Shown: piece by piece, positions 1 to 59,716 of the stretch | Layout of the letters: every line of letters starts with the position of its first letter | Position numbering within the stretch: the first letter of the stretch is position 1 | Origin: a virus | Virus record (IMG/VR): IMGVR_UViG_3300047443_000094 | Location: 1 to 59,716 of that record | Strand: one strand, 5' to 3' | Length of the DNA: 59,716 nucleotides | The notes under the pieces: generated by a model | What the model was told of the DNA's origin: nothing | Databases searched by the model: none | What the model saw: the letters and a program-made list of their open reading frames with translations, nothing else | Position numbers and translations under genes: made by a program

Positions 1-112
1 GGGCGGGCACCCGCCAGAGCATTCTATCGACAAAATGGAGTGGGGAGAAAAGGGGGAAGCCTACTTTTTTTCTTTGAAATACGGAACAAAATCAATGGCA
101 TGGAGGGGAATG

Positions 113-127
113 TTGGCGGAAGAGGTG
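113..127. repeat. attL core (copy of tRNA-Ser 3' end)
   Basis: The bases ttggcggaagaggtg here match 59618-59632 exactly. Read on the minus strand they are the last 14 bases of tRNA-Ser including CCA, plus one. The bases just left of the core (aggggaatg versus aggggaa) are also nearly identical apart from a 2-base indel. This marks the left end of the prophage; bases 1-112 are then host DNA that originally lay downstream of the tRNA. Confidence 0.85.
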
Positions 128-145
128 TCCGTCTACTTTGGCGCT

Positions 146-490
146 CTAAAGGGTTGATTTTGCTGGGACGATTTGACTGGCATCGTTGTGGGTGCCCGCA
201 TCTATGCCCGCTTTTTCATTCGCTCGATTTATCGCGGTTCCGGCGAACGAAAAGCACTTCTGCTGGTAGAAGATAGCCGTTGTCAGAAGGTTTTTGAACT
301 GGTGCATCGTCGGGTAGAGTGAGCCATTCTCATACCCAAGCTTCATGTTCTGAAGCACTAGCGGAGACAGGCACCCTTCACCCGGGTCAGGGTTCTCAGT
401 CTTGAACCACCATTCATAAGCTCGGAAGGCGCTGAGGGCGGCGGTCATCTTCGCCACATCGTCGTTGTTCACCCAAGCATTTTCGCTCAT
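146..490 (-). CDS. Hypothetical phage protein next to attL
   Basis: A 114-aa protein that I do not recognise. The start was set at the ATG at 490 because aaggag lies just upstream, so a longer reading to 565 is not needed. It is the last gene of the leftward operon and ends only 18 bp from the attL core. It has an aromatic segment (AYEWWF) and no membrane segment. Its position next to AlpA suggests a part in excision or an accessory role, but nothing in the sequence proves this. Confidence 0.7.
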   Translation of the reverse strand: MSENAWVNNDDVAKMTAALSAFRAYEWWFKTENPDPGEGCLSPLVLQNMKLGYENGSLYPTMHQFKNLLTTAIFYQQKCFSFAGTAINRANEKAGIDAGTHNDASQIVPAKSTL

Positions 491-501
491 AGCGCTTCTC
501 C

Positions 502-705
502 TTATGCCGCGTCCTGATGGCCTTCTTGCCAAGCCTGAATGTCGGACGCCCGCCAGCGAACGCAATTCGCGCCGAGCTGCTTGCCGCGAGGGAAGGTGCC
601 TGCCTCGATCCAGCGATAGATGGTGCTCGGGTTCACCTGGGTGATTGCCCTGATATCCTTCAGGGTCAGATACGGATCAACGGGGACTTTGGAAAACTCG
701 GACAT
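502..705 (-). CDS. AlpA-family excisionase/regulator
   Basis: A 67-aa protein beginning MSEFSKVPVDPYLTLKDI. It has the AlpA/MerR-like winged helix-turn-helix: a short leader, then LTLKDIRAITQVNPSTIYRWIEAGTF, and the typical tail with a WR..DI.AW pattern. AlpA proteins of this size act as excisionases or activate integrase-driven excision. The start is fixed by ggagg upstream of the ATG. It lies close to attL, as expected for an excisionase, and its 5' region holds operator A (830-846), so the repressor may control it. Confidence 0.85.
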   Translation of the reverse strand: MSEFSKVPVDPYLTLKDIRAITQVNPSTIYRWIEAGTFPRGKQLGANCVRWRASDIQAWQEGHQDAA

Positions 706-829
706 TGAGACCTCCGGCCGCTCGATGTAGCTGGCCGCAATCAATCTGATTTGGGGGAATGGCGATGTGCTCGCCGTCGGTCTGTCCGCATCAGCAATAT
801 GCGATAGCATGCGAATGGATGCAAGCACG

Positions 830-846
830 GTTGTTTAAAAAACAAC
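830..846. promoter_or_regulatory. Operator A (GTTG-N9-CAAC dyad)
   Basis: The 17-bp sequence gttgtttaaaaaacaac is a perfect 7-bp inverted repeat around aaa. It has the same GTTG-N9-CAAC form as the four copies in the immunity region 12 kb away. It lies 125 bp upstream of the alpA start in a 165-bp gap. No good -35 box is visible, so the promoter it would control is uncertain. Confidence 0.65.
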
Positions 847-871
847 TGAAAGCCTTCGTCGCATCTGTGGA

Positions 872-1072
872 TTATCGTTCTTCCAGCGTCGCCAACCGCG
901 CTTCGAGGTCATCAATGCGCCGCATCGCAGCCTCGTATAAGTCCCTCAGTTTGTTTCGGGGTGTGTCGCAATGGCACTCAGCGTCGTCGTTAAGCGCCCG
1001 GCTCCAGCAGCCGGGAACGAGAAATCGGCCGCCCGAAACGTTTTTGGCGCTAACCCAGTGGCAGGACTTCAT
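872..1072 (-). CDS. Small protein with C-terminal coiled coil
   Basis: A 66-aa protein with Cys/His residues in the middle and a heptad-like C-terminus (LRDLYEAAMRRIDDLEARLATLEER region). Its ATG overlaps the stop of the upstream XF1762-like gene (ATGA), which supports translational coupling. Function unknown. It is the last gene of the main operon block before the 165-bp gap holding operator A. Confidence 0.55.
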   Translation of the reverse strand: MKSCHWVSAKNVSGGRFLVPGCWSRALNDDAECHCDTPRNKLRDLYEAAMRRIDDLEARLATLEER

Positions 1073-1518
1073 GGGAAAGTCTCAAAGAGAATTTTATCGA
1101 GGGTAGGATGCTTGTCGACGCGCGGTCGCGACGGAGCGTTCCAAGACCGGCCTCGGACTTCGGCCACCTGTCGCCAGCCTGCGGCCCGCAATGAAGTTCC
1201 GGTCTCGGATGCGAGGATGTAGGTGCCGATCCGCCTGTAGCCCAGGGCAAATCCCGCTCGCGCTGCCGCACCATAAAGAAAGCTGCATGCGTTCTTAGTG
1301 CCGTCCGTCGCCAGCCGAGTTACTTCTAACGTCCACCCGTTGTCGCGAACGCGGGAAACGGGCCGGCCAACGATCACAACGCCGACGATGTCGTTGGCCT
1401 TCATGCAGCCAAGACTGAATTTGTGGCCCACTACCGGGTTGTGGTGCCGATGAAACATCGACACCCAATCATTGGCACTTTCCAGATCCATTGGAACGAC
1501 AAAGAGTTCGCGGCTCAC
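1069..1518 (-). CDS. XF1762 family (GNAT-like) protein
   Basis: A 149-aa protein that matches my memory of the XF1762 family, phage-borne proteins with a GNAT-like core. Recognisable segments are FHRHHNPVVGHKFSLG, VGVVIVGRPVSR, LEVTRLATDGTKNACSFLYG, and ASETGTSLRAAGW. The start is taken as the GTG at 1518. It overlaps the previous stop as GTGA and follows a purine-rich gagagcagga. A TTG at 1539 is the alternative. Function and substrate are unknown for the family; acetyl transfer is a structural inference. Confidence 0.8.
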   Translation of the reverse strand: MSRELFVVPMDLESANDWVSMFHRHHNPVVGHKFSLGCMKANDIVGVVIVGRPVSRVRDNGWTLEVTRLATDGTKNACSFLYGAAARAGFALGYRRIGTYILASETGTSLRAAGWRQVAEVRGRSWNAPSRPRVDKHPTLDKILFETFP

Positions 1519-2072
1519 TCCTGCTCTCCGGTGACCCAAGAGAGGTCACGATCGATCCAGCGCACCAGTTCGACCTTTGCGTGGCCTGAAACGCCCTCAC
1601 GGCGCTGGCCGGTGAATTCCTCGACGGCCGCTGAAGTCAGCAAGGCTATCTGGTGCCTATGCTTCAATACCTGCCGAACGAACAGTGTCCCATTGCGGAT
1701 GTCGCGTTTCAGAGAAGGGCAGTGCTCTATGCAGGTGACCGCGCAGTCCTTATGCACCATCGGCTCGACCTGCATCACGCACATGCCGCCGCCGCCGCTG
1801 ACTACTTCTCGTGCGTGAGACAGCGAAACCTTGGTGCGGCCCTTGAGTGGCTTGGCGCAAAGGTCGCAGAGATCCCACATGATTACTTCGCGCTGCCGGT
1901 TCATGTGAGGCTTGCCGAACACGGGTTTGCCAATTCCGCGACCCTCGGGCTCGCAGATCGATAAGCGGTTTGTATGGCGGCAGATGCCAACGGTCATCTG
2001 GCCCTGCTCGGACGTCCAGGAGGCAGCGTAGGGGACAGGAACCGCGCCGAAATTAATCATTTGTCGATTCAT
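1515..2072 (-). CDS. Cys-rich phage protein
   Basis: A 185-aa protein starting MNRQMINFG, with gaggagc before the ATG. It has a CDLCAKPLKG zinc-knuckle near residues 90-100, then further Cys and His residues (MCVMQVEP, HKDCAVTCIEHC), so it probably binds zinc. No catalytic motif is seen. It overlaps its neighbours by 4 bases on both sides, typical of this leftward early operon. Function unknown. Confidence 0.65.
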   Translation of the reverse strand: MNRQMINFGAVPVPYAASWTSEQGQMTVGICRHTNRLSICEPEGRGIGKPVFGKPHMNRQREVIMWDLCDLCAKPLKGRTKVSLSHAREVVSGGGGMCVMQVEPMVHKDCAVTCIEHCPSLKRDIRNGTLFVRQVLKHRHQIALLTSAAVEEFTGQRREGVSGHAKVELVRWIDRDLSWVTGEQE

Positions 2073-2284
2073 AGCTCCTCGCACTCCTTGATCGCTTGAG
2101 CGCGAGCCACGCCATATGGGCCTGCGTTCCATTTGCCAGGGCTGTGAACCGGCATCGTCCAAGCGCCGCATCGTTCACAAATATCGACCTCCGCGCTGCC
2201 GTAGCGCAGGGGGTAACGTTTGATCGTCCAGCCGCCGTAGCCGCCTTTGACGCGATCGCGGAGAGGGTGACGGCAGTCATTCAT
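2069..2284 (-). CDS. Small zinc-knuckle protein
   Basis: A 71-aa protein with CERCG in the second half. The ATG at 2284 is chosen over that at 2290 because it forms an ATGA overlap with the upstream stop and has proper spacing to gaggagc. A tryptophan and glycine-rich N-terminus (GGYGGWTIKRYPLRYG) resembles short structural zinc proteins. Function unknown. Confidence 0.55.
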   Translation of the reverse strand: MNDCRHPLRDRVKGGYGGWTIKRYPLRYGSAEVDICERCGAWTMPVHSPGKWNAGPYGVARAQAIKECEEL

Positions 2285-2493
2285 AGGCATGCTCCTCGGA
2301 TAGCTTCCTTCTTTGCCTGGGCCATCGTTTCGATGCCCTCTGGCGAATACCCGTCGTATAGGTATCCGCCGTCCTTCCAGCGGACGCGGATGTAGAACTT
2401 GCGGTCCGGATAGTCGTGATCGCGCTCGATCTCGATGGTGGCGCCCTTGTGCGTGCCGCAGAAGTAGCCGCGGCGCTTTTCGATGATACGCAT
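2281..2493 (-). CDS. Hypothetical protein
   Basis: A 70-aa protein (MRIIEKRRGYFCG start) with alternating beta-type segments (ATIEIERDHDYPDRKFYIRVRWKDG region) and a short C-terminal helix. It is coupled to both neighbours by 1-4 base overlaps. No family recognised. Confidence 0.55.
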   Translation of the reverse strand: MRIIEKRRGYFCGTHKGATIEIERDHDYPDRKFYIRVRWKDGGYLYDGYSPEGIETMAQAKKEAIRGACL

Positions 2494-2831
2494 CACGGCG
2501 TCTCCTCTGCTGCCGGGGGCTCGCTTTGCCGTGCCGTCCAGCGTTCGACGGCTAGGAGAAGAAGGGCGTTCGCAGCTCCGTAGCCCATGTTTCGCCAAGG
2601 GCGATCCTCTAGGACAGCAAGCGCTTCGTGCGTGCTGAGCCCCCCTCGCTCCGCCAACCGGTTAAGGCTCTGGCTGTGATTTTTGATCGCCTGATCTTCG
2701 TGCGGTTCAAGCATCGCCCACGGGATCTGGACGCAGATCGAGGTTGAGCCGTGCTGCCTGATAACCCGGAAGACATCGTCAATCCGGTGATAGGAGAATA
2801 GTATCGGGAACATGCGCTGCTGGTAGCTCAT
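2493..2831 (-). CDS. Hypothetical protein
   Basis: A 112-aa protein starting MSYQQRMFPILF, with an ATGA overlap to the upstream gene that fixes the start. It is predicted to be mainly alpha-helical, with an acidic, proline-rich end. No known motif. Its start and stop both overlap neighbouring genes. Confidence 0.6.
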   Translation of the reverse strand: MSYQQRMFPILFSYHRIDDVFRVIRQHGSTSICVQIPWAMLEPHEDQAIKNHSQSLNRLAERGGLSTHEALAVLEDRPWRNMGYGAANALLLLAVERWTARQSEPPAAEETP

Positions 2832-3199
2832 CCTTCCGACCCCTCCGTAGATGCGGTGGAGAGGGCGTTGGCGATGATTATCTGCCACGCGGCCTTAATC
2901 TGGCCTTGCGTGGCGAGGTCGAGGCCTGTCAGCTCGTCGCCGTCATCGAAATGACCGATCACGTTGAAATCGCCGCGTGGGTCGAAGAGCCATTTCAGGA
3001 ACCGCCGGTCGCGAAGGTCTGCGAAGATGGCCTCGACGGCTGCTAACGCTATAGCGTCCGAGTCAACCTGCTGCTCGGGCGACGATACGAGATCGGCGCG
3101 GACATACTCTACGGCCTCATCGCCCCACACGTTGTCCTGGCACCAGCAGCGGTCAGGCGCTCCGGCAGGCTCAAGCCAGATGCGTTCGTGCTCAGACAT
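2828..3199 (-). CDS. Hypothetical protein
   Basis: A 123-aa acidic protein. The first 40 residues (RIWLEPAGAPDRCWCQDNVWG) resemble the short N-terminal segment seen in several phage proteins that begin with IWLEP. The rest is helical. It overlaps the upstream gene by 8 bases. Function unknown. Confidence 0.6.
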   Translation of the reverse strand: MSEHERIWLEPAGAPDRCWCQDNVWGDEAVEYVRADLVSSPEQQVDSDAIALAAVEAIFADLRDRRFLKWLFDPRGDFNVIGHFDDGDELTGLDLATQGQIKAAWQIIIANALSTASTEGSEG

Positions 3200-4019
3200 C
3201 GGCGCGGCCCTCTACCCTGTAAGCGAATGGAGCGGGAACGGCGTCGTCCTTTTTGAGGGGCACCTCGTCTTCGTCGACGAAGCTCTCTGGATCGTCTCCG
3301 GCGCATGAGGCATGGAGGTGGCCGCCCTCGCAATTCTCGTAGTAGACAGAATCGCCATCGTGCAGCACCTCATCACACGCGACACAACGCTCTGCATCTT
3401 TGTCACTTGCTCGGGCGGCGCGACGTATGGCAACGCGGGGATCATCCGTATAGGCTCGCGCCACCTCACGCTCGCAAGGAGCCGCCATGTGGTGCCCAAT
3501 GACCATCCAGTCGACGTCACCGTCTCCGGTATCTGCGATCGGAGAAGAGACACAACGCAGGTCCCAGTAATTGCCGGCGAGGGCATCGAGGAGCACTTTG
3601 TCCTTCCGCAGTTCGATGCATTCAAGAATTGCCTCTTCGCACCGTACAGCTAGTTCATTCCCGCTATCCCGCTCGGTCACCCGCCAAAGCGGCACATCAC
3701 AGTTCGGGCAGCGCTCTCCCGGTTCATCGCGAGTGCCTATAGCGCCGCTGTGGGCACTGATAGTGGCCTGCATAAGGGAGAACTTGCACTTGGCGCACTT
3801 CCAGAGGCCGGGGACGTAAACGAGCCTTTCGAGTTCGGCCACACGAGCCTTCAGGGCTTCGATGGTCTCACTATCTGTTGGGGGCTGAAAATAGACCGGG
3901 CCGAGTTTCTTCCAGCGCGGATTGTTCTTTTCAAACCCCCACTCAACTTGCTGCACATCCACAACCTGCTGCAAGCCGGTTTCCTCGTGCTGGAACGCGT
4001 AGCCGTATGGTTCAGACAA
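3192..4019 (-). CDS. Two-zinc-finger phage protein
   Basis: A 275-aa protein using a TTG start at 4019, supported by aaggag seven bases upstream; no ATG is available nearby. It has a CAKC...CPNC zinc ribbon around residues 75-110 and a second Cys/His cluster (CVACDEVLHDGDSVYYENC...HASC) near the C-terminus. A short coiled coil (ETIEALKARVAELERL) precedes the first ribbon. Probably a nucleic-acid or protein-binding adaptor; no enzyme motif is visible. Confidence 0.65.
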   Translation of the reverse strand: MSEPYGYAFQHEETGLQQVVDVQQVEWGFEKNNPRWKKLGPVYFQPPTDSETIEALKARVAELERLVYVPGLWKCAKCKFSLMQATISAHSGAIGTRDEPGERCPNCDVPLWRVTERDSGNELAVRCEEAILECIELRKDKVLLDALAGNYWDLRCVSSPIADTGDGDVDWMVIGHHMAAPCEREVARAYTDDPRVAIRRAARASDKDAERCVACDEVLHDGDSVYYENCEGGHLHASCAGDDPESFVDEDEVPLKKDDAVPAPFAYRVEGRADV

Positions 4020-4173
4020 TGCCGTTCTCCTTCGAAAGGTCCTCGATGCGGCGCTTCAGCGACCATTCGGCTTCACTCAATTTGACGGTGGGATCGCCTT
4101 CGCCGTCGGGGATCGCGACAATCGCGAGCCATGCAAGGGCGCGCGAGATAGACAGACGGATGCGGCGGGTCAT
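4012..4173 (-). CDS. Small protein ending KENGIV
   Basis: A 53-aa protein whose start overlaps the upstream stop as ATGA. Its last residues (RIEDLSKENGIV) and the following ribosome site are nearly repeated at the end of the gene at 5312-5653. That suggests the gene junction was duplicated. Function unknown. Confidence 0.5.
   Translation of the reverse strand: MTRRIRLSISRALAWLAIVAIPDGEGDPTVKLSEAEWSLKRRIEDLSKENGIV
4017..4049 (-). repeat. Gene-junction repeat, copy 1
   Basis: Bases 4017-4049 match 5317-5349 at 29 of 33 positions. Each copy spans the last codons of an upstream gene (EDxxKENGIV), a strong aaggag ribosome site and the start of the next gene with a TTG seven bases beyond it. This is either a duplicated junction or a recombination hot spot. 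Confidence 0.6.
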
Positions 4174-4430
4174 GGGCGCGATCTCCGCTTGTTCTGCCAC
4201 TTGTCCTTATCGTAGCTGTAACCAGCTGCCATCGCGGCAACGAATCCCGCCTCGGTCAACGTCTGCCAGCCGTCATTGCGAACGGCTAGGCCGCGTTCTA
4301 CGAGGCCATCACGGCCAACCTTGGAAATAAGGTCGCCGTCCTGCGTTGGACCATGGATGAAAAGCTGCCGGAAAACGTCACGCTCATTGCCACCGAGCGG
4401 ACGCGCCGCCTTCTTCAGTGCCTCATGCAT
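4170..4430 (-). CDS. Winged-helix-like phage protein
   Basis: An 86-aa protein starting MHEALKKAARPLGG, with gagg upstream. The pattern (RDVFRQLFIHGPTQDGDLISKVGRDGLVERGLAVRNDGWQTLTEAG) looks like a winged helix: helices, then a wing ending in a basic tail. It could bind DNA. It overlaps the DHH phosphoesterase gene by 8 bases. Confidence 0.6.
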   Translation of the reverse strand: MHEALKKAARPLGGNERDVFRQLFIHGPTQDGDLISKVGRDGLVERGLAVRNDGWQTLTEAGFVAAMAAGYSYDKDKWQNKRRSRP

Positions 4431-5325
4431 GTACCACCTCCTGAAAACCGGCCGCATTACGATGCCCGCCGCCGCCCAACCGCTTCGCGATCTCGGAGAC
4501 ATCGATGCGGCCTTCCTCAGACCGGAGCGACCATTGGATGAAGCCGTCAGAGCGGCGGAACCACGTCGCCGCGAATGGTGCGTCCGGATAGGCTTTCAGC
4601 AGCTCGTTTCCGGCGTCGCTTGCGTAGTGGTAGGGGGAGTTGACGACTGGCACGGTGTGGTTGGCGATCGTGTGCTCGTAGGCGTCTTTCAGGATCTTGG
4701 CGACGTTGGCGCGATTCGCCCGAAGGATTGCGTTGCCTTCTTGCTCCAGCTCGAGGTGCTGACGTGAGAGCATCGACCAGACGTCAAACTCCATGGGGTA
4801 TGTCTGGAGCGCCGCGGCGATAGCCCGGGTACGATCGCCGTAGCGGAACCGCCATAGGTCGCGGTCCTCAACATAGACGATAAGGCTCGGTACCGCTTTA
4901 GATGCACGCTTGCCGCAGTCGATATTTGCAAACTCCCAAGCCATCGAAGCTCCCGAACGTTCCATGTCGAAGAACGCGACAATCGGGCTTCGACCGTGCA
5001 GAGCTCGCGTTTTGAGCTCCACATTGAAGTCTTCCATGAGGAAATCGGAGCGATAGGCTTCAAGGTCTGCCTCGGCGGTCTTGTGGTGGTCGAGCACGAT
5101 GACGGACGCCGCAACGCTGCCGATCGCTTCGAGCTGAATGGCGCTGGCCGAAAAGTCGACGAACAGAACGTTCTTGCCGGCGATGCCATCGAGGGGAAGC
5201 GGCTTGCCGTAATGGCCTGGGCGAAACTCGCAGCGCGGCCAAGATTTCCAGATTGCCCAGGCGGCGGTGAAACCGTCCAAGCAGTCGCCGTGGTAGAAGC
5301 AGATTTCAGGACTATACAATGCCAT
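4423..5325 (-). CDS. DHH-DHHA1 family phosphoesterase
   Basis: A 300-aa protein with the order of motifs of DHH-superfamily phosphoesterases: YHGDCLDGFTAAW (motif I), VLFVDFS (II), VIVLDHHKT (III, the DHH triad), VEDRDLW (IV), and a C-terminal DHHA1 substrate loop GGGGHRNAAGF. The manganese-binding Asp/His set appears complete. Relatives cut short RNAs, pAp or cyclic dinucleotide products; which of these applies here cannot be read from sequence. The ATG at 5325 sits too close to aaggag, so a TTG two codons later (5319) may be the true start. Confidence 0.85.
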   Translation of the reverse strand: MALYSPEICFYHGDCLDGFTAAWAIWKSWPRCEFRPGHYGKPLPLDGIAGKNVLFVDFSASAIQLEAIGSVAASVIVLDHHKTAEADLEAYRSDFLMEDFNVELKTRALHGRSPIVAFFDMERSGASMAWEFANIDCGKRASKAVPSLIVYVEDRDLWRFRYGDRTRAIAAALQTYPMEFDVWSMLSRQHLELEQEGNAILRANRANVAKILKDAYEHTIANHTVPVVNSPYHYASDAGNELLKAYPDAPFAATWFRRSDGFIQWSLRSEEGRIDVSEIAKRLGGGGHRNAAGFQEVVHA

Positions 5326-5653
5326 TCTCCTTCAAGAAGTCCTCGATGCCGATCGGGCGTTCGCCCGCGGTGTAGTAGTGCTTGATCGCCATGGTCAGGG
5401 CGGCCCAAGCGCGGTCATAGATGTCGGCAAGGCGGTCCCACTGGGGGGTGCGCTCCGGCCGGTTGAATGACGGCTTGTTGGACATGCGCGAAAGCTTCCG
5501 GCTGCGGGCGTTCAGCGTCTTCCACCGGCCCTTGAACTCGCGGGGCATCGAGCGCCAGCACTTGGCGCAGACAATGTAGGTTGAACCGGGGTGCTTCTCC
5601 TCGGCGGCGCTGCGCTTGCAGGTCGGGTTGAGGCAGCAGATACGGTCCGTCAT
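5312..5653 (-). CDS. Zinc-ribbon hypothetical protein
   Basis: A 113-aa protein. The N-terminus CCLNPTCKRSAAEEKHPGSTYIVCAKCW forms a likely Cys4 zinc ribbon, followed by a basic helical region. The start overlaps the upstream gene as ATGA. It ends with the same KENGIV tail as the 53-aa gene at 4012. Function unknown. Confidence 0.65.
   Translation of the reverse strand: MTDRICCLNPTCKRSAAEEKHPGSTYIVCAKCWRSMPREFKGRWKTLNARSRKLSRMSNKPSFNRPERTPQWDRLADIYDRAWAALTMAIKHYYTAGERPIGIEDFLKENGIV
5317..5349 (-). repeat. Gene-junction repeat, copy 2
   Basis: Second copy of the 33-bp junction sequence described at 4017-4049. It contains the ribosome site of the DHH phosphoesterase gene. Confidence 0.6.
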
Positions 5654-5943
5654 GCCGATTCCTCACTCTGTGGTTCGGACATGGCGCGAACAATCGCGTC
5701 CAACTGGCCGAAGGTGAAACGCACGCGCTCGTCAAGGTCGCTTTCGAAAATGATGAAAGCCTCGTTCGCCCAACCCTGCCGCTGCCGGACAATGCATTCG
5801 TGAACCTGCTTCAGCGGTTGAAGTGCTAACTTTAAGGCCTTTAGGCGTTCGATATGTTCGCGTGCCCAGCTGGGGAGTGCTTGCACCAACAGCCGTTCAA
5901 ACTCTTCGATGGTCGGAGTGAAACTCTTGATCTCAGGCTGCAT
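5650..5943 (-). CDS. Hypothetical helical protein
   Basis: A 97-aa, largely helical protein (MQPEIKSFTPTIEEF start). The MQPExK start is shared with the next upstream gene at 6253, which hints at a small duplication of start regions. No family recognised. Confidence 0.55.
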   Translation of the reverse strand: MQPEIKSFTPTIEEFERLLVQALPSWAREHIERLKALKLALQPLKQVHECIVRQRQGWANEAFIIFESDLDERVRFTFGQLDAIVRAMSEPQSEESA

Positions 5944-6253
5944 CTGCCTCTTCCTCCAAGAGCAAGAGCGGAAGGATTGGACGCGTTTCGGCGCACTCGC
6001 TGCAGATCATGGAACGGGTGGCCGGCATCCGGTGCGCAACGTTGTTGGAAGGCGAAAATGCGCGGGCAACGCCGACGTTGCCACCCATCATCGTCTCAAG
6101 ACCGTGCATGCGCTGTATATTGGGCAGGTCCACGACACAGGTGGCAAAGTTGAGCTCGTAGAAAACCGGGGACCCGGAGTGCATCATCCCGCGCTTGCAC
6201 AAGGCACAGGGCTTCAGTTCAGCCACGTCGAGCGGCTTAGTTTCAGGCTGCAT
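5933..6253 (-). CDS. Zinc-knuckle hypothetical protein
   Basis: A 106-aa protein with a CALCKRG knuckle near residue 16 and CSEC near residue 88, likely one zinc site closing a loop of about 70 residues. The start at MQPETKPLD overlaps the upstream gene by 11 bases. Function unknown. Confidence 0.6.
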   Translation of the reverse strand: MQPETKPLDVAELKPCALCKRGMMHSGSPVFYELNFATCVVDLPNIQRMHGLETMMGGNVGVARAFSPSNNVAHRMPATRSMICSECAETRPILPLLLLEEEADAA

Positions 6254-6944
6254 GTTGGGTAGCCCCTTTGGTTTGATCAGCAAATTGCTCGAACGCCTTC
6301 TGATCACCGGCGCAGCAGCGATAGACGAGCTTCACAGGGCCGATGCCGTCCCAGCGAAAGCTGTACGGCCATCTGAATTCGATCGTGGCGGGCGCGATCG
6401 CCATGCCGGGGAAGTCGAAGTGAATGGTAGCGCTACCGATGCCATAGGCTCCGTCCTGGGGGAGGATGTAGGCGCTCGGCTTAAAATCGTCGTCGACGTC
6501 ATGAAAGTTCACGTCGCCGAACCGCTGCCGAACCACCGCGCGCATGGTCTCAAGGAAGGCTTCGCCGACACGCTTCTTTTCGGCTTCGACGCGTTCGTCA
6601 GCGGCTTTGCAATGGGCGCAGCAGTAGACGACGCTGCCCTGCGTGCCGATGACGTCGTCGGTAGAGAGGTTGTTCTCGGCCAGCCAGTCGAGATCGATCC
6701 TGTTGGCGCACCCATGGCATTCGAAGTGCCAGCCGTATTCGATCATCAAGCTTGCGTGCACGATGCCGGAGGGAGCACACCAGTCAGCCCACTTGGCGCG
6801 GTAGGCGATGACGTGCTCCGGTTCGCCGTCCCCGAATTCACACGCACCGCGGCGGCGGGCCTGCTTGGCGCTCTTGGCGAATACGATGCCGCCGGAGTTG
6901 TCGTCGGCTTCCACTACAACATAGGCGCATTCAGTTGAGGCCAT
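6243..6944 (-). CDS. Zinc-finger phage protein
   Basis: A 233-aa protein. CHGC (about residue 77) and CCAHC (about residue 108) form a predicted zinc site like those of small phage finger proteins. The C-terminal half is beta-rich (SATIHFDFPGMAIAPATIEF). The ATG at 6944 makes an ATGA overlap with the Gp37/Gp68 gene. No catalytic motif identified. Confidence 0.6.
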   Translation of the reverse strand: MASTECAYVVVEADDNSGGIVFAKSAKQARRRGACEFGDGEPEHVIAYRAKWADWCAPSGIVHASLMIEYGWHFECHGCANRIDLDWLAENNLSTDDVIGTQGSVVYCCAHCKAADERVEAEKKRVGEAFLETMRAVVRQRFGDVNFHDVDDDFKPSAYILPQDGAYGIGSATIHFDFPGMAIAPATIEFRWPYSFRWDGIGPVKLVYRCCAGDQKAFEQFADQTKGATQHAA

Positions 6945-7927
6945 CACTGCAACTCCTTCGGAAAGGCAAGATACTCGGCGCCGTCGAGAAGGCGGCCGGC
7001 GGCATGCTTGCCGACGCGGTACATGGTCATGATTTCAAGCTGGACCGTCGCGAAGGCGCTGGGATCGCGGTGCAGCTCCTGGCGCTCGACGCGGCGCTTG
7101 ATAAAATTCGCTCGGACGGCCGGATGCAAATCGCTATCCGGCGCCCATTCGCCCCACTGCTTGAACAAGAACGCAGCGAGAACAGAGCACTCGCGGCGGA
7201 TATCGCGCACCCAGTTCGGATGAATCGGACGAGCGTTCTTTCCGCTCTCGCCGCCTACAATCACCCAGTCGAGGCCGGGAAGGCGATCGGGCAGTGCAGC
7301 CAGCGTCATCGAGTGGGCGTATGACCATTGCCCGGTTATGGCGTCGAGCATGAACTTGCCGACGCGAAGTTGGCGCAGCTTCATTGGCTCAAGCATCGGC
7401 TCAATGCTGACGCCTACCCACGGAATGCGGAGCTGCTTCTTGAGCTCGAGCAGGCGAGGGATATCGCGCTCGGCTTCCCGCTGTGTGACGACGGTGACCA
7501 TCAAGCCGATGTGTTTCGGCCAGCCGCGGTCTCGCCATGCCGCCGGGATCATCTTGAGGACGTTGCTGATGCGTTTCGTCAGGAAGATGATGCGGACAGC
7601 ATCGGCCGCGGCCGCCTGGGCAAAGAGGTCAGCACGCAGTTCGTCGTCAGCCTCGTTGTCGAAGGTGTCTGACATCGACTGCATGAAGACACGGCGAGGG
7701 CGGCCATACTGCGCGTGGAAATCCGCTGCCGAGCGCTGAAGCTTGGAGAGAAGGCTTGGCGCGCCTTTGATCGGGCGGCGCTCAGTGTTCGGGCCCCAAA
7801 GCTTATTGCCACGGAAATTGTTATAGTCCTCGGCATAGCAGTTGTCGCAGCCTGGGCCGACTTTCGTGCAGCCCCACCAGAAATTCACGGTGCCGTCGCA
7901 CCACTCGATTGCGGAGCGCTCAGCCAT
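6944..7927 (-). CDS. Phage Gp37/Gp68 (DUF5131) family protein
   Basis: A 327-aa protein with the hallmark opening of this family: IEWCDGTVNFWWGCTKVGPGC then CYAED. The spaced cysteines are thought to hold a radical-SAM-like iron-sulphur cluster. The core (VFMQSMSDTFD, IFLTKR, WVGVSIEP, DWVIVGGESGKNARP) and the C-terminal FLFKQWGEW segment are all present, so it looks complete. The biochemical role of the family is not established. It overlaps the HD-hydrolase gene by 8 bases. Confidence 0.9.
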   Translation of the reverse strand: MAERSAIEWCDGTVNFWWGCTKVGPGCDNCYAEDYNNFRGNKLWGPNTERRPIKGAPSLLSKLQRSAADFHAQYGRPRRVFMQSMSDTFDNEADDELRADLFAQAAAADAVRIIFLTKRISNVLKMIPAAWRDRGWPKHIGLMVTVVTQREAERDIPRLLELKKQLRIPWVGVSIEPMLEPMKLRQLRVGKFMLDAITGQWSYAHSMTLAALPDRLPGLDWVIVGGESGKNARPIHPNWVRDIRRECSVLAAFLFKQWGEWAPDSDLHPAVRANFIKRRVERQELHRDPSAFATVQLEIMTMYRVGKHAAGRLLDGAEYLAFPKELQ

Positions 7928-8519
7928 TTGTAGTCAATTCCTTGTAGCGATTCAGGAAGTCCCTTGCCGCGACGTCCGGTGACCACGGGATGATCTCGAA
8001 GCTGTACGGCTGAGTATCGTCATCCATTGACCAGCGTTCGCCCTTCCATGGCAGCAAGTCGCGGCGCTCGGTTGCGAGCATGCGAACGTCCGCCTTCTTT
8101 ATTTCGAGAGGGTTGCTGATCGTGACGCCGAATTTAGCCAGGATCGCCGCTTCACATCGCTTCTCGATAGCCTTGAACGTAGGGTTGAGAGCTTTCAAGG
8201 GTGCCGTCATGTCACCGCAGACGGCCTCGCCAACCTCGTGAAGAAGTGCTTCCAGGGCGAGTGCCGGTTTGACGGCGCGGCTCATCCGGACACAATGCTC
8301 CGCGACCGAATAAAACACCCGCCTTTTCAGAATGCGGCTGTAGCATTGACCGGCGCAGCGGCCCTCGAAGGCGAGGCCGTAAGCCACGTCCTCGATCGTG
8401 ATCTCGCTGCTTTCCGGATCTTCGAAATCAAAGTAAGTGCCGGAGCCTAGAAGGATGGTAGGGCCGATCGCGCGGCGGATGGTGCTCTCGCGGAGCTTTT
8501 CGATAGCTGCTTCCGACAT
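7920..8519 (-). CDS. HD-domain phosphohydrolase, YfbR-like
   Basis: A 199-aa protein related to phage and bacterial 5'-deoxynucleotidases. The segments YSVAEHCVRMSR and ALEALLHEVGEAVCGDMTAPLK align with the family's metal-binding HD region. The usual HD pair is written HE here (LLHEVGEA). The later histidine/aspartate set is partly recognisable. If active it would dephosphorylate nucleotides, shaping nucleotide pools; the substitution makes activity uncertain. It overlaps both neighbours. Confidence 0.75.
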   Translation of the reverse strand: MSEAAIEKLRESTIRRAIGPTILLGSGTYFDFEDPESSEITIEDVAYGLAFEGRCAGQCYSRILKRRVFYSVAEHCVRMSRAVKPALALEALLHEVGEAVCGDMTAPLKALNPTFKAIEKRCEAAILAKFGVTISNPLEIKKADVRMLATERRDLLPWKGERWSMDDDTQPYSFEIIPWSPDVAARDFLNRYKELTTNG

Positions 8520-9220
8520 CAGTAATCACCAATGCCCGTCGAGGGATATTCGGTGTCGACGATGAACTTCGAGCCGCAGCAATAGGCGCCGAAGATCATC
8601 TTCTGATAGCCCCACATGGCGCCCATGCGGATCGTGGTTTTCGGATCCTTGCCGTCTATTTTGATCGAATGGATCTTGCCGTCACTAATGAGGCTGATCT
8701 GAATTTCGCAGTCACGCTTGGGCTTATCCTCCTCCTCGTCGAGGTAGATATCGTACCAATCCGGATAGCGCTCGTTCTGCTCGACGATGCACGTGACGCT
8801 AGTCCCGTACCGATCGCTCAGGTCTTCGGAAGCTTTCTTCACGATCGCTTCCACCAAGTCTGAGAGTTTCAGCTCCTTGGGCGCAATCGAGAGTATTTCA
8901 TTCATCTCAGCGTCGAGCCTGTCCGAAATGAGCCCGTTGACGCGCTCGTCGAGCTTCTGGCGCAACAGAGACAGCACCATCACCCCAAAGGAGGGGATGT
9001 CCATGTTCGGGCCAATCTGAAGGCTGTTGTTGACTGCCTTTTCAATTTGCTTGCGAAGATCGCCATAGGAGCGAAATGAGCTCTCAACAGCGGAAGCGAC
9101 CGATTCTCCGATCTTTTTCTCTACCAGCTTGCGAAGGGCGTCCTCGGAGGTCTGGCGCTGGACCTCAGCGAGGATGAAAGACGTGAGTTCAGTCGGTGCC
9201 GAAGAAGATGCTTCAGTCAT
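8519..9220 (-). CDS. Hypothetical helical protein
   Basis: A 233-aa protein with a long helical N-terminal two thirds (coiled-coil-like around residues 15-130) and a beta-rich end rich in acidic residues (DIYLDEEEDKPKRD). No known domain recognised. The start MTEASSSAP was chosen for the agga ribosome site. Confidence 0.6.
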   Translation of the reverse strand: MTEASSSAPTELTSFILAEVQRQTSEDALRKLVEKKIGESVASAVESSFRSYGDLRKQIEKAVNNSLQIGPNMDIPSFGVMVLSLLRQKLDERVNGLISDRLDAEMNEILSIAPKELKLSDLVEAIVKKASEDLSDRYGTSVTCIVEQNERYPDWYDIYLDEEEDKPKRDCEIQISLISDGKIHSIKIDGKDPKTTIRMGAMWGYQKMIFGAYCCGSKFIVDTEYPSTGIGDY

Positions 9221-9523
9221 TGGAAATCCTATCGATGTTTTGAAAAACGGCGGTGAAGGTGTAGGCAATGACCCATGGGTTTATTTCCCAGGCGCCGTAG
9301 CCGATAACGTTCCAAAGGGAGCGGTAGCTCTCACGAGGATCGGGATGGTAGTTGGCCGGCGTTTTGCCGTCGGCTTGGTAGAACGCGGTGGAATAGGGCA
9401 TCCAACCCGAGAAATGAGGCTCTCGACGCCCTCGAATTTGACGAGCCGTCGGGTCTGCGTCTTGCGGCCGGCAAGGATTGCCTGGATCATCGGCGTGGAG
9501 AAGAGCATAGGACGGTCAGCCAT
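9213..9523 (-). pseudogene. ASCH-related protein, frameshifted
   Basis: The first frame (from ATG 9523) reads MADRPMLFSTPMIQAILAGR and KTQTRRLVKFEGV, the well-known opening of phage ASCH-type proteins. It then degenerates into Arg/Pro/Thr-rich sequence ending near 9281. A second frame starting in the same place reads EPHFSGWMPYSTAFYQADGK, RESYRSLWNVIGYGAWEINP and WVIAYTFTAVFQNID, the usual C-terminus of that family. One missing base near 9415-9435 would join them. The joined protein would be about 103 aa, half the size of common ASCH members. Sequencing error or programmed shift are alternatives. Confidence 0.7.
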
Positions 9524-9911
9524 CGGACCGCTCCACGCCGCGGAGCTCGGCCTTCTCGGTCACATCGACGATAGCGACAGCCTTCATGACCCATTGGTCG
9601 AAGTCGTTCTTCTCGGGCTCCATGACAATGGGCTGCTCGGTATCAACGCTGTAGTGGATCGCGACGTAGACCGCCGCGATCAGACGATCATCCGGTACCA
9701 CGTAGACGTGCCTCACGCCGTCCACCGGCTGAGCATGTTCGTTGTGGTCGCGCACCATATGGACAGCCGCGAGCATGTCAGTGAGGGAAATCTCTCTGAG
9801 GGGAGGCAGAACTGGGCTGTCCGTCAGGCCCATCGTCAAGAATGCGCGCTGGGTAATCCCCTTGGTGATTTTCAGCGCCTGATCGAACGTAGTAATCTGT
9901 GCCGCGCTCAT
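9516..9911 (-). CDS. Hypothetical protein
   Basis: A 131-aa protein (MSAAQITTFDQALKITKGI start) with mixed helix and strand. It shows no catalytic or metal motif. Overlaps both neighbours by 4-8 bases, so it belongs to the leftward operon. Function unknown. Confidence 0.6.
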   Translation of the reverse strand: MSAAQITTFDQALKITKGITQRAFLTMGLTDSPVLPPLREISLTDMLAAVHMVRDHNEHAQPVDGVRHVYVVPDDRLIAAVYVAIHYSVDTEQPIVMEPEKNDFDQWVMKAVAIVDVTEKAELRGVERSDG

Positions 9912-10429
9912 GCCGCCACCTCGTCGCCGATCGTGCCGGCTAGAGGGGTCGCGAGCTCGAAGGCAACGACGTAGCCGCAGCCTGGCTCATCGGCCCACCA
10001 TTCCTTTTCGCGTTCGGGCTGCACGACGATCTCAGCCGTCGCATCCCAAATGGCGGCAACGCAAGCTTTCGGGTAGCTGGCAGTAGAGACCTGATCGCCC
10101 ACTTTGAATGGCACGGCGATGCCGTATGCCTTCACCCAGTCGGACTGGACCTTCCGATGCGCCGACGAGAGATCCGCTCCGTCGAGGATTTCCACCAGGC
10201 GTGCGTCTGGTGACCAGCCATGGCGGCGTTCCAGGACGCTGGCGAAATCGTACCCGTTTCTCTCAAACGACACCGTGAGCTGATTTCTGACGCGATCGAG
10301 GTCGATATCAGACGCACCAACAGATGCCCCAAGCCACTCCATTACATCGTCGAGAATTGCCTCGACGGCGAGGGCGCGACCCTCTTGTGACCCATACCGT
10401 GGGCGCGCGGGAATTGCAGTGCTTTCCAT
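9908..10429 (-). CDS. Hypothetical protein
   Basis: A 173-aa protein starting MESTAIPARPRYG, with gaggga upstream. The C-terminal part (VPFKVGDQVSTASYPKACVAAIWD) resembles an SH3-like beta barrel. No family identified. It is the first gene after a likely attenuator hairpin at 10457-10479. Confidence 0.6.
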   Translation of the reverse strand: MESTAIPARPRYGSQEGRALAVEAILDDVMEWLGASVGASDIDLDRVRNQLTVSFERNGYDFASVLERRHGWSPDARLVEILDGADLSSAHRKVQSDWVKAYGIAVPFKVGDQVSTASYPKACVAAIWDATAEIVVQPEREKEWWADEPGCGYVVAFELATPLAGTIGDEVAA

Positions 10430-10456
10430 GATTGATCCCTCTTGCGATCGTTTCAA

Positions 10457-10479
10457 GAAACCGCCCGACACGCGGGCGG
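10457..10479 (-). terminator. Leftward terminator/attenuator
   Basis: A perfect 7-bp stem (ccgcccg/cgggcgg, loop acacg) followed on the minus strand by tttcttg. It lies between the XRE regulator and the next leftward gene and would reduce read-through down the operon. Confidence 0.5.
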
Positions 10480-10492
10480 AAACCAGAATCGA

Positions 10493-10918
10493 TCAGTGAG
10501 CGGAGGTCTTATTGGCGACGGTCTCGGCGATGCCGATAATCGACTTGCGGGCCGCTTCGCTCGTGATCTTCGAGAAGGCGCGGATCAGCGCTAGGCCTTC
10601 AGTCGTCGATGCGAAGGCAAGGATTTCGTTCTCCTCCGACGTGCGGCCATCGTCAGGCGTGTCGTCGAAGAAGAATGCGACCTTGGTCTGGAGAACTTCG
10701 GCGATCCGCTGCATGCGGCTGCCGCCGACACGATTGGCACCGCGTTCGTACTTCTGCACCTGCTGGAAGGTGACGCCCAGCGCCGTGGCGAGCGTCGTCT
10801 GCGACATGCTCAGCATCTTGCGGCGCATGCGGATGCGGCGACCGATCGCGACGTCTACGGGTGAGGGCGACTTGACCTTGTAACGGGTCGCAGTGGTGGC
10901 GTTGGTGGTATCCAGCAT
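10493..10918 (-). CDS. XRE-family transcriptional regulator
   Basis: A 141-aa protein of a type common in rhizobia. A disordered leader is followed by a helix-turn-helix (IGRRIRMRRKMLSMSQTTLATALGVTFQQVQKYERGANRV, residues about 25-65) and a C-terminal helical domain. The start at 10918 fits aaggag spacing better than the ATG at 10924. It lies third from the end of the operon nearest pL and may be an additional early regulator. It is not the main immunity repressor by position. Confidence 0.85.
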   Translation of the reverse strand: MLDTTNATTATRYKVKSPSPVDVAIGRRIRMRRKMLSMSQTTLATALGVTFQQVQKYERGANRVGGSRMQRIAEVLQTKVAFFFDDTPDDGRTSEENEILAFASTTEGLALIRAFSKITSEAARKSIIGIAETVANKTSAH

Positions 10919-10920
10919 AA

Positions 10921-11502
10921 TCATTCTCCTTGGCTGGTGGATAAAACGGTGGCGTCAGTTGCCTTGGCTTTCTTCTGCCTCGGCTTTGGCGGGAACTTCT
11001 GACGGGGGTGGAAGGTGGGACCGCGCGTGTGCTGCGCGTGGAAGCGGTACCAGGCGTAGTTCTGCTTGCCTTCGTCGGTGCCCTCGAACCAGCAGACGCG
11101 GCCGATCGGCACGATGTCGCTGCAAGTTGGAATGAAGGGCGTGGCGTAGTGGTTGTACTTGAAGTTCGCCTCGAGCAGCAGCCAAGTCGGCGCGATCTTG
11201 GAGAACCGCTCGATCATCGGCAGCAACAGCTCCTCCGTATAGGGAGGATTGGTGATGATGGCGTCGGCGATCGTGCGGGCCAGGACGATATCGGTCAGCG
11301 CGTCGGTGCCGGTCTGAATATCGCCATGATAGATGCAGAGCGGACCGAAGCTCTCGACGTGGTTGATCAGACGGCCGTCGCCGCAGCACGGTTCCATGAA
11401 CGTTCGGATACCAGTCAGGAACGGTGCCAGCGGACGAGCGGCTTCGTATGGCGTAAGATACTCATCGTGCTTCTTACGCGGGAAGTTGGAATACAAACCC
11501 AC
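10921..11502 (-). CDS. Phage DNA adenine methyltransferase-like protein
   Basis: A 193-aa protein with SAM-binding motif I MEPCCGDGRL (residues about 36-45) and motif IV TNPPYTE, typical of N6-adenine (or N4-cytosine) methylases. The N-terminal DEYLTPYEAARPL is shared with phage methylases of this small class. It lacks a clear target-recognition domain, so specificity is unknown. It may modify phage DNA against host restriction. Confidence 0.8.
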   Translation of the reverse strand: MGLYSNFPRKKHDEYLTPYEAARPLAPFLTGIRTFMEPCCGDGRLINHVESFGPLCIYHGDIQTGTDALTDIVLARTIADAIITNPPYTEELLLPMIERFSKIAPTWLLLEANFKYNHYATPFIPTCSDIVPIGRVCWFEGTDEGKQNYAWYRFHAQHTRGPTFHPRQKFPPKPRQKKAKATDATVLSTSQGE

Positions 11503-11805
11503 TCAGGCAGCCCTCTCGCCGTACTGATCGGCCACCAGGGCGCCAATCACCTCGTCGACGTGGCAATCGTTCCACCAGAAGGCGTACTTGGCATCGGCGA
11601 CCATGGCGCCGGCATTGGCGGGGTTGGAATAGCCAAGGCGGATACCGAGGCGCGTATTGCCGTAGCCCGGATACAGGACCGACAGCGCCTCGAAGGCGAC
11701 ATGGCGGGCACGGCGCGCGTTCGGCTGGGCCAAAGCCGCTGCCGACAAGGCCCGATCGAAGATTTCAGCGGCGAGGCCGCCCGTGGAATGGACTGCCAAG
11801 CTCAT
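11503..11805 (-). CDS. Hypothetical protein, possible HTH
   Basis: A 100-aa helical protein. NTRLGIRLGYSNPANAGAMV looks like a short helix-turn-helix with a glycine turn. The stop abuts the methylase start region. No confident family. Confidence 0.55.
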   Translation of the reverse strand: MSLAVHSTGGLAAEIFDRALSAAALAQPNARRARHVAFEALSVLYPGYGNTRLGIRLGYSNPANAGAMVADAKYAFWWNDCHVDEVIGALVADQYGERAA

Positions 11806-11990
11806 GCGGCGCTCCCAATGAATTCGTAGGACTGGCTCATCAGGTCGACACGGTTGCCGAGCATGAGCTCATGGAGGATTTCGAGCTGCTTGACGCTGAG
11901 GTCGATGCCGGCATGCCAGAGCTCGATGATCGAGGCAGCGTCACCCATGTCAGCTGCTTCGCTTGCTTCTGTGATCGGATCGTTAGCCAC
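11802..11990 (-). CDS. Small acidic hypothetical protein
   Basis: A 62-aa helical, acidic protein coupled to the next gene by an ATGA overlap. No recognised motif. Confidence 0.5.
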   Translation of the reverse strand: MANDPITEASEAADMGDAASIIELWHAGIDLSVKQLEILHELMLGNRVDLMSQSYEFIGSAA

Positions 11991-11999
11991 GGGCGCCTC

Positions 12000-12128
12000 T
12001 TATCGGTTCAGCGCGTAGTGGCAGACATCGAACGTGTGCCCAGTGAGGCACGTCGTCATATCCTGCGACTGGAATGAGGAAATGAGCGCGAGCGCAATCA
12101 CGCTCGCCAAAGCGGCCATACTTTTCAT
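12000..12128 (-). CDS. 42-aa exported peptide, first gene of leftward operon
   Basis: A short gene beginning MKSMAALASVIALALISSFQ, a clear signal-peptide-like hydrophobic stretch, followed by a short segment with two cysteines (TTCLTGHTFDVCHYALNR). ggag lies 9 bases upstream of the ATG. It is the first gene downstream of the predicted leftward promoter and operators B and C, so it should be expressed very early. A role in host envelope or immunity is only a guess. Confidence 0.55.
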   Translation of the reverse strand: MKSMAALASVIALALISSFQSQDMTTCLTGHTFDVCHYALNR

Positions 12129-12178
12129 GTGGTGTTGCTCCGTGCCCCAACGGCGACGCAGCCGTTGTTTACGCTCTC

Positions 12179-12207
12179 ATGGTTGCGTTTAAAACAACGC
12201 AAGTCAA
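12179..12207 (-). promoter_or_regulatory. Predicted leftward early promoter pL
   Basis: On the minus strand: ttgact (12202-12207), 17-base spacer, aaccat (12179-12184). The layout matches the rightward promoter at 13382, and the 17-bp operator overlaps the spacer and -10. The expected transcript starts near 12172, about 45 bases before the 42-aa gene. Confidence 0.5.
12182..12198. promoter_or_regulatory. Operator B
   Basis: gttgcgtttaaaacaac, a GTTG-N9-CAAC dyad lying inside the predicted leftward promoter. Repressor binding here would block the polymerase. Confidence 0.7.
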
Positions 12208-12215
12208 GAGGAAAA

Positions 12216-12232
12216 GTTGTTTTTGAAACAAC
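12216..12232. promoter_or_regulatory. Operator C
   Basis: gttgtttttgaaacaac, 34 bp (about three helical turns) from operator B on the upstream side of the leftward promoter. The spacing suits cooperative binding of repressor dimers. Confidence 0.7.
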
Positions 12233-12291
12233 CAACCGAAAGGCGCGTGTTAGCGCAAAACGCCATCAATCCCTTGATTGCGACATTTCAG

Positions 12292-12957
12292 TTATTTGCA
12301 GGCAGGATAGAGGCCGAGGGGATCACTTATCTTCAGGCCCTTTGGAAACGGGCAGCCGGTCGATAAGCCCGAATCGGTCGAGCGATCGGGCGTGACCAGG
12401 CGGAAAGCAGCGAGCTCGGCGGGATCAAAGATGTACATCTGCGCCGATGGCGTTTGCATCGCGCGCTCAAGGGCTTCGAGATCTACGCCCATGGTCCGGA
12501 AATAGGAGAGCAGCGTGCCACTGTAGGCCTGAGAGGTCTCCATGGCGTGCGCGCCGTCGATCGAACCGTTGAATCGGAACTGGTGCATGCCCAGGCGACC
12601 GCCTTCGACGACTTTCCGCTCGGTGCCGCCGATGAAAGCGAAGCTGCAGGCGGAGAGGCAGGAGCCGTCTTCCAAGATCATGGTGCGGATGGCATTGGCC
12701 CTGATGACTTTGCCAAGGGCGATTCCGCCATCGAGCGATCCGCCGGGCGAGTCGAGAACGATTACAGCTGGGGTATTCGGCTGGTCGGCGATAAAGCTCT
12801 GAAGCTTACGCGGGCTTTGCGATGTGATTTCGCCGGTGACGTAGAGATATTGGAGGCCGCGTTGCGTCGTGTGCCTGGAAATGTCGATCTCGGCCCGGGC
12901 GGGGAGGCCGGCGCCAACGGCTAGAGCAGCAATCAGTGCGCCCCAGCGCTTGCCCAT
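12292..12957 (-). CDS. Secreted ClpP/crotonase-like protease-like protein
   Basis: A 221-aa protein with an N-terminal signal peptide (WGALIAALAVGAGLPARA) and a ClpP-like fold. VIVLDSPGGSLDGGIALG is the oxyanion-type loop, SACSFAFIGG carries the likely nucleophile Ser, and GMHQF the likely His. It resembles predicted periplasmic proteins of the COG3904 type. Its ATG overlaps the repressor stop (TAATG), so it is probably made with the repressor in the lysogen. A role in lysogenic conversion or exclusion of other phages fits the context but is not shown by sequence. Confidence 0.75.
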   Translation of the reverse strand: MGKRWGALIAALAVGAGLPARAEIDISRHTTQRGLQYLYVTGEITSQSPRKLQSFIADQPNTPAVIVLDSPGGSLDGGIALGKVIRANAIRTMILEDGSCLSACSFAFIGGTERKVVEGGRLGMHQFRFNGSIDGAHAMETSQAYSGTLLSYFRTMGVDLEALERAMQTPSAQMYIFDPAELAAFRLVTPDRSTDSGLSTGCPFPKGLKISDPLGLYPACK

Positions 12958-13295
12958 TATCCCTTTGCCTTCTCCGATGGCCGGCTGCCGGTCTGCGCGT
13001 CCATGGTCTCGAAGAATGCCTTGAGCATCCGGATCGCGCCTTCCTTCTGCTCCTCGGTTCTATCGCGGAACATCTTGGCGATCCAGTCATCATCCGGATG
13101 CCGGAATAGCCCGGTCACTGAAGTCTCAAGGAGACCCGCCAGGGGCTCTAGGTATTTGTCGGAGGGGATGACGCCGGAGAACCAGCGGGAGACCACGCCT
13201 TTATCCACATCCAGCTCGCGGACGATATCGGCCTGTTTCAAGTGCCGCCGCTCCGTCCACTCGGGGATAAAATGCCTTTTGCTATCTGAGGACAT
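12957..13295 (-). CDS. XRE-type phage repressor
   Basis: A 112-aa protein with an N-terminal helix-turn-helix (RHLKQADIVRELDVDKGVVSRWFSGVIP, residues about 17-45) and a helical C-terminal part. It is shorter than lambda CI and has no peptidase domain, so induction probably differs from RecA-driven self-cleavage. The ATG at 13295 has aggacaac upstream. The longer start at 13322 would overlap operator E and lacks a ribosome site. It is divergent from the Cro-like gene and flanked by the 17-bp operators, which supports its role in immunity. Confidence 0.8.
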   Translation of the reverse strand: MSSDSKRHFIPEWTERRHLKQADIVRELDVDKGVVSRWFSGVIPSDKYLEPLAGLLETSVTGLFRHPDDDWIAKMFRDRTEEQKEGAIRMLKAFFETMDAQTGSRPSEKAKG

Positions 13296-13313
13296 ACCGT
13301 TGTCCTGCCTAAC

Positions 13314-13330
13314 GTTGTTCATGACGCAAC
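13314..13330. promoter_or_regulatory. Operator E
   Basis: gttgttcatgacgcaac, a GTTG-N9-CAAC dyad 19 bp upstream of the chosen repressor start. Binding here would allow autoregulation of the repressor. Confidence 0.6.
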
Positions 13331-13381
13331 TCTAGCAGCGGGTTTGTTTTGATGAGTTGGCGTGAAAAGCAACCATAGCCC

Positions 13382-13410
13382 TTGACGAAAGTTGTTTTTA
13401 ACGCAACATT
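13382..13410 (+). promoter_or_regulatory. Predicted rightward early promoter pR
   Basis: ttgacg (13382-13387), 17-base spacer, aacatt (13405-13410). The transcript would start about 7 bases later, on the A of the ATG at 13417. Operator D overlaps the spacer. It shares box spacing and operator position with pL. Confidence 0.55.
13391..13407. promoter_or_regulatory. Operator D
   Basis: gttgtttttaacgcaac, GTTG-N9-CAAC dyad inside the predicted rightward promoter. Confidence 0.7.
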
Positions 13411-13416
13411 TGGGTT

Positions 13417-13659
13417 ATGCAGCACGACACGCCCCTTTCACCGATCAAGCAGTTCCGTTCTGACCGCCATATGAGCCTCGAGGCCTTCGGCGCGATGTTC
13501 GATCCTGCGTTCAATAAGAGCACGATCCTGAAGTGGGAGCGTGAGGGTGTTCCCCTTGAGCGCTGCCTTGAGGTCGAGGAAGCCACCGGCATCTCCCGGT
13601 ACCTCCTTCGCCCTGACGTTTTCGACCTGTCGAAAATACCGGAGGCACTCGCTCAATGA
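13417..13659 (+). CDS. Cro-like regulator
   Basis: An 80-aa protein with one helix-turn-helix (MSLEAFGAMFDPAFNKSTILKWEREGVPLERCLEVEEATGI, residues about 19-60), similar in size and layout to YdaS/Cro-type phage proteins. No Shine-Dalgarno sequence lies before the ATG; the predicted transcript starts at or within a base of it, so the mRNA may be leaderless. It is first in the rightward operon and faces the repressor, the position of Cro. Confidence 0.8.
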   Translation: MQHDTPLSPIKQFRSDRHMSLEAFGAMFDPAFNKSTILKWEREGVPLERCLEVEEATGISRYLLRPDVFDLSKIPEALAQ

Positions 13660-14351
13660 ACAATTCCATTTCCAACCCCCGGGATTTCGGCGCGAGCCGG
13701 ATCCTGACTGTCGCTGGAACGGGTGTCAGGCCCGTTCCAGCGATCCTCCCGAAGACGATCGACAAGCTTCTTAGCTACCTCGCCGATCGCTTCAGAAAAC
13801 CCGCACCCATGCGGGTGAGCCAGCAGGCCATGATTGTGAACGCTGTCCGCATCCAGCACTTGATTGCCCTGCTGCCTCGCCAGTCCTCCTACATCCCGCA
13901 CGGCCCGAACTCCATTCCTTGTTGGGAGTTACGGCCCGAATGCGTGGGTTTGTCGGAAGACGAGCCTCAGTGCCTAGAATATGGCCCAAGAGGCTGGCGC
14001 GGTTCTGCCCGCAACAGACCGCAACTTTACGGGAAGAACGCAGCACTCCTGTTTGACGTAGAGGGGCTTACCGCCTGGCTGCGGGATAGGTTTCCGCGAT
14101 CGACGATCCATCATGTCGAAGCTGAAACCGGCATTCCCGCGGCCAGCGTGGAAAACTGGCTTCACCGGCGCTCTCAGCCCTCGGTGGAGCATTTCATGAT
14201 CCTTCTCACCGTATTCGGTCCAGCGCTTCTCCATGCCTGCCTCCGCCAAAAGCCTGGCTGGGTGGAACAGGCGGCAAAACACGAGCGTGCGAGGGAAATC
14301 GACGAGCAGATAGCCAAGCTGCAAGGCGAACGACAGCAGGTTGCAGGATGA
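13656..14351 (+). CDS. Putative DNA-binding early protein
   Basis: A 231-aa protein coupled to the Cro-like gene by an ATGA overlap. Residues about 145-185 (VEAETGIPAASVENWLHRRSQPSVEHFMILLTVFG) look like a helix-turn-helix, and the C-terminus is a charged helix (REIDEQIAKLQGERQQ). The N-terminal 90 residues are not recognised. By place it corresponds to a CII- or O-like early regulator, but no homology is claimed. Confidence 0.65.
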   Translation: MNNSISNPRDFGASRILTVAGTGVRPVPAILPKTIDKLLSYLADRFRKPAPMRVSQQAMIVNAVRIQHLIALLPRQSSYIPHGPNSIPCWELRPECVGLSEDEPQCLEYGPRGWRGSARNRPQLYGKNAALLFDVEGLTAWLRDRFPRSTIHHVEAETGIPAASVENWLHRRSQPSVEHFMILLTVFGPALLHACLRQKPGWVEQAAKHERAREIDEQIAKLQGERQQVAG

Positions 14352-14363
14352 GGGAAGCGCATC

Positions 14364-14645
14364 GTGAAGACATACACGTCGGTCGACAACATCATTCGTC
14401 GTGCCGAAGATCGGAAGATCATAGTCGGAATGGCAGCGGCCCGAGTGCCGGTACTGTCCGTCGCTGACATCGCATCTGGGCTGAAAAAGCTCATCACGAC
14501 AAAGCTCTGGTGGCTGGAGAATTTCTCTCACGGCAACCAGAAGCCCGCCAAAGAGATTGCATCGCGCCGGCACGAGTTGGCCGTTTTGGTTCAGGCCTAC
14601 GACCGTGTTCTCGGAAGGGGTGCGCATGCAGGACCTCCAAGTTAA
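14364..14645 (+). CDS. Hypothetical protein
   Basis: A 93-aa protein with a GTG start preceded by gaggga. Mainly helical (LKKLITTKLWWLENFSHGNQKPAKEIASRR). No family recognised. The end overlaps the next gene by 20 bases. Confidence 0.6.
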   Translation: MKTYTSVDNIIRRAEDRKIIVGMAAARVPVLSVADIASGLKKLITTKLWWLENFSHGNQKPAKEIASRRHELAVLVQAYDRVLGRGAHAGPPS

Positions 14646-15084
14646 GGCAGTAAGCGTTGCCTTCGTCGATCCGGCGTTGGCCATCACCAATCATGCGGTG
14701 ACCCGGTACGTGCAGCGTATCTTGCACACAAAGCTTGACGGACCATTCGAATGCGCAAGGGACGAGGCGAGGGCTCATTGCCGCGCCGTTGGCCTCACTA
14801 TCCGAAAGGTTCGTCAGATCATCTGGACGCCTGGCCTCGCGCTGGCTGTCCGCATGGGGCTCCCGAGCGTGGACAATGGGCATTTTCTGGCGCTGATCGA
14901 AACCGCCAGCGGTGCCGTCGTCACGATTTTTCCGCCGCGCCCCAAAGAATATGGCCGCCTTAAGCTTCTTTCCGAACGCGAGTTCGCGAGGAAGGCTCAA
15001 CGCGTCCGGAGAAAAGAGAAACGCAGACCAACGGTCGCAGGACTGAAGGCGCACCTCGACGAGGAAGGGGTAGAAAATGCATAG
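14626..15084 (+). CDS. Conserved phage hypothetical protein
   Basis: A 152-aa protein starting MQDLQVKAV, with aagggg upstream. It contains [13 protein letters not shown], a pattern seen in several small phage proteins of unknown role, and a strongly basic C-terminus ([14 protein letters not shown]), which suggests nucleic acid binding. Function unknown. Confidence 0.65.
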
Positions 15085-15478
15085 CGGAATATCCGGTGCT
15101 TCAGCCGGAATGATCAAGGCTGGCGCAAAGGTAGCCAGTGCCGAGGCGATCGGCAAATCCATCGTTTCCGGCGACAAGCGCCAGATGGAAGCTTTCACGC
15201 CACGCCAAACCGGTGCCGCAGACGCGCACGGTGTTGCGCGCGACCAGCTCCGTGCCTTCATCGAACGTATCGAGCGCCTGGAAGAGGAGAAAAAGACGGT
15301 CGCGGACGACATCAAGGATGTCTACGGCGAGGCCAAGGGCATGGGCTTTGACACCAAAATTCTGAAAAAGGTAGTTGCCCTGCGCCGGAAGGACGAGCAG
15401 GAGCGGATGGAAGAGGATGCGATCCTCGACACCTATCTGCACGCGCTCGGCATGATCGAAGCCCCACCGGAGGGCTGA
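15077..15478 (+). CDS. gapR: GapR-family (DUF2312) nucleoid protein
   Basis: A 133-aa protein whose residues about 55-128 carry the full GapR/DUF2312 signature: [20 protein letters not shown], then [20 protein letters not shown] and [20 protein letters not shown]. In alphaproteobacteria, GapR clamps over-twisted DNA ahead of replication and transcription and helps topoisomerases. The extra 50-residue N-terminus is not part of the known domain. A phage copy could assist its own replication or redirect the host factor. Confidence 0.88.
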
Positions 15479-15479
15479 G

Positions 15480-16172
15480 ATGCAGTCATCCTTTGCGTTT
15501 CCCATTAGGACGCGGAGCCCTACCCATTCGCTCCGCGTTCTGGTCGCTTGCGAGTTCTCAGGCACCGTCCGCAATGCCTTCCTCGATCGAGGCCATGATG
15601 CGTGGTCCTGCGATCTCTTGCCGGCCGAGAACGGCAGCAACCGACATATCCGCGGTGATGCCAGAGACTATCTGAATGATGGATGGGATCTGCTCGTCGT
15701 AGCGCACCCGCCATGCACAAGGCTTTGCAACAGCGGCGTGCGGTGGCTCTCTGTTCCGCCCCCACGCCGCACTGTCGAAGACATGTGGGCCGAACTGGAC
15801 GAGGGCGCCGCCCTGTTCTCTACCTTCTGGAATGCTCCGGTCGATCGCGTCTGCATCGAAAACCCGGTCATGCACAAACACGCCAAAGAGCGTATCCAGA
15901 ACTACGAAGAGTTCGCACAGAGCGTCCAGCCTTGGCAATTCGGCCATCCCGAAGTGAAGCGAACTTGCTTGTGGCTTCGAAACCTCCCAGCCCTTCAGTC
16001 TACGAACATCGTCAATGGACGCCAAGCCCGAGTGCATCGTCATTCTGGATGGGGCCGGCATGGTGAAGTGAGAGCGAAAGAACGGTCGCGGTTTTTCCCA
16101 GGCATTGCGCAGGCGATGGCCGATCAATGGGGCGACTACGCCGTCAGACAATTTCATCAGGAGGCAGCATGA
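15480..16172 (+). CDS. C5-cytosine methylase-like phage protein
   Basis: A 230-aa protein related to small phage C5-cytosine methylases. ACEFSGTVRNAFLDRGHDAWSCD corresponds to motif I, AHPPCTRLCNSG to the PC catalytic motif IV, and IENPV to motif VI (normally ENV). There is no large target-recognition domain, so target choice, or even catalysis, is open. Start at 15480 follows directly on gapR. It ends in an ATGA overlap with the DUF1376 gene. Confidence 0.75.
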   Translation: MQSSFAFPIRTRSPTHSLRVLVACEFSGTVRNAFLDRGHDAWSCDLLPAENGSNRHIRGDARDYLNDGWDLLVVAHPPCTRLCNSGVRWLSVPPPRRTVEDMWAELDEGAALFSTFWNAPVDRVCIENPVMHKHAKERIQNYEEFAQSVQPWQFGHPEVKRTCLWLRNLPALQSTNIVNGRQARVHRHSGWGRHGEVRAKERSRFFPGIAQAMADQWGDYAVRQFHQEAA

Positions 16173-16807
16173 GCCGCAGAACCATGCCCTACCATCGCCG
16201 CTATCACGGCGACGCCCTCCAAGGATACCGTAGGCTCACGCTGGAGCAGCGCGGCGCATACACGACGATCCTCGACTTAATCTACGACGAGGGCGGCCCC
16301 ATCGAAAACAACGAGCGCTGGCTTGCCGGTGAGCTAAATTGCTCCCTTCGGAAGGTCCGCGTGCTCCTAGAGGAGCTGCTCTCCATGCGGAAGATTTTTA
16401 TCAATGTGCAGGGGAAGATCAGCAATCACCGAGCGGAAACGGAAATAGAAAACTCGCTGAAAATCTCGCGAAAACGCGCCGAAGTCGCGACGAAACCAAA
16501 GCGAGATGACGGCGACAACGCCAAATTCCGCAACAAAATCAGCGGAAACCCGGAGCAAATGCAAAGCAATAGCTCTGTAATACCAGTACCAGAGCCATAT
16601 ATAAATAATATTAACCCTGTGGTGGATGAGGATACCACGCAGCCGGAGAAGCGGGCGATGTCCGTCTCTGCCTCGCCTCCGATTCCCATCGAAGCGCTCA
16701 CTGGAAACGTCAAACTGATTGAAGCTCTGAAAGGGCGGCCGCAGGGCCGTGCTGATCTGGATGCGTTGTTGCGTGGGCAGCGGCAGAAACGGGGAGGGGC
16801 GAGATGA
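16169..16807 (+). CDS. DUF1376 replication-type protein
   Basis: A 212-aa protein with a DUF1376 domain at residues about 5-75 (MPYHRRYHGDALQGYRRLT, LEQRGAYTTILDLIYDEGGP, LNCSLRKVRVLLEELL). Such winged-helix proteins stand in the primosome/initiator position of many phages. A basic, low-complexity linker and a short C-terminal helix follow. A caggagg ribosome site and ATGA overlap fix the start. Likely helps start replication; no helicase gene is seen next to it. Confidence 0.75.
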   Translation: MSRRTMPYHRRYHGDALQGYRRLTLEQRGAYTTILDLIYDEGGPIENNERWLAGELNCSLRKVRVLLEELLSMRKIFINVQGKISNHRAETEIENSLKISRKRAEVATKPKRDDGDNAKFRNKISGNPEQMQSNSSVIPVPEPYINNINPVVDEDTTQPEKRAMSVSASPPIPIEALTGNVKLIEALKGRPQGRADLDALLRGQRQKRGGAR

Positions 16808-17229
16808 CCGAGGTCACTGTAGACGATTTTGTCGCGGCACTGGTCGTTCTGGCCGAAGCTGGCATACCTTCCGATGTTCAGGAACTTCTCGTCAGGGGAA
16901 ATCCGAGCCAAGACATTAAGCCGAATGCTTTGTACGATTGCCTCGAATCCCTCCTATCCAGAGCCGAGAAGGCGGAAGCGGAAGTCGAGAAGCTTGGGAA
17001 GCTCATCCGTGACAACGGAACGCCACGTTTCAACGCCGTATGCGGGCGCGCCGAGAAGGCAGAAGCCACATGCGAAAAGCTAGCGGCGGCGTTGGAGGAG
17101 ATCCGAGACGCCCACCCAACCGGTTCGTCATGGTCGCTTATGAATGACGGGACGTGGCGCGAAGCTGCACGCGATTTTCAGCGTATTGCGCGCGTCACTC
17201 TCTCCGCGGATGGAGCTGAACCACGATGA
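16804..17229 (+). CDS. Coiled-coil hypothetical protein
   Basis: A 141-aa protein with two copies of a RAEKAEAE-type helix (residues about 53-65 and 84-95), so a coiled coil is likely. It is coupled to both neighbours by ATGA overlaps. Function unknown. Confidence 0.6.
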   Translation: MTEVTVDDFVAALVVLAEAGIPSDVQELLVRGNPSQDIKPNALYDCLESLLSRAEKAEAEVEKLGKLIRDNGTPRFNAVCGRAEKAEATCEKLAAALEEIRDAHPTGSSWSLMNDGTWREAARDFQRIARVTLSADGAEPR

Positions 17230-17558
17230 GCGAAGTCACCGACAAGATGGACGAGGCCGGTTATCTCCAGCAGTGCCACGAGTTCACAATAAAGGTCAGG
17301 AAAATGTTAGGCGCCGGCTATGGCCTCGGCTACCAGCTCGATGATCTCTTCCGCGTCCTTCAGGCTCGTTGCGGCGCTTATGTCGAGAACGAAGCCCTCA
17401 GCGCTGCCCTGAAGCCGTTCGCAGAGGAAGCTGATCGCATTCACCCCGACTGGGAGAACGAGCGCCGTCGTGGATATCTGAGCCCGTCGCAGGAGCTAAC
17501 CGTGGGCGATTTCAGAAAGGCACGTGAGGTGCTTGTGGCGCATGGAGTTGCCAAATGA
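17226..17558 (+). CDS. Hypothetical protein
   Basis: A 110-aa protein. The C-terminal part (LKPFAEEADRIHPDWENER, LTVGDFRKAREVL) resembles short phage proteins of unknown function that share the phrase TVGDFRKAR. Overlaps both neighbours by four bases. Confidence 0.6.
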   Translation: MSEVTDKMDEAGYLQQCHEFTIKVRKMLGAGYGLGYQLDDLFRVLQARCGAYVENEALSAALKPFAEEADRIHPDWENERRRGYLSPSQELTVGDFRKAREVLVAHGVAK

Positions 17559-17767
17559 TCACCGCTGGCACACTCCGCAACATCGTCGCCGTGATGCAAA
17601 GCATCGACCGGCATGAGCTCGAGAAAGAGGCTGGACCGCTGAGCGACGTTGCCTGGTCGAAGTTTCGCGACGATGCGCATCAGTCGTTCCTGCACATGCC
17701 TGACGCCGAACAGGAGGCGATTGCACGCATTGTGTCGGCGCGGATGGACGAGATCGGGGAGCGTTGA
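17555..17767 (+). CDS. Small helical hypothetical protein
   Basis: A 70-aa helical protein immediately before the small terminase gene, overlapping it by one base (TGATG). No motif recognised. Confidence 0.55.
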   Translation: MITAGTLRNIVAVMQSIDRHELEKEAGPLSDVAWSKFRDDAHQSFLHMPDAEQEAIARIVSARMDEIGER

Positions 17768-18672
17768 TGGCAGGCAGGAAGACGAAAACCCCGGCGAAGC
17801 AGCCCGAGAAGGTTTTGTCACCCCTAAAGGACAAGCCGGTTTCGCAGGGCGGGAAGGCCAAAGCGGCGAAACCCGTGGCTGGCAAGGGGGAGAGCGCTCC
17901 GAAGGTGACGCGGAAGGCGAGGGTGACGAAGGCCGCGAAGGAAGTTGCGAAGAATGCAACTTCGGTGGAGCCGGTGGAATATCAGGAGCGGTTTTGCGGC
18001 CTCGCTCACATCATGAGCCGTGCCGGCAAGACCGAGGATGAGGTTGCCGTTGCGCTGGGCATCGACATCGAGACGCTGGTGTTGTGGCGCATCGAGCACT
18101 GGAAGTTCGATCGGGCTTTCGATGTCAGCGGAGATGCGGGTGGAAGGCCAACGGCTTACGAGGAGAAGTTCGCTGAGCAGGCGAAGCTCCTCGCTAAGCT
18201 TGGCGCCACCGATCTGGAGATTTCGCAGTTCTTCGGCGTAGCGCTGCGCACCATCCATCGCTGGAAGGTCGAGCATCCCGAGTTTCGCGAAGCGCTGGAG
18301 ATGGGCAAAGACGAGGCCGACAAGAAGGTTGAGGAATCCCTCTATCGACGCGCCGTCGGTTACACGTTTGATTCCGAGAAGATCGTTGTCGTCGACAAGG
18401 AGCTGCAGCGCGTCGAGACGATCGAGCACGTGCCGCCCGATACCAAGGCCGCGATGTTCTGGCTTCAGAACCGCAGGCCCGGCATCTGGCGGGATACCAA
18501 ACACATCAAACATGATGTAGAAGAGGACAGCGCGCTCGGCTCCTGGCTGAAGGACATTAGCGGCAACGCTTTCACCCCCAAGGACCAAGACGGTCCTGCA
18601 TCTTCGGACGCACCGCGAAACACTGCTTTCGCTCCGCGTGACGACGAGCAGGACACGACGGATGCTGTATAA
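17767..18672 (+). CDS. terS: Terminase small subunit
   Basis: A 301-aa protein. The first 60 residues are basic and low-complexity (Lys/Ala/Pro). Two helix-turn-helix units follow (about 85-115 and 135-170, including LGATDLEISQFFGVALRTIHRWKVEHPEF). Then comes the VEESLYRRAVGYTFDSEK region and DTKAAMFWLQNRRPGIWRDT, which are typical of phage small terminases. It recognises the packaging site and recruits the large subunit. The ATG at 17767 is preferred over a TTG one codon earlier. Confidence 0.85.
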   Translation: MAGRKTKTPAKQPEKVLSPLKDKPVSQGGKAKAAKPVAGKGESAPKVTRKARVTKAAKEVAKNATSVEPVEYQERFCGLAHIMSRAGKTEDEVAVALGIDIETLVLWRIEHWKFDRAFDVSGDAGGRPTAYEEKFAEQAKLLAKLGATDLEISQFFGVALRTIHRWKVEHPEFREALEMGKDEADKKVEESLYRRAVGYTFDSEKIVVVDKELQRVETIEHVPPDTKAAMFWLQNRRPGIWRDTKHIKHDVEEDSALGSWLKDISGNAFTPKDQDGPASSDAPRNTAFAPRDDEQDTTDAV

Positions 18673-20209
18673 ACATCTTGCGGGCATTACGGAGGACGAG
18701 CTCAAAGAGAAGCTCAGGGATCCGCATTGGCGCATCCGGAACCTCTACTACATCCTCGACAAGGACAAGAACACGGTCCTGTTCGTGCCGAATGAGGTGC
18801 AGGAACGCCTTATTCAAAACCTCTGGTACCGAAATATCGTGCCGAAGGCTCGCCAGCGTGGCTTCTCGACGCTGATCCAGATCATGATCCTCGATGCCTG
18901 CCTTTGGAATGAAAACCAGACCGGCGCCATCATCGCCCAGGATCAGGACACCGCGACGAAGATCATGCGCGACAAGATCGAGTTCGCCTATGACAAGCTC
19001 CCGCCGCCGATTCGGGCGATGATCCCGATCAAGACCGACAACGTGAAGGAGAAGGTGTTCGCGAACGGCTCGTCGATCTCGGTTTCGACGTCTGCGCGCG
19101 GTACCACGCTCAATTGGCTGCACGTCTCCGAGTTCGGCATCATCTGCTACCAGTCGCCGTTGAAGGCTGACGAGATCGTCACGGGCGCGTTGCCGGCCGC
19201 CGAGCAGGGCATCATCTTCATCGAGTCGACTGCCAAGGGCAGGGATGGCGCCTACTACAAGATGGTCACCGAGGCGAAGAACAACGCCGATCTCCGCAAA
19301 AAGCTGTCGAAGAAGGAATACCGGCTGCACTTCGCGTCGTGGTGGGACGCCGAGGAGTATGAGGAAGATCCCAACACGACCGTGATCAGCAAGAAGGATC
19401 ACGACTACTTCGACCGCATGGAGCGGGAGATTGGCCGCCCGCTGTCAGCACGCAAGCGCGCCTGGTACGTGGCGACGCGCCGCAACACCTTCGCCGACGA
19501 AGACGAGAAGATGTGGTCGGAGTACCCGACGACGCTCGAAGAGGCGTTCAAGGTCTCGACTGAAGGCGTATACCTCGCCAAGCAGCTGGAGCGCTGCCGC
19601 CTCGATGGGCGCATTACCAAAGTTCCCTACATGCCGAGCATCCCGGTCAACACCTTTTGGGACCTTGGCGTGAACGACGACATCGCCATCTGGTTTCATC
19701 AGGCCGTTGGCATGGCAGATCATTTCATCGACTACTTCGAGTGCAGCGGCGAGCCGTATTCGTTCATCGTGCGCGAGTTCGACAAGCGTGGGTATGTCTT
19801 CGGGCATCACTACCTGCCGCATGACGGCAATCAGCGGCGCCCGGGCGCTGTGATGATCCAGACGCCGAAGGATATGCTCGAAGGTCTCGGGCTGAAAAAC
19901 ATTGAGATCGTCGATCGGACGCCCGATCTCGTGAACGTTGGCATCCAGCAGCTGCGCGACGACTTCTCGACGTACTACTTCGACGAGGTGAAATGCGCCC
20001 CCGGCATCATCCATCTCGAAAACTACCGCAAGGCTTGGAACGAGAATATGGGCGTCTGGTCTGACCGGCCTCACAACAACGGTCACCAGCACGCAGCCGA
20101 CGCGCTGCGCCAGAAAGCGCAGGCCCGCGACGAGGTGCGCCGCCTTGCAGTCACTGGCGGCGCTAGAACCCGTGCACGTCGCGGCAACAGATCAGGAATG
20201 GCGGCATGA
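18662..20209 (+). CDS. terL: Terminase large subunit
   Basis: A 515-aa packaging motor. The ATPase half has ARQRGFSTL at about residue 63 (a Walker A variant without the usual lysine), LNWLHVSEFG near 155 (Walker B) and FIESTAKG (coupling motif). The nuclease half has FWDLGVNDDIAIWF near 332 and HQHAADALR near 477, with metal-binding aspartates. It overlaps terS by 11 bases. The ATG at 18662 was chosen; a GTG at 18638 is possible. Confidence 0.92.
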   Translation: MLYKHLAGITEDELKEKLRDPHWRIRNLYYILDKDKNTVLFVPNEVQERLIQNLWYRNIVPKARQRGFSTLIQIMILDACLWNENQTGAIIAQDQDTATKIMRDKIEFAYDKLPPPIRAMIPIKTDNVKEKVFANGSSISVSTSARGTTLNWLHVSEFGIICYQSPLKADEIVTGALPAAEQGIIFIESTAKGRDGAYYKMVTEAKNNADLRKKLSKKEYRLHFASWWDAEEYEEDPNTTVISKKDHDYFDRMEREIGRPLSARKRAWYVATRRNTFADEDEKMWSEYPTTLEEAFKVSTEGVYLAKQLERCRLDGRITKVPYMPSIPVNTFWDLGVNDDIAIWFHQAVGMADHFIDYFECSGEPYSFIVREFDKRGYVFGHHYLPHDGNQRRPGAVMIQTPKDMLEGLGLKNIEIVDRTPDLVNVGIQQLRDDFSTYYFDEVKCAPGIIHLENYRKAWNENMGVWSDRPHNNGHQHAADALRQKAQARDEVRRLAVTGGARTRARRGNRSGMAA

Positions 20210-20243
20210 GGCCATCACAGCAGTTTTCACCCTTGGGCAAGAC

Positions 20244-20265
20244 GTCCTCCATCTTTCAGGAGGAC
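20244..20265 (+). promoter_or_regulatory. Hairpin masking a ribosome site
   Basis: gtcctcc and ggaggac form a perfect 7-bp stem with loop atctttca. The right arm contains the ggagg Shine-Dalgarno sequence of the TTG-start gene at 20270, so the folded RNA would hide it. Confidence 0.5.
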
Positions 20266-20269
20266 AACC

Positions 20270-20698
20270 TTGACACCCGACCTAGACCTAAATCGTAGGC
20301 AGTGGACAAAAACCCGAGGGCCAATTACCGCTATTGGAACATGGTTGCGGCTGGATGGCTCTTTCCGGCCCTGCATGGTCCTAATTCGAGCGGGCAGCGA
20401 ATTGGAGGACGGGCTGATACCGTGTGTGGTCACGCAAGACCGCGCATGGATCTGGTCTGAAGAAATCGGCGATCCAGCGGAAGCCGCACGCACTGCGTTC
20501 CAGTTCGCCAACTGCCTCAGACTTTCCGCGCATGACAGACGCACGCTGATCTTCATCGCGTCGTTCATCAACGACATGCTCGGCGAGCTCCTGTCCATCC
20601 CCCCGTACCAGCCAGACACAACGCCCGTGGTCGCGGAAGCAACCATGATCAACCACAGCACCGGCAGGACTGTGGAGACGGAGATGAGAGATGTTTGA
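20270..20698 (+). CDS. Hypothetical protein with TTG start
   Basis: A 142-aa protein between large terminase and portal, translated from a TTG with a strong aggagg six bases upstream. No nearby in-frame ATG is better. Mixed alpha/beta, unrecognised. The end overlaps the portal start by 8 bases. The ribosome site is buried in a hairpin, so its expression may be restrained. Confidence 0.65.
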   Translation: MTPDLDLNRRQWTKTRGPITAIGTWLRLDGSFRPCMVLIRAGSELEDGLIPCVVTQDRAWIWSEEIGDPAEAARTAFQFANCLRLSAHDRRTLIFIASFINDMLGELLSIPPYQPDTTPVVAEATMINHSTGRTVETEMRDV

Positions 20699-22976
20699 TC
20701 TCGCGGCGGAGGACGGCTCCGTCCGAAAAAAGAAATACAAGTCCCCCATACCGGACACACCAGCGCCGATGCGGCAGATTGCGGGCAACAGGCTCGACAG
20801 CGGCCCGATGCAGCGGCTGCATCTCCGCCTGCTCGATATCTGGCAGCGCGAGCTCGATCGCCAAGCAGCCAATCGCCGAGATCAGGCGATAGACGAGGAT
20901 TTCTACGACAGCATTCAGTGGGACGAGGCCGACGCACAAACGCTGCGCGATCGCGGGCAGATGCCGCTCGTCTTCAACGTCACCGCCACCACGGTTGATT
21001 GGGTCATTGGCACTGAGAAGAACAACAGGACTGATTTCAAGGTCCTGCCGCGACGGAAGGAAGACGGCAAGCCGGCCGAGCGAAAGACCGAGCTGCTGAA
21101 GTACCTCTCGGACGCCAACCGGGAGCCATTCGAGGTTAGCCGAGCGTTCGGCGACGCCGCCAAGGTTGGCATCGGCTGGATGGAAGACGGCTGGCAGGGC
21201 GACGAGGAAGGTGAGCCGATCTATTCCCGTTACGAGAACTGGCGCAACATGCTGTGGGACAGCACGGCAACCCGGCTCGACATCGAGGACGGTCGCTATG
21301 TCGGCCGCTCGAAGTGGGTCGACCTCGATGTTGCCTGCGCCACCTTTTCGAAGCGCAAGGCGCTCTTGCGACGTTCGGTCGACGAGGCCGACAACTTCGC
21401 CATGCTCGATGCCTATGGCGATTTGCCTATGGATCAGCTCGAGCTCGAAAGCCAAGGCAAGGGCGAGAGCGGCTACACCAGTGACCAGGTGACGGGCTAT
21501 CGCCGGCAGCGCACACGCATTTTCGAGCTCTGGTTCCGCATGCCGGCCGAAGTTGAGAAAATGCGCGGCGGCGTCTTTGCCGGTGAGCTCTTCGACGAGT
21601 ATTCGCCCGGGCACACCGAGGACGTCGAGAACGGCGAGGCCGAAGTGGTCAAGAAAGTGGCGATGCGCACCTATGTCGCGTTGTTCACGTCAGCCGGACT
21701 GCTCTGGCTCTCGCCGTCGCCGTATCGCCACAACAAGTTCCCGTTCACGCCCATCTGGTACAAGCGTCGTGGCCGTGACGGCATGCCCTACGGTCTGGTG
21801 CGCAACGTCCGCGACATCCAGGCGGACATCAACAAGCGCGCCAGCAAGGCCTTGGCGATCCTGTCGTCGAACAAGGTTATCATGGATGATGGCGCCGTCG
21901 AGGATCTCGACGAGTTCGCCGAAGAGGTCGCGCGGCCGGACGCCATCATCGTCAAGAAGTCTGGCAAGGATCTCAAGCTCGACGTCGATCGCGACCTGTC
22001 GCAATGGCACCTTGAGCTGATGTCTCGCAACATTCAGATGCTCCAGCAGGTCGGCGGGGTCACGGACGAGAACCTTGGCCGGTCTACCAACGCGGTTTCT
22101 GGTGTTGCCATCGAGGCGCGGCAGTCACAGGGCGCGTTGGCAACGTCGGGCCTATTCGACAATCATCGGCTTGCCCAGCAGGTCCGCGGCGAGAAGAAGC
22201 TCTCTCTGACCGAGCAGTTCATGGATCAGAAGAAGCAATTCCGCATCACGAACAAGCGCGGCTCGCCGGAATACATCGGCATCAACGATGGCCTGCCGGA
22301 GAACGACATCATCCGCACCAAGGCGGACTATGTCATTTCCGAAGAGGATTGGCGCGCGAGCGTCCGTCAGGCGCAGGTGGACAAGCTGCTGGAGCTGATG
22401 GCGAAGCTTGCTCCCGTCGCCCCCCAGGCGGCGATCGTCACGCTCGATCTCCTCGTCGAGTCGATGGACATCCCGAATGGCGACGAGATCGTGAAGCGGA
22501 TTCGGCAGGTCACCGGCATGCAGGACCCCGATGCTGAGGAAGACAGTCCGGAGATGCAGGCGCAGAACCAGGCGAAGGCCCAGCAGGCGGAACTGCAGAT
22601 GCAGACGGTCATGGCGCAGCTGCGCAAGATGGTGGCCGATGCAGCCAAGGCCGAGGCCGATGCGGCGAAAAGCAAGGCGCAAGCCGAGGAGATCGGCGCG
22701 AAGGTGGCATCCACCAACATCACGACGCAGAGCACTGCGCTCGATGCTGCTGGCAAGGTGGCGATCGCGCCGGCGCTCGCCGACGTGGCCGATCATCTCC
22801 TGCACGAGGCCGGATTCGTCTCCCGCACCGAGCAGGAGAACAATCTCAAGCAACTGGCCGTCGCCGCTCAGCAACAGGCGGCAGCCCAGCAGGCACAGCA
22901 ACAGCAGCAACCACAGATACCGCCCGGAGCAGCCGCACCGGCGGACAACAGGCCAGCTCCGATAGGGCTGGGTTAA
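20691..22976 (+). CDS. P22-like portal protein
   Basis: A 761-aa protein of the length and layout of P22-type portals. Recognisable parts include VFNVTATTVDWVIGTEKNNR near residue 100, FGDAAKVGIGWMEDGW, PFTPIWYKRRGRDGMPYGLV near 350 and GVTDENLGRSTNAVSGVAI near 460. The C-terminus is a long Ala/Gln-rich helical barrel-like region (AQNQAKAQQAELQMQTVMAQ, then poly-Gln). It forms the 12-mer DNA gate at one capsid vertex and binds terminase. The gene opens a structural block whose capsid partner lies 33 kb away on the other strand. Confidence 0.9.
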   Translation: MFDLAAEDGSVRKKKYKSPIPDTPAPMRQIAGNRLDSGPMQRLHLRLLDIWQRELDRQAANRRDQAIDEDFYDSIQWDEADAQTLRDRGQMPLVFNVTATTVDWVIGTEKNNRTDFKVLPRRKEDGKPAERKTELLKYLSDANREPFEVSRAFGDAAKVGIGWMEDGWQGDEEGEPIYSRYENWRNMLWDSTATRLDIEDGRYVGRSKWVDLDVACATFSKRKALLRRSVDEADNFAMLDAYGDLPMDQLELESQGKGESGYTSDQVTGYRRQRTRIFELWFRMPAEVEKMRGGVFAGELFDEYSPGHTEDVENGEAEVVKKVAMRTYVALFTSAGLLWLSPSPYRHNKFPFTPIWYKRRGRDGMPYGLVRNVRDIQADINKRASKALAILSSNKVIMDDGAVEDLDEFAEEVARPDAIIVKKSGKDLKLDVDRDLSQWHLELMSRNIQMLQQVGGVTDENLGRSTNAVSGVAIEARQSQGALATSGLFDNHRLAQQVRGEKKLSLTEQFMDQKKQFRITNKRGSPEYIGINDGLPENDIIRTKADYVISEEDWRASVRQAQVDKLLELMAKLAPVAPQAAIVTLDLLVESMDIPNGDEIVKRIRQVTGMQDPDAEEDSPEMQAQNQAKAQQAELQMQTVMAQLRKMVADAAKAEADAAKSKAQAEEIGAKVASTNITTQSTALDAAGKVAIAPALADVADHLLHEAGFVSRTEQENNLKQLAVAAQQQAAAQQAQQQQQPQIPPGAAAPADNRPAPIGLG

Positions 22977-22989
22977 CGACGAGGGCGAA

Positions 22990-23943
22990 ATGGACAAGAT
23001 GAGTGCAGAGCAACTGGCGTTGCTTACAGATGAAGAACGCGAAGGCCTCCTCGAGGAGATCGACGAGGGCGAGGGCGATGAAGACGGCGGTGATGATGGC
23101 GCCGAGGATACGACGTCCGCCGATGGTGCTGACACCGGCGGCGAAGGTGAGGATGAGGGCGATGAAGACGGCCAAGACGACGGTGATGATGTCGCTGCCG
23201 CAGAGGCTGCGGCTGTTGCAACTCAGGACCAGAAGGCAGCCGAAGCCGCCGCCGCTGCAGCAGCGCCAGTGGTCGAGGATATCGCCGAGGATGAGCCCGA
23301 GGAACAGGCGCCGCGGTGGATCTTGCCAGCGGACCATCAGACGAAGATCGACGATATCGAGGCGCAGAAGGACGCGCTTACCGAGAAGTTCGACGACGGC
23401 GAGCTGACCGGTGGGGAGTATCGCGCATCTATGAAGGCGCTCGATAAGCAGGCGGACGAACTGAAGAGCGTCAAGATCAGGGCGGAAGTCGCACGCGACA
23501 CCGCGATCGACACGTGGAAGGATGATGTTGCCAGCTTCATGGGCGAGCATCCGGAGTACACGAAGTCGAAATACCTACGCGACGCGCTGGACGCCGAGGT
23601 TCGCCAGCTTCAGTCGACGTCGGTAAATCCGCTCAACCCGAAAATCCTTGCCAAGGCCCATGCCAAGATTGCCGGAGAGATCACGTCTGCGTTCAAGCCG
23701 GCCGATCCGAATCCGGCAGGGAAACCCACGGGCAAACAGGCCGATCCGGGGAAGCCAGCGAAGAAGCGGGACGATCCGCCGCCGACGCTGGCGCATGTGC
23801 CTGCCTCTGATCCAACGGATGCGGATGATGGTGGCGAGTTCGCGCACCTCGACCGCATGTTGTCGAAGAACGATTCCCTTGGTTACGAGAAGGCGCTCGC
23901 CGCCTTGCCGGAAGCCAAGCGCGAACAATACCTGGCTCAGTGA
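22990..23943 (+). CDS. Scaffold-like protein
   Basis: A 317-aa protein directly after the portal. Residues about 20-75 are almost entirely Asp/Glu/Gly/Ala, residues 120-210 are helical coiled-coil (KIDDIEAQKDALTEKFDDGE), and the tail is Pro/Lys-rich with a final helix. This acidic, helical make-up and its position match podovirus scaffolding proteins, which guide capsid assembly and then leave. Sequence identity with known scaffolds is not claimed. Confidence 0.7.
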   Translation: MDKMSAEQLALLTDEEREGLLEEIDEGEGDEDGGDDGAEDTTSADGADTGGEGEDEGDEDGQDDGDDVAAAEAAAVATQDQKAAEAAAAAAAPVVEDIAEDEPEEQAPRWILPADHQTKIDDIEAQKDALTEKFDDGELTGGEYRASMKALDKQADELKSVKIRAEVARDTAIDTWKDDVASFMGEHPEYTKSKYLRDALDAEVRQLQSTSVNPLNPKILAKAHAKIAGEITSAFKPADPNPAGKPTGKQADPGKPAKKRDDPPPTLAHVPASDPTDADDGGEFAHLDRMLSKNDSLGYEKALAALPEAKREQYLAQ

Positions 23944-23949
23944 GGCACA

Positions 23950-24123
23950 ATGCTCCATCTCACGGTTAAGATCGGACAGGCAGTCGATATCCCGGGCGTC
24001 GGGAGAATCATCTTGAAGGAGAAGAGCGGCCGTTGCGCTAAACTCGCCTTCGACGTCAGCACAGATCAAGAGATCAAGCTGCTCCCGCTACCGGGGGCGG
24101 ACCGTGAGCTGGTCACGAAGTAA
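23950..24123 (+). CDS. 57-aa CsrA-like protein
   Basis: A 57-aa protein, MLHLTVKIGQAVDI at the start, then strands IILKEKSG, CAKLAFDV and EIKLLPLPG. The opening matches the CsrA pattern MLxLTxKxGExxxI, and the size and strand order also fit CsrA, a dimer that binds GGA in mRNA leaders. The later strand has IKLLP where CsrA has VHREE, so the key arginine is missing or moved and RNA binding is not assured. tgagg lies before the ATG. It is followed by the initiator-type tRNA. Similarity is judged by eye. Confidence 0.6.
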   Translation: MLHLTVKIGQAVDIPGVGRIILKEKSGRCAKLAFDVSTDQEIKLLPLPGADRELVTK

Positions 24124-24225
24124 CGGACGCACGGGCGCAAGAGTGCCCGCTCCGGCATCTGTGAATGTTGCCGATGCCCGTTGACAAAAATCCTAGCCCT
24201 CTTTCTTCTCACCATTATCGACTGA

Positions 24226-24302
24226 CGCCGAGTAGAGCAGCCCGGTAGCTCGTTAGGCTCATAACCTATAGGTCGCTGGTTCAAATCCAGCCTCGGCAAC
24301 CA
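24226..24302 (+). tRNA. tRNA-fMet (CAU), phage-borne initiator type
   Basis: A 77-base cloverleaf. The acceptor stem is cgccgag/ctcggca with an unpaired C1-A72, the mark of bacterial initiator tRNA that allows formylation. The D arm holds agcccggta in its loop, the anticodon loop is ctcataa (CAU), the T arm is gctgg-ttcaaat-ccagc, and CCA is encoded. The anticodon stem has G-C at 30-40 and 31-39 but A-U at 29-41, so one of the three G-C pairs normal for initiators is lost, and 27-43 is mismatched. A tTGACA-like box lies at 24181 but no well-spaced -10 is seen. Confidence 0.9.
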
Positions 24303-24330
24303 GTCGTCTCCCATAACCCCCGAGCGGACC

Positions 24331-24388
24331 GGGGCGCGGTATGCAAAGAAGCAACGCGCGTCTGTGTTCGTGGACGTTACCGCGCCCC
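24331..24388. repeat. Long inverted repeat before TAXI gene
   Basis: ggggcgcggt (24331-24340) and accgcgcccc (24379-24388) are perfect inverted copies with a 38-base loop. They lie between the tRNA 3' end and the TAXI-like gene. No T-run follows, so it is not a simple terminator; it could aid tRNA processing or regulate the next gene. Confidence 0.5.
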
Positions 24389-24397
24389 AATCTCTCA

Positions 24398-24412
24398 CAA
24401 ACAGGAAGTTTG
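24398..24412 (+). promoter_or_regulatory. Small hairpin with GGA in loop before TAXI gene
   Basis: caaac-aggaa-gtttg: a 5-bp stem presenting the agga ribosome site in the loop, 3 bases before the ATG at 24415. GGA in a hairpin loop is the kind of site CsrA proteins bind, and a CsrA-like gene lies just upstream. The evidence is only this geometry. Confidence 0.35.
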
Positions 24413-24414
24413 CG

Positions 24415-25302
24415 ATGAAGATTGCCAAGTTAAGCATGCTGAGCGCCATCATTGGCCTCGTCTGCCTCTCCATCTCACCTGCCGCAGCTCAAACCGTTCG
24501 CCTCTGCACTGGCGCGGCCAGCGGCAACTATTTCGCGGCTGGCGACATGATCAAGAAAATGGCGGGCGCCAGCCTCGATATTGAAGTCGTCGAGACCGAG
24601 GGCACGATTGACAACCTTGACCGTCTGCTGACGGTCGCGAAGGATGACGCGCAGGCCTGCGATGCAATGATCGGCCAGCCAGACGGTCCGGTCTACATCT
24701 CTCGCAGCTCACCAGCGAACGTGAAGAAGCTCCGCCAAGTCGCGAGCCTGCATCGTGAATACCTGCATGTGCTCTGCAACAAACAGAGTGGCGTCGACGA
24801 TCTCGGTGACCTCGAAAGCGCGCCCGACAAGTACCGCATTGCGATTGGCGAGCAGGGCTCAGGCGCTTGGCTGGTTTGGCAGAACCTCGTATCCGAGGAC
24901 AGCGACTATGGGGCGGTACCGGTGTCGAACGAAGGCGGCATCATGGCGCTATCGTCCGTGTCCAGCGGCGATACCACCTGCATGCTTGTCCCGGCTGGCC
25001 TCAAAAATGGCACGGTGATGGAAGCCGATAGCACGTTCGGCGACACGATTGCCCTCGTCGGCGCCAATGACAAGGATTTCGACGACGCCTTGGACATGAA
25101 GGGGCAGCCGCTTTACGAGTATGCGAAGATCCCGGGCGATGTCTATCCGAAGTCCTTCGACTACTGGAGCGACGTGAAGACGATCTCTTGGCTTGCCGGG
25201 GTCTATGTCAACATTGACCGCGTTGACCAGAAGTCGCTCGCCACCTTCATCCAGGCGGCCAGCCGATCCGCTTCGGGCATCAAGGCCGAGTTCGGCAAAT
25301 GA
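24415..25302 (+). CDS. TAXI-type periplasmic solute-binding protein
   Basis: A 295-aa protein with a clear signal peptide (SMLSAIIGLVCLSISPAAAQ) and the fold signature of TAXI-family TRAP receptors. RLCTGAASGNYFAAGDMIKK is the N-terminal ligand loop, followed by LDIEVVETEGTIDNLDRLL, QVASLHREYLHVLCNK and KYRIAIGEQGSGAWLV. TRAP membrane partners are absent from the whole window. The function may therefore be something other than uptake, for example binding or exclusion in the periplasm. It starts a run of small membrane and secreted genes. Ribosome site aggaag. Confidence 0.75.
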   Translation: MKIAKLSMLSAIIGLVCLSISPAAAQTVRLCTGAASGNYFAAGDMIKKMAGASLDIEVVETEGTIDNLDRLLTVAKDDAQACDAMIGQPDGPVYISRSSPANVKKLRQVASLHREYLHVLCNKQSGVDDLGDLESAPDKYRIAIGEQGSGAWLVWQNLVSEDSDYGAVPVSNEGGIMALSSVSSGDTTCMLVPAGLKNGTVMEADSTFGDTIALVGANDKDFDDALDMKGQPLYEYAKIPGDVYPKSFDYWSDVKTISWLAGVYVNIDRVDQKSLATFIQAASRSASGIKAEFGK

Positions 25303-25493
25303 TCGGGCGGTTGGTCGCCCTCCTTCGCGAGCGCCTCGTTGCGATTTTCACGGTCATCGCCGTGGCGCTCATCCTTCTTCAGATCGTGGTGGGAACGTTC
25401 TTCGACCTCCTGATCGGCCTGCTGCTCGTGCTGCTCCTTTGGGTGGCGCTACGGCTGCTGACGCTTGGGACGAAGGCAGGGAGCAGGGAATGA
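25299..25493 (+). CDS. Small two-helix membrane protein
   Basis: A 64-aa protein, mostly hydrophobic, with two predicted membrane helices (residues about 13-32 and 34-54) and a basic end. It overlaps the TAXI gene as ATGA, so the two are made together. Possibly a membrane partner of that protein. No family recognised. Confidence 0.6.
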   Translation: MIGRLVALLRERLVAIFTVIAVALILLQIVVGTFFDLLIGLLLVLLLWVALRLLTLGTKAGSRE

Positions 25494-25735
25494 GCGAAGC
25501 TCGAAAGATATTTTGTGCATTGGCCGCCACCCTTTTCGCGCTCTTGGTCCTTCTGACCGTCATCCAGTTCGGCGGCCATTGGGCCAAGGTTGCGGCCCTA
25601 TTTGCCGCGTTCCTCGCTGTAATCTCGCAATTTTCAGCGCAGGACGATCAGGCGAAATCCTTTCACTTGTGGGTTTCGTGGATCGGCTTTGCCGCCGCTC
25701 TTTGGGCAATCATCATCTTCGCTTGCGGATTTTGA
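25490..25735 (+). CDS. Small membrane protein
   Basis: An 81-aa protein with three hydrophobic stretches (ALAATLFALLVLLTVI, VAALFAAFLAVISQF, WIGFAAALWAIIIFACGF). Start fixed by ATGA overlap. It sits between the 64-aa membrane protein and a secreted protein. Unknown function; a holin-like role is possible but the lysis cassette elsewhere has its own holin. Confidence 0.6.
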   Translation: MSEARKIFCALAATLFALLVLLTVIQFGGHWAKVAALFAAFLAVISQFSAQDDQAKSFHLWVSWIGFAAALWAIIIFACGF

Positions 25736-25737
25736 AG

Positions 25738-25959
25738 ATGAGGGCGGCGATCGTCGGCGCTCTGGTCTGCTTCGTCGCCACAGGTGCGGCGTTGGCGAAA
25801 CAGGAGCAATTGAAGCCAGAGCGCCCGACGATCGAGGCGCAGCGCGAAGAGCCAGCGCTGCGCCGGAAATGTGAGCCATTCGTGATCGAGTGGTGGGTGC
25901 AGGCAGCCGATGGCAGCATCAAGCTTGCTGGGCGGCAGACCGTGTTGAGGTGCGATTGA
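25738..25959 (+). CDS. Small secreted protein
   Basis: A 73-aa protein with a signal peptide (RAAIVGALVCFVATGAALA) and a mature part of about 53 residues containing two cysteines that could form a disulphide. Unknown function. Part of the TAXI cluster. Confidence 0.55.
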   Translation: MRAAIVGALVCFVATGAALAKQEQLKPERPTIEAQREEPALRRKCEPFVIEWWVQAADGSIKLAGRQTVLRCD

Positions 25960-25961
25960 CC

Positions 25962-26168
25962 ATGTGGGCTATCGACCATGATGCACTGGGGCGGGAAATC
26001 GACAAGAAGGCTGCCGCGATCGACGCTGCTGCCCGTGGCCGCACGCGAACCCGCGACACCGACGAGGCAATACACATCGCTCGCCTCTGCGCCGAACACG
26101 ACGCGTTGGTCACGGTGTTCAACTGCTTGAGAGAGCACAAGAGTATTTGGAGCGACATGCCAAGATGA
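25962..26168 (+). CDS. Small helical hypothetical protein
   Basis: A 68-aa charged helical protein (MWAIDHDALGREIDKKAAAI). It starts 2 bases after the preceding stop and ends in an ATGA overlap. Unknown function. Confidence 0.5.
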   Translation: MWAIDHDALGREIDKKAAAIDAAARGRTRTRDTDEAIHIARLCAEHDALVTVFNCLREHKSIWSDMPR

Positions 26169-26395
26169 CTGAGATTACGAAATTCTGGATGGTGTACGGC
26201 GTCGGCCAGCGCGGATCAACATACCAGCATCGTTCCAAGGCGCAGGCAACGGCAGAGGCGGAGCGGCTTGCAAGCTTGAACCCCGGCTCGACGTTCGTTG
26301 TTCTCGCTGCCGTAGGTGCATTCTCTGCTGCCCGGCCAGTCGTCGAGACTGTGAAGATCAGGAAGCCGGAAAAAGACGATGGGATTCCGTTCTGA
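26165..26395 (+). CDS. Small hypothetical protein
   Basis: A 76-aa protein. The start KFWMVYGVGQRGSTYQHRSK with a following helix rich in Ala/Glu resembles small phage proteins that begin FWxVYG and are of unknown role. Coupled by ATGA overlap. Confidence 0.55.
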   Translation: MTEITKFWMVYGVGQRGSTYQHRSKAQATAEAERLASLNPGSTFVVLAAVGAFSAARPVVETVKIRKPEKDDGIPF

Positions 26396-26793
26396 TGGAT
26401 GAATTCTTGAATACCCTCAAAGCAGGCGAGCACCAAGCCGGCAGGCTGCTGGCAGACATGCTCAGGCAGGTGGACGTGAAGGAGTGCCAGCCGGTTTGCT
26501 GGGTGCTCAACCACGACATCTTCAATTTCCTGCGGAAGTTCGACCGCTACGGAAGTTTGTTCGACTTTCGGACTTCGCGCGATGGCACGCTGATGAAGTA
26601 TCCATACCGCGTTGTCGCCACGGCACGGCTCTCGCCAACGCCGTTTGGCGCTTCGCTCAGCGATGAGATAATGCGCCGGGATCCGGCACTCCTCGCTATC
26701 GAGTACCGTAACCAATTCGGCCTCACGGGCTACGTTTTCCACGCTGTCACCGACGCGAAGATCAAGGCGTCTCTGACTGATGCTGCTAATTGA
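26395..26793 (+). CDS. Hypothetical protein
   Basis: A 132-aa mixed alpha/beta protein that overlaps the previous gene by one base (TGATG). No recognised domain or motif. Confidence 0.55.
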   Translation: MDEFLNTLKAGEHQAGRLLADMLRQVDVKECQPVCWVLNHDIFNFLRKFDRYGSLFDFRTSRDGTLMKYPYRVVATARLSPTPFGASLSDEIMRRDPALLAIEYRNQFGLTGYVFHAVTDAKIKASLTDAAN

Positions 26794-26823
26794 ATCAGCC
26801 TGTTGAAGGAGGACATTAAAGCA

Positions 26824-27135
26824 ATGCGCGAATTTCTGAAGATACCCGTTCGGGTCGAAGCGGTGCAGGCACGTGAAATCATCGCTTCTCCGGAGAACGA
26901 TTGGAGCATGCTGCCGGACTGGGTGCGCGAGATCTACGAGAACGGCCAGATGATCATTGCCGCGGATGGCGTGACGATCCTCAATGTGCCGGAGGATTCG
27001 AAGGCGCGGCCAGAGGACTACATCGCTCGCGACAGCCTGGGCGTGGTTGCTGTGTACGATGAGGCGACTTTCGAGCGGGATTTTGTGTCGTCCAATCCGC
27101 CGGAGGGTGACGTTGCGGAAGCTTCCGCAGCGTAA
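26824..27135 (+). CDS. Conserved phage protein (MREFxKxPVxVEAxQ type)
   Basis: A 103-aa protein. The opening MREFLKIPVRVEAVQAREI and the end DYIARDSLGVVAVYDEATFERDF follow the layout of a small phage protein found in many unrelated tailed phages, whose function is unknown. aaggagg lies 11 bases upstream of the chosen ATG. Confidence 0.65.
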   Translation: MREFLKIPVRVEAVQAREIIASPENDWSMLPDWVREIYENGQMIIAADGVTILNVPEDSKARPEDYIARDSLGVVAVYDEATFERDFVSSNPPEGDVAEASAA

Positions 27136-27137
27136 GG

Positions 27138-27467
27138 CTATCTTTGGCGCCGCCGCCCCGGTCGTTTCTCTCTAGGAAGGCGCTGGGGCGGCGGCGCATA
27201 GTTCTCGGCGTTATTGTCGATGTGCATCTCGGCATCCCGCGCCGCCATCACGAACGCAGCCTTCGCCGCTTCAGGGTTACTCTGCGCTTCGAGCGCCCGC
27301 AGGCATGCTTCCATAGCGCCATGCCATGCATCTCCTCGCTTCGACAGTGGCCAGAATTCCAGCAATATCTCCGCCATCTTCGCGACTGACGTCACAGCTC
27401 GGTATTTGCCGGGACCGTGAACGGCGATCCCGAACCGCTGAAGTGGCAGGGGCGAGGGGTCTGGCAT
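27138..27467 (-). CDS. DUF982 protein
   Basis: A 109-aa protein. WPLSKRGDAWHGAMEACLRALE followed by AAKAAFVMAARDA is the DUF982 pattern, a family expanded in rhizobial genomes and plasmids. Its role is unknown. It lies convergent to the plus-strand cluster and overlaps the gene at 27467-27757 by one base. A typically cellular family, it may be cargo. Confidence 0.75.
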   Translation of the reverse strand: MPDPSPLPLQRFGIAVHGPGKYRAVTSVAKMAEILLEFWPLSKRGDAWHGAMEACLRALEAQSNPEAAKAAFVMAARDAEMHIDNNAENYAPPPQRLPREKRPGRRRQR

Positions 27468-27757
27468 CAGCGCTTAATCCCGTTGTGCTCGAGCAGCCGA
27501 TCATAATAGTCCTCGGCCATGCGAGAGGCTTCTCTGGCTGTGGCGACATAGCCCTGATGAGGTAGGTGCCGCTTGACCTTCATCGGGCCATGGCCGTTCC
27601 ACTGCCACTTGCCTTTCATCGGCCCCGCTTCTTCCAGGCGAATTCGACCAACTGGCACGGTACCGTCGAGACCGAGGAAATCCTGTAGTAGTTTCCCATC
27701 GAGGCCGGTTTCACCCGGCCACGTAGGCTTCCATTTGTATTTCGGGTGGTAGTCCAT
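27467..27757 (-). CDS. Hypothetical DNA-binding-like protein
   Basis: A 96-aa protein starting MDYHPKYKWKPTWPGE, with gaagg upstream. AP2-like features can be seen: VGRIRLEEAGPMKGKWQWNG followed by YVATAREASRMAEDYYDRLL. That is a short basic domain of three strands and a helix. The assignment is tentative. Confidence 0.5.
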   Translation of the reverse strand: MDYHPKYKWKPTWPGETGLDGKLLQDFLGLDGTVPVGRIRLEEAGPMKGKWQWNGHGPMKVKRHLPHQGYVATAREASRMAEDYYDRLLEHNGIKR

Positions 27758-27898
27758 CCGGAACCTTCGAAACCGTAATTCAGGTATGCGAGATTTATGT
27801 TTCCCATAGGGCGTTTTCCAGTCCTGACACGTGCCAATCGCCGCTTCCAAAAAGTCTTCCTACCGCATATAAACAGGTGTCATTTACCGCGCATGAGT

Positions 27899-27921
27899 GC
27901 GGCTTCTACGATGGAGCCCGC
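27899..27921 (+). promoter_or_regulatory. Imperfect hairpin over the giant gene's ribosome site
   Basis: gcggcttc and ggagcccgc can pair with one bulged base and one G-U pair, loop tacgat. The right arm contains the ggag in front of the ATG at 27924. Weaker than the other leader hairpins. Confidence 0.3.
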
Positions 27922-27923
27922 GC

Positions 27924-30900
27924 ATGCCTCTGGTGATTGGCCTCGGCCGAGATGATAGCTGGAAAGACCCCCTCAATCTCTACGGCGGCAAAGCCCCCGA
28001 AGCTCCAAAGACCAGTGAGGCGAGCGCATCCACGCGCCCGTCGTTCAGCGATGCGGACAGAAGCGATCTCGTCAACACGGTGATTGCTGAAGCTGCGGGC
28101 GAGGGTGACGCCGGCATGGCCGACGTTGCGTCCGTTATTCGCAACCGCTCTTCTGAGAGAGGCATCAGCCCCGGCGACGTTGTGCGCCAGAAAAGACAGT
28201 TCACCGGTTATGAGGCCCCGGGCGAGGCTGCCAAGCGCGCCCAGCAGGATCCAGTCCTGCGCCAGCGCGCCGAGGCCATCATCGATGGTGTCTTCTCCGG
28301 CGCACTCCCTGATGAGACTGGAGGTGCCGATCACTATCACGCCGATTCTGTCATGCCAGATTGGGCGAGCTCGATGCAGGAGACGACAAAACGCGGTCGC
28401 CACGTCTTCTACAAGTCCGGTCAGCCCGGGCAGAGCAAGCCTTCCGCCAAGACAGCCTTTGCACCCGGCCTCGATGGCAGCGTCGTCGATCCGTTCGAGG
28501 CAATCCTGAACCCGAAGAAGGCGGAACAGCCGAAGGACGGTAGCGCCGACAGCTCCATGCTGCTGAGCAAGCTTCAGCCAGGCAAGCCCGCCGAGTACGT
28601 CAGCAACATGAAGCCGGGCCTTCAGTCTGGCCTCACTGCGATGTTCAACGATGCACCGGATTTCGTGAAATCCGGCCTCGACATCCTTTCTGGTGCGCGC
28701 TCTCCGGAGCGGCAGGCGCAGATCATCGCGGAGAACGCCGGTAAGTACGGGATCGACCGCAAGGCGTGGCTGGCTGACGTCGACGCCATGGGCCCAGTTG
28801 AGGCCGGTCAGAAGTGGAAGCCGATTTTCAAGCAGACCGGCATGTCGGCGAACATCGGCGCCCCAGGTGGATCGCGGCATCAACACGGCGATGCTGCCGA
28901 TCTCGGCTGGAACGGAGGCGAATTTTCATCGGCGCCGAAGGAAGTCGTCGATTGGGTGCACGCGAATGCCGGGAAGTATGGCATGCGCTTCCCGCTCAAG
29001 AACGAGAACTGGCATATCGAGACGGCGGACGCTCGTGACGGTCATGACGCTGAGGCGCCCAGCTCACCAAAGTCAGAAGCGCCAACGATTGTTGCCAATG
29101 CTCACTTCGCGGTCAAAGATCCGATGGGGCTTTATCCCGAGGGCAACCCAATCCAGCAGACGGTGGATACGCAGGTGGCGGCTGCCGATCAGCGGCAGGC
29201 GGACGCCAGCGCCCAGGCTGAACAGAACCGGATGGGTGCCTTCACCGAGCAGCACAACGTCGGAGTGACCGATCGGCAGCAGCAGCTCGAGGCGGAGAAC
29301 CCGGGCCGCTACGTCGCGATCGACGAGAGCGAGCTTCCGAACTGGCAGAAACAGTGGGAAGCCGATAACCGCTCCGGCGGCATTGGCGGCGACACAGCCC
29401 GCATCCTGAAATCCGGTACGATCGGAGTTGGGCAGTCGCTATCCTCGTTGGCCGACACGCTATTTCGGAAGCTGCCAGGCGGCGACGACTTCCTGAAGGC
29501 GTCCGACGACATCGACCGTTGGGTGATGGGCAAGACCATCGACCAAAAGATGGCCGATTCCCAGCAGCGGGCGAATGCCAGCGTGACAGAGCGCCAGCAG
29601 GACGCCGACGCCAAGAACTGGTGGGACGATAAGAAGCATACCTTCGGCCCAGCGTGGCGCGATCCTCGCAGCTATCTCCGCACCGTCGGTGAAAGCGCTC
29701 CCGGTACCGTCGTCACGATGTTGCCAGGCGGCGTGTTGGCGCGTGGGGCATATCTGCGTGCTCTTGCGGCTGGCGCTACGGAACGCGCGGCAGCCGCGAC
29801 TGCTGCCAGAACGGCCACACTCGCAGGTGCCATTACCGAAGGCACCATGGGCGGAGCCGATTCCGCTCGCAACGTTCGTGACAAGATCGGGAAACTGCCG
29901 CGCGAGCAGCTGGCGAAGACTGAAGCCGTTCGGGCGATGGTACAGGGTGGCATGTCGGAAGACGAGGCCATCAAGGCTCTTTCCGAGGACGCTGCCTCCC
30001 AGGCGTTCCTCACAGCAGGTGTTGCCACCGGCATGTTTGGCGGTATGGGCGATCGGGCGCTCGCCAAGATTATTGCCGAAGGTGTCGGTGGCGGCATCGT
30101 CAAGCGCATCGTCGCCGGAGCCACCCGTGGTTTCGTGGGCGAAGGCTTGCTCGAAGAAGCGCCGCAGGGCGCGGCACAGACGATTGCGGAAAACGCGGCC
30201 GTTCAGAAGGCTGATCCAAACCAGTCTCTGACGGAAGGCGTGGGGGAGGCGGTTGCATCCGGTGTCGCGGCTGGCGGTGCCATGGGTGCAGGCATGGGCG
30301 GCGCAGGCGGCGCGTTCCGCCCAGCCTCCCCCGAACATTCCGCGGCGGCGCCTGCCGTAGCAGCACCGGCACCCGAGGCCGCGCCTCAGCCCAAGGGCCC
30401 GATCGGGCGCTCGGTGCAGCACGCCGAGGAGCAGATCGCAGGCCGACAGCAGCAGCGACTGGCCGACGATACCATGCCGGATTGGCTGCTGGACCTCGGG
30501 CGGAGCGGAAAGACCGCCAACGATCACATCGACGGGTTGCTGAAAACGGCATCTGCTGACATCGAGCGGGAGCAGGCCAACCGTCCCTCAGTCGGCGCGA
30601 CGGTCCGCGTTGATCATGAGGGCATCGACCCGTTCATGGCGCGCGTAGACAGCTACGAGGGCGATGAGGCCGTCGTCATCGATGGCGGCAGCGGCGAAGT
30701 GTATCAGGTTCCGATCGCGAGCATCAGCCAGATTGCCAAATCGCCGGAACAGCTCAATCGGGAAAACCCGATCGAGAAAGGACCGGTTCCGATCAATGAT
30801 AGCATTCCCGAATTTTCGAAAGACCCAGCGCTTGAACCGCAGGCACCGGTTGCCAGCGAGATCAAGAGCGAGCCGCTTCCCGCTCAGAAGGATATGCAGG

Positions 30901-33900
30901 CGGCGACGGAACGTCTTCGCGGGCGCCCGTCGCCTGGTCAGCGCGTCATCGTCGATGATGCGCGGGTAGGGCGCTTCGCTGCAAAGGTCGAGAGCTATGA
31001 GGAAGGCGACACCGAAACCGTTGTCACGACCGACGACGGCGAGGTGCTGCAGGTTCCTGTTGACCGCCTCTATGTCGATAAGCTTACCCCAAAGCAGATC
31101 GAGAAGCAGGATCTTGAACGAAATCCACCGATCGAACGCGAGATTGGTGACGCCGGTCCAAACAGCCGAAAGGTTATCGGAAAGACAGTCGTACTTCCCG
31201 ACGAGAACCACGCCGCGTTGTTCGACCTCGCGAAATCTCGCTTTATTGCGAAGAAGTTGGGCAGGGAAGCTCACACAGACCTTGAACGGGTAAGTGCCGC
31301 CGAGGTGAAGCGTCTTGCCGATGCCTTCAATGTCTCGCCGACTGCCATCACCTCGATGGCCGATGATTACCGCTATCGTGTCGACCGCGCGGCGAAGGAA
31401 GCCCGATCCACGTTGCCGGTGCATATGCATCCGGTCAACGACACGCGGCTGCGCCAGTGGCAGCGTGATCGCAAGAACGAGGAGAGCGCCGCCAGCGCTG
31501 CGCCGGAAACCACAGAGCAGGGCGATAGCTTTGCCGACTGGTGGGACCTGACGCTCGATGATCTCGGGCGCAAGCGTGTCCTCGCAGAGACCGGCATCAA
31601 GCGTAGCGAGAAATCGAAGTGGGCTGGTTTCACGCCCGCGATCAGGAAGAAGCTCGAGGCGGTTCGGACGCCGGAGACGCCTAAGACGACGCCCGCCGAT
31701 GTCACCGCGGTTCCGGATATGCCGGCTGGTGTCGTGTCCCGCTTCACCACGGCCAAGGGCAGTGTGTACGAGGTCCACCAGGACGGAACCACGGTTCGCA
31801 CCAAGGCGGCGAGGAACGATCCGGGGCACGAGGGTGATAGCGGCCTGAAGCCGCGCACCGCGAAGACGGTTTACGTCGATGCGAACGCGTCCGTTCTCAG
31901 CACAGCAGGCATGAGCGGTATCGGCTCGAAAGGCTCGCGCGTCATCATCAAGGATGGCAAGGCGTCGCTGCTGACATGGAACGAAGCACAGAACCGCTGG
32001 GGCGTGATGCCGGACGGACGCGACGTTCCAGTGCACGATCAGCCAGCCGTTGGCCGCTTCCCGCTGGAGCTTTGGCAACCGGCCTCCGATGTCAACGGCT
32101 ACGAAGCCTACAGCCGCATGCACGCTGGCAACGCCATCACCGAAATGTCTGCGTCCGCTGTCCAAGGACAGAGGACAGACGGCGCGGACGATTCATCTGC
32201 GCATGAGGCGGCAACCTCTCCCAAGAACGATTTGCCCGAGCCGACGCAGGCTCAGAAGGAAGCCGGAAACTACAAGGTTGGCAGGCTCAAGCTCGGCGGC
32301 CTCGATATCTCAGTAGAGAACCCCGAAGGCTCTGAACGCAAGGGCACCGACGCCAGCGGCAAGCCATGGTCCGTCAAGATGAAGAGCCACTATGGCTACA
32401 TCCGCGGGACCATTGGCCGCGACAAGGATCATATCGATACCTTCGTTCGCCCTGGTGTGAGCGAGCTCGACGACAGCGCGCCGGTGTTTGTTGTTGACCA
32501 GAAGAGCGAGAACGGCCGTTTCGACGAGCACAAGGTGATGCTCGGTTTCGATACCGAGGAGGCGGCGCGCAAGGCCTACCTCGAAAACTACACCGCCGGC
32601 TGGAAAGGCCTTGGCGACATCTCCGCAACCACGATGGATGATTTCAAGCAGTGGCTGAAGTCGGGCAAGACTGATCAGCCGTTCGCGCCGAAGTGGTTCG
32701 GCTCGCGCGAGAAGGCGGACGCCTATATTGCCAAGCAGTCGCTCGGGAGCTCGCACGAAGTCGTCGAGAACGGGAAGCGGTTCGAGGTCAGGGAGAAACC
32801 CGCGGCTCCGACACGGGAAGAACAGGCCCCGCAGCAGGAACGCGCACAATCCGGGCCGCCGCAGATCGTATCCGCCGACGCACCCGAGATCGACCTTTGG
32901 CGCGGCGCGAGCAAAGCCGAAATCGCGGCGATCAAGGCCGGCGAATACGAATTCCGCCCGACCCACAAGGGCATCATGTTCACGACCGATCGTAGGACGG
33001 CGGAATCATATGGTGGAACGACTGGCAACGAAACGTTGGCGATCAAGATCCCGACGTCTGCGAAGATCCTTGACCGCAAGTCACTGAGCGACCGACCACC
33101 GGCGTTCGACGAAGTGCTAAATGCGTCTGGCAAACGGCCGGGGTTCGATATGGATCAGCGCCAGGCCTTTTTCCGGGAAGAGGCTCGCGAGCGCGGCTAT
33201 GACGTCCTGACCTATGCTAGCGGAACCGGTACATATCAGGTCTACGAGATCCTGAACCCCGACATCATCCAGATTGTCGATCAGGCCACGCCGGCCGCAC
33301 AGCCGAAGTCAAAGCCGGCCGTGTCCGTCAACAAGATTTTCACGCTCGATGCGGCTGAAAAGGCCCGCGCGCTTCTTCGCAAGAAGCTTAACCAGATCAA
33401 CTCTGGTATCGATCCTGAGCTTATGCAGGCTGGCATTACGCTCGCCGGTTACCACATCGAGAGGGGCGCCCGCACTTTCGCGGCTTATGCCAATGCCATG
33501 CTCGTCGATCTAGGCGAGGCAGCGCGCCCGTATCTGAAATCGTGGTATATGGGTGTAAAGTACGATCCGCGCGCGTCAGCCTTCGCCGACATGTCGAGCG
33601 CGACCGAGGTGGACGGCATCGATGTCGCCACGATCACGGGAGACGAGAGTGAACCTGCAGAACTGGATCGAGCTGGGTCGCCAGCACTGGAAGGAACACC
33701 TGCCGACGAAGTACCGGGAGCTGAAAGCAGCCGGGAAACTCGACCAGGCGCTGACGGACGCGGCCGAGCAGACGTATCGCGAGACAAGCCAGCTCGAGGA
33801 GAGCGGGTACAGTCCGGACGAGGCGTGGCAGATGAGCAGGGAGAACTATCTCTTGCTGCCGGAAGAGACCGCGACACCCGCTCCGAAAAGCGAACTGACG

Positions 33901-36900
33901 CATCAGATGGCGAAAGCCGCAGCAAGCGGCCAGCGGTCGATGAAAATCTAGAGCAGGGTCCGTTCGGCCCGATTCTTCGCGGCTACGAAGGCAAGTGGCG
34001 GGAAGCAGCGCTAGAGCTCGAGCGCCGCCAGACCGGCGACGCGATCGGCGCTCTCTCGCATCCAGACGTAGGGCCCATCGATCTCGTTTGGGGGAATGCC
34101 GGCACGAACGCGAGCAACGGAGCTGGCCTCGCCAAGCTGATTGCATGGCACCCGGAAGTGCTCGGCAATCTCCAAGGTTTCATCGATCGTCTTCACGTTG
34201 ACAAGGATCGCAGCACCACTCGTCGCATCCAGCTCAGTGACGAGAGCGGCAATGCCGGTGTGCGTCTCGACTATGACGGCACCGCGAAAACATGGCTGCT
34301 GACTGCTTTTGAAAATGGTTCGCGGCGCTCTGAGAAAAGTTCACGCCGTCTCAGCGCTTTGTGGGGTGACCGGCCTGCGTCGGCCCCGCCGCGAACAGAT
34401 GAGAATATATCGGATCAGTTGCGCGATGTCCAATCCGCCGCGGTGCCGGCACAGCAGCGCGCAGTTGACTACACGTTGTCTGCCGACGACAACCTCGGCG
34501 AGGGCGGTCAGAAGGCCAAGTTTGCTGGCAACGTCGCTGCGATCAGGCTACTGCGCACCCTCGACGAAGAGAAGCGCCCGGCAACCCGTGACGAACAGGC
34601 AGTGCTTGCAAAGTGGGTAGGCTGGGGCGGATTACGCCAGGCATTCGCCCGCGAAGATGGTTCTGTTGCCAAGGGATGGGAGAAGCAGGCGGCCGAATTG
34701 AAGGGCCTGCTTTCACCGGAGGAATACAGCGCCGCCGAATCCTCGACGCGCAACGCGCACTACACCGCGGCCGAAGTCGTGTCTGCGATTTGGGACATTG
34801 CACGGAAGCTTGGTTTCAAGGGCGGGCAGGTGCTCGAACCGTCGGTGGGCGCTGGCAACTTCCTCGGCCTGATGCCGGGGGATGTCCGGAACGCGGCAAA
34901 GGTGACTGGCGTCGAGCTCGATCGCGTTACCGGCGGTATCGCGAAGAACCTCTATCCCAGCGCCAACATCCAGACCCCGATGGGCTTCGAAAAGCTCTCG
35001 GTGCCTGATAGCTATTTCGATCTAGCGATCGGCAACCCGCCTTTCGGCAGCGAAAAGGTATACGACAAGGACCGTCGTCACCTAAACAAGCTGTCTATTC
35101 ATAATTTCTTCTTCGCAAAGAGTGTCGACGCTCTGCGCCCGGGTGGCGTGTTGGCGATGGTTGTCACCAACCGCTTCCTCGATGGTCAGTCAGCCGCGGC
35201 GCGAAACCTCATCGCGAAACAGGCCGATCTCGTCGCGGCAATTCGCCTGCCGAATAACGCGTTCCTCAAGAATGCAGGTACCGAGGTAACCACGGATATC
35301 GTCATTCTCCGCAAACGCCTTGCCGGCGAGGCACCATCGTCGAGCCAATGGCTTGGTGTGTCCGACTATCGCGGGCGTGACGGTAACGTGGTCCCGCTCA
35401 ATGACTACTTCGTTGCGCATCCCGAGATGATGCTCGGCGAGTTCGGCGCGTTCGGCTCGATGTATGGGCCAGATGAGCCAGCGCTGATCGCGCGTGGGGG
35501 CCAGGACACGCCGGCCGAGCTCGCGAAGGCTATCCGCAGCCTTCCCGAAAACATCATGGTGGAGCCCGGTCACGTTGCCACAGAGACCGTGTCAGTGCCG
35601 GAGACGGTCAACGACGTGCAGGTTGGCTCGATGTTTGCGGCTCCGGATGGAACCATCCACCAGCGCCTTTCCGATTCAATCGGGCAAGCGCAGTCTGCTG
35701 CCGTTGCTTTCCCGAATGAGACGGCAAAGGAACGTGTGTCGGGCATGGTGCGCGTGCGTGACGCCTTCGCCCGGCTGCGTCGTGCGCAGATTGACGAGAA
35801 GGCTACCGACCAGCAGATCGAGAACCTCCGCAACCGGCTCAACACTCTCTACGACGGGTTCGTCAAGAAACACGGCCCGATCAATGCGGACGCCAACAAG
35901 CGGCTGTTTCGCGATGATCCCACTTGGCCCCAAATTTCGGCACTGGAGCAGGGTTTCGATAAGGGTATCAGCGCTACCGTTGCGAAGGCGACCGGCGAGA
36001 AGGCAACGCCAGCATCGGCGCAAAAAGCAGCGATCTTCTCGAAGCGAACCCAGCAGCCGTACCGCCGCCCGACGTCGGCCAGCAGTGCCAAGGACGCTCT
36101 CGCGACCATCCTTAATGATCTTGGCCGGGTTGATCTGGACGCAATGTCTCGGCTCTACGGCAAGCCCTCGGACGCGATTGTCAGCGAGCTTGGCCCACTT
36201 CTCTATAAAACCCCGTCGGGCGCATATGAGACGGCGGACGCCTATCTCTCCGGTAATGTGAAGCAAAAGCTCGCCGAGGCGGAGCGCGCCGCCGAGCAGG
36301 ATTCGGACTTCCGCCGGAACATCAACGCTCTGCGTGACGTGCAGCCGGCCGATATCGAGGCGATCGACATCGATGTTAAGCCCGGTTCACCCTGGGTGCC
36401 GGCGAAGCACATCGAGGACTTCATCAAGCATGTTGCTCAGTCCTCAGTGAAGCCGAAGGCCTACTATTCCGCAGCGAATGCCAAGTGGGTGCTCGACGTT
36501 CCGTCGCCCGCTTCGGCGGCTCAGACACAATGGGGCACCGATCGCGCCAGCGTTGACACCGTCCTCAGTGCGGTGATGAACGGTCAGTCCATCACGATCT
36601 CAGACCGGATGAACGACGGCACGACGGTCCTCAATCAGCCGGCAACCGAAGCAGCGAACGAGAAGGCGGAGCGCGTAAAGGCGGAATGGCGCCGTTGGTT
36701 GTGGGATAATGACGCCCGCCGCGATGAGCTGGCGCGGCTCTACAACGACACCTTCAACACCGACGTCATGCGAAGCTTTGACGGCGGGCACCTCACGCTG
36801 CCGGGCAAGGTTGGTGACGACATCATTTCCTTCCGGCCGCATCAGAAGAACTTCGTATGGCGGTCGCTGCAATCCGGAACGGCATTGGCCGACCATACCG

Positions 36901-39900
36901 TGGGCGCGGGTAAAACCTTCGCCGCAATCGCGTCGGCGATGGAAAAGCGCCGCATCGGCCAGGCACGCAAGCCCATGTTTGTCGTACCGAACCATCTCGT
37001 TGGGCAGTGGGCGGCGGATTTCGTTCGCCTCTATCCGGGCGCGAAAGTTTTGGCCGCCACGAAAAAGGATTTCGAGAAGGATAACCGCAAGCGGCTATTT
37101 GCCCGCGTCGCCACCGGTGACTGGGACGCCGTCATTGTCGCCCACTCCTCTTTCGGCAAGATCGGGATCGACCCGAACTACGAAAGCCGATTCATCCAGC
37201 AACAGATGGATGATCTCGAACAGTCCATCGGGGAGCTGCGGCGTAACACCGGCGAGAAGTCGCGGAACGTCGCCCAGCTCACCAAATGGCGCGACAACCT
37301 CAAGGCCAAGATGGAACGGCTGCTGGATGCCGGCAAGAAGGACGATGGCCTCACGTTCGACGAGCTCGGCGTTGACGCCCTCTATGTCGACGAGGCGCAT
37401 GAGTTCAAAAACCTCGCTTTCGCCACATCCATGAACCGCGTTGCCGGTCTCGGCAATCAGGCGGGCAGCCAGAAGGCGTCCGACCTTTATATGAAGAGCC
37501 GGTTCATCCTCGAAAAGACCGGCGGCAATAACGTGGCGTTTCTCACCGGAACGCCGCTCAGCAACACCATGGCCGAGATGTTCACCGTTCAGCGGTACCT
37601 CGACGAGAAGGCGCTGCGCAATCTCGGTGTCGCGCATTTCGATGCCTGGGCAAGAGTGTTCGGCGAGGTAGTCAGCGATTGGGAGCTCTCGCCGAGCGGT
37701 CAGTACAAGCTCAACAGCCGGTTCGCCAAGTTCGTGAACATGCCCGAGCTGATGCAGCGCTATCTCAGCTTCGCCGACGTCATCACCAACGACGACATCA
37801 AGGCGCAGCTGGCTGCGATCGGCAAGAAGCTGCCGCTGCCGAAGGTGAAGGGCGGCAAGCCGACGAACATCACCGTCGAACGCTCGCCAGATCAGGCAGC
37901 CTTCATTGGCGAGGGCAAGGCAGACGAAAACGGTAACCTCGAGTTCCCGAAGGGCTCCCTCGTGCACCGCGCCGAAAATCTGCCGAAGAAGGCGGAGAAG
38001 GGCGCCGATAACATGCTGAAGGTTATGTCGGATGCCCGCAAGGCGGCGCTCGACATGCGCCTGATCGATCCCGCTTATTCGGATCATCCGGGCTCGAAGG
38101 TCCATGTCTCCGCCGACAACATCAAGCGCATCTACGATCGCTGGAGCGGGGACCGCGGCACGCAGCTGGTGTTCATCGACCTCTCGACGCCGAAGAAGGC
38201 TCGCGCCCGTGAAGAGGCGGAGCTCCGTGCCCTGATCCAGAAGGCAGACGAGGGCGACGAGGCGGCGCAGGAAAAGCTCGACAACATGTCGCCCGATGAC
38301 TTCCTCGCGCTGCAGAGCACGTTCTCGGTCTACGATGATCTTCGCGAGAAGCTGATTTCCCGCGGCATCCCTGCCGATGAGATCGCCTTCATCCACGACG
38401 CCAACACCGAGGCGCAGAAGGAAGAACTGTTCGGAAAGGTCCGATCAGGCCGCGTCCGAGTCCTTCTCGGTTCAACGCCGAAGATGGGCGCCGGCACCAA
38501 CGTTCAGAACCGTCTCGTTGCGCTCCATCACCTCGATGCGCCGTGGCGTCCGTCCGACCTCGAACAGCGCGACGGCCGTGGTATCCGCCAGGGCAATGAG
38601 CTCTATGGACAGGATCCGGACAACTTCGAAATCGAAATCCTTCGCTACGCGACGAAGAACACCCTCGATGCGCGCCAGTGGCAGGGCATCGAGGCGAAGG
38701 CTCGGTTTATCCAGCAGGTCCGCAAGGGCAATCTGAAAACCCGCGAGATCGAGGACATCGCCGGCGAGGCAGCGAACGCGGCCGAGATGAAGGCTGCGGC
38801 CTCCGGCAATCCTCTCATTCTCGAAGAGATGGAAACCCGCCGTAAGCTCCGCCAGCTTGAAGGCCAATCGGTCGAGCACGATCGCGAACAGCACCGTATC
38901 AAGGGCAAGATCAGGTCGCTCAAGCAGGAGGCCGACGAGATCGAAGCGCGCTCGATCTCCGTGCAGAAGGATGCGGAGCGGGCGGAGGCGATTGCCGACA
39001 AGCCATTTGAGGCGACGATCGGCGGTCAGAGCTTCGATAAGCCGAAGGAATTCGGTGCCGCAATAGCCGCGGCCATGCGCAAGGAGCTGATCGACCACGC
39101 CGGCGACACGGAACTCGGTAAGTATGGCGATTTCACGCTGTCGATCGAGCACCAGTATGATCGGGCGTTCGAAGTCACGGTATCTGGCGATCGTGACTAT
39201 CAGGTGCACGTCCAGGATGCTGCCGACGTTGACGCGACCGGTCTCGGCATGCGCGTGATCAACACCGTCAAGAAGCTCTCGACGGTGCCCCAGTTGGACC
39301 GCGATCGCGCGACAGAGGCGAGGGGGCAGATCCCGGCGCTTGAAAAGCAACTCGGCCCGTGGAAGCACGCCGAAGAGCTCACAGACACATCTGCGCGCCA
39401 TCGCCGTATTCTCGATGCACTGAAGCCAAAGCAGAAGGGTGCTGCAAACGCTGCCGTGGCAAAGCGCCCCGATCCAGTTGTTCGTGGCGACGGCCGGTTC
39501 AAGGAGGCGCAGGCTCCGGAGCGTGGCGAGGGCGAGAGCTACGCCGATTGGGCCCGCCGCATTGTCATGGAGAATGGCCGATCGAGCGGTCACGAGTATC
39601 TCGTTGCGATTGACGATGACGGTTCGACGATTGAGTTCGGTACGGCCGGCGATCCACGCTACACCGGCATGAGCAACAAGCTCGCCTCGGCAATGGCGAA
39701 CCCGGATCGCAGCCTGGTGCTCTATCATAATCATCCGGCCGACACGCCGCTTAGCGCCCAGGACATCGCCGCGACCGTTTACCCCGGCGTGCACCAGATC
39801 TACGCGCTCGGGCATAATGGCTACGATACCGTTGGTGGCATGACATCCGCGGCAAGGGACTATCTTTCTGCCAGCCCGAATATCACGCGGGACAGCCTCA

Positions 39901-42900
39901 CCTTCTCGAACAATCTTGCGACGATTTCCTATGAGGTCGAGCCCTATCTCGCCAACCTCGTGAAGGAGCGCCGTATCACCGAAGCACAGGCCAAAGAGGC
40001 ATTCCATCACTTTGCAGCGATTGTGGCTAACCGAGCCGGCATCATCGACTTTTCAACGAGCAGGCCTTATAACCCGTCAATTGTTCCGGGGCTTGATCGG
40101 AAAATTGACGAAGCCGCTCTGAAACTCGCGAGGGCATTCTTCAAAAATGGAAAACCAGATCCAAGCAGTCCAGGGACTAATCGATCCTCCAACGCCGTTC
40201 GACACGTTGCAGGCATGGAAGGATTGGGCTCAGTCGATCAGCAAGTGGCCGGCCCACGATCCGCAGCGACAGGTCTTTCTGAAGCAAGCACGCCAGATGA
40301 TTCAGGAAAAGTCGAAGGGCGAAAGCGCGTAACCGAAACGCGCGTCGTCAAGGAGCTCAATGGTAAGCTCATCGACATCCAGCCGACACTCCTGAAGACG
40401 GTCCCGCTGAACTATTTCACGGAACTCGCCCGGCCGAACATGACCGCTGTCGGAGACTACCTCCGCGTCAAGCGCCTCATGGACGCCTACCGTGGCACGA
40501 AGCATGCCGCCGCCGACGAGATCGCCGGGGAGTGGCTGAAATATGCCCGCCTCGGTTTCCTCGGCAAGGACAAGAGCCGGGCCCAGGAATTGGCGAACCT
40601 GATGCACAACAGCACGCTTGCTGGCGTCGATCCGAGCAAGACTGACGAGGAGACCACGAAAAAGCCCGGATATGAGCTGCTACGGAAGCAGTATATGGCG
40701 ATGCCGGAGAAGGGCAGGCAGCTCTATCGGAGTGTCCGCGACGCCTACAAGAAACAGGCGCTCGAGCTCGACGATATCCTTCTCGATAATGTGAGGAAGG
40801 CCCAGCAGATCGCCCACGATCGCGCCGAGGCTCGCTATCGCAAGACCATGGAGAAAATCAGGGACAGTGGACTGACGGGCATCGATCGGCGCAATGCCGA
40901 AGAAGATGCAGCAAGTGCACACAAGGCGGAGACGACGAAGGCCACGTGGGCGGCGAAGGCCCGGCTGACGAAGATGCGCATCGCGTTCGAGGCAAGCCGC
41001 GTCGAAGAGCCCTATTTCCCGCTTGGCCGCTTCGGACGGTATTTCGTCACCCAGCGCGATATTGACGGCAGGGTTTTGAGTTTCTCGAAGTTCGAGACGG
41101 CCGCGGCCCGTGACCGTTTTGCGGCGGAGCTGAGCCGTGGTGCTGGCGGCGCCAAGGTCGAGGTGGGTGTGATGGAGGCGGGGAGCGATCTTCGCAAAGC
41201 CATGGATCCGCGCATTGTTGCCGAGATCGAAGAAATTCTCGGTGGCGCAGGCGTCGGCAACGACATCATGGATCAGATCTGGCAGCGCTATCTGGAAAGC
41301 ATGCCGGACCTTTCGGCTCGCAAGCGTTTCATCCATCGCCAGGGCACCGCAGGCTTCACCGGCGACGCGTTGCGGGTGTTCTCGTCGCACATGTTCCACA
41401 GCGCCCACCAGATCGCGCGGCTGAAGTACGGGCTTGAGTTGCAGGAGCTCACCGGTCAGGCCATGGATCAGGCAAAGGAGAGCGACGATCAGACCCGTGG
41501 CGTTACGCTCGCCAACGAGCTGTCGAAGCGCCATGAGTGGGTGATGAACCCGACCGGCAGCAAGGTCGCGCAGACCATGACGAGCACTGCCTTTGTGTGG
41601 TTCCTCGCAGCCTCACCGGCCGCTGCCGCCGTCAACATGACGCAGACTGTTATGCTCGGCCTGCCGATCCTGTCGGCGAAGTTCGGCAGCTTCGCCAAGG
41701 CAGGCGCGGCGCTCGCGCAGGCGTCCATGGATACGGTCAGAGGCCGCGGCTCGATCGTCAACGGCAACCTCTCGAAGGACGAAAAGGCAGCGATCAAGGC
41801 CTTCTATGAATCGGGCCTGATCGACCGGACGCAGAGCCACGATCTTGCAGGCGTCGGCGAGACCGGTGTGGAGTACACGCCGCTGCGGGCCCGGGTGATG
41901 GGTGTTATCTCCTGGGCGTTCCACCGTGCCGAGGTCTGGAACCGAGAAGTGACGGCGCTGGCGGCCTATCGCATGGCGCGTGACGCAGGCGAAACGATGT
42001 CGGCGGCGATCGACACCGCGCACGATCTGACGTGGAAGACGCACTTTGACTATGCGAACTCCTCCCGGCCTGCCGTGTTGCAGAACGACCTTGCCAAGGT
42101 CGCTCTCGTCTTCCGCCAGCACAACATCAACATGCTCTATCGGCTGTTCCGGGATGTTCAGCAATCCATGAAGGGTGAAACCGCCCAGGCGCGCAAGGAG
42201 GCGCGCTATCAACTCGCCGGCGTCGTCGGCATGATGTCGCTGATGGCGGGCGTCTCGGGCACCGTTGGCTTCCATCTGCTGATGGGGCTCGCCGGTATGG
42301 TGTTCGGCGACGATGACGATCCAATGGATTTCGAAACGCAGTTTAAGGCCAACGTCATTGATATCCTCGGGCCCGAGCTCGGTGGCGTAGTGTTGAATGG
42401 TGTGCCAGGTCACTACCTCGGCATTGATCTTTCGAGCCGGATCGGCATGCCGGACTTGTGGTTCCGTTCTCCGTCTCGCGACCTGCAGGGCAAGGACGAG
42501 TACCAATACTGGCTCACGCAGACGCTCGGCGCGACTGCGGGGCTCGGGGAGACGCTCTACACCGGTGGCAGCCTGATCTATGACGGCGATGTTGCCCGTG
42601 GCATTGAGATGATGGCGCCCAAGGCGATTCGCGACCTGATGAAATCCTACCGCTACGCCAGCGAAGGGCTGGCGACCATCGGCGGGGATCAGGTGCTGCC
42701 GGCCGATGAGATGGGCTATCATGACATCGTTGCGCAAGCGCTCGGCTTCAACCCGGCAAGGGTCGCGGAGACGTGGGACCGTAACACGGCATTGAAGAAC
42801 GCGGAGCGGCGCGTGCTCGACGAGCGTCAGCGCCTGGTCAACAAGTTCGCGATGGCAGCCATGTCACAGGATGATGGTGCGATCGATGATGCCGTGAAGG

Positions 42901-43082
42901 CGATCGAGAAGTTCAACGCGGCGCCGGTACATGGTGGGGTGGCAATCACGAAGGACACCCTGCAACGATCGCTGAAAACCCGGGCCAGCAATTCGGCAAA
43001 ACGGGAGGATGGCGTCCTGATCCGCAACAAGATCCTCAGCCTTCGCCTGCGAGAGAGCTTGGCTGACCCCGTGTATCGGTGA
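27924..43082 (+). CDS. Giant polyvalent virion protein (DarB-like, PLxRFG)
   Basis: One unbroken frame of 5052 codons. Domains in order by residue: SleB-like wall hydrolase (about 45-170); M15-type peptidase with SRHQHGDAADLGW and NWHIE (215-370); Ala/Gly-rich hydrophobic region (590-800); two small repeated beta units (893-935, 1006-1045); inorganic-pyrophosphatase-like domain (1433-1590); ADP-ribosyltransferase-like domain (1658-1786); barnase/EndoU-like RNase-like domain (2011-2136); N6-adenine methylase with LEPSVGAGNF and IGNPPFG (2230-2480); SNF2 helicase with VGAGKT 2993, DEAH 3156 and QRDGRGIRQGN near 3550; JAB protease with HNHP at 3935; PLGRFG at 4366; hydrophobic C-terminus. Such proteins are thought to be injected with DNA and protect it. 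Two linkers (1909-2010, 4075-4136) are out-of-frame readings of small genes, pointing to gene fusion. Confidence 0.92.
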   Translation: MPLVIGLGRDDSWKDPLNLYGGKAPEAPKTSEASASTRPSFSDADRSDLVNTVIAEAAGEGDAGMADVASVIRNRSSERGISPGDVVRQKRQFTGYEAPGEAAKRAQQDPVLRQRAEAIIDGVFSGALPDETGGADHYHADSVMPDWASSMQETTKRGRHVFYKSGQPGQSKPSAKTAFAPGLDGSVVDPFEAILNPKKAEQPKDGSADSSMLLSKLQPGKPAEYVSNMKPGLQSGLTAMFNDAPDFVKSGLDILSGARSPERQAQIIAENAGKYGIDRKAWLADVDAMGPVEAGQKWKPIFKQTGMSANIGAPGGSRHQHGDAADLGWNGGEFSSAPKEVVDWVHANAGKYGMRFPLKNENWHIETADARDGHDAEAPSSPKSEAPTIVANAHFAVKDPMGLYPEGNPIQQTVDTQVAAADQRQADASAQAEQNRMGAFTEQHNVGVTDRQQQLEAENPGRYVAIDESELPNWQKQWEADNRSGGIGGDTARILKSGTIGVGQSLSSLADTLFRKLPGGDDFLKASDDIDRWVMGKTIDQKMADSQQRANASVTERQQDADAKNWWDDKKHTFGPAWRDPRSYLRTVGESAPGTVVTMLPGGVLARGAYLRALAAGATERAAAATAARTATLAGAITEGTMGGADSARNVRDKIGKLPREQLAKTEAVRAMVQGGMSEDEAIKALSEDAASQAFLTAGVATGMFGGMGDRALAKIIAEGVGGGIVKRIVAGATRGFVGEGLLEEAPQGAAQTIAENAAVQKADPNQSLTEGVGEAVASGVAAGGAMGAGMGGAGGAFRPASPEHSAAAPAVAAPAPEAAPQPKGPIGRSVQHAEEQIAGRQQQRLADDTMPDWLLDLGRSGKTANDHIDGLLKTASADIEREQANRPSVGATVRVDHEGIDPFMARVDSYEGDEAVVIDGGSGEVYQVPIASISQIAKSPEQLNRENPIEKGPVPINDSIPEFSKDPALEPQAPVASEIKSEPLPAQKDMQAATERLRGRPSPGQRVIVDDARVGRFAAKVESYEEGDTETVVTTDDGEVLQVPVDRLYVDKLTPKQIEKQDLERNPPIEREIGDAGPNSRKVIGKTVVLPDENHAALFDLAKSRFIAKKLGREAHTDLERVSAAEVKRLADAFNVSPTAITSMADDYRYRVDRAAKEARSTLPVHMHPVNDTRLRQWQRDRKNEESAASAAPETTEQGDSFADWWDLTLDDLGRKRVLAETGIKRSEKSKWAGFTPAIRKKLEAVRTPETPKTTPADVTAVPDMPAGVVSRFTTAKGSVYEVHQDGTTVRTKAARNDPGHEGDSGLKPRTAKTVYVDANASVLSTAGMSGIGSKGSRVIIKDGKASLLTWNEAQNRWGVMPDGRDVPVHDQPAVGRFPLELWQPASDVNGYEAYSRMHAGNAITEMSASAVQGQRTDGADDSSAHEAATSPKNDLPEPTQAQKEAGNYKVGRLKLGGLDISVENPEGSERKGTDASGKPWSVKMKSHYGYIRGTIGRDKDHIDTFVRPGVSELDDSAPVFVVDQKSENGRFDEHKVMLGFDTEEAARKAYLENYTAGWKGLGDISATTMDDFKQWLKSGKTDQPFAPKWFGSREKADAYIAKQSLGSSHEVVENGKRFEVREKPAAPTREEQAPQQERAQSGPPQIVSADAPEIDLWRGASKAEIAAIKAGEYEFRPTHKGIMFTTDRRTAESYGGTTGNETLAIKIPTSAKILDRKSLSDRPPAFDEVLNASGKRPGFDMDQRQAFFREEARERGYDVLTYASGTGTYQVYEILNPDIIQIVDQATPAAQPKSKPAVSVNKIFTLDAAEKARALLRKKLNQINSGIDPELMQAGITLAGYHIERGARTFAAYANAMLVDLGEAARPYLKSWYMGVKYDPRASAFADMSSATEVDGIDVATITGDESEPAELDRAGSPALEGTPADEVPGAESSRETRPGADGRGRADVSRDKPARGERVQSGRGVADEQGELSLAAGRDRDTRSEKRTDASDGESRSKRPAVDENLEQGPFGPILRGYEGKWREAALELERRQTGDAIGALSHPDVGPIDLVWGNAGTNASNGAGLAKLIAWHPEVLGNLQGFIDRLHVDKDRSTTRRIQLSDESGNAGVRLDYDGTAKTWLLTAFENGSRRSEKSSRRLSALWGDRPASAPPRTDENISDQLRDVQSAAVPAQQRAVDYTLSADDNLGEGGQKAKFAGNVAAIRLLRTLDEEKRPATRDEQAVLAKWVGWGGLRQAFAREDGSVAKGWEKQAAELKGLLSPEEYSAAESSTRNAHYTAAEVVSAIWDIARKLGFKGGQVLEPSVGAGNFLGLMPGDVRNAAKVTGVELDRVTGGIAKNLYPSANIQTPMGFEKLSVPDSYFDLAIGNPPFGSEKVYDKDRRHLNKLSIHNFFFAKSVDALRPGGVLAMVVTNRFLDGQSAAARNLIAKQADLVAAIRLPNNAFLKNAGTEVTTDIVILRKRLAGEAPSSSQWLGVSDYRGRDGNVVPLNDYFVAHPEMMLGEFGAFGSMYGPDEPALIARGGQDTPAELAKAIRSLPENIMVEPGHVATETVSVPETVNDVQVGSMFAAPDGTIHQRLSDSIGQAQSAAVAFPNETAKERVSGMVRVRDAFARLRRAQIDEKATDQQIENLRNRLNTLYDGFVKKHGPINADANKRLFRDDPTWPQISALEQGFDKGISATVAKATGEKATPASAQKAAIFSKRTQQPYRRPTSASSAKDALATILNDLGRVDLDAMSRLYGKPSDAIVSELGPLLYKTPSGAYETADAYLSGNVKQKLAEAERAAEQDSDFRRNINALRDVQPADIEAIDIDVKPGSPWVPAKHIEDFIKHVAQSSVKPKAYYSAANAKWVLDVPSPASAAQTQWGTDRASVDTVLSAVMNGQSITISDRMNDGTTVLNQPATEAANEKAERVKAEWRRWLWDNDARRDELARLYNDTFNTDVMRSFDGGHLTLPGKVGDDIISFRPHQKNFVWRSLQSGTALADHTVGAGKTFAAIASAMEKRRIGQARKPMFVVPNHLVGQWAADFVRLYPGAKVLAATKKDFEKDNRKRLFARVATGDWDAVIVAHSSFGKIGIDPNYESRFIQQQMDDLEQSIGELRRNTGEKSRNVAQLTKWRDNLKAKMERLLDAGKKDDGLTFDELGVDALYVDEAHEFKNLAFATSMNRVAGLGNQAGSQKASDLYMKSRFILEKTGGNNVAFLTGTPLSNTMAEMFTVQRYLDEKALRNLGVAHFDAWARVFGEVVSDWELSPSGQYKLNSRFAKFVNMPELMQRYLSFADVITNDDIKAQLAAIGKKLPLPKVKGGKPTNITVERSPDQAAFIGEGKADENGNLEFPKGSLVHRAENLPKKAEKGADNMLKVMSDARKAALDMRLIDPAYSDHPGSKVHVSADNIKRIYDRWSGDRGTQLVFIDLSTPKKARAREEAELRALIQKADEGDEAAQEKLDNMSPDDFLALQSTFSVYDDLREKLISRGIPADEIAFIHDANTEAQKEELFGKVRSGRVRVLLGSTPKMGAGTNVQNRLVALHHLDAPWRPSDLEQRDGRGIRQGNELYGQDPDNFEIEILRYATKNTLDARQWQGIEAKARFIQQVRKGNLKTREIEDIAGEAANAAEMKAAASGNPLILEEMETRRKLRQLEGQSVEHDREQHRIKGKIRSLKQEADEIEARSISVQKDAERAEAIADKPFEATIGGQSFDKPKEFGAAIAAAMRKELIDHAGDTELGKYGDFTLSIEHQYDRAFEVTVSGDRDYQVHVQDAADVDATGLGMRVINTVKKLSTVPQLDRDRATEARGQIPALEKQLGPWKHAEELTDTSARHRRILDALKPKQKGAANAAVAKRPDPVVRGDGRFKEAQAPERGEGESYADWARRIVMENGRSSGHEYLVAIDDDGSTIEFGTAGDPRYTGMSNKLASAMANPDRSLVLYHNHPADTPLSAQDIAATVYPGVHQIYALGHNGYDTVGGMTSAARDYLSASPNITRDSLTFSNNLATISYEVEPYLANLVKERRITEAQAKEAFHHFAAIVANRAGIIDFSTSRPYNPSIVPGLDRKIDEAALKLARAFFKNGKPDPSSPGTNRSSNAVRHVAGMEGLGSVDQQVAGPRSAATGLSEASTPDDSGKVEGRKRVTETRVVKELNGKLIDIQPTLLKTVPLNYFTELARPNMTAVGDYLRVKRLMDAYRGTKHAAADEIAGEWLKYARLGFLGKDKSRAQELANLMHNSTLAGVDPSKTDEETTKKPGYELLRKQYMAMPEKGRQLYRSVRDAYKKQALELDDILLDNVRKAQQIAHDRAEARYRKTMEKIRDSGLTGIDRRNAEEDAASAHKAETTKATWAAKARLTKMRIAFEASRVEEPYFPLGRFGRYFVTQRDIDGRVLSFSKFETAAARDRFAAELSRGAGGAKVEVGVMEAGSDLRKAMDPRIVAEIEEILGGAGVGNDIMDQIWQRYLESMPDLSARKRFIHRQGTAGFTGDALRVFSSHMFHSAHQIARLKYGLELQELTGQAMDQAKESDDQTRGVTLANELSKRHEWVMNPTGSKVAQTMTSTAFVWFLAASPAAAAVNMTQTVMLGLPILSAKFGSFAKAGAALAQASMDTVRGRGSIVNGNLSKDEKAAIKAFYESGLIDRTQSHDLAGVGETGVEYTPLRARVMGVISWAFHRAEVWNREVTALAAYRMARDAGETMSAAIDTAHDLTWKTHFDYANSSRPAVLQNDLAKVALVFRQHNINMLYRLFRDVQQSMKGETAQARKEARYQLAGVVGMMSLMAGVSGTVGFHLLMGLAGMVFGDDDDPMDFETQFKANVIDILGPELGGVVLNGVPGHYLGIDLSSRIGMPDLWFRSPSRDLQGKDEYQYWLTQTLGATAGLGETLYTGGSLIYDGDVARGIEMMAPKAIRDLMKSYRYASEGLATIGGDQVLPADEMGYHDIVAQALGFNPARVAETWDRNTALKNAERRVLDERQRLVNKFAMAAMSQDDGAIDDAVKAIEKFNAAPVHGGVAITKDTLQRSLKTRASNSAKREDGVLIRNKILSLRLRESLADPVYR
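33649..33951 (+). CDS. Overprinted 100-aa phage protein inside the giant gene
   Basis: A GTG start preceded by gggaga opens a 100-aa protein in the +1 frame relative to the giant gene. It begins NLQNWIELGRQHWKEHLPTK and continues QALTDAAEQTYRETSQLEES and DEAWQMSRENYLLLPEE. I recognise this as a small conserved phage protein that is elsewhere a separate gene. Third codon positions in this frame are mostly G or C, as in real genes here. The giant frame in the same stretch has A-rich third positions and low-complexity sequence. So this is the ancestral coding frame and the giant protein's linker is the by-product. Confidence 0.75.
   Translation: MNLQNWIELGRQHWKEHLPTKYRELKAAGKLDQALTDAAEQTYRETSQLEESGYSPDEAWQMSRENYLLLPEETATPAPKSELTHQMAKAAASGQRSMKI
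40147..40332 (+). CDS. Overprinted 61-aa protein inside the giant gene
   Basis: ATG-start frame, +1 relative to the giant gene: MENQIQAVQGLIDPPTPFDT, LQAWKDWAQSISKWPAHDPQ, RQVFLKQARQMIQEKSK. It is a well-formed helical protein sequence with G/C-favouring third positions. The giant frame here reads a Ser/Gly/Pro-rich linker. It lies between the JAB domain and the PLxRFG part. No family recognised and the ribosome site (gaggg) is weak. Confidence 0.6.
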   Translation: MENQIQAVQGLIDPPTPFDTLQAWKDWAQSISKWPAHDPQRQVFLKQARQMIQEKSKGESA

Positions 43083-43109
43083 CCGCTTTACAACCGTTGC
43101 GGAAACAAG

Positions 43110-43144
43110 CATCTTCTCCCCAAAACGTGAAAGGGGAGAAGATG
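43110..43144 (+). promoter_or_regulatory. Perfect 12-bp hairpin burying ribosome site and start codon
   Basis: catcttctcccc and ggggagaagatg are exact inverted copies with an 11-base loop. The right arm contains both the ggggag ribosome site and the ATG of the gene at 43142. Folded, the message cannot be translated, so transcripts coming from the giant gene should be silent for this cistron. There is no T-run, so it is not a standard terminator. Confidence 0.7.
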
Positions 43145-43429
43145 TTGAAATCGATCGCCGCTGCAACACTTATCGCGGCATGGGCAGGCGCTGCTTCCGC
43201 ATCCTGCGTCGGAACGCAAACGTTTGCGACATGCTACGACGGCACGAGCGGCAATTCGTATACGATCCAGCGCTACGGAAACACCACGCAAATGCAGGGC
43301 ACCAACGCGCGAACAGGGTCCAACTGGTCGCAAGAGACTTACGACCACGGGGATACGACGTTTCAATATGGTCGAGACAGCCGAGGCCGAAACTGGTCGA
43401 CGACCTGCGTCAACGGTCAGTGCTTTTAA
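43142..43429 (+). CDS. Small secreted protein
   Basis: A 95-aa protein with signal peptide (LKSIAAATLIAAWAGAASAS) and a mature part rich in Thr/Asn/Gly/Gln, with repeated beta-like units (SYTIQRYGNTTQMQGTNART, TGSNWSQETYDHGDTTFQYG) and four cysteines. I have seen similar short secreted proteins in rhizobial prophages, but no function is known. The start codon lies inside a strong hairpin. Convergent with the Tat-type gene that ends one base away. Confidence 0.7.
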   Translation: MLKSIAAATLIAAWAGAASASCVGTQTFATCYDGTSGNSYTIQRYGNTTQMQGTNARTGSNWSQETYDHGDTTFQYGRDSRGRNWSTTCVNGQCF

Positions 43430-43750
43430 TTATGCCTGGAAATATTTCAGCGCGGCAGTGACGAGGGCATTTTCAAACTTGCCCATCCCGTCGACCCGCA
43501 ACGCACTCCGCAGACACTCGAGCGCGCCTTCGCGTGTCAAAATACTTGGCGGAGACGACGAGACTTCCCGCTCTATCTCCTTCCACTCGTCCGTGTCGTT
43601 TTCCAGCGACATCGTATGCTGCCGAAGTAATCCGATCACGGGTTCGGGCGTACAAGTGGCGGAGGCTTTTGTTGGAGCTAAAAGGGCTAATCCCGCTGGA
43701 GGCACTGCCGAAAGAAGCGTTCTACGCGTGATACAAGCACTGTCTGGCAT
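43430..43750 (-). CDS. Small protein with Tat-type signal
   Basis: A 106-aa protein with ITRRTLLSAVPPAGLALLAP: twin arginines, a hydrophobic stretch and an Ala-x-Ala cleavage site, so export by Tat is likely. The mature part is charged and helical. The ATG at 43750 has better spacing to aggggg than that at 43759. It ends one base from the preceding gene and is divergent from the gene at 43850. Looks like a moron; function unknown. Confidence 0.6.
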   Translation of the reverse strand: MPDSACITRRTLLSAVPPAGLALLAPTKASATCTPEPVIGLLRQHTMSLENDTDEWKEIEREVSSSPPSILTREGALECLRSALRVDGMGKFENALVTAALKYFQA

Positions 43751-43772
43751 TTCCGGCATTCCCCCTGACCGG

Positions 43773-43799
43773 GTAACTAACTACGGTCGAGTAACTAAC
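43773..43799. repeat. Direct repeat gtaactaac x2
   Basis: gtaactaac at 43773-43781 and 43791-43799, 18 bp apart. It lies between the divergent Tat-type gene and the ribbon-helix-helix gene. A possible operator pair. Confidence 0.45.
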
Positions 43800-43849
43800 G
43801 TTTTTTTCGACTTGTAATTTATTGGTTGCACAAATTAAGGGTCCCCACA

Positions 43850-44206
43850 ATGGAAAAAATGCAACCTAAGAAGCGTGGGCGCCCGCCAACGGGAAAGGGA
43901 ATTCCCGTTCAGGTGCGCCTGCAGGAAGATTTGTACGATGCGCTCGATAATTTCGCCAGTGCGACCGGGATAACGAGGCCGCAGGTCATTAAGCAAATCT
44001 TCACCCTTTGGGCCGAATCCGCGGACCTGATAGACAATCAGCACAGGGAAAACGGTGCGCCGGTTGTCGTGATGCTTCCCCGGGAAACCTTCCAAGCGTT
44101 TTGCAAGGCGAGAACGGAGTGTTTCCCACAGTCTGTAGACCGAGGGTCCGCCGTTGCCGACATGCTGGCCGAGTGGTTGAAGGAAAGGCACTACCTTCCA
44201 GGGTGA
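43850..44206 (+). CDS. Ribbon-helix-helix-like regulator with AT-hook
   Basis: A 118-aa protein. An AT-hook-like KKRGRPPTGKG is followed by a ribbon-helix-helix pattern (IPVQVRLQEDLYDALDNFASATGITRPQVIKQIFTLWAES) and a C-terminal domain of unknown type. It should bind DNA. The upstream direct repeats (43773-43799) are its likely targets. The local base composition is richer in A/T than the rest of the prophage, suggesting later acquisition. Confidence 0.65.
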   Translation: MEKMQPKKRGRPPTGKGIPVQVRLQEDLYDALDNFASATGITRPQVIKQIFTLWAESADLIDNQHRENGAPVVVMLPRETFQAFCKARTECFPQSVDRGSAVADMLAEWLKERHYLPG

Positions 44207-44233
44207 GGGCGCGGTCAAAGCTCAAATCTCAAT

Positions 44234-44326
44234 CGTGTATCTGATTGAACAGATAAGATATACATGTTATTTAGTCAATGCGTATACACGATAAAGGGTG
44301 ACGCTTGACAGACTTTCGTATACATG
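44234..44326. repeat. Iterated ATACAYG boxes (likely operator array)
   Basis: cgtgtatc (44234-44241, inverted), gatatacatg (44257-44266), cgtatacacg (44281-44290) and cgtatacatg (44317-44326). They lie just upstream of the small regulator at 44341 and are typical of an autoregulatory operator. Confidence 0.55.
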
Positions 44327-44340
44327 TAAGTCCCTCTAAA

Positions 44341-44517
44341 ATGGGGCGCAAGAAACAGTTCACCGAGCGTATTCAGTTGCCGTTGACCGAAGGTACGACG
44401 GAACGGATAGACGCATCTCTCGAAAAAGGTGAGGTGAGGCTTGACTTTATTCGCTCGGCGATTGAGCGCGAGCTGAAGCGGCGGGGCAAAACCAAAGAGC
44501 CTAAGCAGGCATCCTGA
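44341..44517 (+). CDS. Small ribbon-helix-helix-like regulator
   Basis: A 58-aa basic protein (GRKKQFTERIQLPLTEGTTE, then RLDFIRSAIERELKRR) resembling a minimal ribbon-helix-helix DNA-binding protein such as Arc. A TTG at 44305 with aaaggg upstream could extend it by 12 residues, but the extra part overlaps a repeated operator-like box. It is followed by a bidirectional terminator. Confidence 0.6.
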   Translation: MGRKKQFTERIQLPLTEGTTERIDASLEKGEVRLDFIRSAIERELKRRGKTKEPKQAS

Positions 44518-44550
44518 ATTTCCTTTGAAATAAAACTGTTGAAAAACGCA

Positions 44551-44582
44551 AAAGCCGCGCAGGTTGCCCACCGCGCGGCTTT
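44551..44582. terminator. Bidirectional intrinsic terminator
   Basis: aaagccgcgc and gcgcggcttt form a 10-bp stem. On the minus strand it is followed by a T-rich run (ttttgcgttttt), and on the plus strand by tttaaatt. It separates the convergent plus-strand regulator and the minus-strand structural operon. Confidence 0.8.
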
Positions 44583-44606
44583 AAATTGAGTCCCTCAGGC
44601 CAACGA

Positions 44607-44867
44607 TCACTTTGGGGCTGGGGTGAAATCAACATAGAAGGTGTCGCCAACTTCGAATGTGCCTACCAGCGAAGGATTGGCGATAAGCATGTCGAACGAC
44701 ACCGAGGGCGACCAACGAGCAAAGCTGTTGTTTTCGTCGCTCCCATCGGCAGGGTAGGGGCCATCGCTTTTTGCAACGCCGCTCAGTTGTAGACGCTCTG
44801 TGCCGCCTTGATTGGGGAATACAGCGCCCACGCGCACCTTCGCACGCATCTTTCTTTCATCGGCCAT
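44607..44867 (-). CDS. Conserved phage structural-type protein
   Basis: An 86-aa protein starting MADERKMRAKVRVGAVFP, ending VGDTFYVDFTPAPK. The pattern MRAKVxVxxV ... YPADGSDENNSFARWSPS recalls small phage proteins of unknown role found beside virion genes. aaggaa lies before the ATG. It is the last gene of the leftward structural operon, just before the terminator. Confidence 0.65.
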   Translation of the reverse strand: MADERKMRAKVRVGAVFPNQGGTERLQLSGVAKSDGPYPADGSDENNSFARWSPSVSFDMLIANPSLVGTFEVGDTFYVDFTPAPK

Positions 44868-44893
44868 TGGGGTTCCTTTCGTTTGGCTTGAAA

Positions 44894-46129
44894 TTACCGG
44901 CCGAGGCCGATCTGGTTCCGGCTGGAAACCGCTAGGGCGGACCCGAGGGATTCCGGCCACTGCTCGCGCGGAATGCCGTTGTTGAGGAGTTCCTGGGCGA
45001 TGCGCTGCGGGTTCTCGCCGGATTTCACGGCTTCGTCTGCCGACTGTAGAAGGTATGTCACGTTGTCTTCGCGCGTTTGCTTGGGAGCCGGCTGCTGCGC
45101 CGAAGGCGTCTGCTGCGGTTGCTGCTGCTGGGGAGCAGCCGCAACCGGCTTGCCGGTCGCGGTGTCGACGATAACCTTCCGCGACGGTCCACTTGGTGCA
45201 GCCGATGCCACGGGGCCATCGGCGGACAATCCAGGCTGGCCGCCCTGCAGATCGATTTCCGAAGCGATCAGCTTCTCTTGCTCCTGACGCGAAAGATCAT
45301 CGAACTTCGTTTCATTCCCGGCAATGCCGCCGTCCATACGTTTGCGAAGGGCTGAAATGGCATCGCCACGGGTCTTGTTCTCGCCAGTGCCGTATTGCTT
45401 GTCGATTTTCTTCTTCGCCTCGTACTGATCAAGGTCCTTGGCATCTTTCGCAGTCGCGGCCCGAGCCTCGACCTGGCTTTGCCACGCGGCTTCTGGATTG
45501 AGGAATGTCGCGATCAGCCGCGGCATGTCCGCCTTCTGGATGTCCTGTTCGACTTCCTTGCCATCGGGTGTCTTCAGACGAAGACGGTAGCCGGCGACGG
45601 AACCATCAGGCGCAGCGAGGTTATCGTGGCCGAGAACTTCGTATCCGTGATCGATGTAGCCTTTCATCTGACCGGCTTTCATCACGTCTGCCAGAGCGCC
45701 GTCAGTATCACCGGTTTGGGCCTTCAGGAGGGCACCCATGGCAAGCTTGCCGCCTGCCTTGGCTTCTGCGCTGTCGCCCCACGCCTGAACCTTCCGTGCG
45801 TTGTCCAGATCGCCATTCGCGATGTAGGTCTGCGAGAGCTTTGGCACTGCATAGCTCGACCAGAATGTATCGAAGTCGCCGGGTTGTTGCGTTCCGGCCT
45901 TCACGGCGGAATCGAACTTCTCCTGCGCCTGTGTCCCGATCGCGGCGATGTCCTGCCGCTGCTTCTCGTCACGGGCGTAGTCGGCGTCAGCGCGTGCATC
46001 GAGTTTCTTCTGCCGTTCAGCCTGGCCATCGAGATACTCGGAGCGCTTGCGCTCCTGCCGAATCTGCTGGCCCTTCTGATAGCCATCCATGAAGCCGCCA
46101 AGGCCGATTCCGATTGCGCCCAAGCTCAT
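44894..46129 (-). CDS. Putative internal virion protein
   Basis: A 411-aa protein. The N-terminus (LGAIGIGLGGFMDGYQKGQQ) is glycine-rich and amphipathic, then long helices with many Gln/Glu/Ala, then a Gln/Pro linker and a C-terminal helical end. This layout matches podovirus internal or ejection proteins rather than an enzyme. The start overlaps the S74-type gene by 4 bases. No confident family. Confidence 0.6.
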   Translation of the reverse strand: MSLGAIGIGLGGFMDGYQKGQQIRQERKRSEYLDGQAERQKKLDARADADYARDEKQRQDIAAIGTQAQEKFDSAVKAGTQQPGDFDTFWSSYAVPKLSQTYIANGDLDNARKVQAWGDSAEAKAGGKLAMGALLKAQTGDTDGALADVMKAGQMKGYIDHGYEVLGHDNLAAPDGSVAGYRLRLKTPDGKEVEQDIQKADMPRLIATFLNPEAAWQSQVEARAATAKDAKDLDQYEAKKKIDKQYGTGENKTRGDAISALRKRMDGGIAGNETKFDDLSRQEQEKLIASEIDLQGGQPGLSADGPVASAAPSGPSRKVIVDTATGKPVAAAPQQQQPQQTPSAQQPAPKQTREDNVTYLLQSADEAVKSGENPQRIAQELLNNGIPREQWPESLGSALAVSSRNQIGLGR

Positions 46130-47286
46130 GCGGCCATCCTCACATCAGACTGTTGCTGCTTTGCCTTCTGCCGCGGAGCCGGGGTGTCGCCAAGACCGAT
46201 GACGTCCGCCATGCGGACAACCTTCCGATCGAGATCCTGCGTCGCCTTCATCAGGATGCCGATCGCGTCCTGCACGGCGATGGACTTGCCGTCACCCTTG
46301 CCGGTTTCACGCTGGAAATCCTGCGCCATCGGGCCAACGTGACGGCCGCCGTCGCCGACGCCTTCATCATAGGTCCACTCAGTGACCGGCATGTTGTTGA
46401 CCGCATCGAGCGCCTTGCCGTCGGCGATGTCCGCCTTGTCGTGCTTGACGTTCTCGTCGGAGGGGAAGGTAAACATAGAGGCGATGCCGCCGAGGAAGCT
46501 GCCGATACCTGCGGCGCCCTGCGCGTTGGCCTGCTGCTGGGCCTTCCACGCGTCGAGCTGCAACCCGTATTGCTGGTTGAGGGTGCTCGCCTGACCAGCG
46601 TAACCCTGCATCGCGCCGGAGTAGCCCTGGGATACGATGCTGGGCGCGGCGAGCGCCTGGGCATTGCTCGCCTGCGTGCCGCTGAGGGCGGTGCCGCTCG
46701 CTGCCACGCTGCTGCCAGCGCCCGCCGCGGCCTGCGCAGGCAGGCCTTTGCCGAGATTTACAACGTCAGCCTTGAGCGCAAGGCCCTTGTCGCGGACGCT
46801 CTGCCGCGCGGTGTTGGCGGCGCCGGCTTCCGCCAGCGTCTGGTTCATGTCGGTGGCCGCGGAGATGCCAGCGAAGCGGCCGGAGGCGGGGTTGATACCC
46901 ATCGAGGCCGCATTGCGCTCATTGGCGGCGCGCGCGTTGGCTGCCGCCGTGGAGACATCGGCCCGCGCTTCTGCCGCCGCCTCCGCCTGTTTCTCGTCGG
47001 AGGCATAGTTCGTCGCCTCGTTGATGAAATCATCCTCGACCGGCTTGAACGTGGTGTTGTAGCGGTTTCGATCCTCACGCGCCCAGTTGGCCTGATCGGT
47101 CGCAAGTCCGAGCTGCTGCTGCTGCACCTGCGTCGTCAGCGCATCGAGCTCTTTCTGGCGATCCTGCGAGACGGAAAAGGCGTCTTTCGCGAAGCTGAGC
47201 CACTTCTCTCCGGTCTGCGCTTGCAGGAGAGCGGATTCGCCAATCTTCGGATCTGGATCGGGTGCGGACGTCGACGACTTGCCCAT
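46126..47286 (-). CDS. Tail-type protein with S74 chaperone end
   Basis: A 386-aa protein. The N-terminal two thirds are helical and Ala/Gln-rich (coiled coil). The C-terminus (PSDENVKHDKADIADGKALD, VTEWTYDEGVGDGGRHVGPMAQDF) matches the peptidase S74 intramolecular chaperone of phage fibres, which aids trimer folding and may self-cleave. The ATG at 47286 has gagg upstream; a TTG at 47295 is less likely. The unusual pairing of a helical body with S74 suggests an internal or neck-associated protein. Confidence 0.75.
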   Translation of the reverse strand: MGKSSTSAPDPDPKIGESALLQAQTGEKWLSFAKDAFSVSQDRQKELDALTTQVQQQQLGLATDQANWAREDRNRYNTTFKPVEDDFINEATNYASDEKQAEAAAEARADVSTAAANARAANERNAASMGINPASGRFAGISAATDMNQTLAEAGAANTARQSVRDKGLALKADVVNLGKGLPAQAAAGAGSSVAASGTALSGTQASNAQALAAPSIVSQGYSGAMQGYAGQASTLNQQYGLQLDAWKAQQQANAQGAAGIGSFLGGIASMFTFPSDENVKHDKADIADGKALDAVNNMPVTEWTYDEGVGDGGRHVGPMAQDFQRETGKGDGKSIAVQDAIGILMKATQDLDRKVVRMADVIGLGDTPAPRQKAKQQQSDVRMAA

Positions 47287-47338
47287 ATGTGCCAACCTCG
47301 TGATGGAGGCCGCACTCTTGCGCGACGTGTTCGGGGCT

Positions 47339-47794
47339 TTATAGCAAAGCCCGGCCTAGTTTTCCAGAGAACCGCTCAGGGAGCCAGCGGCATTCGCGGC
47401 GGAGCATCCCGAATACGATAAGGTCCTCGCGATTGAAGCCAGCTTCGCGCATTCGGCCTTCTTCCGTAAAGCCGAAACCGCGGCAGAATTCAGCCGATGC
47501 AAGGTTTCCGGCAGACACGAAAGCATTGAGGCGAGGGTGGCCGCACTGAATGAATGGATAGGCAAAGACGCGGAGGATGAATTCGCGGGTAAGCCATTTC
47601 CCGGTGCCGTCGGACGCCACGCTGATCCAACACCCTGTCGTGGTGAAGGCGTCGAACACGACCACGCCGAGATAGTCATTTTCGTTGCGAACGCCAATGG
47701 CCCGCGCATCATCCCGGAATCGGCAGTTGTGCCCGATTTTCTCCTCGGCCCAGGCGATCATCTCGTCCGATCGGTCGTATACGACTTCCTTCAC
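47339..47794 (-). CDS. GNAT-like acetyltransferase in virion operon
   Basis: A 151-aa protein with a GNAT/RimL-type layout: LGVVVFDAFTTTGCWISVAS (beta strands), KWLTREFILRVFAYPFIQ, then LNAFVSAGNLASAEFCRGFGFTEEGRMREA, which carries the acetyl-CoA-facing helix and the GFxxEG strand. Small GNAT genes are common among virion genes of podovirus-like phages. The target is unknown. Confidence 0.8.
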   Translation of the reverse strand: MKEVVYDRSDEMIAWAEEKIGHNCRFRDDARAIGVRNENDYLGVVVFDAFTTTGCWISVASDGTGKWLTREFILRVFAYPFIQCGHPRLNAFVSAGNLASAEFCRGFGFTEEGRMREAGFNREDLIVFGMLRRECRWLPERFSGKLGRALL

Positions 47795-48048
47795 CGGATC
47801 TGCCTCTTCTGGATCGCCAGGGCAAGCGCGTTCAAAGCGGCATTGGTCGCGCGCACGTCGCGAACCAAAGAGTTGAATTGGTCCATCGTCGGCGCCGCGG
47901 CGATAGTATCCGTCTGCATCTCCGGTAGCTTTAGAATCTCAGTGAAGTCCTCGATCCGGACCGCAGCCTTGCTTCGATCGCCGGCGCGGGCGCCCGCGAG
48001 AACTTCGAGCATTTCCTGCAGGCGGGTACCTTCGAATTTCGTGCTCAT
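47791..48048 (-). CDS. Small hypothetical protein
   Basis: An 85-aa helical protein coupled to both neighbours by ATGA-type overlaps. No motif. Its place between the GNAT and the 581-aa structural gene suggests an assembly role. Confidence 0.55.
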   Translation of the reverse strand: MSTKFEGTRLQEMLEVLAGARAGDRSKAAVRIEDFTEILKLPEMQTDTIAAAPTMDQFNSLVRDVRATNAALNALALAIQKRQIR

Positions 48049-49790
48049 GCTGCGTTCCGTAGTTCATCGACGGTGCCGGCGATGATGATTTGAGTGATCT
48101 GGACATTGGCGGTCACATCAACTTCCCAGCAGCGCGCCTTGAAGCCGGCGGGAAGCCGCAGAACCCTGCCGGCGACGTGCCCGGAATACACCAGCTTCTT
48201 GTCCGCATAGACGTTGAACGTGATCTCGCCGTAGTCGGGGATCGTGAGCAGCGCATCCTCGTTCACCGCCTCGGCGTTGATGGCGTAGTCGTTGATCGAC
48301 GACACGAGGGCGCCGGAGGCAATGATGGCGGTGTTCTGCGCAATGATCGCCGCTCGCTCTGCCTCGATGTTGGCCTGAGACTTGAGCGAGGCGCCATCGC
48401 CAAGGTCTATCAGCGCCGCCCCGAAATTCACGGGTTGCGTCAGCCAGAACTCTTTCGAGCGCCAGTAGTAGGTTTCCGGGGAGCCGTCGGGCGAGTCGAA
48501 GAGCCGGATGTTGGTTTCACCCGGCCTCTTGAAATAGAGGCCTTCATCCTCGAGCGAATAGAAGGTGGCATCGGCAACTTCGTTTGCCCTGACGAGATAT
48601 TGCGCTGCGTTTACATTGATGAGCAGCGCTCCTTGCAGGCGAGCACCCGAGGCGTCAAGCGTGTTGTAGAACAGGACGTAGTTGCCGGCGTGCTGAGCTC
48701 CGACAATTGTGCTCGGTGACAGCGCAAGCCAGGCGTCACGGTCGAACAGGTCGCTCGTCGCGAGGTTAATCGAACCGTCAGCCTTCACCGCAATCAAACC
48801 GAGGTTCGAGGGGTAGCAGATCGCAAAACCAAGGTCCGCGACACCGCGCGAGTTGATGCAGGGGAAGTTAGCTTCTAATTTTAGGCTCTGCATCGTGTCC
48901 GGCGTGGAGCCTGTCATAAGATAGGGTTGACCTGCAGTCATGACGATCAGCGATGTGCCGATGGCGCGGAGCGCTACGATCTCGCTATCGCAGGTCATGG
49001 CGTATTTTTCCGGCCAGGCGTGCGGTCGGTATGGTTCGCAGAAATAGACGTCGCGCCCGGAGAAAGCGGCCATCATGCCGTTCGGCATTGCGATCAGTCC
49101 GTCAAGGGTGTCCGGTGGTGGCGTCCAGTCCGCCGATGGAAGCGGCTCCTGAAAGGCGTCTACCGCAACGGTGTCGGAAAAATTGGCGTTGGTCGCGGTT
49201 CGTTCGGCGATTAGATAGAAATACGTGCCGCTCGAACCTGTTTGCGAGCGATAGATCCGCTGTTTCGATATTGCACGACCGGCAGGCGTGGTGGCAAAGC
49301 CGGATAGGGTGACCGTGTTCCCCGGCTTCCAGTCGATGATGTTCGACGCGGGGCAGGGCGCCGATTCCTCGCCGAAATCAGTCACCCAAGTGTAAACATA
49401 GGTCCGGCTCTGCGTGTCACCGGAACCGGTGCCTCCAAGCGTTGCCGTCAAAGCTGAGGATGGGCGATCAATGGCGAGTTCATAGACCGTCGAATCGATG
49501 CGCATCTTCGGTACGCCATCGCCGGTGAAATATAGCCTGTCTTCCGCGACCGGCCCCGGTGCCGCAGATACATCGCCGACCCATGACAGCCATTCCCCCT
49601 GGTGCCGGCAAATCGTACGGTCGCTCGATGCGCTGGCGGACGAACCGCTGCTCGTGGGTTTATTGGCTGGGGTCAATGCACCGTCATTGAGCCGTGTGTT
49701 GAATGCTGCCTTTGCCGCCGTTTCCGGCAGCAATCGGGCCGTGATCAGCGGCTTCTCACCCGCGAAGGCAGCAATCTTTACGACTGGCAT
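48045..49790 (-). CDS. Structural protein, beta-propeller-like
   Basis: A 581-aa protein rich in beta strands and aromatic repeats (SRTYVYTWVTDFGEESAPCP, SGTYFYLIAERTATNANFSD, GRDVYFCEPYRPHAWPEKYA, LIVMTAGQPYLMTGSTPDTM). This pattern is typical of podovirus tail-tube or stopper proteins that fold as beta-propellers. It lies between the connector genes and the internal-protein genes. Family name not certain. Confidence 0.7.
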   Translation of the reverse strand: MPVVKIAAFAGEKPLITARLLPETAAKAAFNTRLNDGALTPANKPTSSGSSASASSDRTICRHQGEWLSWVGDVSAAPGPVAEDRLYFTGDGVPKMRIDSTVYELAIDRPSSALTATLGGTGSGDTQSRTYVYTWVTDFGEESAPCPASNIIDWKPGNTVTLSGFATTPAGRAISKQRIYRSQTGSSGTYFYLIAERTATNANFSDTVAVDAFQEPLPSADWTPPPDTLDGLIAMPNGMMAAFSGRDVYFCEPYRPHAWPEKYAMTCDSEIVALRAIGTSLIVMTAGQPYLMTGSTPDTMQSLKLEANFPCINSRGVADLGFAICYPSNLGLIAVKADGSINLATSDLFDRDAWLALSPSTIVGAQHAGNYVLFYNTLDASGARLQGALLINVNAAQYLVRANEVADATFYSLEDEGLYFKRPGETNIRLFDSPDGSPETYYWRSKEFWLTQPVNFGAALIDLGDGASLKSQANIEAERAAIIAQNTAIIASGALVSSINDYAINAEAVNEDALLTIPDYGEITFNVYADKKLVYSGHVAGRVLRLPAGFKARCWEVDVTANVQITQIIIAGTVDELRNAA

Positions 49791-50321
49791 TTAGACCACC
49801 GTGGGCCAATAGGTTGGATTTGTTGCGAAATCGGCAGGCGTCGGTGACATGTCCTTAATGGCGCGGGCGGCGAAGATATGCGCCTGCTTATGCGTCATCG
49901 CCGCTTTGCCGAACACGAACATCGTCTGCGCATCCATCGGATGCATGACGTTTGCGGCGTCGATCCATTGGAAATCACTATCCCCGCCATGCCAGCGATA
50001 GTCGCCCGTCTGTGCCCCCGACACAATTGCCGCAAGAGCCGCCGTCGATGCGCCCATGATATTCTCACGGTCTTCTGTACGGGATTGGAAGAGAGCGCCC
50101 TGGAAGATAAACCCCGCCCCGATCCGGCGGTCTCGTTCTACGTCCACTTCGCTCAGCGTCGGCGCCGGTGACGAGTATTCGGGAATTATGTTCCCTGCGT
50201 CTTCCCATTCGGCGATCAACTGGCGATGTCTGTTTCCAGCATCATCTGGAACGGTGATTGTTTCACCGTCGATAATGCAAACGATGTATCCCGCTGAGTT
50301 GCGGCCGATGATGTCAATCAT
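49791..50321 (-). CDS. DUF4376-type tail fibre assembly protein
   Basis: A 176-aa protein. The last 105 residues (VDVERDRRIGAGFIFQGALF, TGDYRWHGGDSDFQWIDAAN, AQTMFVFGKAAMTHKQAHIF) match DUF4376, a domain next to phage tail fibres and probably involved in fibre assembly. Start MIDIIGRNSAGY, with ggag upstream. Directly downstream of the fibre gene, as expected. Confidence 0.8.
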   Translation of the reverse strand: MIDIIGRNSAGYIVCIIDGETITVPDDAGNRHRQLIAEWEDAGNIIPEYSSPAPTLSEVDVERDRRIGAGFIFQGALFQSRTEDRENIMGASTAALAAIVSGAQTGDYRWHGGDSDFQWIDAANVMHPMDAQTMFVFGKAAMTHKQAHIFAARAIKDMSPTPADFATNPTYWPTVV

Positions 50322-50323
50322 TG

Positions 50324-51862
50324 TTAAAGCTCCGCGTCGCCATAAACAGGAACGCCGACTACCCATGTGGCGTTTACAGTGCTTCCGATGCCGGACGGTA
50401 AACCGCCAGCACCGCTAAATCCGCTGATGTGGATGCGCCCAAAAGTTATGCCGGTCGTGAAGACATACTGAGCCTCCCCATCCGCCCATCCTAAATTCGC
50501 GACGTAACCGAGTGCCGGGAGAGCTCTCATTCGTACTGGAAAATTGTAGCTAAATCCCAACGCGCCGTTTGCATCAATGGTGCGTCTTGAAGCTTTAGCC
50601 ACGACAAATTCATACCAAAAGTAACGGCGGATCAGAGCCAGTTCCAGTACATTTGGGCGAGGACTGAAAGGATCGCTTTCGCTTGAGGCGTCGCCTTCCA
50701 CTAGCGACATATGCGATAGCTCGTAGTTTCCCGCCTGGCGCGGTGTCAGCGTCCACGCTAACTCAAGATAATCGCCGCTTGTTCCGAGCGTCTTACCGGC
50801 GATAGTGGGGATCGCAAACAGGGCTTTTCTGGATTGTGTAGCGGCGTTGTAGATCGTGGCAACATCGAGGGAAGCTGCCCCTGTCGTCACGGAAGGTGAT
50901 GGTGAGCCTCCCGTTCCAAAGTTTTGAACAATTTCGCACGCCAGCACTTCGGCGCCTGCCGGGCCTGTGAAATACCCGCGAGCTGATGCAGCAGATCCAG
51001 ACAATGTATCAGAACCTTCGACGCGTTGGGCAACACGGAGAGTTCCAGAGGTCGGTGCTGTCGCAAATGCAGCACGCATTTTGAATTTTGGCGACCCCGG
51101 CACGCCGGATTGGCCCAACGTATGGAGTTGCTGTGAAATCACGACAGCTTGATTGGTGTTGTTGGTAATTCGCCAGCGGTCAAGCACATAAGCGCTCGCC
51201 CCTGCCGCAACCGATACCCCTGTCGTCGGAGCAATGCTTTGCGCCGAAGCGCGTTCGTAGAAATAGAAATCACCATTTAAAAGCTTGTTTCGAAGGCCAC
51301 CGAGAGGACCATCGTTGAGGGTAGCGAGCTTACGGAGGTCATTCCCATTCATATCGATGTCGCCGGCCATCGTGCCGCCGGCCAAGGGAAGCAACGTCGT
51401 GAGTGCCGTCGCAATCTCGGCAAGCGTGTCAAATGCCGAAGAGACGCCGCCTTTGATTGCGCTTATTGCTGTGTCGACATAAGACTTCGCAGCTTTCTGC
51501 GTCGCGACCTTTTGGTCACTATTGTTAGCCAGCGTGCCGTCAGTGTCGAGGGCACTGACATCCACCTTCGCGTCGATCGCGGCGGCAGTCTGGCGCAGAT
51601 CACACTTTGAGCCAGCTGCAAAGGATCGTGCTGTGGTGCCTTCCTGCCCGCGCACAATTGTAAGAATCGCGCCAGCACGCCCGGTGACCTTCACAATCTC
51701 TAAGTTTGCACTGGCGTCGACAATCGTCAGGGGGAACCAGTCCCCGGCACCCAACGTCGGAAATTTCGAGGCATCTCCCGACGCCACGCTGAGGCTGGTG
51801 TCGCCGGCCGTGATAGCGCCAGCAAGAGTTGAAACGGCGTTGTTGGCAACCTTTAAAGCCAT
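50324..51862 (-). CDS. Tail fibre
   Basis: A 512-aa protein starting MALKVANNAVSTLAGAITAG. The N-terminal 100 residues carry a typical virion-binding module (DTSLSVASGD, IVDASANLEIVKVTGRAG, GQEGTTARSFAAGSK). A collar TDGTLANNSDQKVATQKAAK and a helical/beta shaft follow. The C-terminal half is a jelly-roll-like receptor domain. It binds the host surface. agggag precedes the ATG. Host specificity cannot be read from sequence. Confidence 0.85.
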   Translation of the reverse strand: MALKVANNAVSTLAGAITAGDTSLSVASGDASKFPTLGAGDWFPLTIVDASANLEIVKVTGRAGAILTIVRGQEGTTARSFAAGSKCDLRQTAAAIDAKVDVSALDTDGTLANNSDQKVATQKAAKSYVDTAISAIKGGVSSAFDTLAEIATALTTLLPLAGGTMAGDIDMNGNDLRKLATLNDGPLGGLRNKLLNGDFYFYERASAQSIAPTTGVSVAAGASAYVLDRWRITNNTNQAVVISQQLHTLGQSGVPGSPKFKMRAAFATAPTSGTLRVAQRVEGSDTLSGSAASARGYFTGPAGAEVLACEIVQNFGTGGSPSPSVTTGAASLDVATIYNAATQSRKALFAIPTIAGKTLGTSGDYLELAWTLTPRQAGNYELSHMSLVEGDASSESDPFSPRPNVLELALIRRYFWYEFVVAKASRRTIDANGALGFSYNFPVRMRALPALGYVANLGWADGEAQYVFTTGITFGRIHISGFSGAGGLPSGIGSTVNATWVVGVPVYGDAEL

Positions 51863-51863
51863 C

Positions 51864-52142
51864 TCAAGGCTCCCTGATTTTGAGGATTGCGGAGACTTGC
51901 TTGGTTCGACCCTGAAGGGTCGAGATAGTAACGGTAACAGCGCCGTGGTCGCCATCGGCGCCAGCAGCGATCCAGATTCGGGCAACCGCGTCCGAACTAT
52001 CGATATGATCGACTACTGCGGTCGTTCCCTGCAGCAGGGCATCGGCGCTGGTGATGCGGTCGCCGGATGGCAGCCAGCGGCTGAAATTGAAATCGAAATC
52101 GAGAAGGTCAGTCGGTGCCTTGGTGATGACGTCGACGCTCAT
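51864..52142 (-). CDS. Small virion protein
   Basis: A 92-aa beta-rich protein containing DFDFNFSRWLPSGDRITSAD, a pattern shared by small immunoglobulin-like phage proteins next to fibre genes. Overlaps the upstream gene as ATGA. Likely a neck or fibre-associated protein. Confidence 0.65.
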   Translation of the reverse strand: MSVDVITKAPTDLLDFDFNFSRWLPSGDRITSADALLQGTTAVVDHIDSSDAVARIWIAAGADGDHGAVTVTISTLQGRTKQVSAILKIREP

Positions 52143-52651
52143 TGAATCGCCTCCCGATCCAGCGGCACGACAACGGCGCGGCGTTCCGGACCGATCAAAA
52201 CGGAGCGGTCCTCACGCATCACGGAAACCAGCCTGTAGTCCGACACTCTGACAATGCGTGCCGGCTGGGTGGCGCGTAGTGCCCGCCACGCAGGGGTAGC
52301 TCTGCCGACGAATCGGACAGATACCGCAAACTCGTTCGACACCCGTCGGACCAACAACATTTCCATGCTGGCTGCGATGTTGATTTTTGCGACGAGCACG
52401 GGGCGGCGAAGCAGGACACATGTAGCATCCAGGGCGGTGAAACCATGCGCGTGTGGGGTGACACGGCGAAGCAATCCAGCCTGAAAGTCGACCAAGACCG
52501 AAATGTCGGCGCCCATGCCTCGGCGGGGGATCACGACAGCCTCGGAGGCAATCGAGACCGTGACGCCCGAATCCATCTCAAGCACGAAGGTGCCCGCATC
52601 GATCGCGAGCGCATTCATTTCGCTGCCGTTGATCGAGCCGTGGGACAACAT
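52139..52651 (-). CDS. Hypothetical structural protein
   Basis: A 170-aa protein with repeated beta strands and many arginines in the second half. It is coupled (TGATG) to the upstream 138-aa gene. An N-terminal SGVTVSIASEAVVIPRRGMGAD segment gives no family. Probably a tail or neck component by context. Confidence 0.55.
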   Translation of the reverse strand: MLSHGSINGSEMNALAIDAGTFVLEMDSGVTVSIASEAVVIPRRGMGADISVLVDFQAGLLRRVTPHAHGFTALDATCVLLRRPVLVAKINIAASMEMLLVRRVSNEFAVSVRFVGRATPAWRALRATQPARIVRVSDYRLVSVMREDRSVLIGPERRAVVVPLDREAIQ

Positions 52652-53067
52652 CAATCCACCTCGACTTCGAGCGCGCCGGCGTGCAGCACGCCTTCATCCG
52701 ACGGCTGATACGTTTTTGACGACGAAAGCGCGTCATGGAACAGCAGGTTTCCACCGGTGGCGGCATCCCAAATGCCGAAATGCGTCACTGTGACTGGGCT
52801 GGCACCGTTATTGGCAGCCCAAAGCATTTCCTTGAGATTGGCGCTCAATTTCGCCGCAGCTGCGCCAAAACCCGTAGCAATCGCGCCGCCCTGTGCAGCG
52901 TCGAGCCGAACGTAAGCGGGCCACGCGACGGTTGTGACTTCGTTTGCACCGGCGTCGCCTGGATCGGCCGTGTGAAGCGACACATAGACCCGCGTCGGGG
53001 GCGTTACCGCGACGCCGCGTAGGAACTGGTTGAGCAATGCGTTGCCGAGATAAGTGCTAGCGGGCAT
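52651..53067 (-). CDS. Conserved phage structural protein
   Basis: A 138-aa protein with NALLNQFLRGVAVTPPTRVY, SLHTADPGDAGANEVTT and VTHFGIWDAATGGNLLFHDA. I know this as a conserved family placed between head-tail connectors and fibres in many phages. Its role is probably at the tail or fibre base. The start MPASTYLGN leaves a weak ribosome site. Confidence 0.75.
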   Translation of the reverse strand: MPASTYLGNALLNQFLRGVAVTPPTRVYVSLHTADPGDAGANEVTTVAWPAYVRLDAAQGGAIATGFGAAAAKLSANLKEMLWAANNGASPVTVTHFGIWDAATGGNLLFHDALSSSKTYQPSDEGVLHAGALEVEVD

Positions 53068-53693
53068 CAGAGATATGCTCCCTTTGTGCGGAGCCGGGCG
53101 CCTTGCTGGCCTTTGGCTGCCTTGGTTGCCAGATAGTCGAGCCGCCCCTCGAACCACGAACGATGATCGAGGCCCAGCTGCGGATTGTCGGAATTGGGGT
53201 CCGTAAGGATTGCTCCGGCGGCACCACGGCCGATTTCATTTGCATAGTCGTTGAGCAGGAACGCCGGCAGTGACAGAGCATCACGTGCTGGCTTCAGAAT
53301 CAGACGGATGCTCATGCTCCCGGTGGCGCGAGGAACGACGGTGACCGTGTTCGGCTCGAGCTGGGTTACGTAGCGGGCGGCGCCGCTCGAATCCTCCGTG
53401 ATCGACCAAGTGGGGTCGTTGGCGTCGAGCCAAGCAACGGTCCTTGGCTCAAGTGCGACACCATCGAGAAAAGCTGCTTCGATGCGCTCGATGTCGGCAT
53501 CCCTGATGGTGCAGACACCTTGCATGTCCGGTGCGGTGATCGGGAAGCTATCGCTCTCGCGCCAGATTTTCAGGCGGGAGCAGAGTTCGCGTGCTGCCAT
53601 CAGGATATGGCGCTGTGCGACGATATCGCTGGCGTTCGGAGCGTATCGCAACACTTCCGGCAGGAAGTCGTCGATGTCGAGCATTCGCGTCAT
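53067..53693 (-). CDS. Head-tail adaptor-like protein
   Basis: A 208-aa protein with an adaptor-like opening LDIDDFLPEVLRYAPNASDI then VAQRHILMAARELCSRLKIW, and a mixed alpha/beta C-terminus. It fits the phage adaptor family by position beside the DUF6682 protein. ATG follows directly on the preceding stop. Confidence 0.65.
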   Translation of the reverse strand: MTRMLDIDDFLPEVLRYAPNASDIVAQRHILMAARELCSRLKIWRESDSFPITAPDMQGVCTIRDADIERIEAAFLDGVALEPRTVAWLDANDPTWSITEDSSGAARYVTQLEPNTVTVVPRATGSMSIRLILKPARDALSLPAFLLNDYANEIGRGAAGAILTDPNSDNPQLGLDHRSWFEGRLDYLATKAAKGQQGARLRTKGAYL

Positions 53694-54377
53694 TTACTTC
53701 CTCCCCGGGCTCGTCGCGCTCTCGACCTGAGAGCGGAGACCGATGGCGGTTGCGAATGCCTGGTAGTGCGTGACGGCGCGTTGCGGCGAAGCCGCAGGAT
53801 CTTCCTTGCTGAAGGCGCGGTACATCACATAGTCAAGCAACGCCGGCTGGTACTGATCGGCGATCCCGACCTCAATTTCCCATGTTGCCAAGGACGTTTC
53901 ATCGCCCTCATGACGATCGACGATGGTCTCCGGCAGCTTCGCCACAGCCGCGTCCACTTGGCCGGTGCCGTCATTGCCCGGGTACACGAAGTATTCGCGC
54001 GGCAGGCCTGCGTCGAAGACGAACTGCCGGACCTCCTTGCGGAAAGGGACGTAGGATGGATCGTGCCAGCGCGGCTGGTTGGAATCGAGCTCGGCGCGCG
54101 ATGCTGACCTAATGGCGCGGCCGGCTGCACCGTTGATACCTTCGACGTTTCGGAGGATATCGAGCAGCTGAAGGATGCTGGCATCATCGGGCAGCTTCTG
54201 CTTGGTTCCTTTCTCCAGCGTAAGCGTCATCGTCACACTCGACGCGGAGGGCTTTACTACCACAATCGCGCGCACGCCTTCATCCAGCCAGCCGGCGAGT
54301 TCAGCCAGCGGCCAGCGCACATGCTCCTCATCGAGGAGGAGGATGGCGGCGCTCGAGATGATGGCGCTTGCGAACAT
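53694..54377 (-). CDS. DUF6682 connector protein
   Basis: A 227-aa protein with LLLDEEHVRWPLAELAGWLD, VRAIVVVKPSASS and SILQLLDILRNVEGINGAAG, matching the DUF6682 family placed at head-tail connectors of podoviruses. The end is helical (DPAASPQRAVTHYQAFATAI). It probably joins the portal to the tail. Confidence 0.75.
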   Translation of the reverse strand: MFASAIISSAAILLLDEEHVRWPLAELAGWLDEGVRAIVVVKPSASSVTMTLTLEKGTKQKLPDDASILQLLDILRNVEGINGAAGRAIRSASRAELDSNQPRWHDPSYVPFRKEVRQFVFDAGLPREYFVYPGNDGTGQVDAAVAKLPETIVDRHEGDETSLATWEIEVGIADQYQPALLDYVMYRAFSKEDPAASPQRAVTHYQAFATAIGLRSQVESATSPGRK

Positions 54378-54634
54378 CAGTTGCCTCGACGCTTGTCGCG
54401 GCGAACAACGGGAGTGCGCGTCGGCTGGGGTGGCGTGGCGTCGGCTGCCGGTTCGGCCTGAGCTTCCTGAATTTCAGGAGCAATGATGTAGTGCTCCACC
54501 GAAAGCAAAACGGTCATGTGAGTGATGTTGTGGACTTCGGCCACGTAGCGGCCGTGCTTGTCCACGCGAAAGTCGTAAGTGTTGTCGCCGACGACGGGCT
54601 GGGCTGGACCAAGCTTGCACTGAATTAGCGGCAT
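54377..54634 (-). CDS. Small structural protein
   Basis: An 85-aa protein (MPLIQCKLGPAQPVVGDNTY) with a beta-rich first part and a Pro/Ala/Arg-rich tail. A ggggaga ribosome site is present. Placed between decoration and connector genes, so probably part of the virion or assembly. It lies just beyond a terminator, which may lower its expression. Confidence 0.6.
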   Translation of the reverse strand: MPLIQCKLGPAQPVVGDNTYDFRVDKHGRYVAEVHNITHMTVLLSVEHYIIAPEIQEAQAEPAADATPPQPTRTPVVRRDKRRGN

Positions 54635-54656
54635 GTGTCTCCCCTGAAAGAAAACA

Positions 54657-54684
54657 GGGGGCTCGGAAATACAGAGCCCCCTTT
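54657..54684 (-). terminator. Terminator after the decoration gene
   Basis: gggggctc/gagccccc stem of 8 bp with a 9-base loop; on the minus strand it is followed by tgttttcttt. It separates strongly expressed capsid genes from the connector genes. Confidence 0.7.
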
Positions 54685-54706
54685 CAAAGCTGAAAGCGGG
54701 TGCCGC

Positions 54707-55159
54707 TTACCCTTCGATGAGAAGGGTCAAGCCGATCTGGCCAGCAACGAACGTTCCCGCTGCGGTCGCGATCTTTACGCCGATGGATCGATCGGCGCCG
54801 GTCCTTACAGTGCGGAACGCCGTCTTGAGCGTTGGGCGAGCGCTGCCGCCAGCCTGGCCGAGGTTCAGGCCCGAGAAGAACTCGGCGCCGACGGTGCGCG
54901 CGCCGTTGTTCTCTTGCCACGCACCGGACATGATGCCGATGTCGAAAAGCAGGGCTGTGCCGCTATCCAAATCGTCCGTGTCAACGATCATGTCGACGAC
55001 GCGGGCTCCCGCCGGGATGAGGGCGAGCTCGAGGATATCGTTGAGGGCCGGTGCTGCTGCGAAGTCATGAAAGAAGCGGTGTGCAACAACGCCGCCGGCG
55101 AAGGCCGGGAAAGGCGGGATGATGAGGCCCTTTGCATATTTGCTCTGAATGAGCGCCAT
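54707..55159 (-). CDS. Capsid decoration/head protein-like
   Basis: A 150-aa protein directly downstream of the major capsid gene. The sequence is beta-rich and Gly/Ala-rich (GGVVAHRFFHDFAAAPALND, GARVVDMIVDTDDLDSGTAL, TAAGTFVAGQIGLTLLIEG). This size, place and composition fit a head decoration or fibre protein, as seen with N4-gp56-type capsids. aggag precedes the ATG. A terminator hairpin closes the gene. Confidence 0.65.
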   Translation of the reverse strand: MALIQSKYAKGLIIPPFPAFAGGVVAHRFFHDFAAAPALNDILELALIPAGARVVDMIVDTDDLDSGTALLFDIGIMSGAWQENNGARTVGAEFFSGLNLGQAGGSARPTLKTAFRTVRTGADRSIGVKIATAAGTFVAGQIGLTLLIEG

Positions 55160-55204
55160 TGATTTTCTCCTGTAAACTCCGACTGCCGGAGCGCGCTAAC
55201 TGGA

Positions 55205-55232
55205 AAGAGAAAGCGCGGCCCGAGAGCCGCGC
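55205..55232 (-). terminator. Terminator after the major capsid gene
   Basis: gcgcggc/gccgcgc, 7-bp stem with a 6-base loop; on the minus strand it is followed by tttctcttt. Placed 8 bp after the capsid stop. Confidence 0.6.
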
Positions 55233-55239
55233 GCCTGAC

Positions 55240-56337
55240 TTACGAGTTCGGGTCCTTTGCGGCGGTGTCCAGCGCCAGAAGGCCAAAGTCCTTGCCGTTG
55301 AAGCGCGTCTTCTTGACGCCAGCGATCACGCCTGCGGAGATCACGGGTTCGTTGCCGTGGTCCTGCATTTCTTCAGTCCATGTGAAGCGGAAGCCGCCGG
55401 TCGAGCCGAAGGCCACGACGCCTGCCTGGCGTCCCATGAACAGGGCACGAGCAGCGTTCACGTTGCCGCCAGCGCCGAAGTCGGAGAAGCGGATCACGTC
55501 CTCGTGCTCGTGAAGCACGACGTTGTTGATCATGCCGAGGCCGCCCTTGAAGATCGGGTTGTTGCGCCCTTCGGCCGTTGCTGCAGCCTTCTGGATTTCC
55601 AGCCAGCCGCCCTGATCGTTGGTGCGCAGGTCATAAGACTGGAACTTGCTCATGACGCAGACGTAGTGGGATTCGCCGTTGATCATCAGCGGCATCATCT
55701 GCGCGTTCTCAGGTGCGACGGCAGCCATCATGCTTGCCTTCGTGCCAGCCTTTTCGATCAGGCCACGCGAAATCTTGTCCGTCGCGTCGATCGATGCCTT
55801 GCTGGTTGCGTCGCCGCCGTAGAGGATGTGGTCGGTGTCGGGAGCCTGAATGGGGTTGGTCGCGTGACCGGTCCAGCTCGTGTCTTCAATGAAGTTCTCG
55901 TTGATGCCGCGGGCGCCGGCGAGATAAATGAAGATCATCTGGTCGATGAACTTGGACCAGTAGTCGGACAGGCGGTCCTTGCCGATCTTGCGGATGTTGT
56001 GGACCGTGCGCTTGCGGCTCATCTTGCCGCCAGCAGAAACGCCGTGGCGCATCTGGTCGATGAGGATTTGATCCGAGAAGAAGCGAAGGTTTTCTTCCTT
56101 GCCCTGCAGACGGTTGTCGCCGTATGTCGGCTTGCCGCGTAGCTGAACGGAAAGGTCGAAGGTGATGGTGTCGCCGGCGTCCGATTCCAGATCGGTAAGA
56201 CGCTGGATCGCGTATTCGTCGCTTTCGCCGATGAACTTGCGGTCCCAGTAGCTCTTCGCGAATGTCGCGATGAAGAGGTTGCCGGACCACTTTTTCTGCG
56301 CCTTGGGATCACCAAAGCCGACGGTAACTGGGGCCAT
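55240..56337 (-). CDS. N4-gp56-family major capsid protein
   Basis: A 365-aa protein starting MAPVTVGFGDPKAQKKWSGN. The core NLFIATFAKSYWDRKFIGES, GDTITFDLSVQLRGKPTYGD and HYVCVMSKFQSYDLRTNDQG follows the N4 gp56-type HK97-fold capsid proteins. aggaga precedes the ATG at 56337. It is the first gene of the leftward late operon, facing the lysis genes, with its promoter in the 149-bp gap at 56338-56486. Confidence 0.9.
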   Translation of the reverse strand: MAPVTVGFGDPKAQKKWSGNLFIATFAKSYWDRKFIGESDEYAIQRLTDLESDAGDTITFDLSVQLRGKPTYGDNRLQGKEENLRFFSDQILIDQMRHGVSAGGKMSRKRTVHNIRKIGKDRLSDYWSKFIDQMIFIYLAGARGINENFIEDTSWTGHATNPIQAPDTDHILYGGDATSKASIDATDKISRGLIEKAGTKASMMAAVAPENAQMMPLMINGESHYVCVMSKFQSYDLRTNDQGGWLEIQKAAATAEGRNNPIFKGGLGMINNVVLHEHEDVIRFSDFGAGGNVNAARALFMGRQAGVVAFGSTGGFRFTWTEEMQDHGNEPVISAGVIAGVKKTRFNGKDFGLLALDTAAKDPNS

Positions 56338-56373
56338 GAGTGCCAATCTCCTGAGTGAGGACAATCAGCACGT

Positions 56374-56456
56374 CTTGCGCAGTCACGCTCTAAATACTGG
56401 AAATAGCGTGTTGTTGCAATAACCGGCACATGATATTGAACCGGTGACTGCGCAAG
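56374..56456. repeat. 13-bp inverted repeat in the divergent late promoter region
   Basis: cttgcgcagtcac (56374-56386) and gtgactgcgcaag (56444-56456) are exact inverted copies with 57 bp between. They flank the start region for the capsid operon (minus) and lysis operon (plus). They may be binding sites of a late activator for both operons. Confidence 0.6.
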
Positions 56457-56458
56457 AG

Positions 56459-56484
56459 GTGCAGCTTCTTCAACGGAGCTGCAC
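56459..56484 (+). promoter_or_regulatory. Hairpin masking the endolysin ribosome site
   Basis: gtgcagct and agctgcac pair over 8 bp with loop tcttcaacgg. The ggag ribosome site straddles the loop and the right arm, and the ATG lies 3 bases beyond it. Translation of endolysin could therefore be held back until a change in the RNA. Confidence 0.5.
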
Positions 56485-56486
56485 TG

Positions 56487-57116
56487 ATGACCGCGACAGC
56501 GCTGAAAAATCCCAAGCTTTTCTTCGACACAATCCGCGAGGACGGCGGCCTCTTTCGCGGCAGCATGTCGTCGTCGCAGGTTGCCGGCATCAATGCCATT
56601 CTGGCCGAGGACGCAAAGTTCAAGCAGGATCCTCGCTGGCTGGCCTATGAGCTTGCGACCGCGTTTCACGAGACGGCCCGCACGATGCAGCCAGTCCGCG
56701 AAACAAAAGCCGCGAACGACAACGCTGCCATCGCAATTCTTGATAAGGCTTTCGCAACGGGTCAATTGCCCTGGGTGAAAAGCCCTTATTGGCGCAAGGA
56801 TGCTGACGGCAAGTCGTGGCTCGGCCGCGGCCTCGTCCAACTCACCCACAAGCGCAACTATGAAATTCTCGGCAAAGCTGTCGGTGCCGATCTCGTCGCC
56901 GATCCAGACCGCGCCATGGAAAGCCAGGTGGCGGTTGATATCATGTTCGTCGGCATGCGCGACGGGCTGTTCACCGGCAAGAGCCTCGCCGACTATTTCA
57001 ACAGCAACAACACCGATTGGGTGAATGCCCGCCGCATCATCAACGGCGTCGAGAGTGCCGAGAAGGTCGCGGGCTATGCCAAGGCGTTCTACATGGCGCT
57101 GAAGAACGCGGCATGA
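56487..57116 (+). CDS. Endolysin, GH19 chitinase-like
   Basis: A 209-aa protein of the glycoside hydrolase family 19 endolysin type: ATAFHETARTMQPVRETKAA near residue 60 with the catalytic glutamate, WLGRGLVQLTHKRNYEILGK near 112, and WVNARRIINGVESAEKVAGY near 175. It cuts peptidoglycan sugar links. No signal peptide is seen, so it would need the holin. First gene of the lysis cassette. It overlaps the spanin gene by 4 bases (ATGA). Confidence 0.9.
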   Translation: MTATALKNPKLFFDTIREDGGLFRGSMSSSQVAGINAILAEDAKFKQDPRWLAYELATAFHETARTMQPVRETKAANDNAAIAILDKAFATGQLPWVKSPYWRKDADGKSWLGRGLVQLTHKRNYEILGKAVGADLVADPDRAMESQVAVDIMFVGMRDGLFTGKSLADYFNSNNTDWVNARRIINGVESAEKVAGYAKAFYMALKNAA

Positions 57117-57601
57117 TCCAGAAGGCGCTCATCATCGCGTGCGCGCTGCTGCTGCTGGCTTCGGCCGGTGCCGGGCTTGTGGCCCACAGCCGCGGACAGA
57201 CCATCGACACCCTGACGGCCGAAAAGGCTCTCGTCGACCGGAAGCTCTACGAGGCAAATGCCGATATCGACGTGTCCGAGGCCAACCACAATCGAATCGT
57301 CGCAGAGAAGGACGCGCTTCTCTCAACCGAACGGACCAAGGCCAAAGCCGAGCGCGACATCGCCGTCTTCATGGCTGGCATAAAAAAGGACATCCAAAAT
57401 GCTCCGGATAGCACTGCGTGCATCGGCAGCGCTCCTTTTGGCGCTCTCCTCGACGGGCTGCATCTCTTCGAGCAACAACAGGGTGACGGTCAGCCGCGCG
57501 ACGATCGAATACCAGGCGCAGGACAATCCGGAGAGCCAGTTGCAAAGCCCCGCACTCCCAAAGGTCCCATCAAAGAACGCATCGGATCGGGACCTCGCTG
57601 A
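57113..57601 (+). CDS. Inner-membrane spanin (Rz-like)
   Basis: A 162-aa protein. One N-terminal membrane segment (LIIACALLLLASAGAGLVA) precedes a long coiled coil (residues about 28-95, LTAEKALVDRKLYEANADID) and a Gly/Pro-rich tail. This is the i-spanin layout. The tail overlaps the Rz1-like gene in another frame, so it is probably shaped by it. It joins inner and outer membranes at lysis together with the lipoprotein. Confidence 0.85.
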   Translation: MIQKALIIACALLLLASAGAGLVAHSRGQTIDTLTAEKALVDRKLYEANADIDVSEANHNRIVAEKDALLSTERTKAKAERDIAVFMAGIKKDIQNAPDSTACIGSAPFGALLDGLHLFEQQQGDGQPRDDRIPGAGQSGEPVAKPRTPKGPIKERIGSGPR

Positions 57602-57698
57602 GTTCGCACGCGTTTCATATGAAGGGCTTGCAAGCTGCAAGATCACGATCGACAGCTACAAGCAGTTTCGGCGAGCCACAGGGGGATTGCCTAAGTGA
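57399..57698 (+). CDS. Outer-membrane spanin lipoprotein (Rz1-like)
   Basis: A 99-aa lipoprotein lying mostly inside the Rz-like gene in the +1 frame. The signal ends in a lipobox LSSTGC (LLLALSSTGCISSS), after which the mature protein begins at the cysteine. The rest is short and Ser/Pro-rich, as in o-spanins. The nested layout is the classic Rz/Rz1 arrangement. It overlaps the holin start by 4 bases (GTGA). Confidence 0.85.
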   Translation: MLRIALRASAALLLALSSTGCISSSNNRVTVSRATIEYQAQDNPESQLQSPALPKVPSKNASDRDLAEFARVSYEGLASCKITIDSYKQFRRATGGLPK

Positions 57699-58048
57699 AC
57701 TTCCTTGATTGGCTCAGCAGTGGGAAGGGCGAGATTGCGCTTGCAGGCATCGCAGGCTCCGCCGTGTCGGTGGCGATGGAATGGAACGGGATCGTTTCTG
57801 GCTTCCGTCGCCTGTTCGTCGGCGCAGTCACGGCCTACTTCATGGCACCTCTTGGCGTTCCCTTGTTTCAATGGGCGCTGGGGCATCTGGAAGTGCCTGG
57901 GGAACAAGCAGCCGGTGTCGGCGGTTTCATCATGGGAATCGGCGGGGTGATCATCATTGAAATCATCCTGAAGGCGTTCCGCCTGCGGAGCGCCGAGCTT
58001 GGCCAAGTGACGGACCGCAGACGGAGGCGCCGGCATGACGAAGCTTAG
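57695..58048 (+). CDS. Holin-like membrane protein
   Basis: A 117-aa protein with a GTG start (GTGA overlap). Three hydrophobic segments, ALAGIAGSAVSVAM, RRLFVGAVTAYFMAPLGVPL and GGFIMGIGGVIIIEIILK, and a basic tail (DRRRRRRHDEA), typical of class I-like holins. It should open the inner membrane to release endolysin. Placed last in the cassette rather than first, which is less common. Confidence 0.75.
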   Translation: MNFLDWLSSGKGEIALAGIAGSAVSVAMEWNGIVSGFRRLFVGAVTAYFMAPLGVPLFQWALGHLEVPGEQAAGVGGFIMGIGGVIIIEIILKAFRLRSAELGQVTDRRRRRRHDEA

Positions 58049-58145
58049 GCCAAGGCACATTACGGAAGCGGCAAAGCCGCAGGGGAGGGTGCTCGCCGTT
58101 GCCCTCCTCATCTGCGTAGTCTGGATCGCGATCGCGATGCACTAG
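58035..58145 (+). CDS. 36-aa membrane peptide
   Basis: A short gene, MTKLRPRHITEAAKPQG followed by one membrane segment RVLAVALLICVVWIAIAM. It overlaps the holin end by 14 bases and its stop overlaps the integrase stop at the palindrome ctag. No ribosome site apart from cggc, so support is moderate. Could be an antiholin or accessory lysis peptide. Confidence 0.45.
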   Translation: MTKLRPRHITEAAKPQGRVLAVALLICVVWIAIAMH

Positions 58146-59437
58146 GCCGCCGCCTTCTTCGGCCGCCGGTAGTTTTCAGGGTTGAGGATTTTTCGCGGCC
58201 CGCTCAGCAGCTCTTGAGCGCTGGGCGCTCCTTCCATGATGAGATCAGCCCATTCCTGCGCCAGCTCCTTGCGGCGTTGCAGGTAGAGCGATCGGTTATA
58301 GGCCGCTTCCACCTTATCCTTCGGCACGTGCGCGAGCATGAAATCGATGACTGCGCGGTCAGCGGGGAATCGTTCGTTCATGATGGTGCTGAAGGTCGAA
58401 CGGAAGCCGTGGGGGACTTGGCGCTGATAGTAGCCAGCACGGTTCAGAAGGTAACCCAGCGCGTTCTCGCTCATCGGCTTCATGGGCTTTCGGGCGTTGG
58501 GGAATACGTAGGGCCCCCGGCCGGTCAGTTCCCGCAATACGCTGATGGTCTCGAGCGCCTGTTGCGACAGCGGGATGAAATGATCGCGGTTCTCGTCATC
58601 CTTGAATTTCTTCTTCAGCTTCATGCGCGCTGCCGGGATCGTCCAAACCGGGTCGTTGGGGTCAACCTCGTCGAACTCGCTCCACGGGGTAGTCGAGAAT
58701 GGTCCTGGACGAGCTGCAGTGAGGGCTAGCAGGCGAATGCCTAGCTTCGTGATAGGGTGGGCGGGCGTGCTCTCGACCGCTCGCAGCATCTTCAGCGCTT
58801 CCTCGAGCTTGGTAATGGCCGGTTGCCGTCCCTTGGTCAGCGGCGCCATCGCCTGGGCGACGACGGCGGCAGGGTCCGAGCTGGCGCGGCCGGACGCGAT
58901 CCCATAGACAAAGACCGCCGACATCCGCTGCCGCAGTCTGCGCGCCGTCTCCTTGGCGCCGCGCTGCTCGACCAGGCGCAACGTCGCCAGGACCAGTTGT
59001 TCATTGATGTCCCTGATCGGGAGCGAGCCGAGGGCAGGGAATATGTCACTCTCGAGCGAGCCGATGACGTCAGCCGAATGCCGCTCCGCCCACATGGGTA
59101 CTTGGTGCTGATGCCATTCGCGGGCGATCACTTCGAACGTCTCGCCCGTACGCTGCTGCCCCACAAGCTTTTCGATCTTCTTCACGGTGCCGGGATGGCG
59201 TCCTTCTTTCAGCAGCCGCTTTGCATCATCGCGAGCGTTGCGCGCGTCGCTCAAGGACACATCCGGGTAGTTGCCTATGATGAGGGTTTGCTCTTTCCCA
59301 TCGTAACGATAGCGGAGCCGCCAGACCTTCGCGCCGGCTGTCGTGACGAAAAGATAAAGACCACCGGTGTCGGCGATCCGGTAGGCCTTTTCCTTTTTTC
59401 CGGCTTTTCGGAGTTGAACGTCTGTAAGTCCAGCCAT
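58142..59437 (-). CDS. int: P4-like tyrosine integrase
   Basis: A 431-aa protein with the arm-binding DUF4102 domain at the start (LTDVQLRKAGKKEKAYRIAD, LYLFVTTAGAKVWRLRYRYD, QTLIIGNYPDVSLSDAR), a core-binding middle domain, and a catalytic domain with the tyrosine recombinase residues: Arg in TAARPGP, His-x-x-Arg in HGFRSTF, His in LAHVPKD and the nucleophile Tyr in AYNRS. The start MAGLTDVQL at 59437 follows gggggc. It lies beside tRNA-Ser, its attachment site, and faces the lysis genes. Confidence 0.93.
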   Translation of the reverse strand: MAGLTDVQLRKAGKKEKAYRIADTGGLYLFVTTAGAKVWRLRYRYDGKEQTLIIGNYPDVSLSDARNARDDAKRLLKEGRHPGTVKKIEKLVGQQRTGETFEVIAREWHQHQVPMWAERHSADVIGSLESDIFPALGSLPIRDINEQLVLATLRLVEQRGAKETARRLRQRMSAVFVYGIASGRASSDPAAVVAQAMAPLTKGRQPAITKLEEALKMLRAVESTPAHPITKLGIRLLALTAARPGPFSTTPWSEFDEVDPNDPVWTIPAARMKLKKKFKDDENRDHFIPLSQQALETISVLRELTGRGPYVFPNARKPMKPMSENALGYLLNRAGYYQRQVPHGFRSTFSTIMNERFPADRAVIDFMLAHVPKDKVEAAYNRSLYLQRRKELAQEWADLIMEGAPSAQELLSGPRKILNPENYRRPKKAAA

Positions 59438-59497
59438 AGCGGCGTCTTGCCCCCTGAAACGCGATGCCCACACTTCGCCGAGAAGATGCCCGCAGAA

Positions 59498-59519
59498 ATG
59501 CCCACAAATGCGTGGGCAT
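59498..59519. repeat. Hairpin between integrase and tRNA
   Basis: atgcccac/gtgggcat, 8-bp perfect stem with 6-base loop aaatgc. Between the integrase start and attR. It may regulate integrase expression or be an arm-type binding site; no clear T-run in either direction. Confidence 0.4.
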
Positions 59520-59560
59520 AGGCGCTACTCGATGCGAATGTATGCGAACAGAGGACACCC

Positions 59561-59583
59561 AAAAAGCCCGGATATCAAGGGCT
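59561..59583 (-). terminator. Phage-supplied terminator for tRNA-Ser
   Basis: On the minus strand, agccc-ttgatatcc-gggct followed by tttttg, an intrinsic terminator 36 bp after the tRNA 3' end. It lies inside the prophage, so it would replace the native terminator displaced by integration. Confidence 0.6.
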
Positions 59584-59617
59584 AAAGCGAAGATATGCAA
59601 CGCTATGAGAAGGGGAA

Positions 59618-59632
59618 TTGGCGGAAGAGGTG
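59618..59632. repeat. attR core
   Basis: ttggcggaagaggtg, identical to 113-127 and part of the 3' end of tRNA-Ser. Right end of the prophage. Confidence 0.85.
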
Positions 59633-59708
59633 GGATTCGAACCCACGGTACGGTTTCCCGCACGCCGGTTTTCAAGACCGGTTCCTTAAACCACTCGGAC
59701 ACTCTTCC
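59619..59708 (-). tRNA. tRNA-Ser (UGA)
   Basis: A 90-base tRNA with acceptor ggaagag/ctcttcc, discriminator G and encoded CCA. The anticodon loop is cttgaaa (UGA). A long variable arm (gcgtgcgggaaaccgtacc) marks it as a serine tRNA. The integrase gene is adjacent, and the phage att core restores the 3' end after integration, so it stays functional. Confidence 0.95.
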
Positions 59709-59716
59709 ATGCAGTT

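Follow-up and report, generated by a model that had tools for sequence, protein, structure and literature searches.

The 57-aa protein encoded at positions 23950-24123 of the window (the whole 59,716-nt stretch of viral DNA analysed here) is, on the evidence of profile comparisons and a predicted fold that support this well, a real but diverged homologue of CsrA. On balance we favour the reading that it belongs to the core late machinery of Bcep22-like phages, where it would act as the putative ligand of a hairpin at the 5′ end of late mRNAs and control late-gene translation. The original prediction had proposed either a phage translational regulator related to CsrA or a decoy for host CsrA. 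The CsrA relation is borne out by the profiles and the predicted fold, a regulatory role gains indirect support from a leader-RNA regulon in the same phages, and the decoy finds no such support.

A diverged CsrA homologue downstream of the packaging genes

The open reading frame lies exactly where it had been placed, on the + strand, and its translated product has 57 aa (MLHLTVKIGQAVDIPGVGRIILKEKSGRCAKLAFDVSTDQEIKLLPLPGADRELVTK). Its start is separated by 6 nt from the stop of the preceding gene and has a GAGG ahead of it. The description of the surroundings as a structural operon also agrees with our annotation, since the genes for TerS, TerL, phrog_10057, portal and phrog_8246 are found directly 5′ of the CsrA-like gene.

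22990..23943, + strand: phrog_8246 gene, directly 5′ of the CsrA-like gene, with an acidic product
23950..24123, + strand: CsrA-like gene of the phrog_8397 family, 57 aa (open reading frame, profile match and fold model)

In relatives, the phrog_8246 gene sits between the portal and capsid genes, and its homologue is virion-associated in phage JC1 (PMC9144972). Homologues of the CsrA-like protein with 36-96% identity occupied the identical locus in each relative examined, including Sinorhizobium phage PBC5, Agrobacterium phage Atu_ph08, a Sinorhizobium MAG, Shinella pollutisoli and many IMG/VR phages. Because the protein is conserved at a fixed genome position, a chance reading frame is ruled out.

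Several neighbouring features were recorded along the way. The phrog_10057 gene (20270-20698, +), between TerL and portal, encodes 142 aa and is labelled DNA methyltransferase, a label that looks doubtful. A tRNA-Met (CAT) gene (24226-24302, +) separates the CsrA-like gene from a gene for an NMT1/TAXI-like solute-binding protein whose start resembles a signal peptide (24415-25299, +; PF16868, phrog_6856). The latter is a moron in a variable slot 3′ of the CsrA-like gene, where Atu_ph08 carries different genes, one of them annotated as a chemotaxis protein. At the end of the window, a tRNA-Ser gene (59619-59708) adjoins the integrase gene, for which it may provide the attachment site.

HMM similarity to CsrA was found with a family profile and not with the single sequence. 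Searches of Pfam, NCBIfam and PDB with the window protein as single sequence gave no CsrA match, and alone it matched only phrog_8397, ‘CsrA-like regulator’ (E=7.9e-4); no match to PF02599 was obtained and the Pfam gathering cut-off (27 bits) was not reached. Rhizobial relatives scored 15-22 bits against PF02599, below the cut-off, with the first 35-37 of 53 positions aligned, and the same-locus homologues of BcepIL02, Parlo and L249 scored 30-32 bits, above it. The family profile was made from a 21-sequence phage alignment from which bacterial CsrA had been left out, and its sole credible matches in PDB were CsrA and RsmE (best 2.3e-8, to the RsmE-RNA complex 2jpp). When the phage alignment was compared with CsrA by hhalign, values of 96-97% were obtained, against at most 2% for column-shuffled controls. 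The whole phage alignment matched the CsrA set, which took its bacterial references from E. coli, P. aeruginosa and B. subtilis, with E=3.9e-11.

Structure prediction pointed the same way. A first AlphaFold model, built from 14 close sequences, was uninformative (pLDDT 66, no CsrA among its structure matches), and a usable model (pLDDT 82) was obtained because the alignment was made more diverse. The first 15 Foldseek matches of this model were CsrA/RsmA/RsmE structures (TM about 0.7, probability 1.00 for most), to most of which it fitted within 1.2-1.4 Å across about 44 residues, and VIA gave Z of 5-6. The predicted fold is thus the CsrA fold, as the original prediction implied.

The same analysis showed how far the protein has diverged. 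The N-terminal pattern MLxLTxKxGQ is present, and the HREE region with its RNA-contacting arginine is missing, both as had been read from the sequence: strand 5 runs EIKLLPLPG where CsrA has Arg44 and HREE, with no Arg in either plausible register. Of the RNA-contacting strand 1 residues of CsrA, Leu4 is kept, Arg6 is replaced by Val and Arg7 by Lys; a C-terminal helix is not clearly predicted. Because Arg6 is Val, Arg44 and HREE are missing and the helix is not clear, the window protein is not a canonical CsrA. PMC7366521 describes this arginine (Arg44) as the residue by which CsrA reads the first G of GGA, and states that regulatory binding is lost when it is replaced.

A decoy that traps host CsrA in dead dimers might be expected to combine the CsrA fold with loss of the canonical RNA-contacting arginine, as seen here. 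We consider a decoy highly improbable, because the host family, Rhizobiaceae as inferred from relatives of the window phage, almost never has CsrA (above the Pfam cut-off in 2 of 247 genomes). Moreover, same-locus homologues retain Arg44 and score above the Pfam cut-off, and the phages maintain the gene whether or not their hosts have CsrA; csrA-carrying phages are listed for Burkholderia hosts that have no chromosomal csrA (PMC7366521).

A core gene of Bcep22-like phages

The rhizobial phages form a branch of the Bcep22-like podoviruses, their portal proteins being 54-59% identical to those of Burkholderia, Klebsiella, Erwinia and Pseudomonas members. The CsrA-like gene is located between the phrog_8246 gene and the major capsid gene in BcepIL02, CSP3, JC1, DC1, Itty13, LASTA, PEp14, Skulduggery and Parlo, and an unannotated CsrA-like ORF occupies this interval in Erwinia phage Stean (L077:3490-3690). 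As a rule that the window also follows, the gene lies 3′ of the phrog_8246 gene with 0-2 small genes between them. The capsid gene of the window, like that of its close relatives, is far from the CsrA-like gene; in the window it is found at the opposite genome end and on the opposite strand. The JC1 and CSP3 papers list the CsrA-like gene as a moron (PMC9144972, PMC10269572), and no target RNA for phrog_8397 was proposed in the searched papers. Because its position is constant, we regard it as a core gene of Bcep22-like phages, and the window protein is a diverged branch of the known phage family phrog_8397. Separately, the CsrA-like protein of Skulduggery (L073:4188-4370) weakly matched the N-terminus of FlbT (PF07378, E=0.002), a hint of a possible distant relationship between alphaproteobacterial FlbT and CsrA. 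A match in L005 was spurious.

A mainly structural role in the virion or in head assembly, for a protein that retains the fold and no longer binds RNA, would fit three observations: the strict placement between the phrog_8246 and capsid genes, a single unique peptide detected in virions of JC1 (PMC9144972) and the fact that the rhizobial branch has lost Arg44. The JC1 authors state that a single peptide is insufficient to confirm this (PMC9144972), and such a role leaves the leader regulon described below unexplained; we judge it improbable.

Late-gene leaders share a hairpin element

Comparison of capsid leaders revealed a core element, GCGC-(A/U)NGA-(N)-GUGC. Five exact copies are present in the window, compared with 0.47 expected, and none of 100 shuffles reached five. 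The capsid copy is not independent, because the pattern was derived from the relatives together with that leader; the other four are.

24135..24146, + strand: element GCGCAAGAGUGC, 12 nt beyond the stop codon of the CsrA-like gene and contained in a 7-bp hairpin
27889..27923, + strand: leader of the giant DarB-like gene (ATG 27924), with element GCGCAUGAGUGC at 27889-27900 and a sequence pairing with SD/AUG
47287..47323, − strand: leader of the virion structural gene phrog_8003 (46126-47286, minus), with element GCGCAAGAGUGC at 47312-47323
55240..56337, − strand: major capsid protein gene (phrog_334)
56338..56380, − strand: major capsid leader (ATG 56337), with element GCGCAAGACGUGC at 56368-56380 and anti-start pairing GUGCUGAUU/AUUGGCAC
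56450..56486, + strand: endolysin leader (ATG 56487), with element GCGCAAGAGGUGC at 56450-56462 and anti-start pairing GUGCAGCUUC/GGAGCUGCAC
56487..57116, + strand: endolysin gene (phrog_181)

Four copies precede, by 23-30 nt, the start codons of the capsid, endolysin, phrog_8003 structural and giant DarB-like genes, and the site at 24135-24146 corresponds to the location of the capsid leader in Bcep22-like relatives. The giant DarB-like protein (about 5050 aa; 27924-43082, +) probably starts at ATG 27924, because the listed GTG 27897 falls within the leader element.

Across 27 phage records, 96 element sites were found, compared with 17 for the reversed pattern. Most lie in sense orientation, 18-45 nt 5′ of late-gene start codons and 3′ of a -10-like hexamer. 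Left out were pattern matches unlike late-gene leaders, mostly within coding sequence (CSP3, JC1, DC1, Itty13 and Mwe-JY07), and two that overlap an integrase start. In these two, L155 (PBC5, 961-972) and L116 (285-296), GCGCATGAGTGC overlaps the apparent integrase start codon (ATG AGT GCT), which may be coincidence or integrase regulation. No element site was found in Escherichia phage Pondi, where the context of the CsrA-like gene is unrelated. When IMG/VR was scanned with the -10 and element alone, 10 of the 45 new records carried a CsrA-like gene; the rest were mostly contigs without related genes, as expected of so short a pattern. At 12-13 nt, the element alone does not suffice for searching a whole collection, and about half of the IMG/VR hits fell in contigs lacking related genes.

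A -10-like hexamer (at least 5/6) stood ahead of 64% of distinct leaders versus 12% of shuffles, and because it precedes most leaders the element is predicted to lie, probably, near the mRNA 5′ end. We use the term ‘-10-like’ only, because a sigma-70 scan of 56300-56550 gave no strong promoter. An Rfam scan of the window returned two tRNAs only, and no description of the leader regulon was found in the searched literature or Rfam. The element and its regulon are apparently undescribed, with an earlier mention for Bcep22/BcepIL02 being possible.

Leaders are predicted to form two exclusive structures

The pair flanking the core stem varies by gene (G-C, C-G, A-U, U-A and G-U; six pair types were counted). 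In 47 representative sites, hand-picked as one per gene class and lineage, the flank was paired in 34, compared with 20.6 expected by shuffling (p<1e-4, a value to be taken as a guide because some representatives are still related). In element matches from unrelated contigs, the flank was paired in 11 of 33.

The 3′ half of the element also pairs with the bases just 5′ of the start codon, for example GAGUGC with GCACUC-AUG, GACGUGC with CACGUC-AUG and, in BcepIL02, GGAUGUGC with GCACAUCC. For 78 unique leaders, the start-region pairing probability was 0.77 versus 0.24 in spacer-shuffled controls (Wilcoxon p about 2e-13), and the AUG was predicted to be paired at 0.68 versus 0.19. Leaders paired better with their own partner than with swapped ones when the flanks were included (p=1e-7; core alone, p=0.07). 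Forcing the 5′ hairpin had a median cost of 4.9 kcal/mol and reduced AUG pairing from 0.68 to 0.06, with the Shine-Dalgarno region still partly paired (0.44). Leaders of one variable-gene class default to the 5′ hairpin fold. Since the 3′ half of the element serves both the hairpin stem and the SD/AUG pairing, these predictions give good support to a leader with two mutually exclusive structures, one of which hides the start codon.

The element has the form of an imperfect inverted repeat, placed 8-20 nt 3′ of a -10-like hexamer, and two window copies flank divergent transcription starts, as might be expected of a DNA operator or late-promoter element rather than an RNA. That explanation seems to us quite improbable, given that the element keeps a sense orientation in late leaders, that its loop has 4 or 5 nt and its distance to the -10 is variable, and that the flank pair covaries and the start-region pairing changes in step.

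A candidate ligand and its proposed effect on late translation

In the mechanism that we propose, the 3′ half of the element would by default pair with the SD/AUG region and keep the start codon hidden. Expression of the packaging operon would supply the CsrA-like protein, which would capture the 5′ hairpin, the part transcribed first, so that the AUG would be freed and late translation activated. Candidate target mRNAs are those of the capsid, the endolysin, the giant protein and other structural genes. Both the role of the protein as hairpin ligand and the direction of its effect are what we infer. Activation is slightly favoured, because hairpin capture during transcription would free the AUG; somewhat less weight is given to repression, in which the protein would stabilise the closed form or bind the GGA in the Shine-Dalgarno sequence.

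The CsrA site has the consensus CANGGANGU, which with one nucleotide fewer gives CANGANGU. GGA loops are found chiefly in lineages retaining Arg/Lys44 (Lessievirus, Skulduggery and Parlo), and NGA loops dominate where Arg44 has been lost, with PEp14/Stean and one window relative as exceptions. This tracking of GGA loops with Arg44 retention across phages is suggestive only.

The leader might alternatively be a translational-control RNA that responds to something else, such as a host factor, temperature or ribosome kinetics, while the CsrA-like protein does another job. The loss of the canonical arginine from the window protein and a predicted default fold that hides the AUG without any protein are consistent with this. 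We hold it to be unlikely, though worth keeping in view, as the CsrA homologue is the protein of RNA-binding type whose position is fixed throughout these phages and which adjoins the capsid leader in most, and as the loop resembles the CsrA site minus one nucleotide. Against the hairpin-ligand reading that we prefer, the RNA-contacting Arg44 and Arg6 are absent and most loops are NGA, not GGA; the co-occurrence of gene and element is partly confounded by shared phage ancestry; and a virion role is possible in view of the JC1 peptide (PMC9144972). We give even chances to the fullest form of our reading, in which the leader is bistable, its anti-start element is half of the binding hairpin, the loss of Arg44 went along with a relaxation of the GGA rule to NGA, and a CsrA-run regulon is dedicated to late genes.

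Significance and comparison with known systems

Phage csrA genes have so far been called morons that alter host physiology; here, the gene is a core gene in a large phage group and is accompanied by a set of late mRNAs that are candidate targets of its own. The shared leader hairpin together with the CsrA homologue suggests a dedicated phage timing system for capsid and lysis proteins. If true, it would offer a simple model for the translational timing of these genes and a natural test of how RNA specificity changes in CsrA-fold proteins after Arg44 loss.

Like CsrA/RsmA/RsmE (PF02599), the window protein has the N-terminal MLxLT..xG, the strand order and the predicted fold, and an RNA hairpin is its likely ligand. 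In contrast to them, it lacks Arg6, Arg44, HREE and a clear C-terminal helix, and its presumed target loop, NGA, is one nucleotide shorter than in CsrA targets. With phrog_8397 ‘CsrA-like regulator’ proteins of Bcep22-like phages (BcepIL02 gp49, JC1 gp47 and CSP3 orf23) it shares locus, size, neighbours and detectability by profile; unlike them, the window branch has lost Arg44, falls below the Pfam cut-off and has its capsid gene relocated. A further comparison is with phage Mu, in which Com, a small zinc-finger RNA-binding protein, acts on the mom leader to free the sequestered start site of a late gene. The system proposed here resembles it in that a small phage protein would free a hidden late-gene start. 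Com has one known target, and the protein described here differs in having a CsrA fold and at least four late mRNAs as candidate targets.

Follow-up and report, generated by a model that had tools for sequence, protein, structure and literature searches.

The window analysed, a 59.7-kb phage record taken as a whole, carries a giant ORF ('the giant') inside which a second ORF ('the small gene') is encoded out of frame (Table 1). The giant matches PHROG 10089 (DarB-like antirestriction), its parts being a cell-wall hydrolase, a VanY-like part, an InPase-like part, a methyltransferase, a helicase and LPD39, with N6-methyltransferase and helicase domains both present. It belongs to the family of DarB-like antirestriction/polyvalent phage proteins (P1 DarB; Bcep22- and PBC5-like phages); this identity is a family match, and virion packaging and restriction protection are inferred only from the family. 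The small gene (GTG start, 100 aa, TAG stop) is positioned at a domain junction, immediately 5′ of the methyltransferase part, and the stretch of giant frame that overlaps it is without a recognisable domain. PMC6630229 describes a DarB-like protein from this group of phages, and the nested gene is unmentioned in the relevant sections of that paper and of a paper on polyvalent proteins (PMC5512222).

Table 1. Features of the giant ORF and of the genes nested in it (window coordinates).
Feature	Position	Strand	Description and basis
Giant polyvalent ORF, DarB-like ('the giant')	27897..43082	+	5061 codons; domain and PHROG matches
Shine-Dalgarno-like GGAG	33639..33642	+	6 nt 5′ of the GTG start; sequence plus Shine-Dalgarno conservation in homologues
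Overprinted linker of the giant, sharing its bases with the small gene	33648..33950	+	Low complexity, A-rich third positions, kept open
Nested small gene ('the small gene')	33649..33951	+	100 aa, likely TnpV-like four-helix protein (fold predicted); +1 frame relative to the giant
Methyltransferase part of the giant	34467..35336	+	Directly 3′ of the nested gene; query for fetching relatives
Second nested gene	40147..40332	+	Encodes 61 aa in the +1 frame; located in a linker farther 3′ in the giant; codon-usage scan

As chance ORFs of at least 100 codons are numerous in the window, ORF length alone was not taken as evidence. Over the small gene, the small frame has a GC3 of 0.81 and the giant frame one of 0.43, the latter being about 0.70-0.75 nearby; third positions of the giant frame are here 40% A and its residues mainly R, A, E, G, S and D. 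When codon usage was scanned in all five other frames along the whole giant, the small-gene spot ranked first. When codons are compared with the usage of the giant gene itself, the small frame outscores the giant frame at 96 of 100 loci, and it is still the better fit when only synonymous usage is considered (88 of 100 loci).

The N-termini of homologues map to 33649 (M/V-N-L-x-x-W), and the upstream ATG at 33622 shows no conservation as a start among them. The chosen start is ATG or GTG in 79 of the 84 distinct nested copies, and at least four Shine-Dalgarno motif bases at 3-12 nt were found for 77 of the 84, versus 22% of same-frame control codons. The start was imprecisely mapped in several copies scored as lacking this motif, those of L119, L121 and L122 being taken from the first open codon; in L071 and L075, so scored too, GGAG is present just beyond the permitted spacing. 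Furthermore, the small frame is blocked within five codons 5′ of the start in 24 of the 100 nested copies, and therefore requires a start of its own. Conservation of the ATG/GTG together with the Shine-Dalgarno motif shows that the small gene has an independent start signal; initiation itself is inferred.

By tblastn, the small protein was found in 21 phage records, with hosts that include Rhizobiales, Klebsiella, Erwinia, Pseudomonas, Vibrio and Microcystis. In 10 of the 11 records examined, the small gene lies out of frame within one continuous giant ORF, in an identical relative frame and without annotation of its own; a conserved gene was missed in these records because the larger ORF covers it. 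In the eleventh, phage PBC5, the upstream frame is broken, yet downstream of the break the giant frame still runs through the small gene without a stop. Many more loci came from scanning IMG/VR and bacterial genomes (some repeating the same phages); of the 91 loci retrieved with the small protein as query, about 85 have its gene at the same position and in the same frame relative to the giant. Relatives with the nested gene span many bacterial phyla, and over the homologue loci the small and giant frames are open and the third frame has stops. Comparison of homologues revealed invariant residues in the small protein that include W6, H13, W14, P19 and L31. A tblastn search of plasmids using the window protein gave no matches, the plasmid relatives being reached via the Fibrobacter and Monoglobus copies, and a scan of viral contigs using the Monoglobus TnpV gave no relatives. 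Free-standing copies without a giant were found at L091, L094, L098, L101 and L102. Two side observations concern the form of individual copies: in Pseudidiomarina (L101 9974-10762) the free-standing small protein is fused to an apparently membrane-spanning C-terminal part, and in one viral contig (L044 9988-10713) an intact small gene overlaps a giant frame that survives only in decayed form.

The converse test started from 80 giants that had been retrieved through the methyltransferase domain, independently of the small gene. A clear small gene was found upstream of the methyltransferase in 74 of them; in the remaining 6 the corresponding slot is occupied by a +1-frame ORF, which has weak profile similarity in 4; in the most distant giants, the slot ORFs are weakly similar or dissimilar to the small gene. 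At the slot, BcepIL02 and phages 8P and USP_25 show a +1 codon-usage switch that is far beyond the range seen elsewhere in the gene, and the signal is weak in phage Y7 and a Bacteroides phage.

Selection on the two frames was measured in 158 pairs of 70-95% identity. Divergence at small-gene codon positions 1, 2 and 3 is 0.16, 0.13 and 0.28, respectively. The third positions of the giant frame, which coincide with small-gene position 2, are the slowest sites in the overlap and the fastest-changing in the flanks (0.13 versus 0.42-0.44). Correspondingly, pN/pS is 0.33 in the small frame, and the apparent pN/pS of the giant frame is 1.57 in the overlap versus 0.17-0.25 in the flanks. The pS of the small frame (0.41) is below that of the flanks (0.54-0.57), which is what additional constraint on the giant frame would produce. 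Across the 84 distinct copies, no giant-frame stops were found versus 1.34 expected per copy under small-frame synonymous shuffling, and the small frame is open versus 1.69 stops expected under giant-frame synonymous shuffling. These shuffle results are not independent probabilities, because the loci are related and most were picked for an open giant frame. A cleaner argument for constraint on the giant frame comes from copies that no helicase follows (L091, L094, L098, L101 and L120), where the equivalent frame does have stops. Conservation of both frames as coding over the overlap, the criterion for a nested gene, is shown; detection of the product is lacking.

A preliminary description, made from the sequence alone, had claimed that 33649-33951 is a separate gene in the +1 frame, with G/C-rich third positions set in an A-rich, low-complexity linker of the giant. 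Both claims held, the former on homologues, the conserved start and Shine-Dalgarno motif, the substitution pattern and codon usage (translation remaining inferred), the latter on the GC3 values. Of the checks it proposed, the codon-position and synonymous-rate analysis of related loci supports dual coding, and the search for the 100-aa protein in phages returned the records above. It would have been refuted by relatives that keep the giant frame without the small one; the opposite was seen in the converse test.

In the AlphaFold2 model of the small protein, residues 1-67 have a pLDDT of about 90; four helices are predicted, followed by a disordered tail. A match to TnpV (PF14198) was found in 10 of 15 members and is weak: that of the window protein covers residues 3-52 and scores 18.3 bits, under the gathering cut-off of 27, and the Fibrobacter copy (P0002) is over it at 35.5 bits. 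Similarity to nested TnpV and actinobacterial copies is weak and repeated (hmmsearch E 3.5e-10 to 0.002, small sets), with an hhalign probability of 83% for the actinobacterial copies and only 9% for the Firmicutes copies. The small protein is thus likely a helical bundle of a TnpV-like superfamily, distantly related, as far as weak profile matches and a model-predicted fold allow. No usable family was found for it in NCBIfam or PADLOC, and sequence matches to solved structures were to designed helical proteins only.

TnpV is a small protein encoded by mobile elements of Gram-positive bacteria, those of the Tn4451 type among them; a Xis-like excision role has been postulated for it (PMC3158075), and nothing in the present data bears on that role. 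Like the small gene, it sits beside DarB/SNF2-like helicases in the same nesting frame: in L117, L118, L119, L121 and L122 (Clostridial or streptococcal plasmids, or phage contigs of faecal origin), TnpV genes are nested beside the same helicase within open frames of 1600-3085 codons. Away from the helicase, TnpV is free-standing, unlike the window gene; L120, which has no helicase match, is not nested and has stops in the corresponding frame. The same nesting is seen in three actinobacterial plasmids, though their records annotate otherwise. As to annotation, the giant ORF is cut short in some plasmid records because the small gene was called: two of them (L114 5992-6429 and L117 7944-8276) annotate the small gene and start the helicase downstream, with the frame open far upstream.

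The top fold match of the small protein is 2apl, which we take to be PG0816 of Porphyromonas gingivalis, a DUF1896 (PF08989) protein, at Z 7.9 (the next being 4.3) and with a Foldseek probability of 0.92 but an E of 1.2; for helical bundles, Z below about 13 may be chance. In all 13 Bacteroidota loci fetched, DUF1896 (about 145 aa, longer than the 100-aa window protein) is a separate, un-nested gene, the 3′ end of which meets the start of the methyltransferase-helicase ORF; over the DUF1896 gene, the helicase frame is interrupted by stops. The position directly 5′ of a DarB-like methyltransferase-helicase is common to DUF1896 and the window gene. Profile comparison by hhalign found no sequence homology between the two, so that the link rests on fold and position only.

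One functional label was rejected for the small protein. The last 100 positions of PHROG 938, labelled 'endolysin', are the small gene, and the label misleads because the record of PBC5 joins an upstream part and the small ORF in one frame; in that phage (L008 5716-12309) the upstream part continues in frame into the small ORF.

The codon-usage scan also revealed a second nested gene, absent from the preliminary description, which lies in the same frame as the first and encodes a protein with the motif DTLQxW...LKQAR. Giants of rhizobial phages conserve it (24 distinct sequences) and keep their own frame open through it, and the nested gene diverges by 0.17, 0.17 and 0.29 at codon positions 1, 2 and 3; no significant match was found for its protein among PHROGs. 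A different nested +1-frame gene was observed at another joint of the PEp14, Pavtok and Stean giants (L013 9682-9990; also L016, L017 and L077), with 69-70% identity among them. Moreover, +1 codon-usage switches occur at L071 6878-7195, L079 7793-8371, L081 7076-7561 and L100 6860-7147 and 16997-17392; with no relatives in the set these remain unconfirmed, and it is only possible that they are further nested genes. Hits at the starts of giant ORFs (L071 5192 and L100 5075) were set aside as likely ends of the preceding gene.

We propose that the 100-codon ORF is a genuine gene with its own ribosome-binding site inside the giant mRNA, its conservation being shown and its translation inferred. 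Comparison suggests that it was formerly a separate gene just 5′ of a DarB-like methyltransferase-helicase gene, the frame of which would later have been extended through it, so that the stretch came also to code for a low-complexity linker. That the small frame is the older of the two, as initially claimed, is supported by the free-standing copies, by codon usage and by the un-nested Bacteroidota counterpart before a separate helicase. That pair of DUF1896 and helicase suggests a pre-fusion state, a possibility that has only fold and position behind it. The accompanying claim that two genes fused across the small one is refined and stays unproved. In the shortest nested forms, the Fibrobacter loci L103 and L111, the giant starts only a few dozen codons 5′ of the small gene; as these are almost without the upstream part, the helicase N-terminus probably extended over the small gene first, and the upstream domains would have joined afterwards.

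As the small gene accompanies the enzyme across phages, conjugative elements and plasmids, its product may be a dedicated partner of the methyltransferase-helicase core, acting in assembly, activity control or packaging, and nesting would tie gene and enzyme to one transcript. Such a partner role is the likeliest function, but it is inferred without functional data and could as well prove wrong as right. The explanation as a whole (a genuine and older TnpV-like gene, across which the giant was extended, and a likely partner) we regard as likely, with no expression data at hand.

Other readings of the locus can be put forward. The giant frame might be the older, with the small gene arising de novo by overprinting in the linker and the free-standing copies escaping later; nested copies do greatly exceed free-standing ones in the phage sets. 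Yet it is the small protein that has a conserved predicted fold and the giant linker that is of low complexity, codon usage favours the small frame, and the linker is absent from P1 DarB; TnpV also exists free-standing (L120), and DUF1896 precedes an unextended helicase in Bacteroidota. We hold this reading unlikely. Less likely still is ribosomal frameshifting from the giant frame, by which an N-terminal part would be fused to the small domain. The upstream part of PBC5 is in frame with the small ORF and PHROG 938 is modelled likewise, but this fused reading occurs in one phage only and may reflect a sequencing error or a real indel, while the Shine-Dalgarno motif and start are conserved at the exact N-terminus and the small frame is closed just upstream in nearly a quarter of the copies.

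The small gene alone could be real, the giant frame being open by chance and its flanking parts being separate proteins. The overlap is without a domain, and some helicases are annotated from downstream of the small gene; against this stand the absence of stops in all 84 distinct copies, the stops in helicase-less ones and the depressed pS of the small frame, which make this reading very unlikely as well. Finally, a chance artefact of GC-rich sequence has in its favour that ORFs of similar length are plentiful in the window, but is all but excluded, since the conserved protein, start and Shine-Dalgarno motif and the substitution pattern hold across numerous phages and phyla.

If the preferred reading, an older gene over which the giant was extended, is right, the overprinted gene would be a fossil marker at a joint, its position recording how the giant was assembled, and the contrast between nested and un-nested forms offers a testable route for the assembly of multidomain giant proteins. 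It would also suggest that a widespread antirestriction enzyme has a partner that is still unstudied, that role being inferred. A bolder reading is that giant polyvalent proteins grew by read-through of intervening small genes, nearly always in the same frame, with linkers that hide conserved unannotated genes; among these, the TnpV-like gene would have the widest distribution and would obligately partner DarB-like methyltransferase-helicases, and 40147-40332 and the PEp14-like gene would be further cases. Taken as one joint claim, we lean towards it by a narrow margin.

No description of TnpV, DUF1896, DarB or polyvalent-protein nesting was found in the accessible literature searched, and a prior description is not excluded. 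Nested phage genes as such are known; undescribed within that literature are the host protein, the position, the breadth across phyla and the un-nested counterpart. P1 DarB is without the nested small gene and also without the upstream extension and linker, starting ~90 residues ahead of its methyltransferase match. Rz/Rz1 are known nested phage genes, in which a small gene lies out of frame within a larger one. Here, in contrast, the nested gene is hosted by a giant protein of many domains, overlaps it at a junction between domains and is apparently older than the linker that covers it.

Follow-up and report, generated by a model that had tools for sequence, protein, structure and literature searches.

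A hidden second gene and a probable effector-inhibitor pair inside the gene for a giant phage virion protein

The window, by which we mean the whole stretch of viral DNA analysed here (59,716 nucleotides), encodes on its forward strand a DarB-like polyvalent protein of 5061 residues (27897..43082) with Hydrolase_2, VanY, InPase, PBECR1-like, DNA methylase, SNF2 helicase, JAB, LPD39 and PLxRFG regions. The protein matches the PHROG annotated as DarB-like antirestriction and, given its great size and an array of domains that includes several effectors, belongs among the polyvalent proteins; its peptidase, PBECR-like, DarB-type methylase-helicase and LPD domains are typical of those described from phages (Iyer et al. 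2017, PMC5512222). The weak PBECR1 nuclease-like stretch (about 34056-34319; E 1.5e-4, under the Pfam cut-off) is possibly another effector domain. Toward the C-terminus, a JAB/JAMM metallopeptidase-like domain (39546..40142) is followed by an LPD39 domain (40335..40889) and a PLxRFG (tail-700) domain (41010..43034), all on the forward strand. The join between the first two is filled exactly by an open reading frame of 61 codons on the same strand (40147..40332), which runs from an ATG at 40147 to a TAA at 40330-40332 in frame +1 relative to the giant gene; LPD39 starts directly after its stop. Across this region the giant frame reads a Ser/Gly/Pro-rich linker. A preliminary description had given the coordinates and frame of the small ORF correctly and had placed it rightly at the join behind JAB, but it named PLxRFG as the region on the far side, where LPD39 in fact comes next.

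The JAB domain carries an invariant JAMM signature within 39594..39764 (+), with Glu at 39594-39596, HNH at 39726-39734, Ser at 39753-39755 and Asp at 39762-39764; the E, H, H, S and D residues are invariant in the 19-21 JAB members aligned. The best PDB match of an AF2 model (pLDDT 92) is PfJAMM1 (5ld9/5lda; VIA Z 6.8, rmsd 3.7 Å over 108 residues). The top Foldseek matches in the PDB are JAMM enzymes with modest scores (E 4e-3), and the nearest of them are of deubiquitinase type, bacterial Bub and Ubl-DUB complexes among them. As modelled, the domain appears to combine a JAB/MPN fold with the metallopeptidase signature, and zinc-dependent hydrolysis is predicted. A Pfam search leaves this JAB clade unrecognised, and sequence similarity to solved JAMM enzymes is undetectable. 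The DUF4329 profile matches none of the JAB members, and the RadC profile reaches E 0.06 in only 2 of 19.

The small ORF is almost certainly a real protein-coding gene, as judged from its pattern of conservation. The open frame by itself proves nothing, since the +1 frame stays open in 57% of synonymous shuffles that hold the giant's amino acids fixed, and the case rests on conservation. The frame is open, and its product kept, in every relative giant carrying the same JAB domain; amino acid identity is 97%, 84% and 82% in three of them (L002, L003 and L004), 60% in Agrobacterium phage Atu_ph08 and 45% in Sinorhizobium phage PBC5. About 30 related records, near-duplicates included, have it intact, among them PBC5, Atu_ph08 and Ruegeria phage 45A6. 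The preliminary description had named as fatal to the gene a small frame broken by stops in close relatives while the giant protein stays intact; broken copies were sought in those records and none was seen.

Codon-position statistics locate the constraint. The share of differences at position 3 of the giant's codons stands at about 0.5-0.9 in the flanks, falls to 0.16-0.36 in the overlap and recovers after it (two gapless groups). The excess of substitutions in the overlap shifts to giant position 1, which is position 3 of the small frame (single-pair Fisher tests, p 1e-6 to 4e-3), so that constraint sits on the amino-acid-changing positions of the small frame. That frame is the better conserved of the two in 45 of 45 cross-clade pairs. 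The giant frame is open throughout and weakly constrained in the overlap, both frames being open and under selection; the third forward frame has one to three stops in each sequence of two close groups, against zero for the small frame. The start codon is preceded by a Shine-Dalgarno-like GAGGG (40130..40134, +; 12 nt 5' of the ATG), and relatives keep both the ATG and a match to a ribosome-binding site. In 20 of 21 overlapping cases the start has an SD-like match of 4 nt or more ahead of it, compared with 11.3 expected from synonymous shuffles, an enrichment that is indicative because the rows are related to each other; the single exception is a row with a mis-set start coordinate. These results bear out the earlier proposal of a real second gene at the domain join. 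The gene is unlisted in every annotated phage record examined that carries it.

The product, of a family we denote IDPPsPfdTLxxW, is predicted to consist of an extended N-terminal segment, I-D-P-P-x-P, followed by a two-helix hairpin. The protein has no match at useful E-values in Pfam, PHROGs or NCBIfam, and Foldseek with its model returned nothing below E 2. Several candidate matches were rejected: a PDB profile match to an S-layer endoglucanase (E 4e-4) is spurious, covering about 33 residues only; tblastn matches in plasmids and distant phages (LysR regulators and others) are chance, with the exception of Ruegeria phage 45A6, which is real as judged by position; and two genome matches (L040, L041) are unrelated long proteins read in their own frame.

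Searches that started from the JAB domain show how closely the two genes keep company. When 50,697 phage records were searched with the JAB domain alone, the matches were PBC5, Atu_ph08 and Ruegeria phage 45A6, and in each of them the small ORF follows the domain immediately. The small gene is also present at every one of the distant JAB loci on viral contigs (L031, L048-L052, L076, L077 and L079), part of which were found through the small ORF and part through JAB. In about 1,080 genomes a JAB profile gave 14 loci, 11 with the small gene (10 by HMM and one, L111, by eye); as the profile was built from paired loci, the coupling holds for this JAB clade and not for all JAB domains. The three loci without it are the two weakest matches (G060 and G617) and an isolated JAB of 143 residues (G750), and its absence there fits other JAB clades and equally a dispensable partner. 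In two genomes, weakly similar small ORFs with no JAB nearby were seen at L097:1438-1623 and L098:1480-1620 (-), at E 1e-5 to 7e-4; these are possibly an orphan relative or chance. Where the pair occurs, the small gene starts about -40 to +50 nt from the end of the JAB domain, immediately 3' as in toxin-immunity modules, and the pair is common to quite different delivery proteins, namely MuF proteins, a portal protein, DarB-like giants, ParB/SNF2 giants and an LPD38 giant. The small protein is very probably a functional partner of the JAB domain.

The pair exists in a separate and a nested form. At five loci (L031, L049, L052, L076 and L079) a separate small gene overlaps or abuts the stop codon of the JAB-encoding gene, as the preliminary description had suggested looking for in the gene order of relatives. 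JAB forms the end of a MuF head protein in the first four (in L031 with a MuF match slightly under the Pfam cut-off). In L079 it ends a portal protein (1354-4062) in which Acb1 (anti-CBASS) is present as well; the small gene comes next, followed by a MuF gene. The separate small genes sit among head genes, in frame 0, +1 or +2 relative to JAB. In the giants, the JAB frame continues over the entire small gene, which is always in +1. The nested form occurs in at least three giant builds: DarB-like, ParB with SNF2 (45A6, L048, L051) and LPD38-ended (L077). Two DarB-like giants that lack this JAB, those of POI1126 and Mwe-JY07, carry in its place an HExxH zincin-like domain (L083, about 11900-12400, and L084, about 11600-12000), from which this slot seems reserved for a metallopeptidase; a replacement small ORF was sought in these giants and nothing gene-like was found.

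Most parsimoniously, giant genes acquired the two genes as a pair and the JAB stop codon was lost. The pair would have originated as an ordinary operon of a JAB-ended MuF- or portal-type protein and a small downstream gene; giant polyvalent genes would have taken it up, and with the stop gone the JAB frame would read over the small gene as a disordered linker, the small gene being retained inside. Because the nested gene has homologues that are separate genes, the overlap is better accounted for by loss of the upstream gene's stop codon than by a small gene born de novo; Delaye et al. 2008 (PMC2268670) set stop loss against overprinting as routes to such pairs, in which one strand carries two frames and one frame lies within the other. 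The giant-frame linker is, we think, likely to be the younger of the two, and the term "overprinted" in the preliminary description probably has the matter the wrong way round. This order of events is what we infer; a tree of the JAB domains, which has long branches, settles neither the direction nor the number of events.

The preliminary description also reported another overprint in the same giant gene, and from the two proposed that at least three ancestral genes had been fused head to tail. The other ORF is real (33622-33951, +; 109 codons by the first-start rule, though translation probably begins near 33652, at NLQNWIELGRQHWKEHLP). It lies out of frame in 8 of 9 DarB-like giants examined, with 44-65% of its amino acids conserved, in phages of Klebsiella, Erwinia, Vibrio, Pseudomonas, Ochrobactrum, Agrobacterium and Microcystis, Rhizobiales included. 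Its occurrence is independent of JAB, and as a nested gene it is probably the more widely distributed of the two. In PBC5 (L082, AF448724.1 16500-33500) the giant is annotated as two genes, orf33 and orf23, and the N-terminal half ends, in the same frame, with the sister 109-residue protein; this arrangement is a split giant or a sequencing frameshift. The fusion proposal itself was not borne out. JAB, the small gene and LPD39-PLxRFG were found as three separate genes in no genome examined, and the presence of the pair in unrelated giants (ParB/SNF2, LPD38) suggests that a ready-made cassette of two genes was inserted or swapped in, with the JAB stop read through, which accounts for the JAB pair better than a three-gene fusion.

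Evidence on what the small protein does comes from a prophage-like contig of a bacterial genome (G011 contig C101; L108:2743-6274) with one JAB gene and four intact small genes. The JAB gene there also has a PBECR3 domain. The small genes share 55-72% identity; the first overlaps the JAB gene, and two lie over duplicated, truncated JAB tails without the HNHP motif. Orphan immunity genes and fragments of toxin ends are typical of polymorphic toxin loci, and by its sequence this one locus appears to have both extra immunity genes and truncated toxin ends. Zhang et al. 2012 (PMC3482391) count JAB clades among the polymorphic-toxin domains that come with immunity genes, and Jamet et al. 2017 (PMC5576092) report that 89% of MuF toxin genes are followed by a small ORF of under 150 residues. 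From the array and these precedents, we favour, with moderate confidence and by analogy, the reading that the small protein is the cognate neutraliser of the JAB/JAMM domain, either an immunity protein or an antitoxin-like inhibitor.

We infer physical inhibition, delivery with the virion, and a JAMM domain with an activity and a target. The giant protein would be carried by the virion and injected into the next cell, where its JAMM domain would act. Translation from the internal ATG on the same mRNA would supply the producing cell or lysogen with an inhibitor that keeps the domain harmless before release; the conserved extended I-D-P-P segment ahead of the hairpin could occupy the JAMM active site. 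The window has a tyrosine integrase gene (58142-59473, -), which makes the phage probably temperate, and its relatives are found in bacterial contigs, so that lysogens would need protection. A promoter-like site was sought within the giant gene upstream of the small ORF and none was found, a point against this scenario as far as expression in a quiet lysogen is concerned. A more specific scenario, which we offer tentatively and think may well be wrong, is that the injected JAMM domain is a deconjugating enzyme stripping the ubiquitin-like tags of bacterial immunity (type II CBASS, Bil/Bub), with its inhibitor nested out of frame in the enzyme's own giant gene and the pair moving as one cassette between virion proteins.

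Neutralisation has to be weighed against other readings of the same pairing. The JAB domain may be a counter-defence enzyme and not a toxin, in which case the small protein would be an activator or adaptor; the fold matches are limited to Foldseek E 4e-3 and Z 6.8, and the array is a single locus. JAMM peptidases often require a partner. The main rival to a neutraliser is accordingly a positive partner of JAB (an activator, a substrate adaptor or a loading chaperone), the domain being an isopeptidase that counters defences such as the ubiquitin-like conjugation of type II CBASS or Bil/Bub. Strict pairing of the two genes, the structural proximity to deubiquitinase-type enzymes and the union of JAB with anti-CBASS Acb1 on one portal protein (L079) all speak for it. 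An activator fails, however, to explain intact small genes beside truncated, non-catalytic JAB tails in the four-copy array, and the position of the small gene matches that of MuF immunity genes; we regard a positive partner as rather improbable. A virion or assembly protein, such as a head accessory or scaffold, that adjoins JAB by happenstance in the late region is less probable again: the separate forms do sit among head genes, and two members score very weakly against PHROG head-tail-adaptor profiles (E ~0.1), but the small gene tracks JAB into MuF, portal, ParB/SNF2 and DarB-like contexts and is missing from JAB-less DarB-like giants.

Two further readings deny the small ORF a protein of its own. 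The constant +1 relation in giants and the missing promoter would suit an alternative JAB C-terminus read by frameshifting, or a constraint at the RNA level. Such an origin is very unlikely, given the conserved ATG and SD-like site, the constraint on amino-acid-changing positions of the small frame, and the use of frames 0, +1 or +2 at separate loci, by which frameshift products are no common theme. That the frame is a chance opening in a GC-rich gene can be practically dismissed: the opening itself is unremarkable given the giant's amino acids (P ~0.57), but homologues at 25-60% identity, the codon-position shift and the SD enrichment stand against chance, and the separate-gene homologues already refute it.

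The likeness of the pair to known systems is partial. Polymorphic toxin-immunity modules of the MuF type in temperate phages have an effector domain at the end of the MuF head protein and a small unannotated ORF directly after it (Jamet et al. 2017, PMC5576092), and the same JAB and small genes are found in just that context at L031, L049, L052 and L076; JAB is unnamed in the text of that paper. In the window, by contrast, the effector is internal to a DarB-like giant of 5061 residues and not C-terminal to MuF, so that it falls outside the MuF toxins, and the small gene lies entirely within the giant gene in another frame. Tox-JAB-1 and Tox-JAB-2 (DUF4329), described by Zhang et al. 2012 (PMC3482391), are likewise predicted toxins of the JAB superfamily that have an immunity gene next to them, but the window clade has no Pfam DUF4329 match and its small partner matches no family. 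The JAB enzymes of CBASS (Cap3) and of Bil/Bub share the JAMM fold, and one JAB member is fused to the portal protein with Acb1; removal of ubiquitin-like proteins by the window JAB is putative, and the domain differs from those enzymes in having no detectable sequence similarity to solved JAMM structures. Iyer et al. 2017 (PMC5512222) treat RadC-type JAB domains and four other peptidase superfamilies, and a search of that paper by term for overlapping genes or a JAB partner ORF found none. We recognised no description of the JAB-small gene pair or of a nested immunity gene in our literature search, which is not proof of absence.

Standard annotation suppresses ORFs nested within long genes. 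The findings suggest a simple search rule, to look in the other frames where an effector domain ends on its 3' side, and indicate that what looks like a linker in a giant protein can be in part the by-product of another gene. The locus holds a hidden, unannotated second gene that probably forms an effector-inhibitor pair inside a giant virion protein, and this candidate JAMM pair is accessible to a two-plasmid test. Giant virion proteins can, on this evidence, conceal conserved partner genes of their own effector domains.
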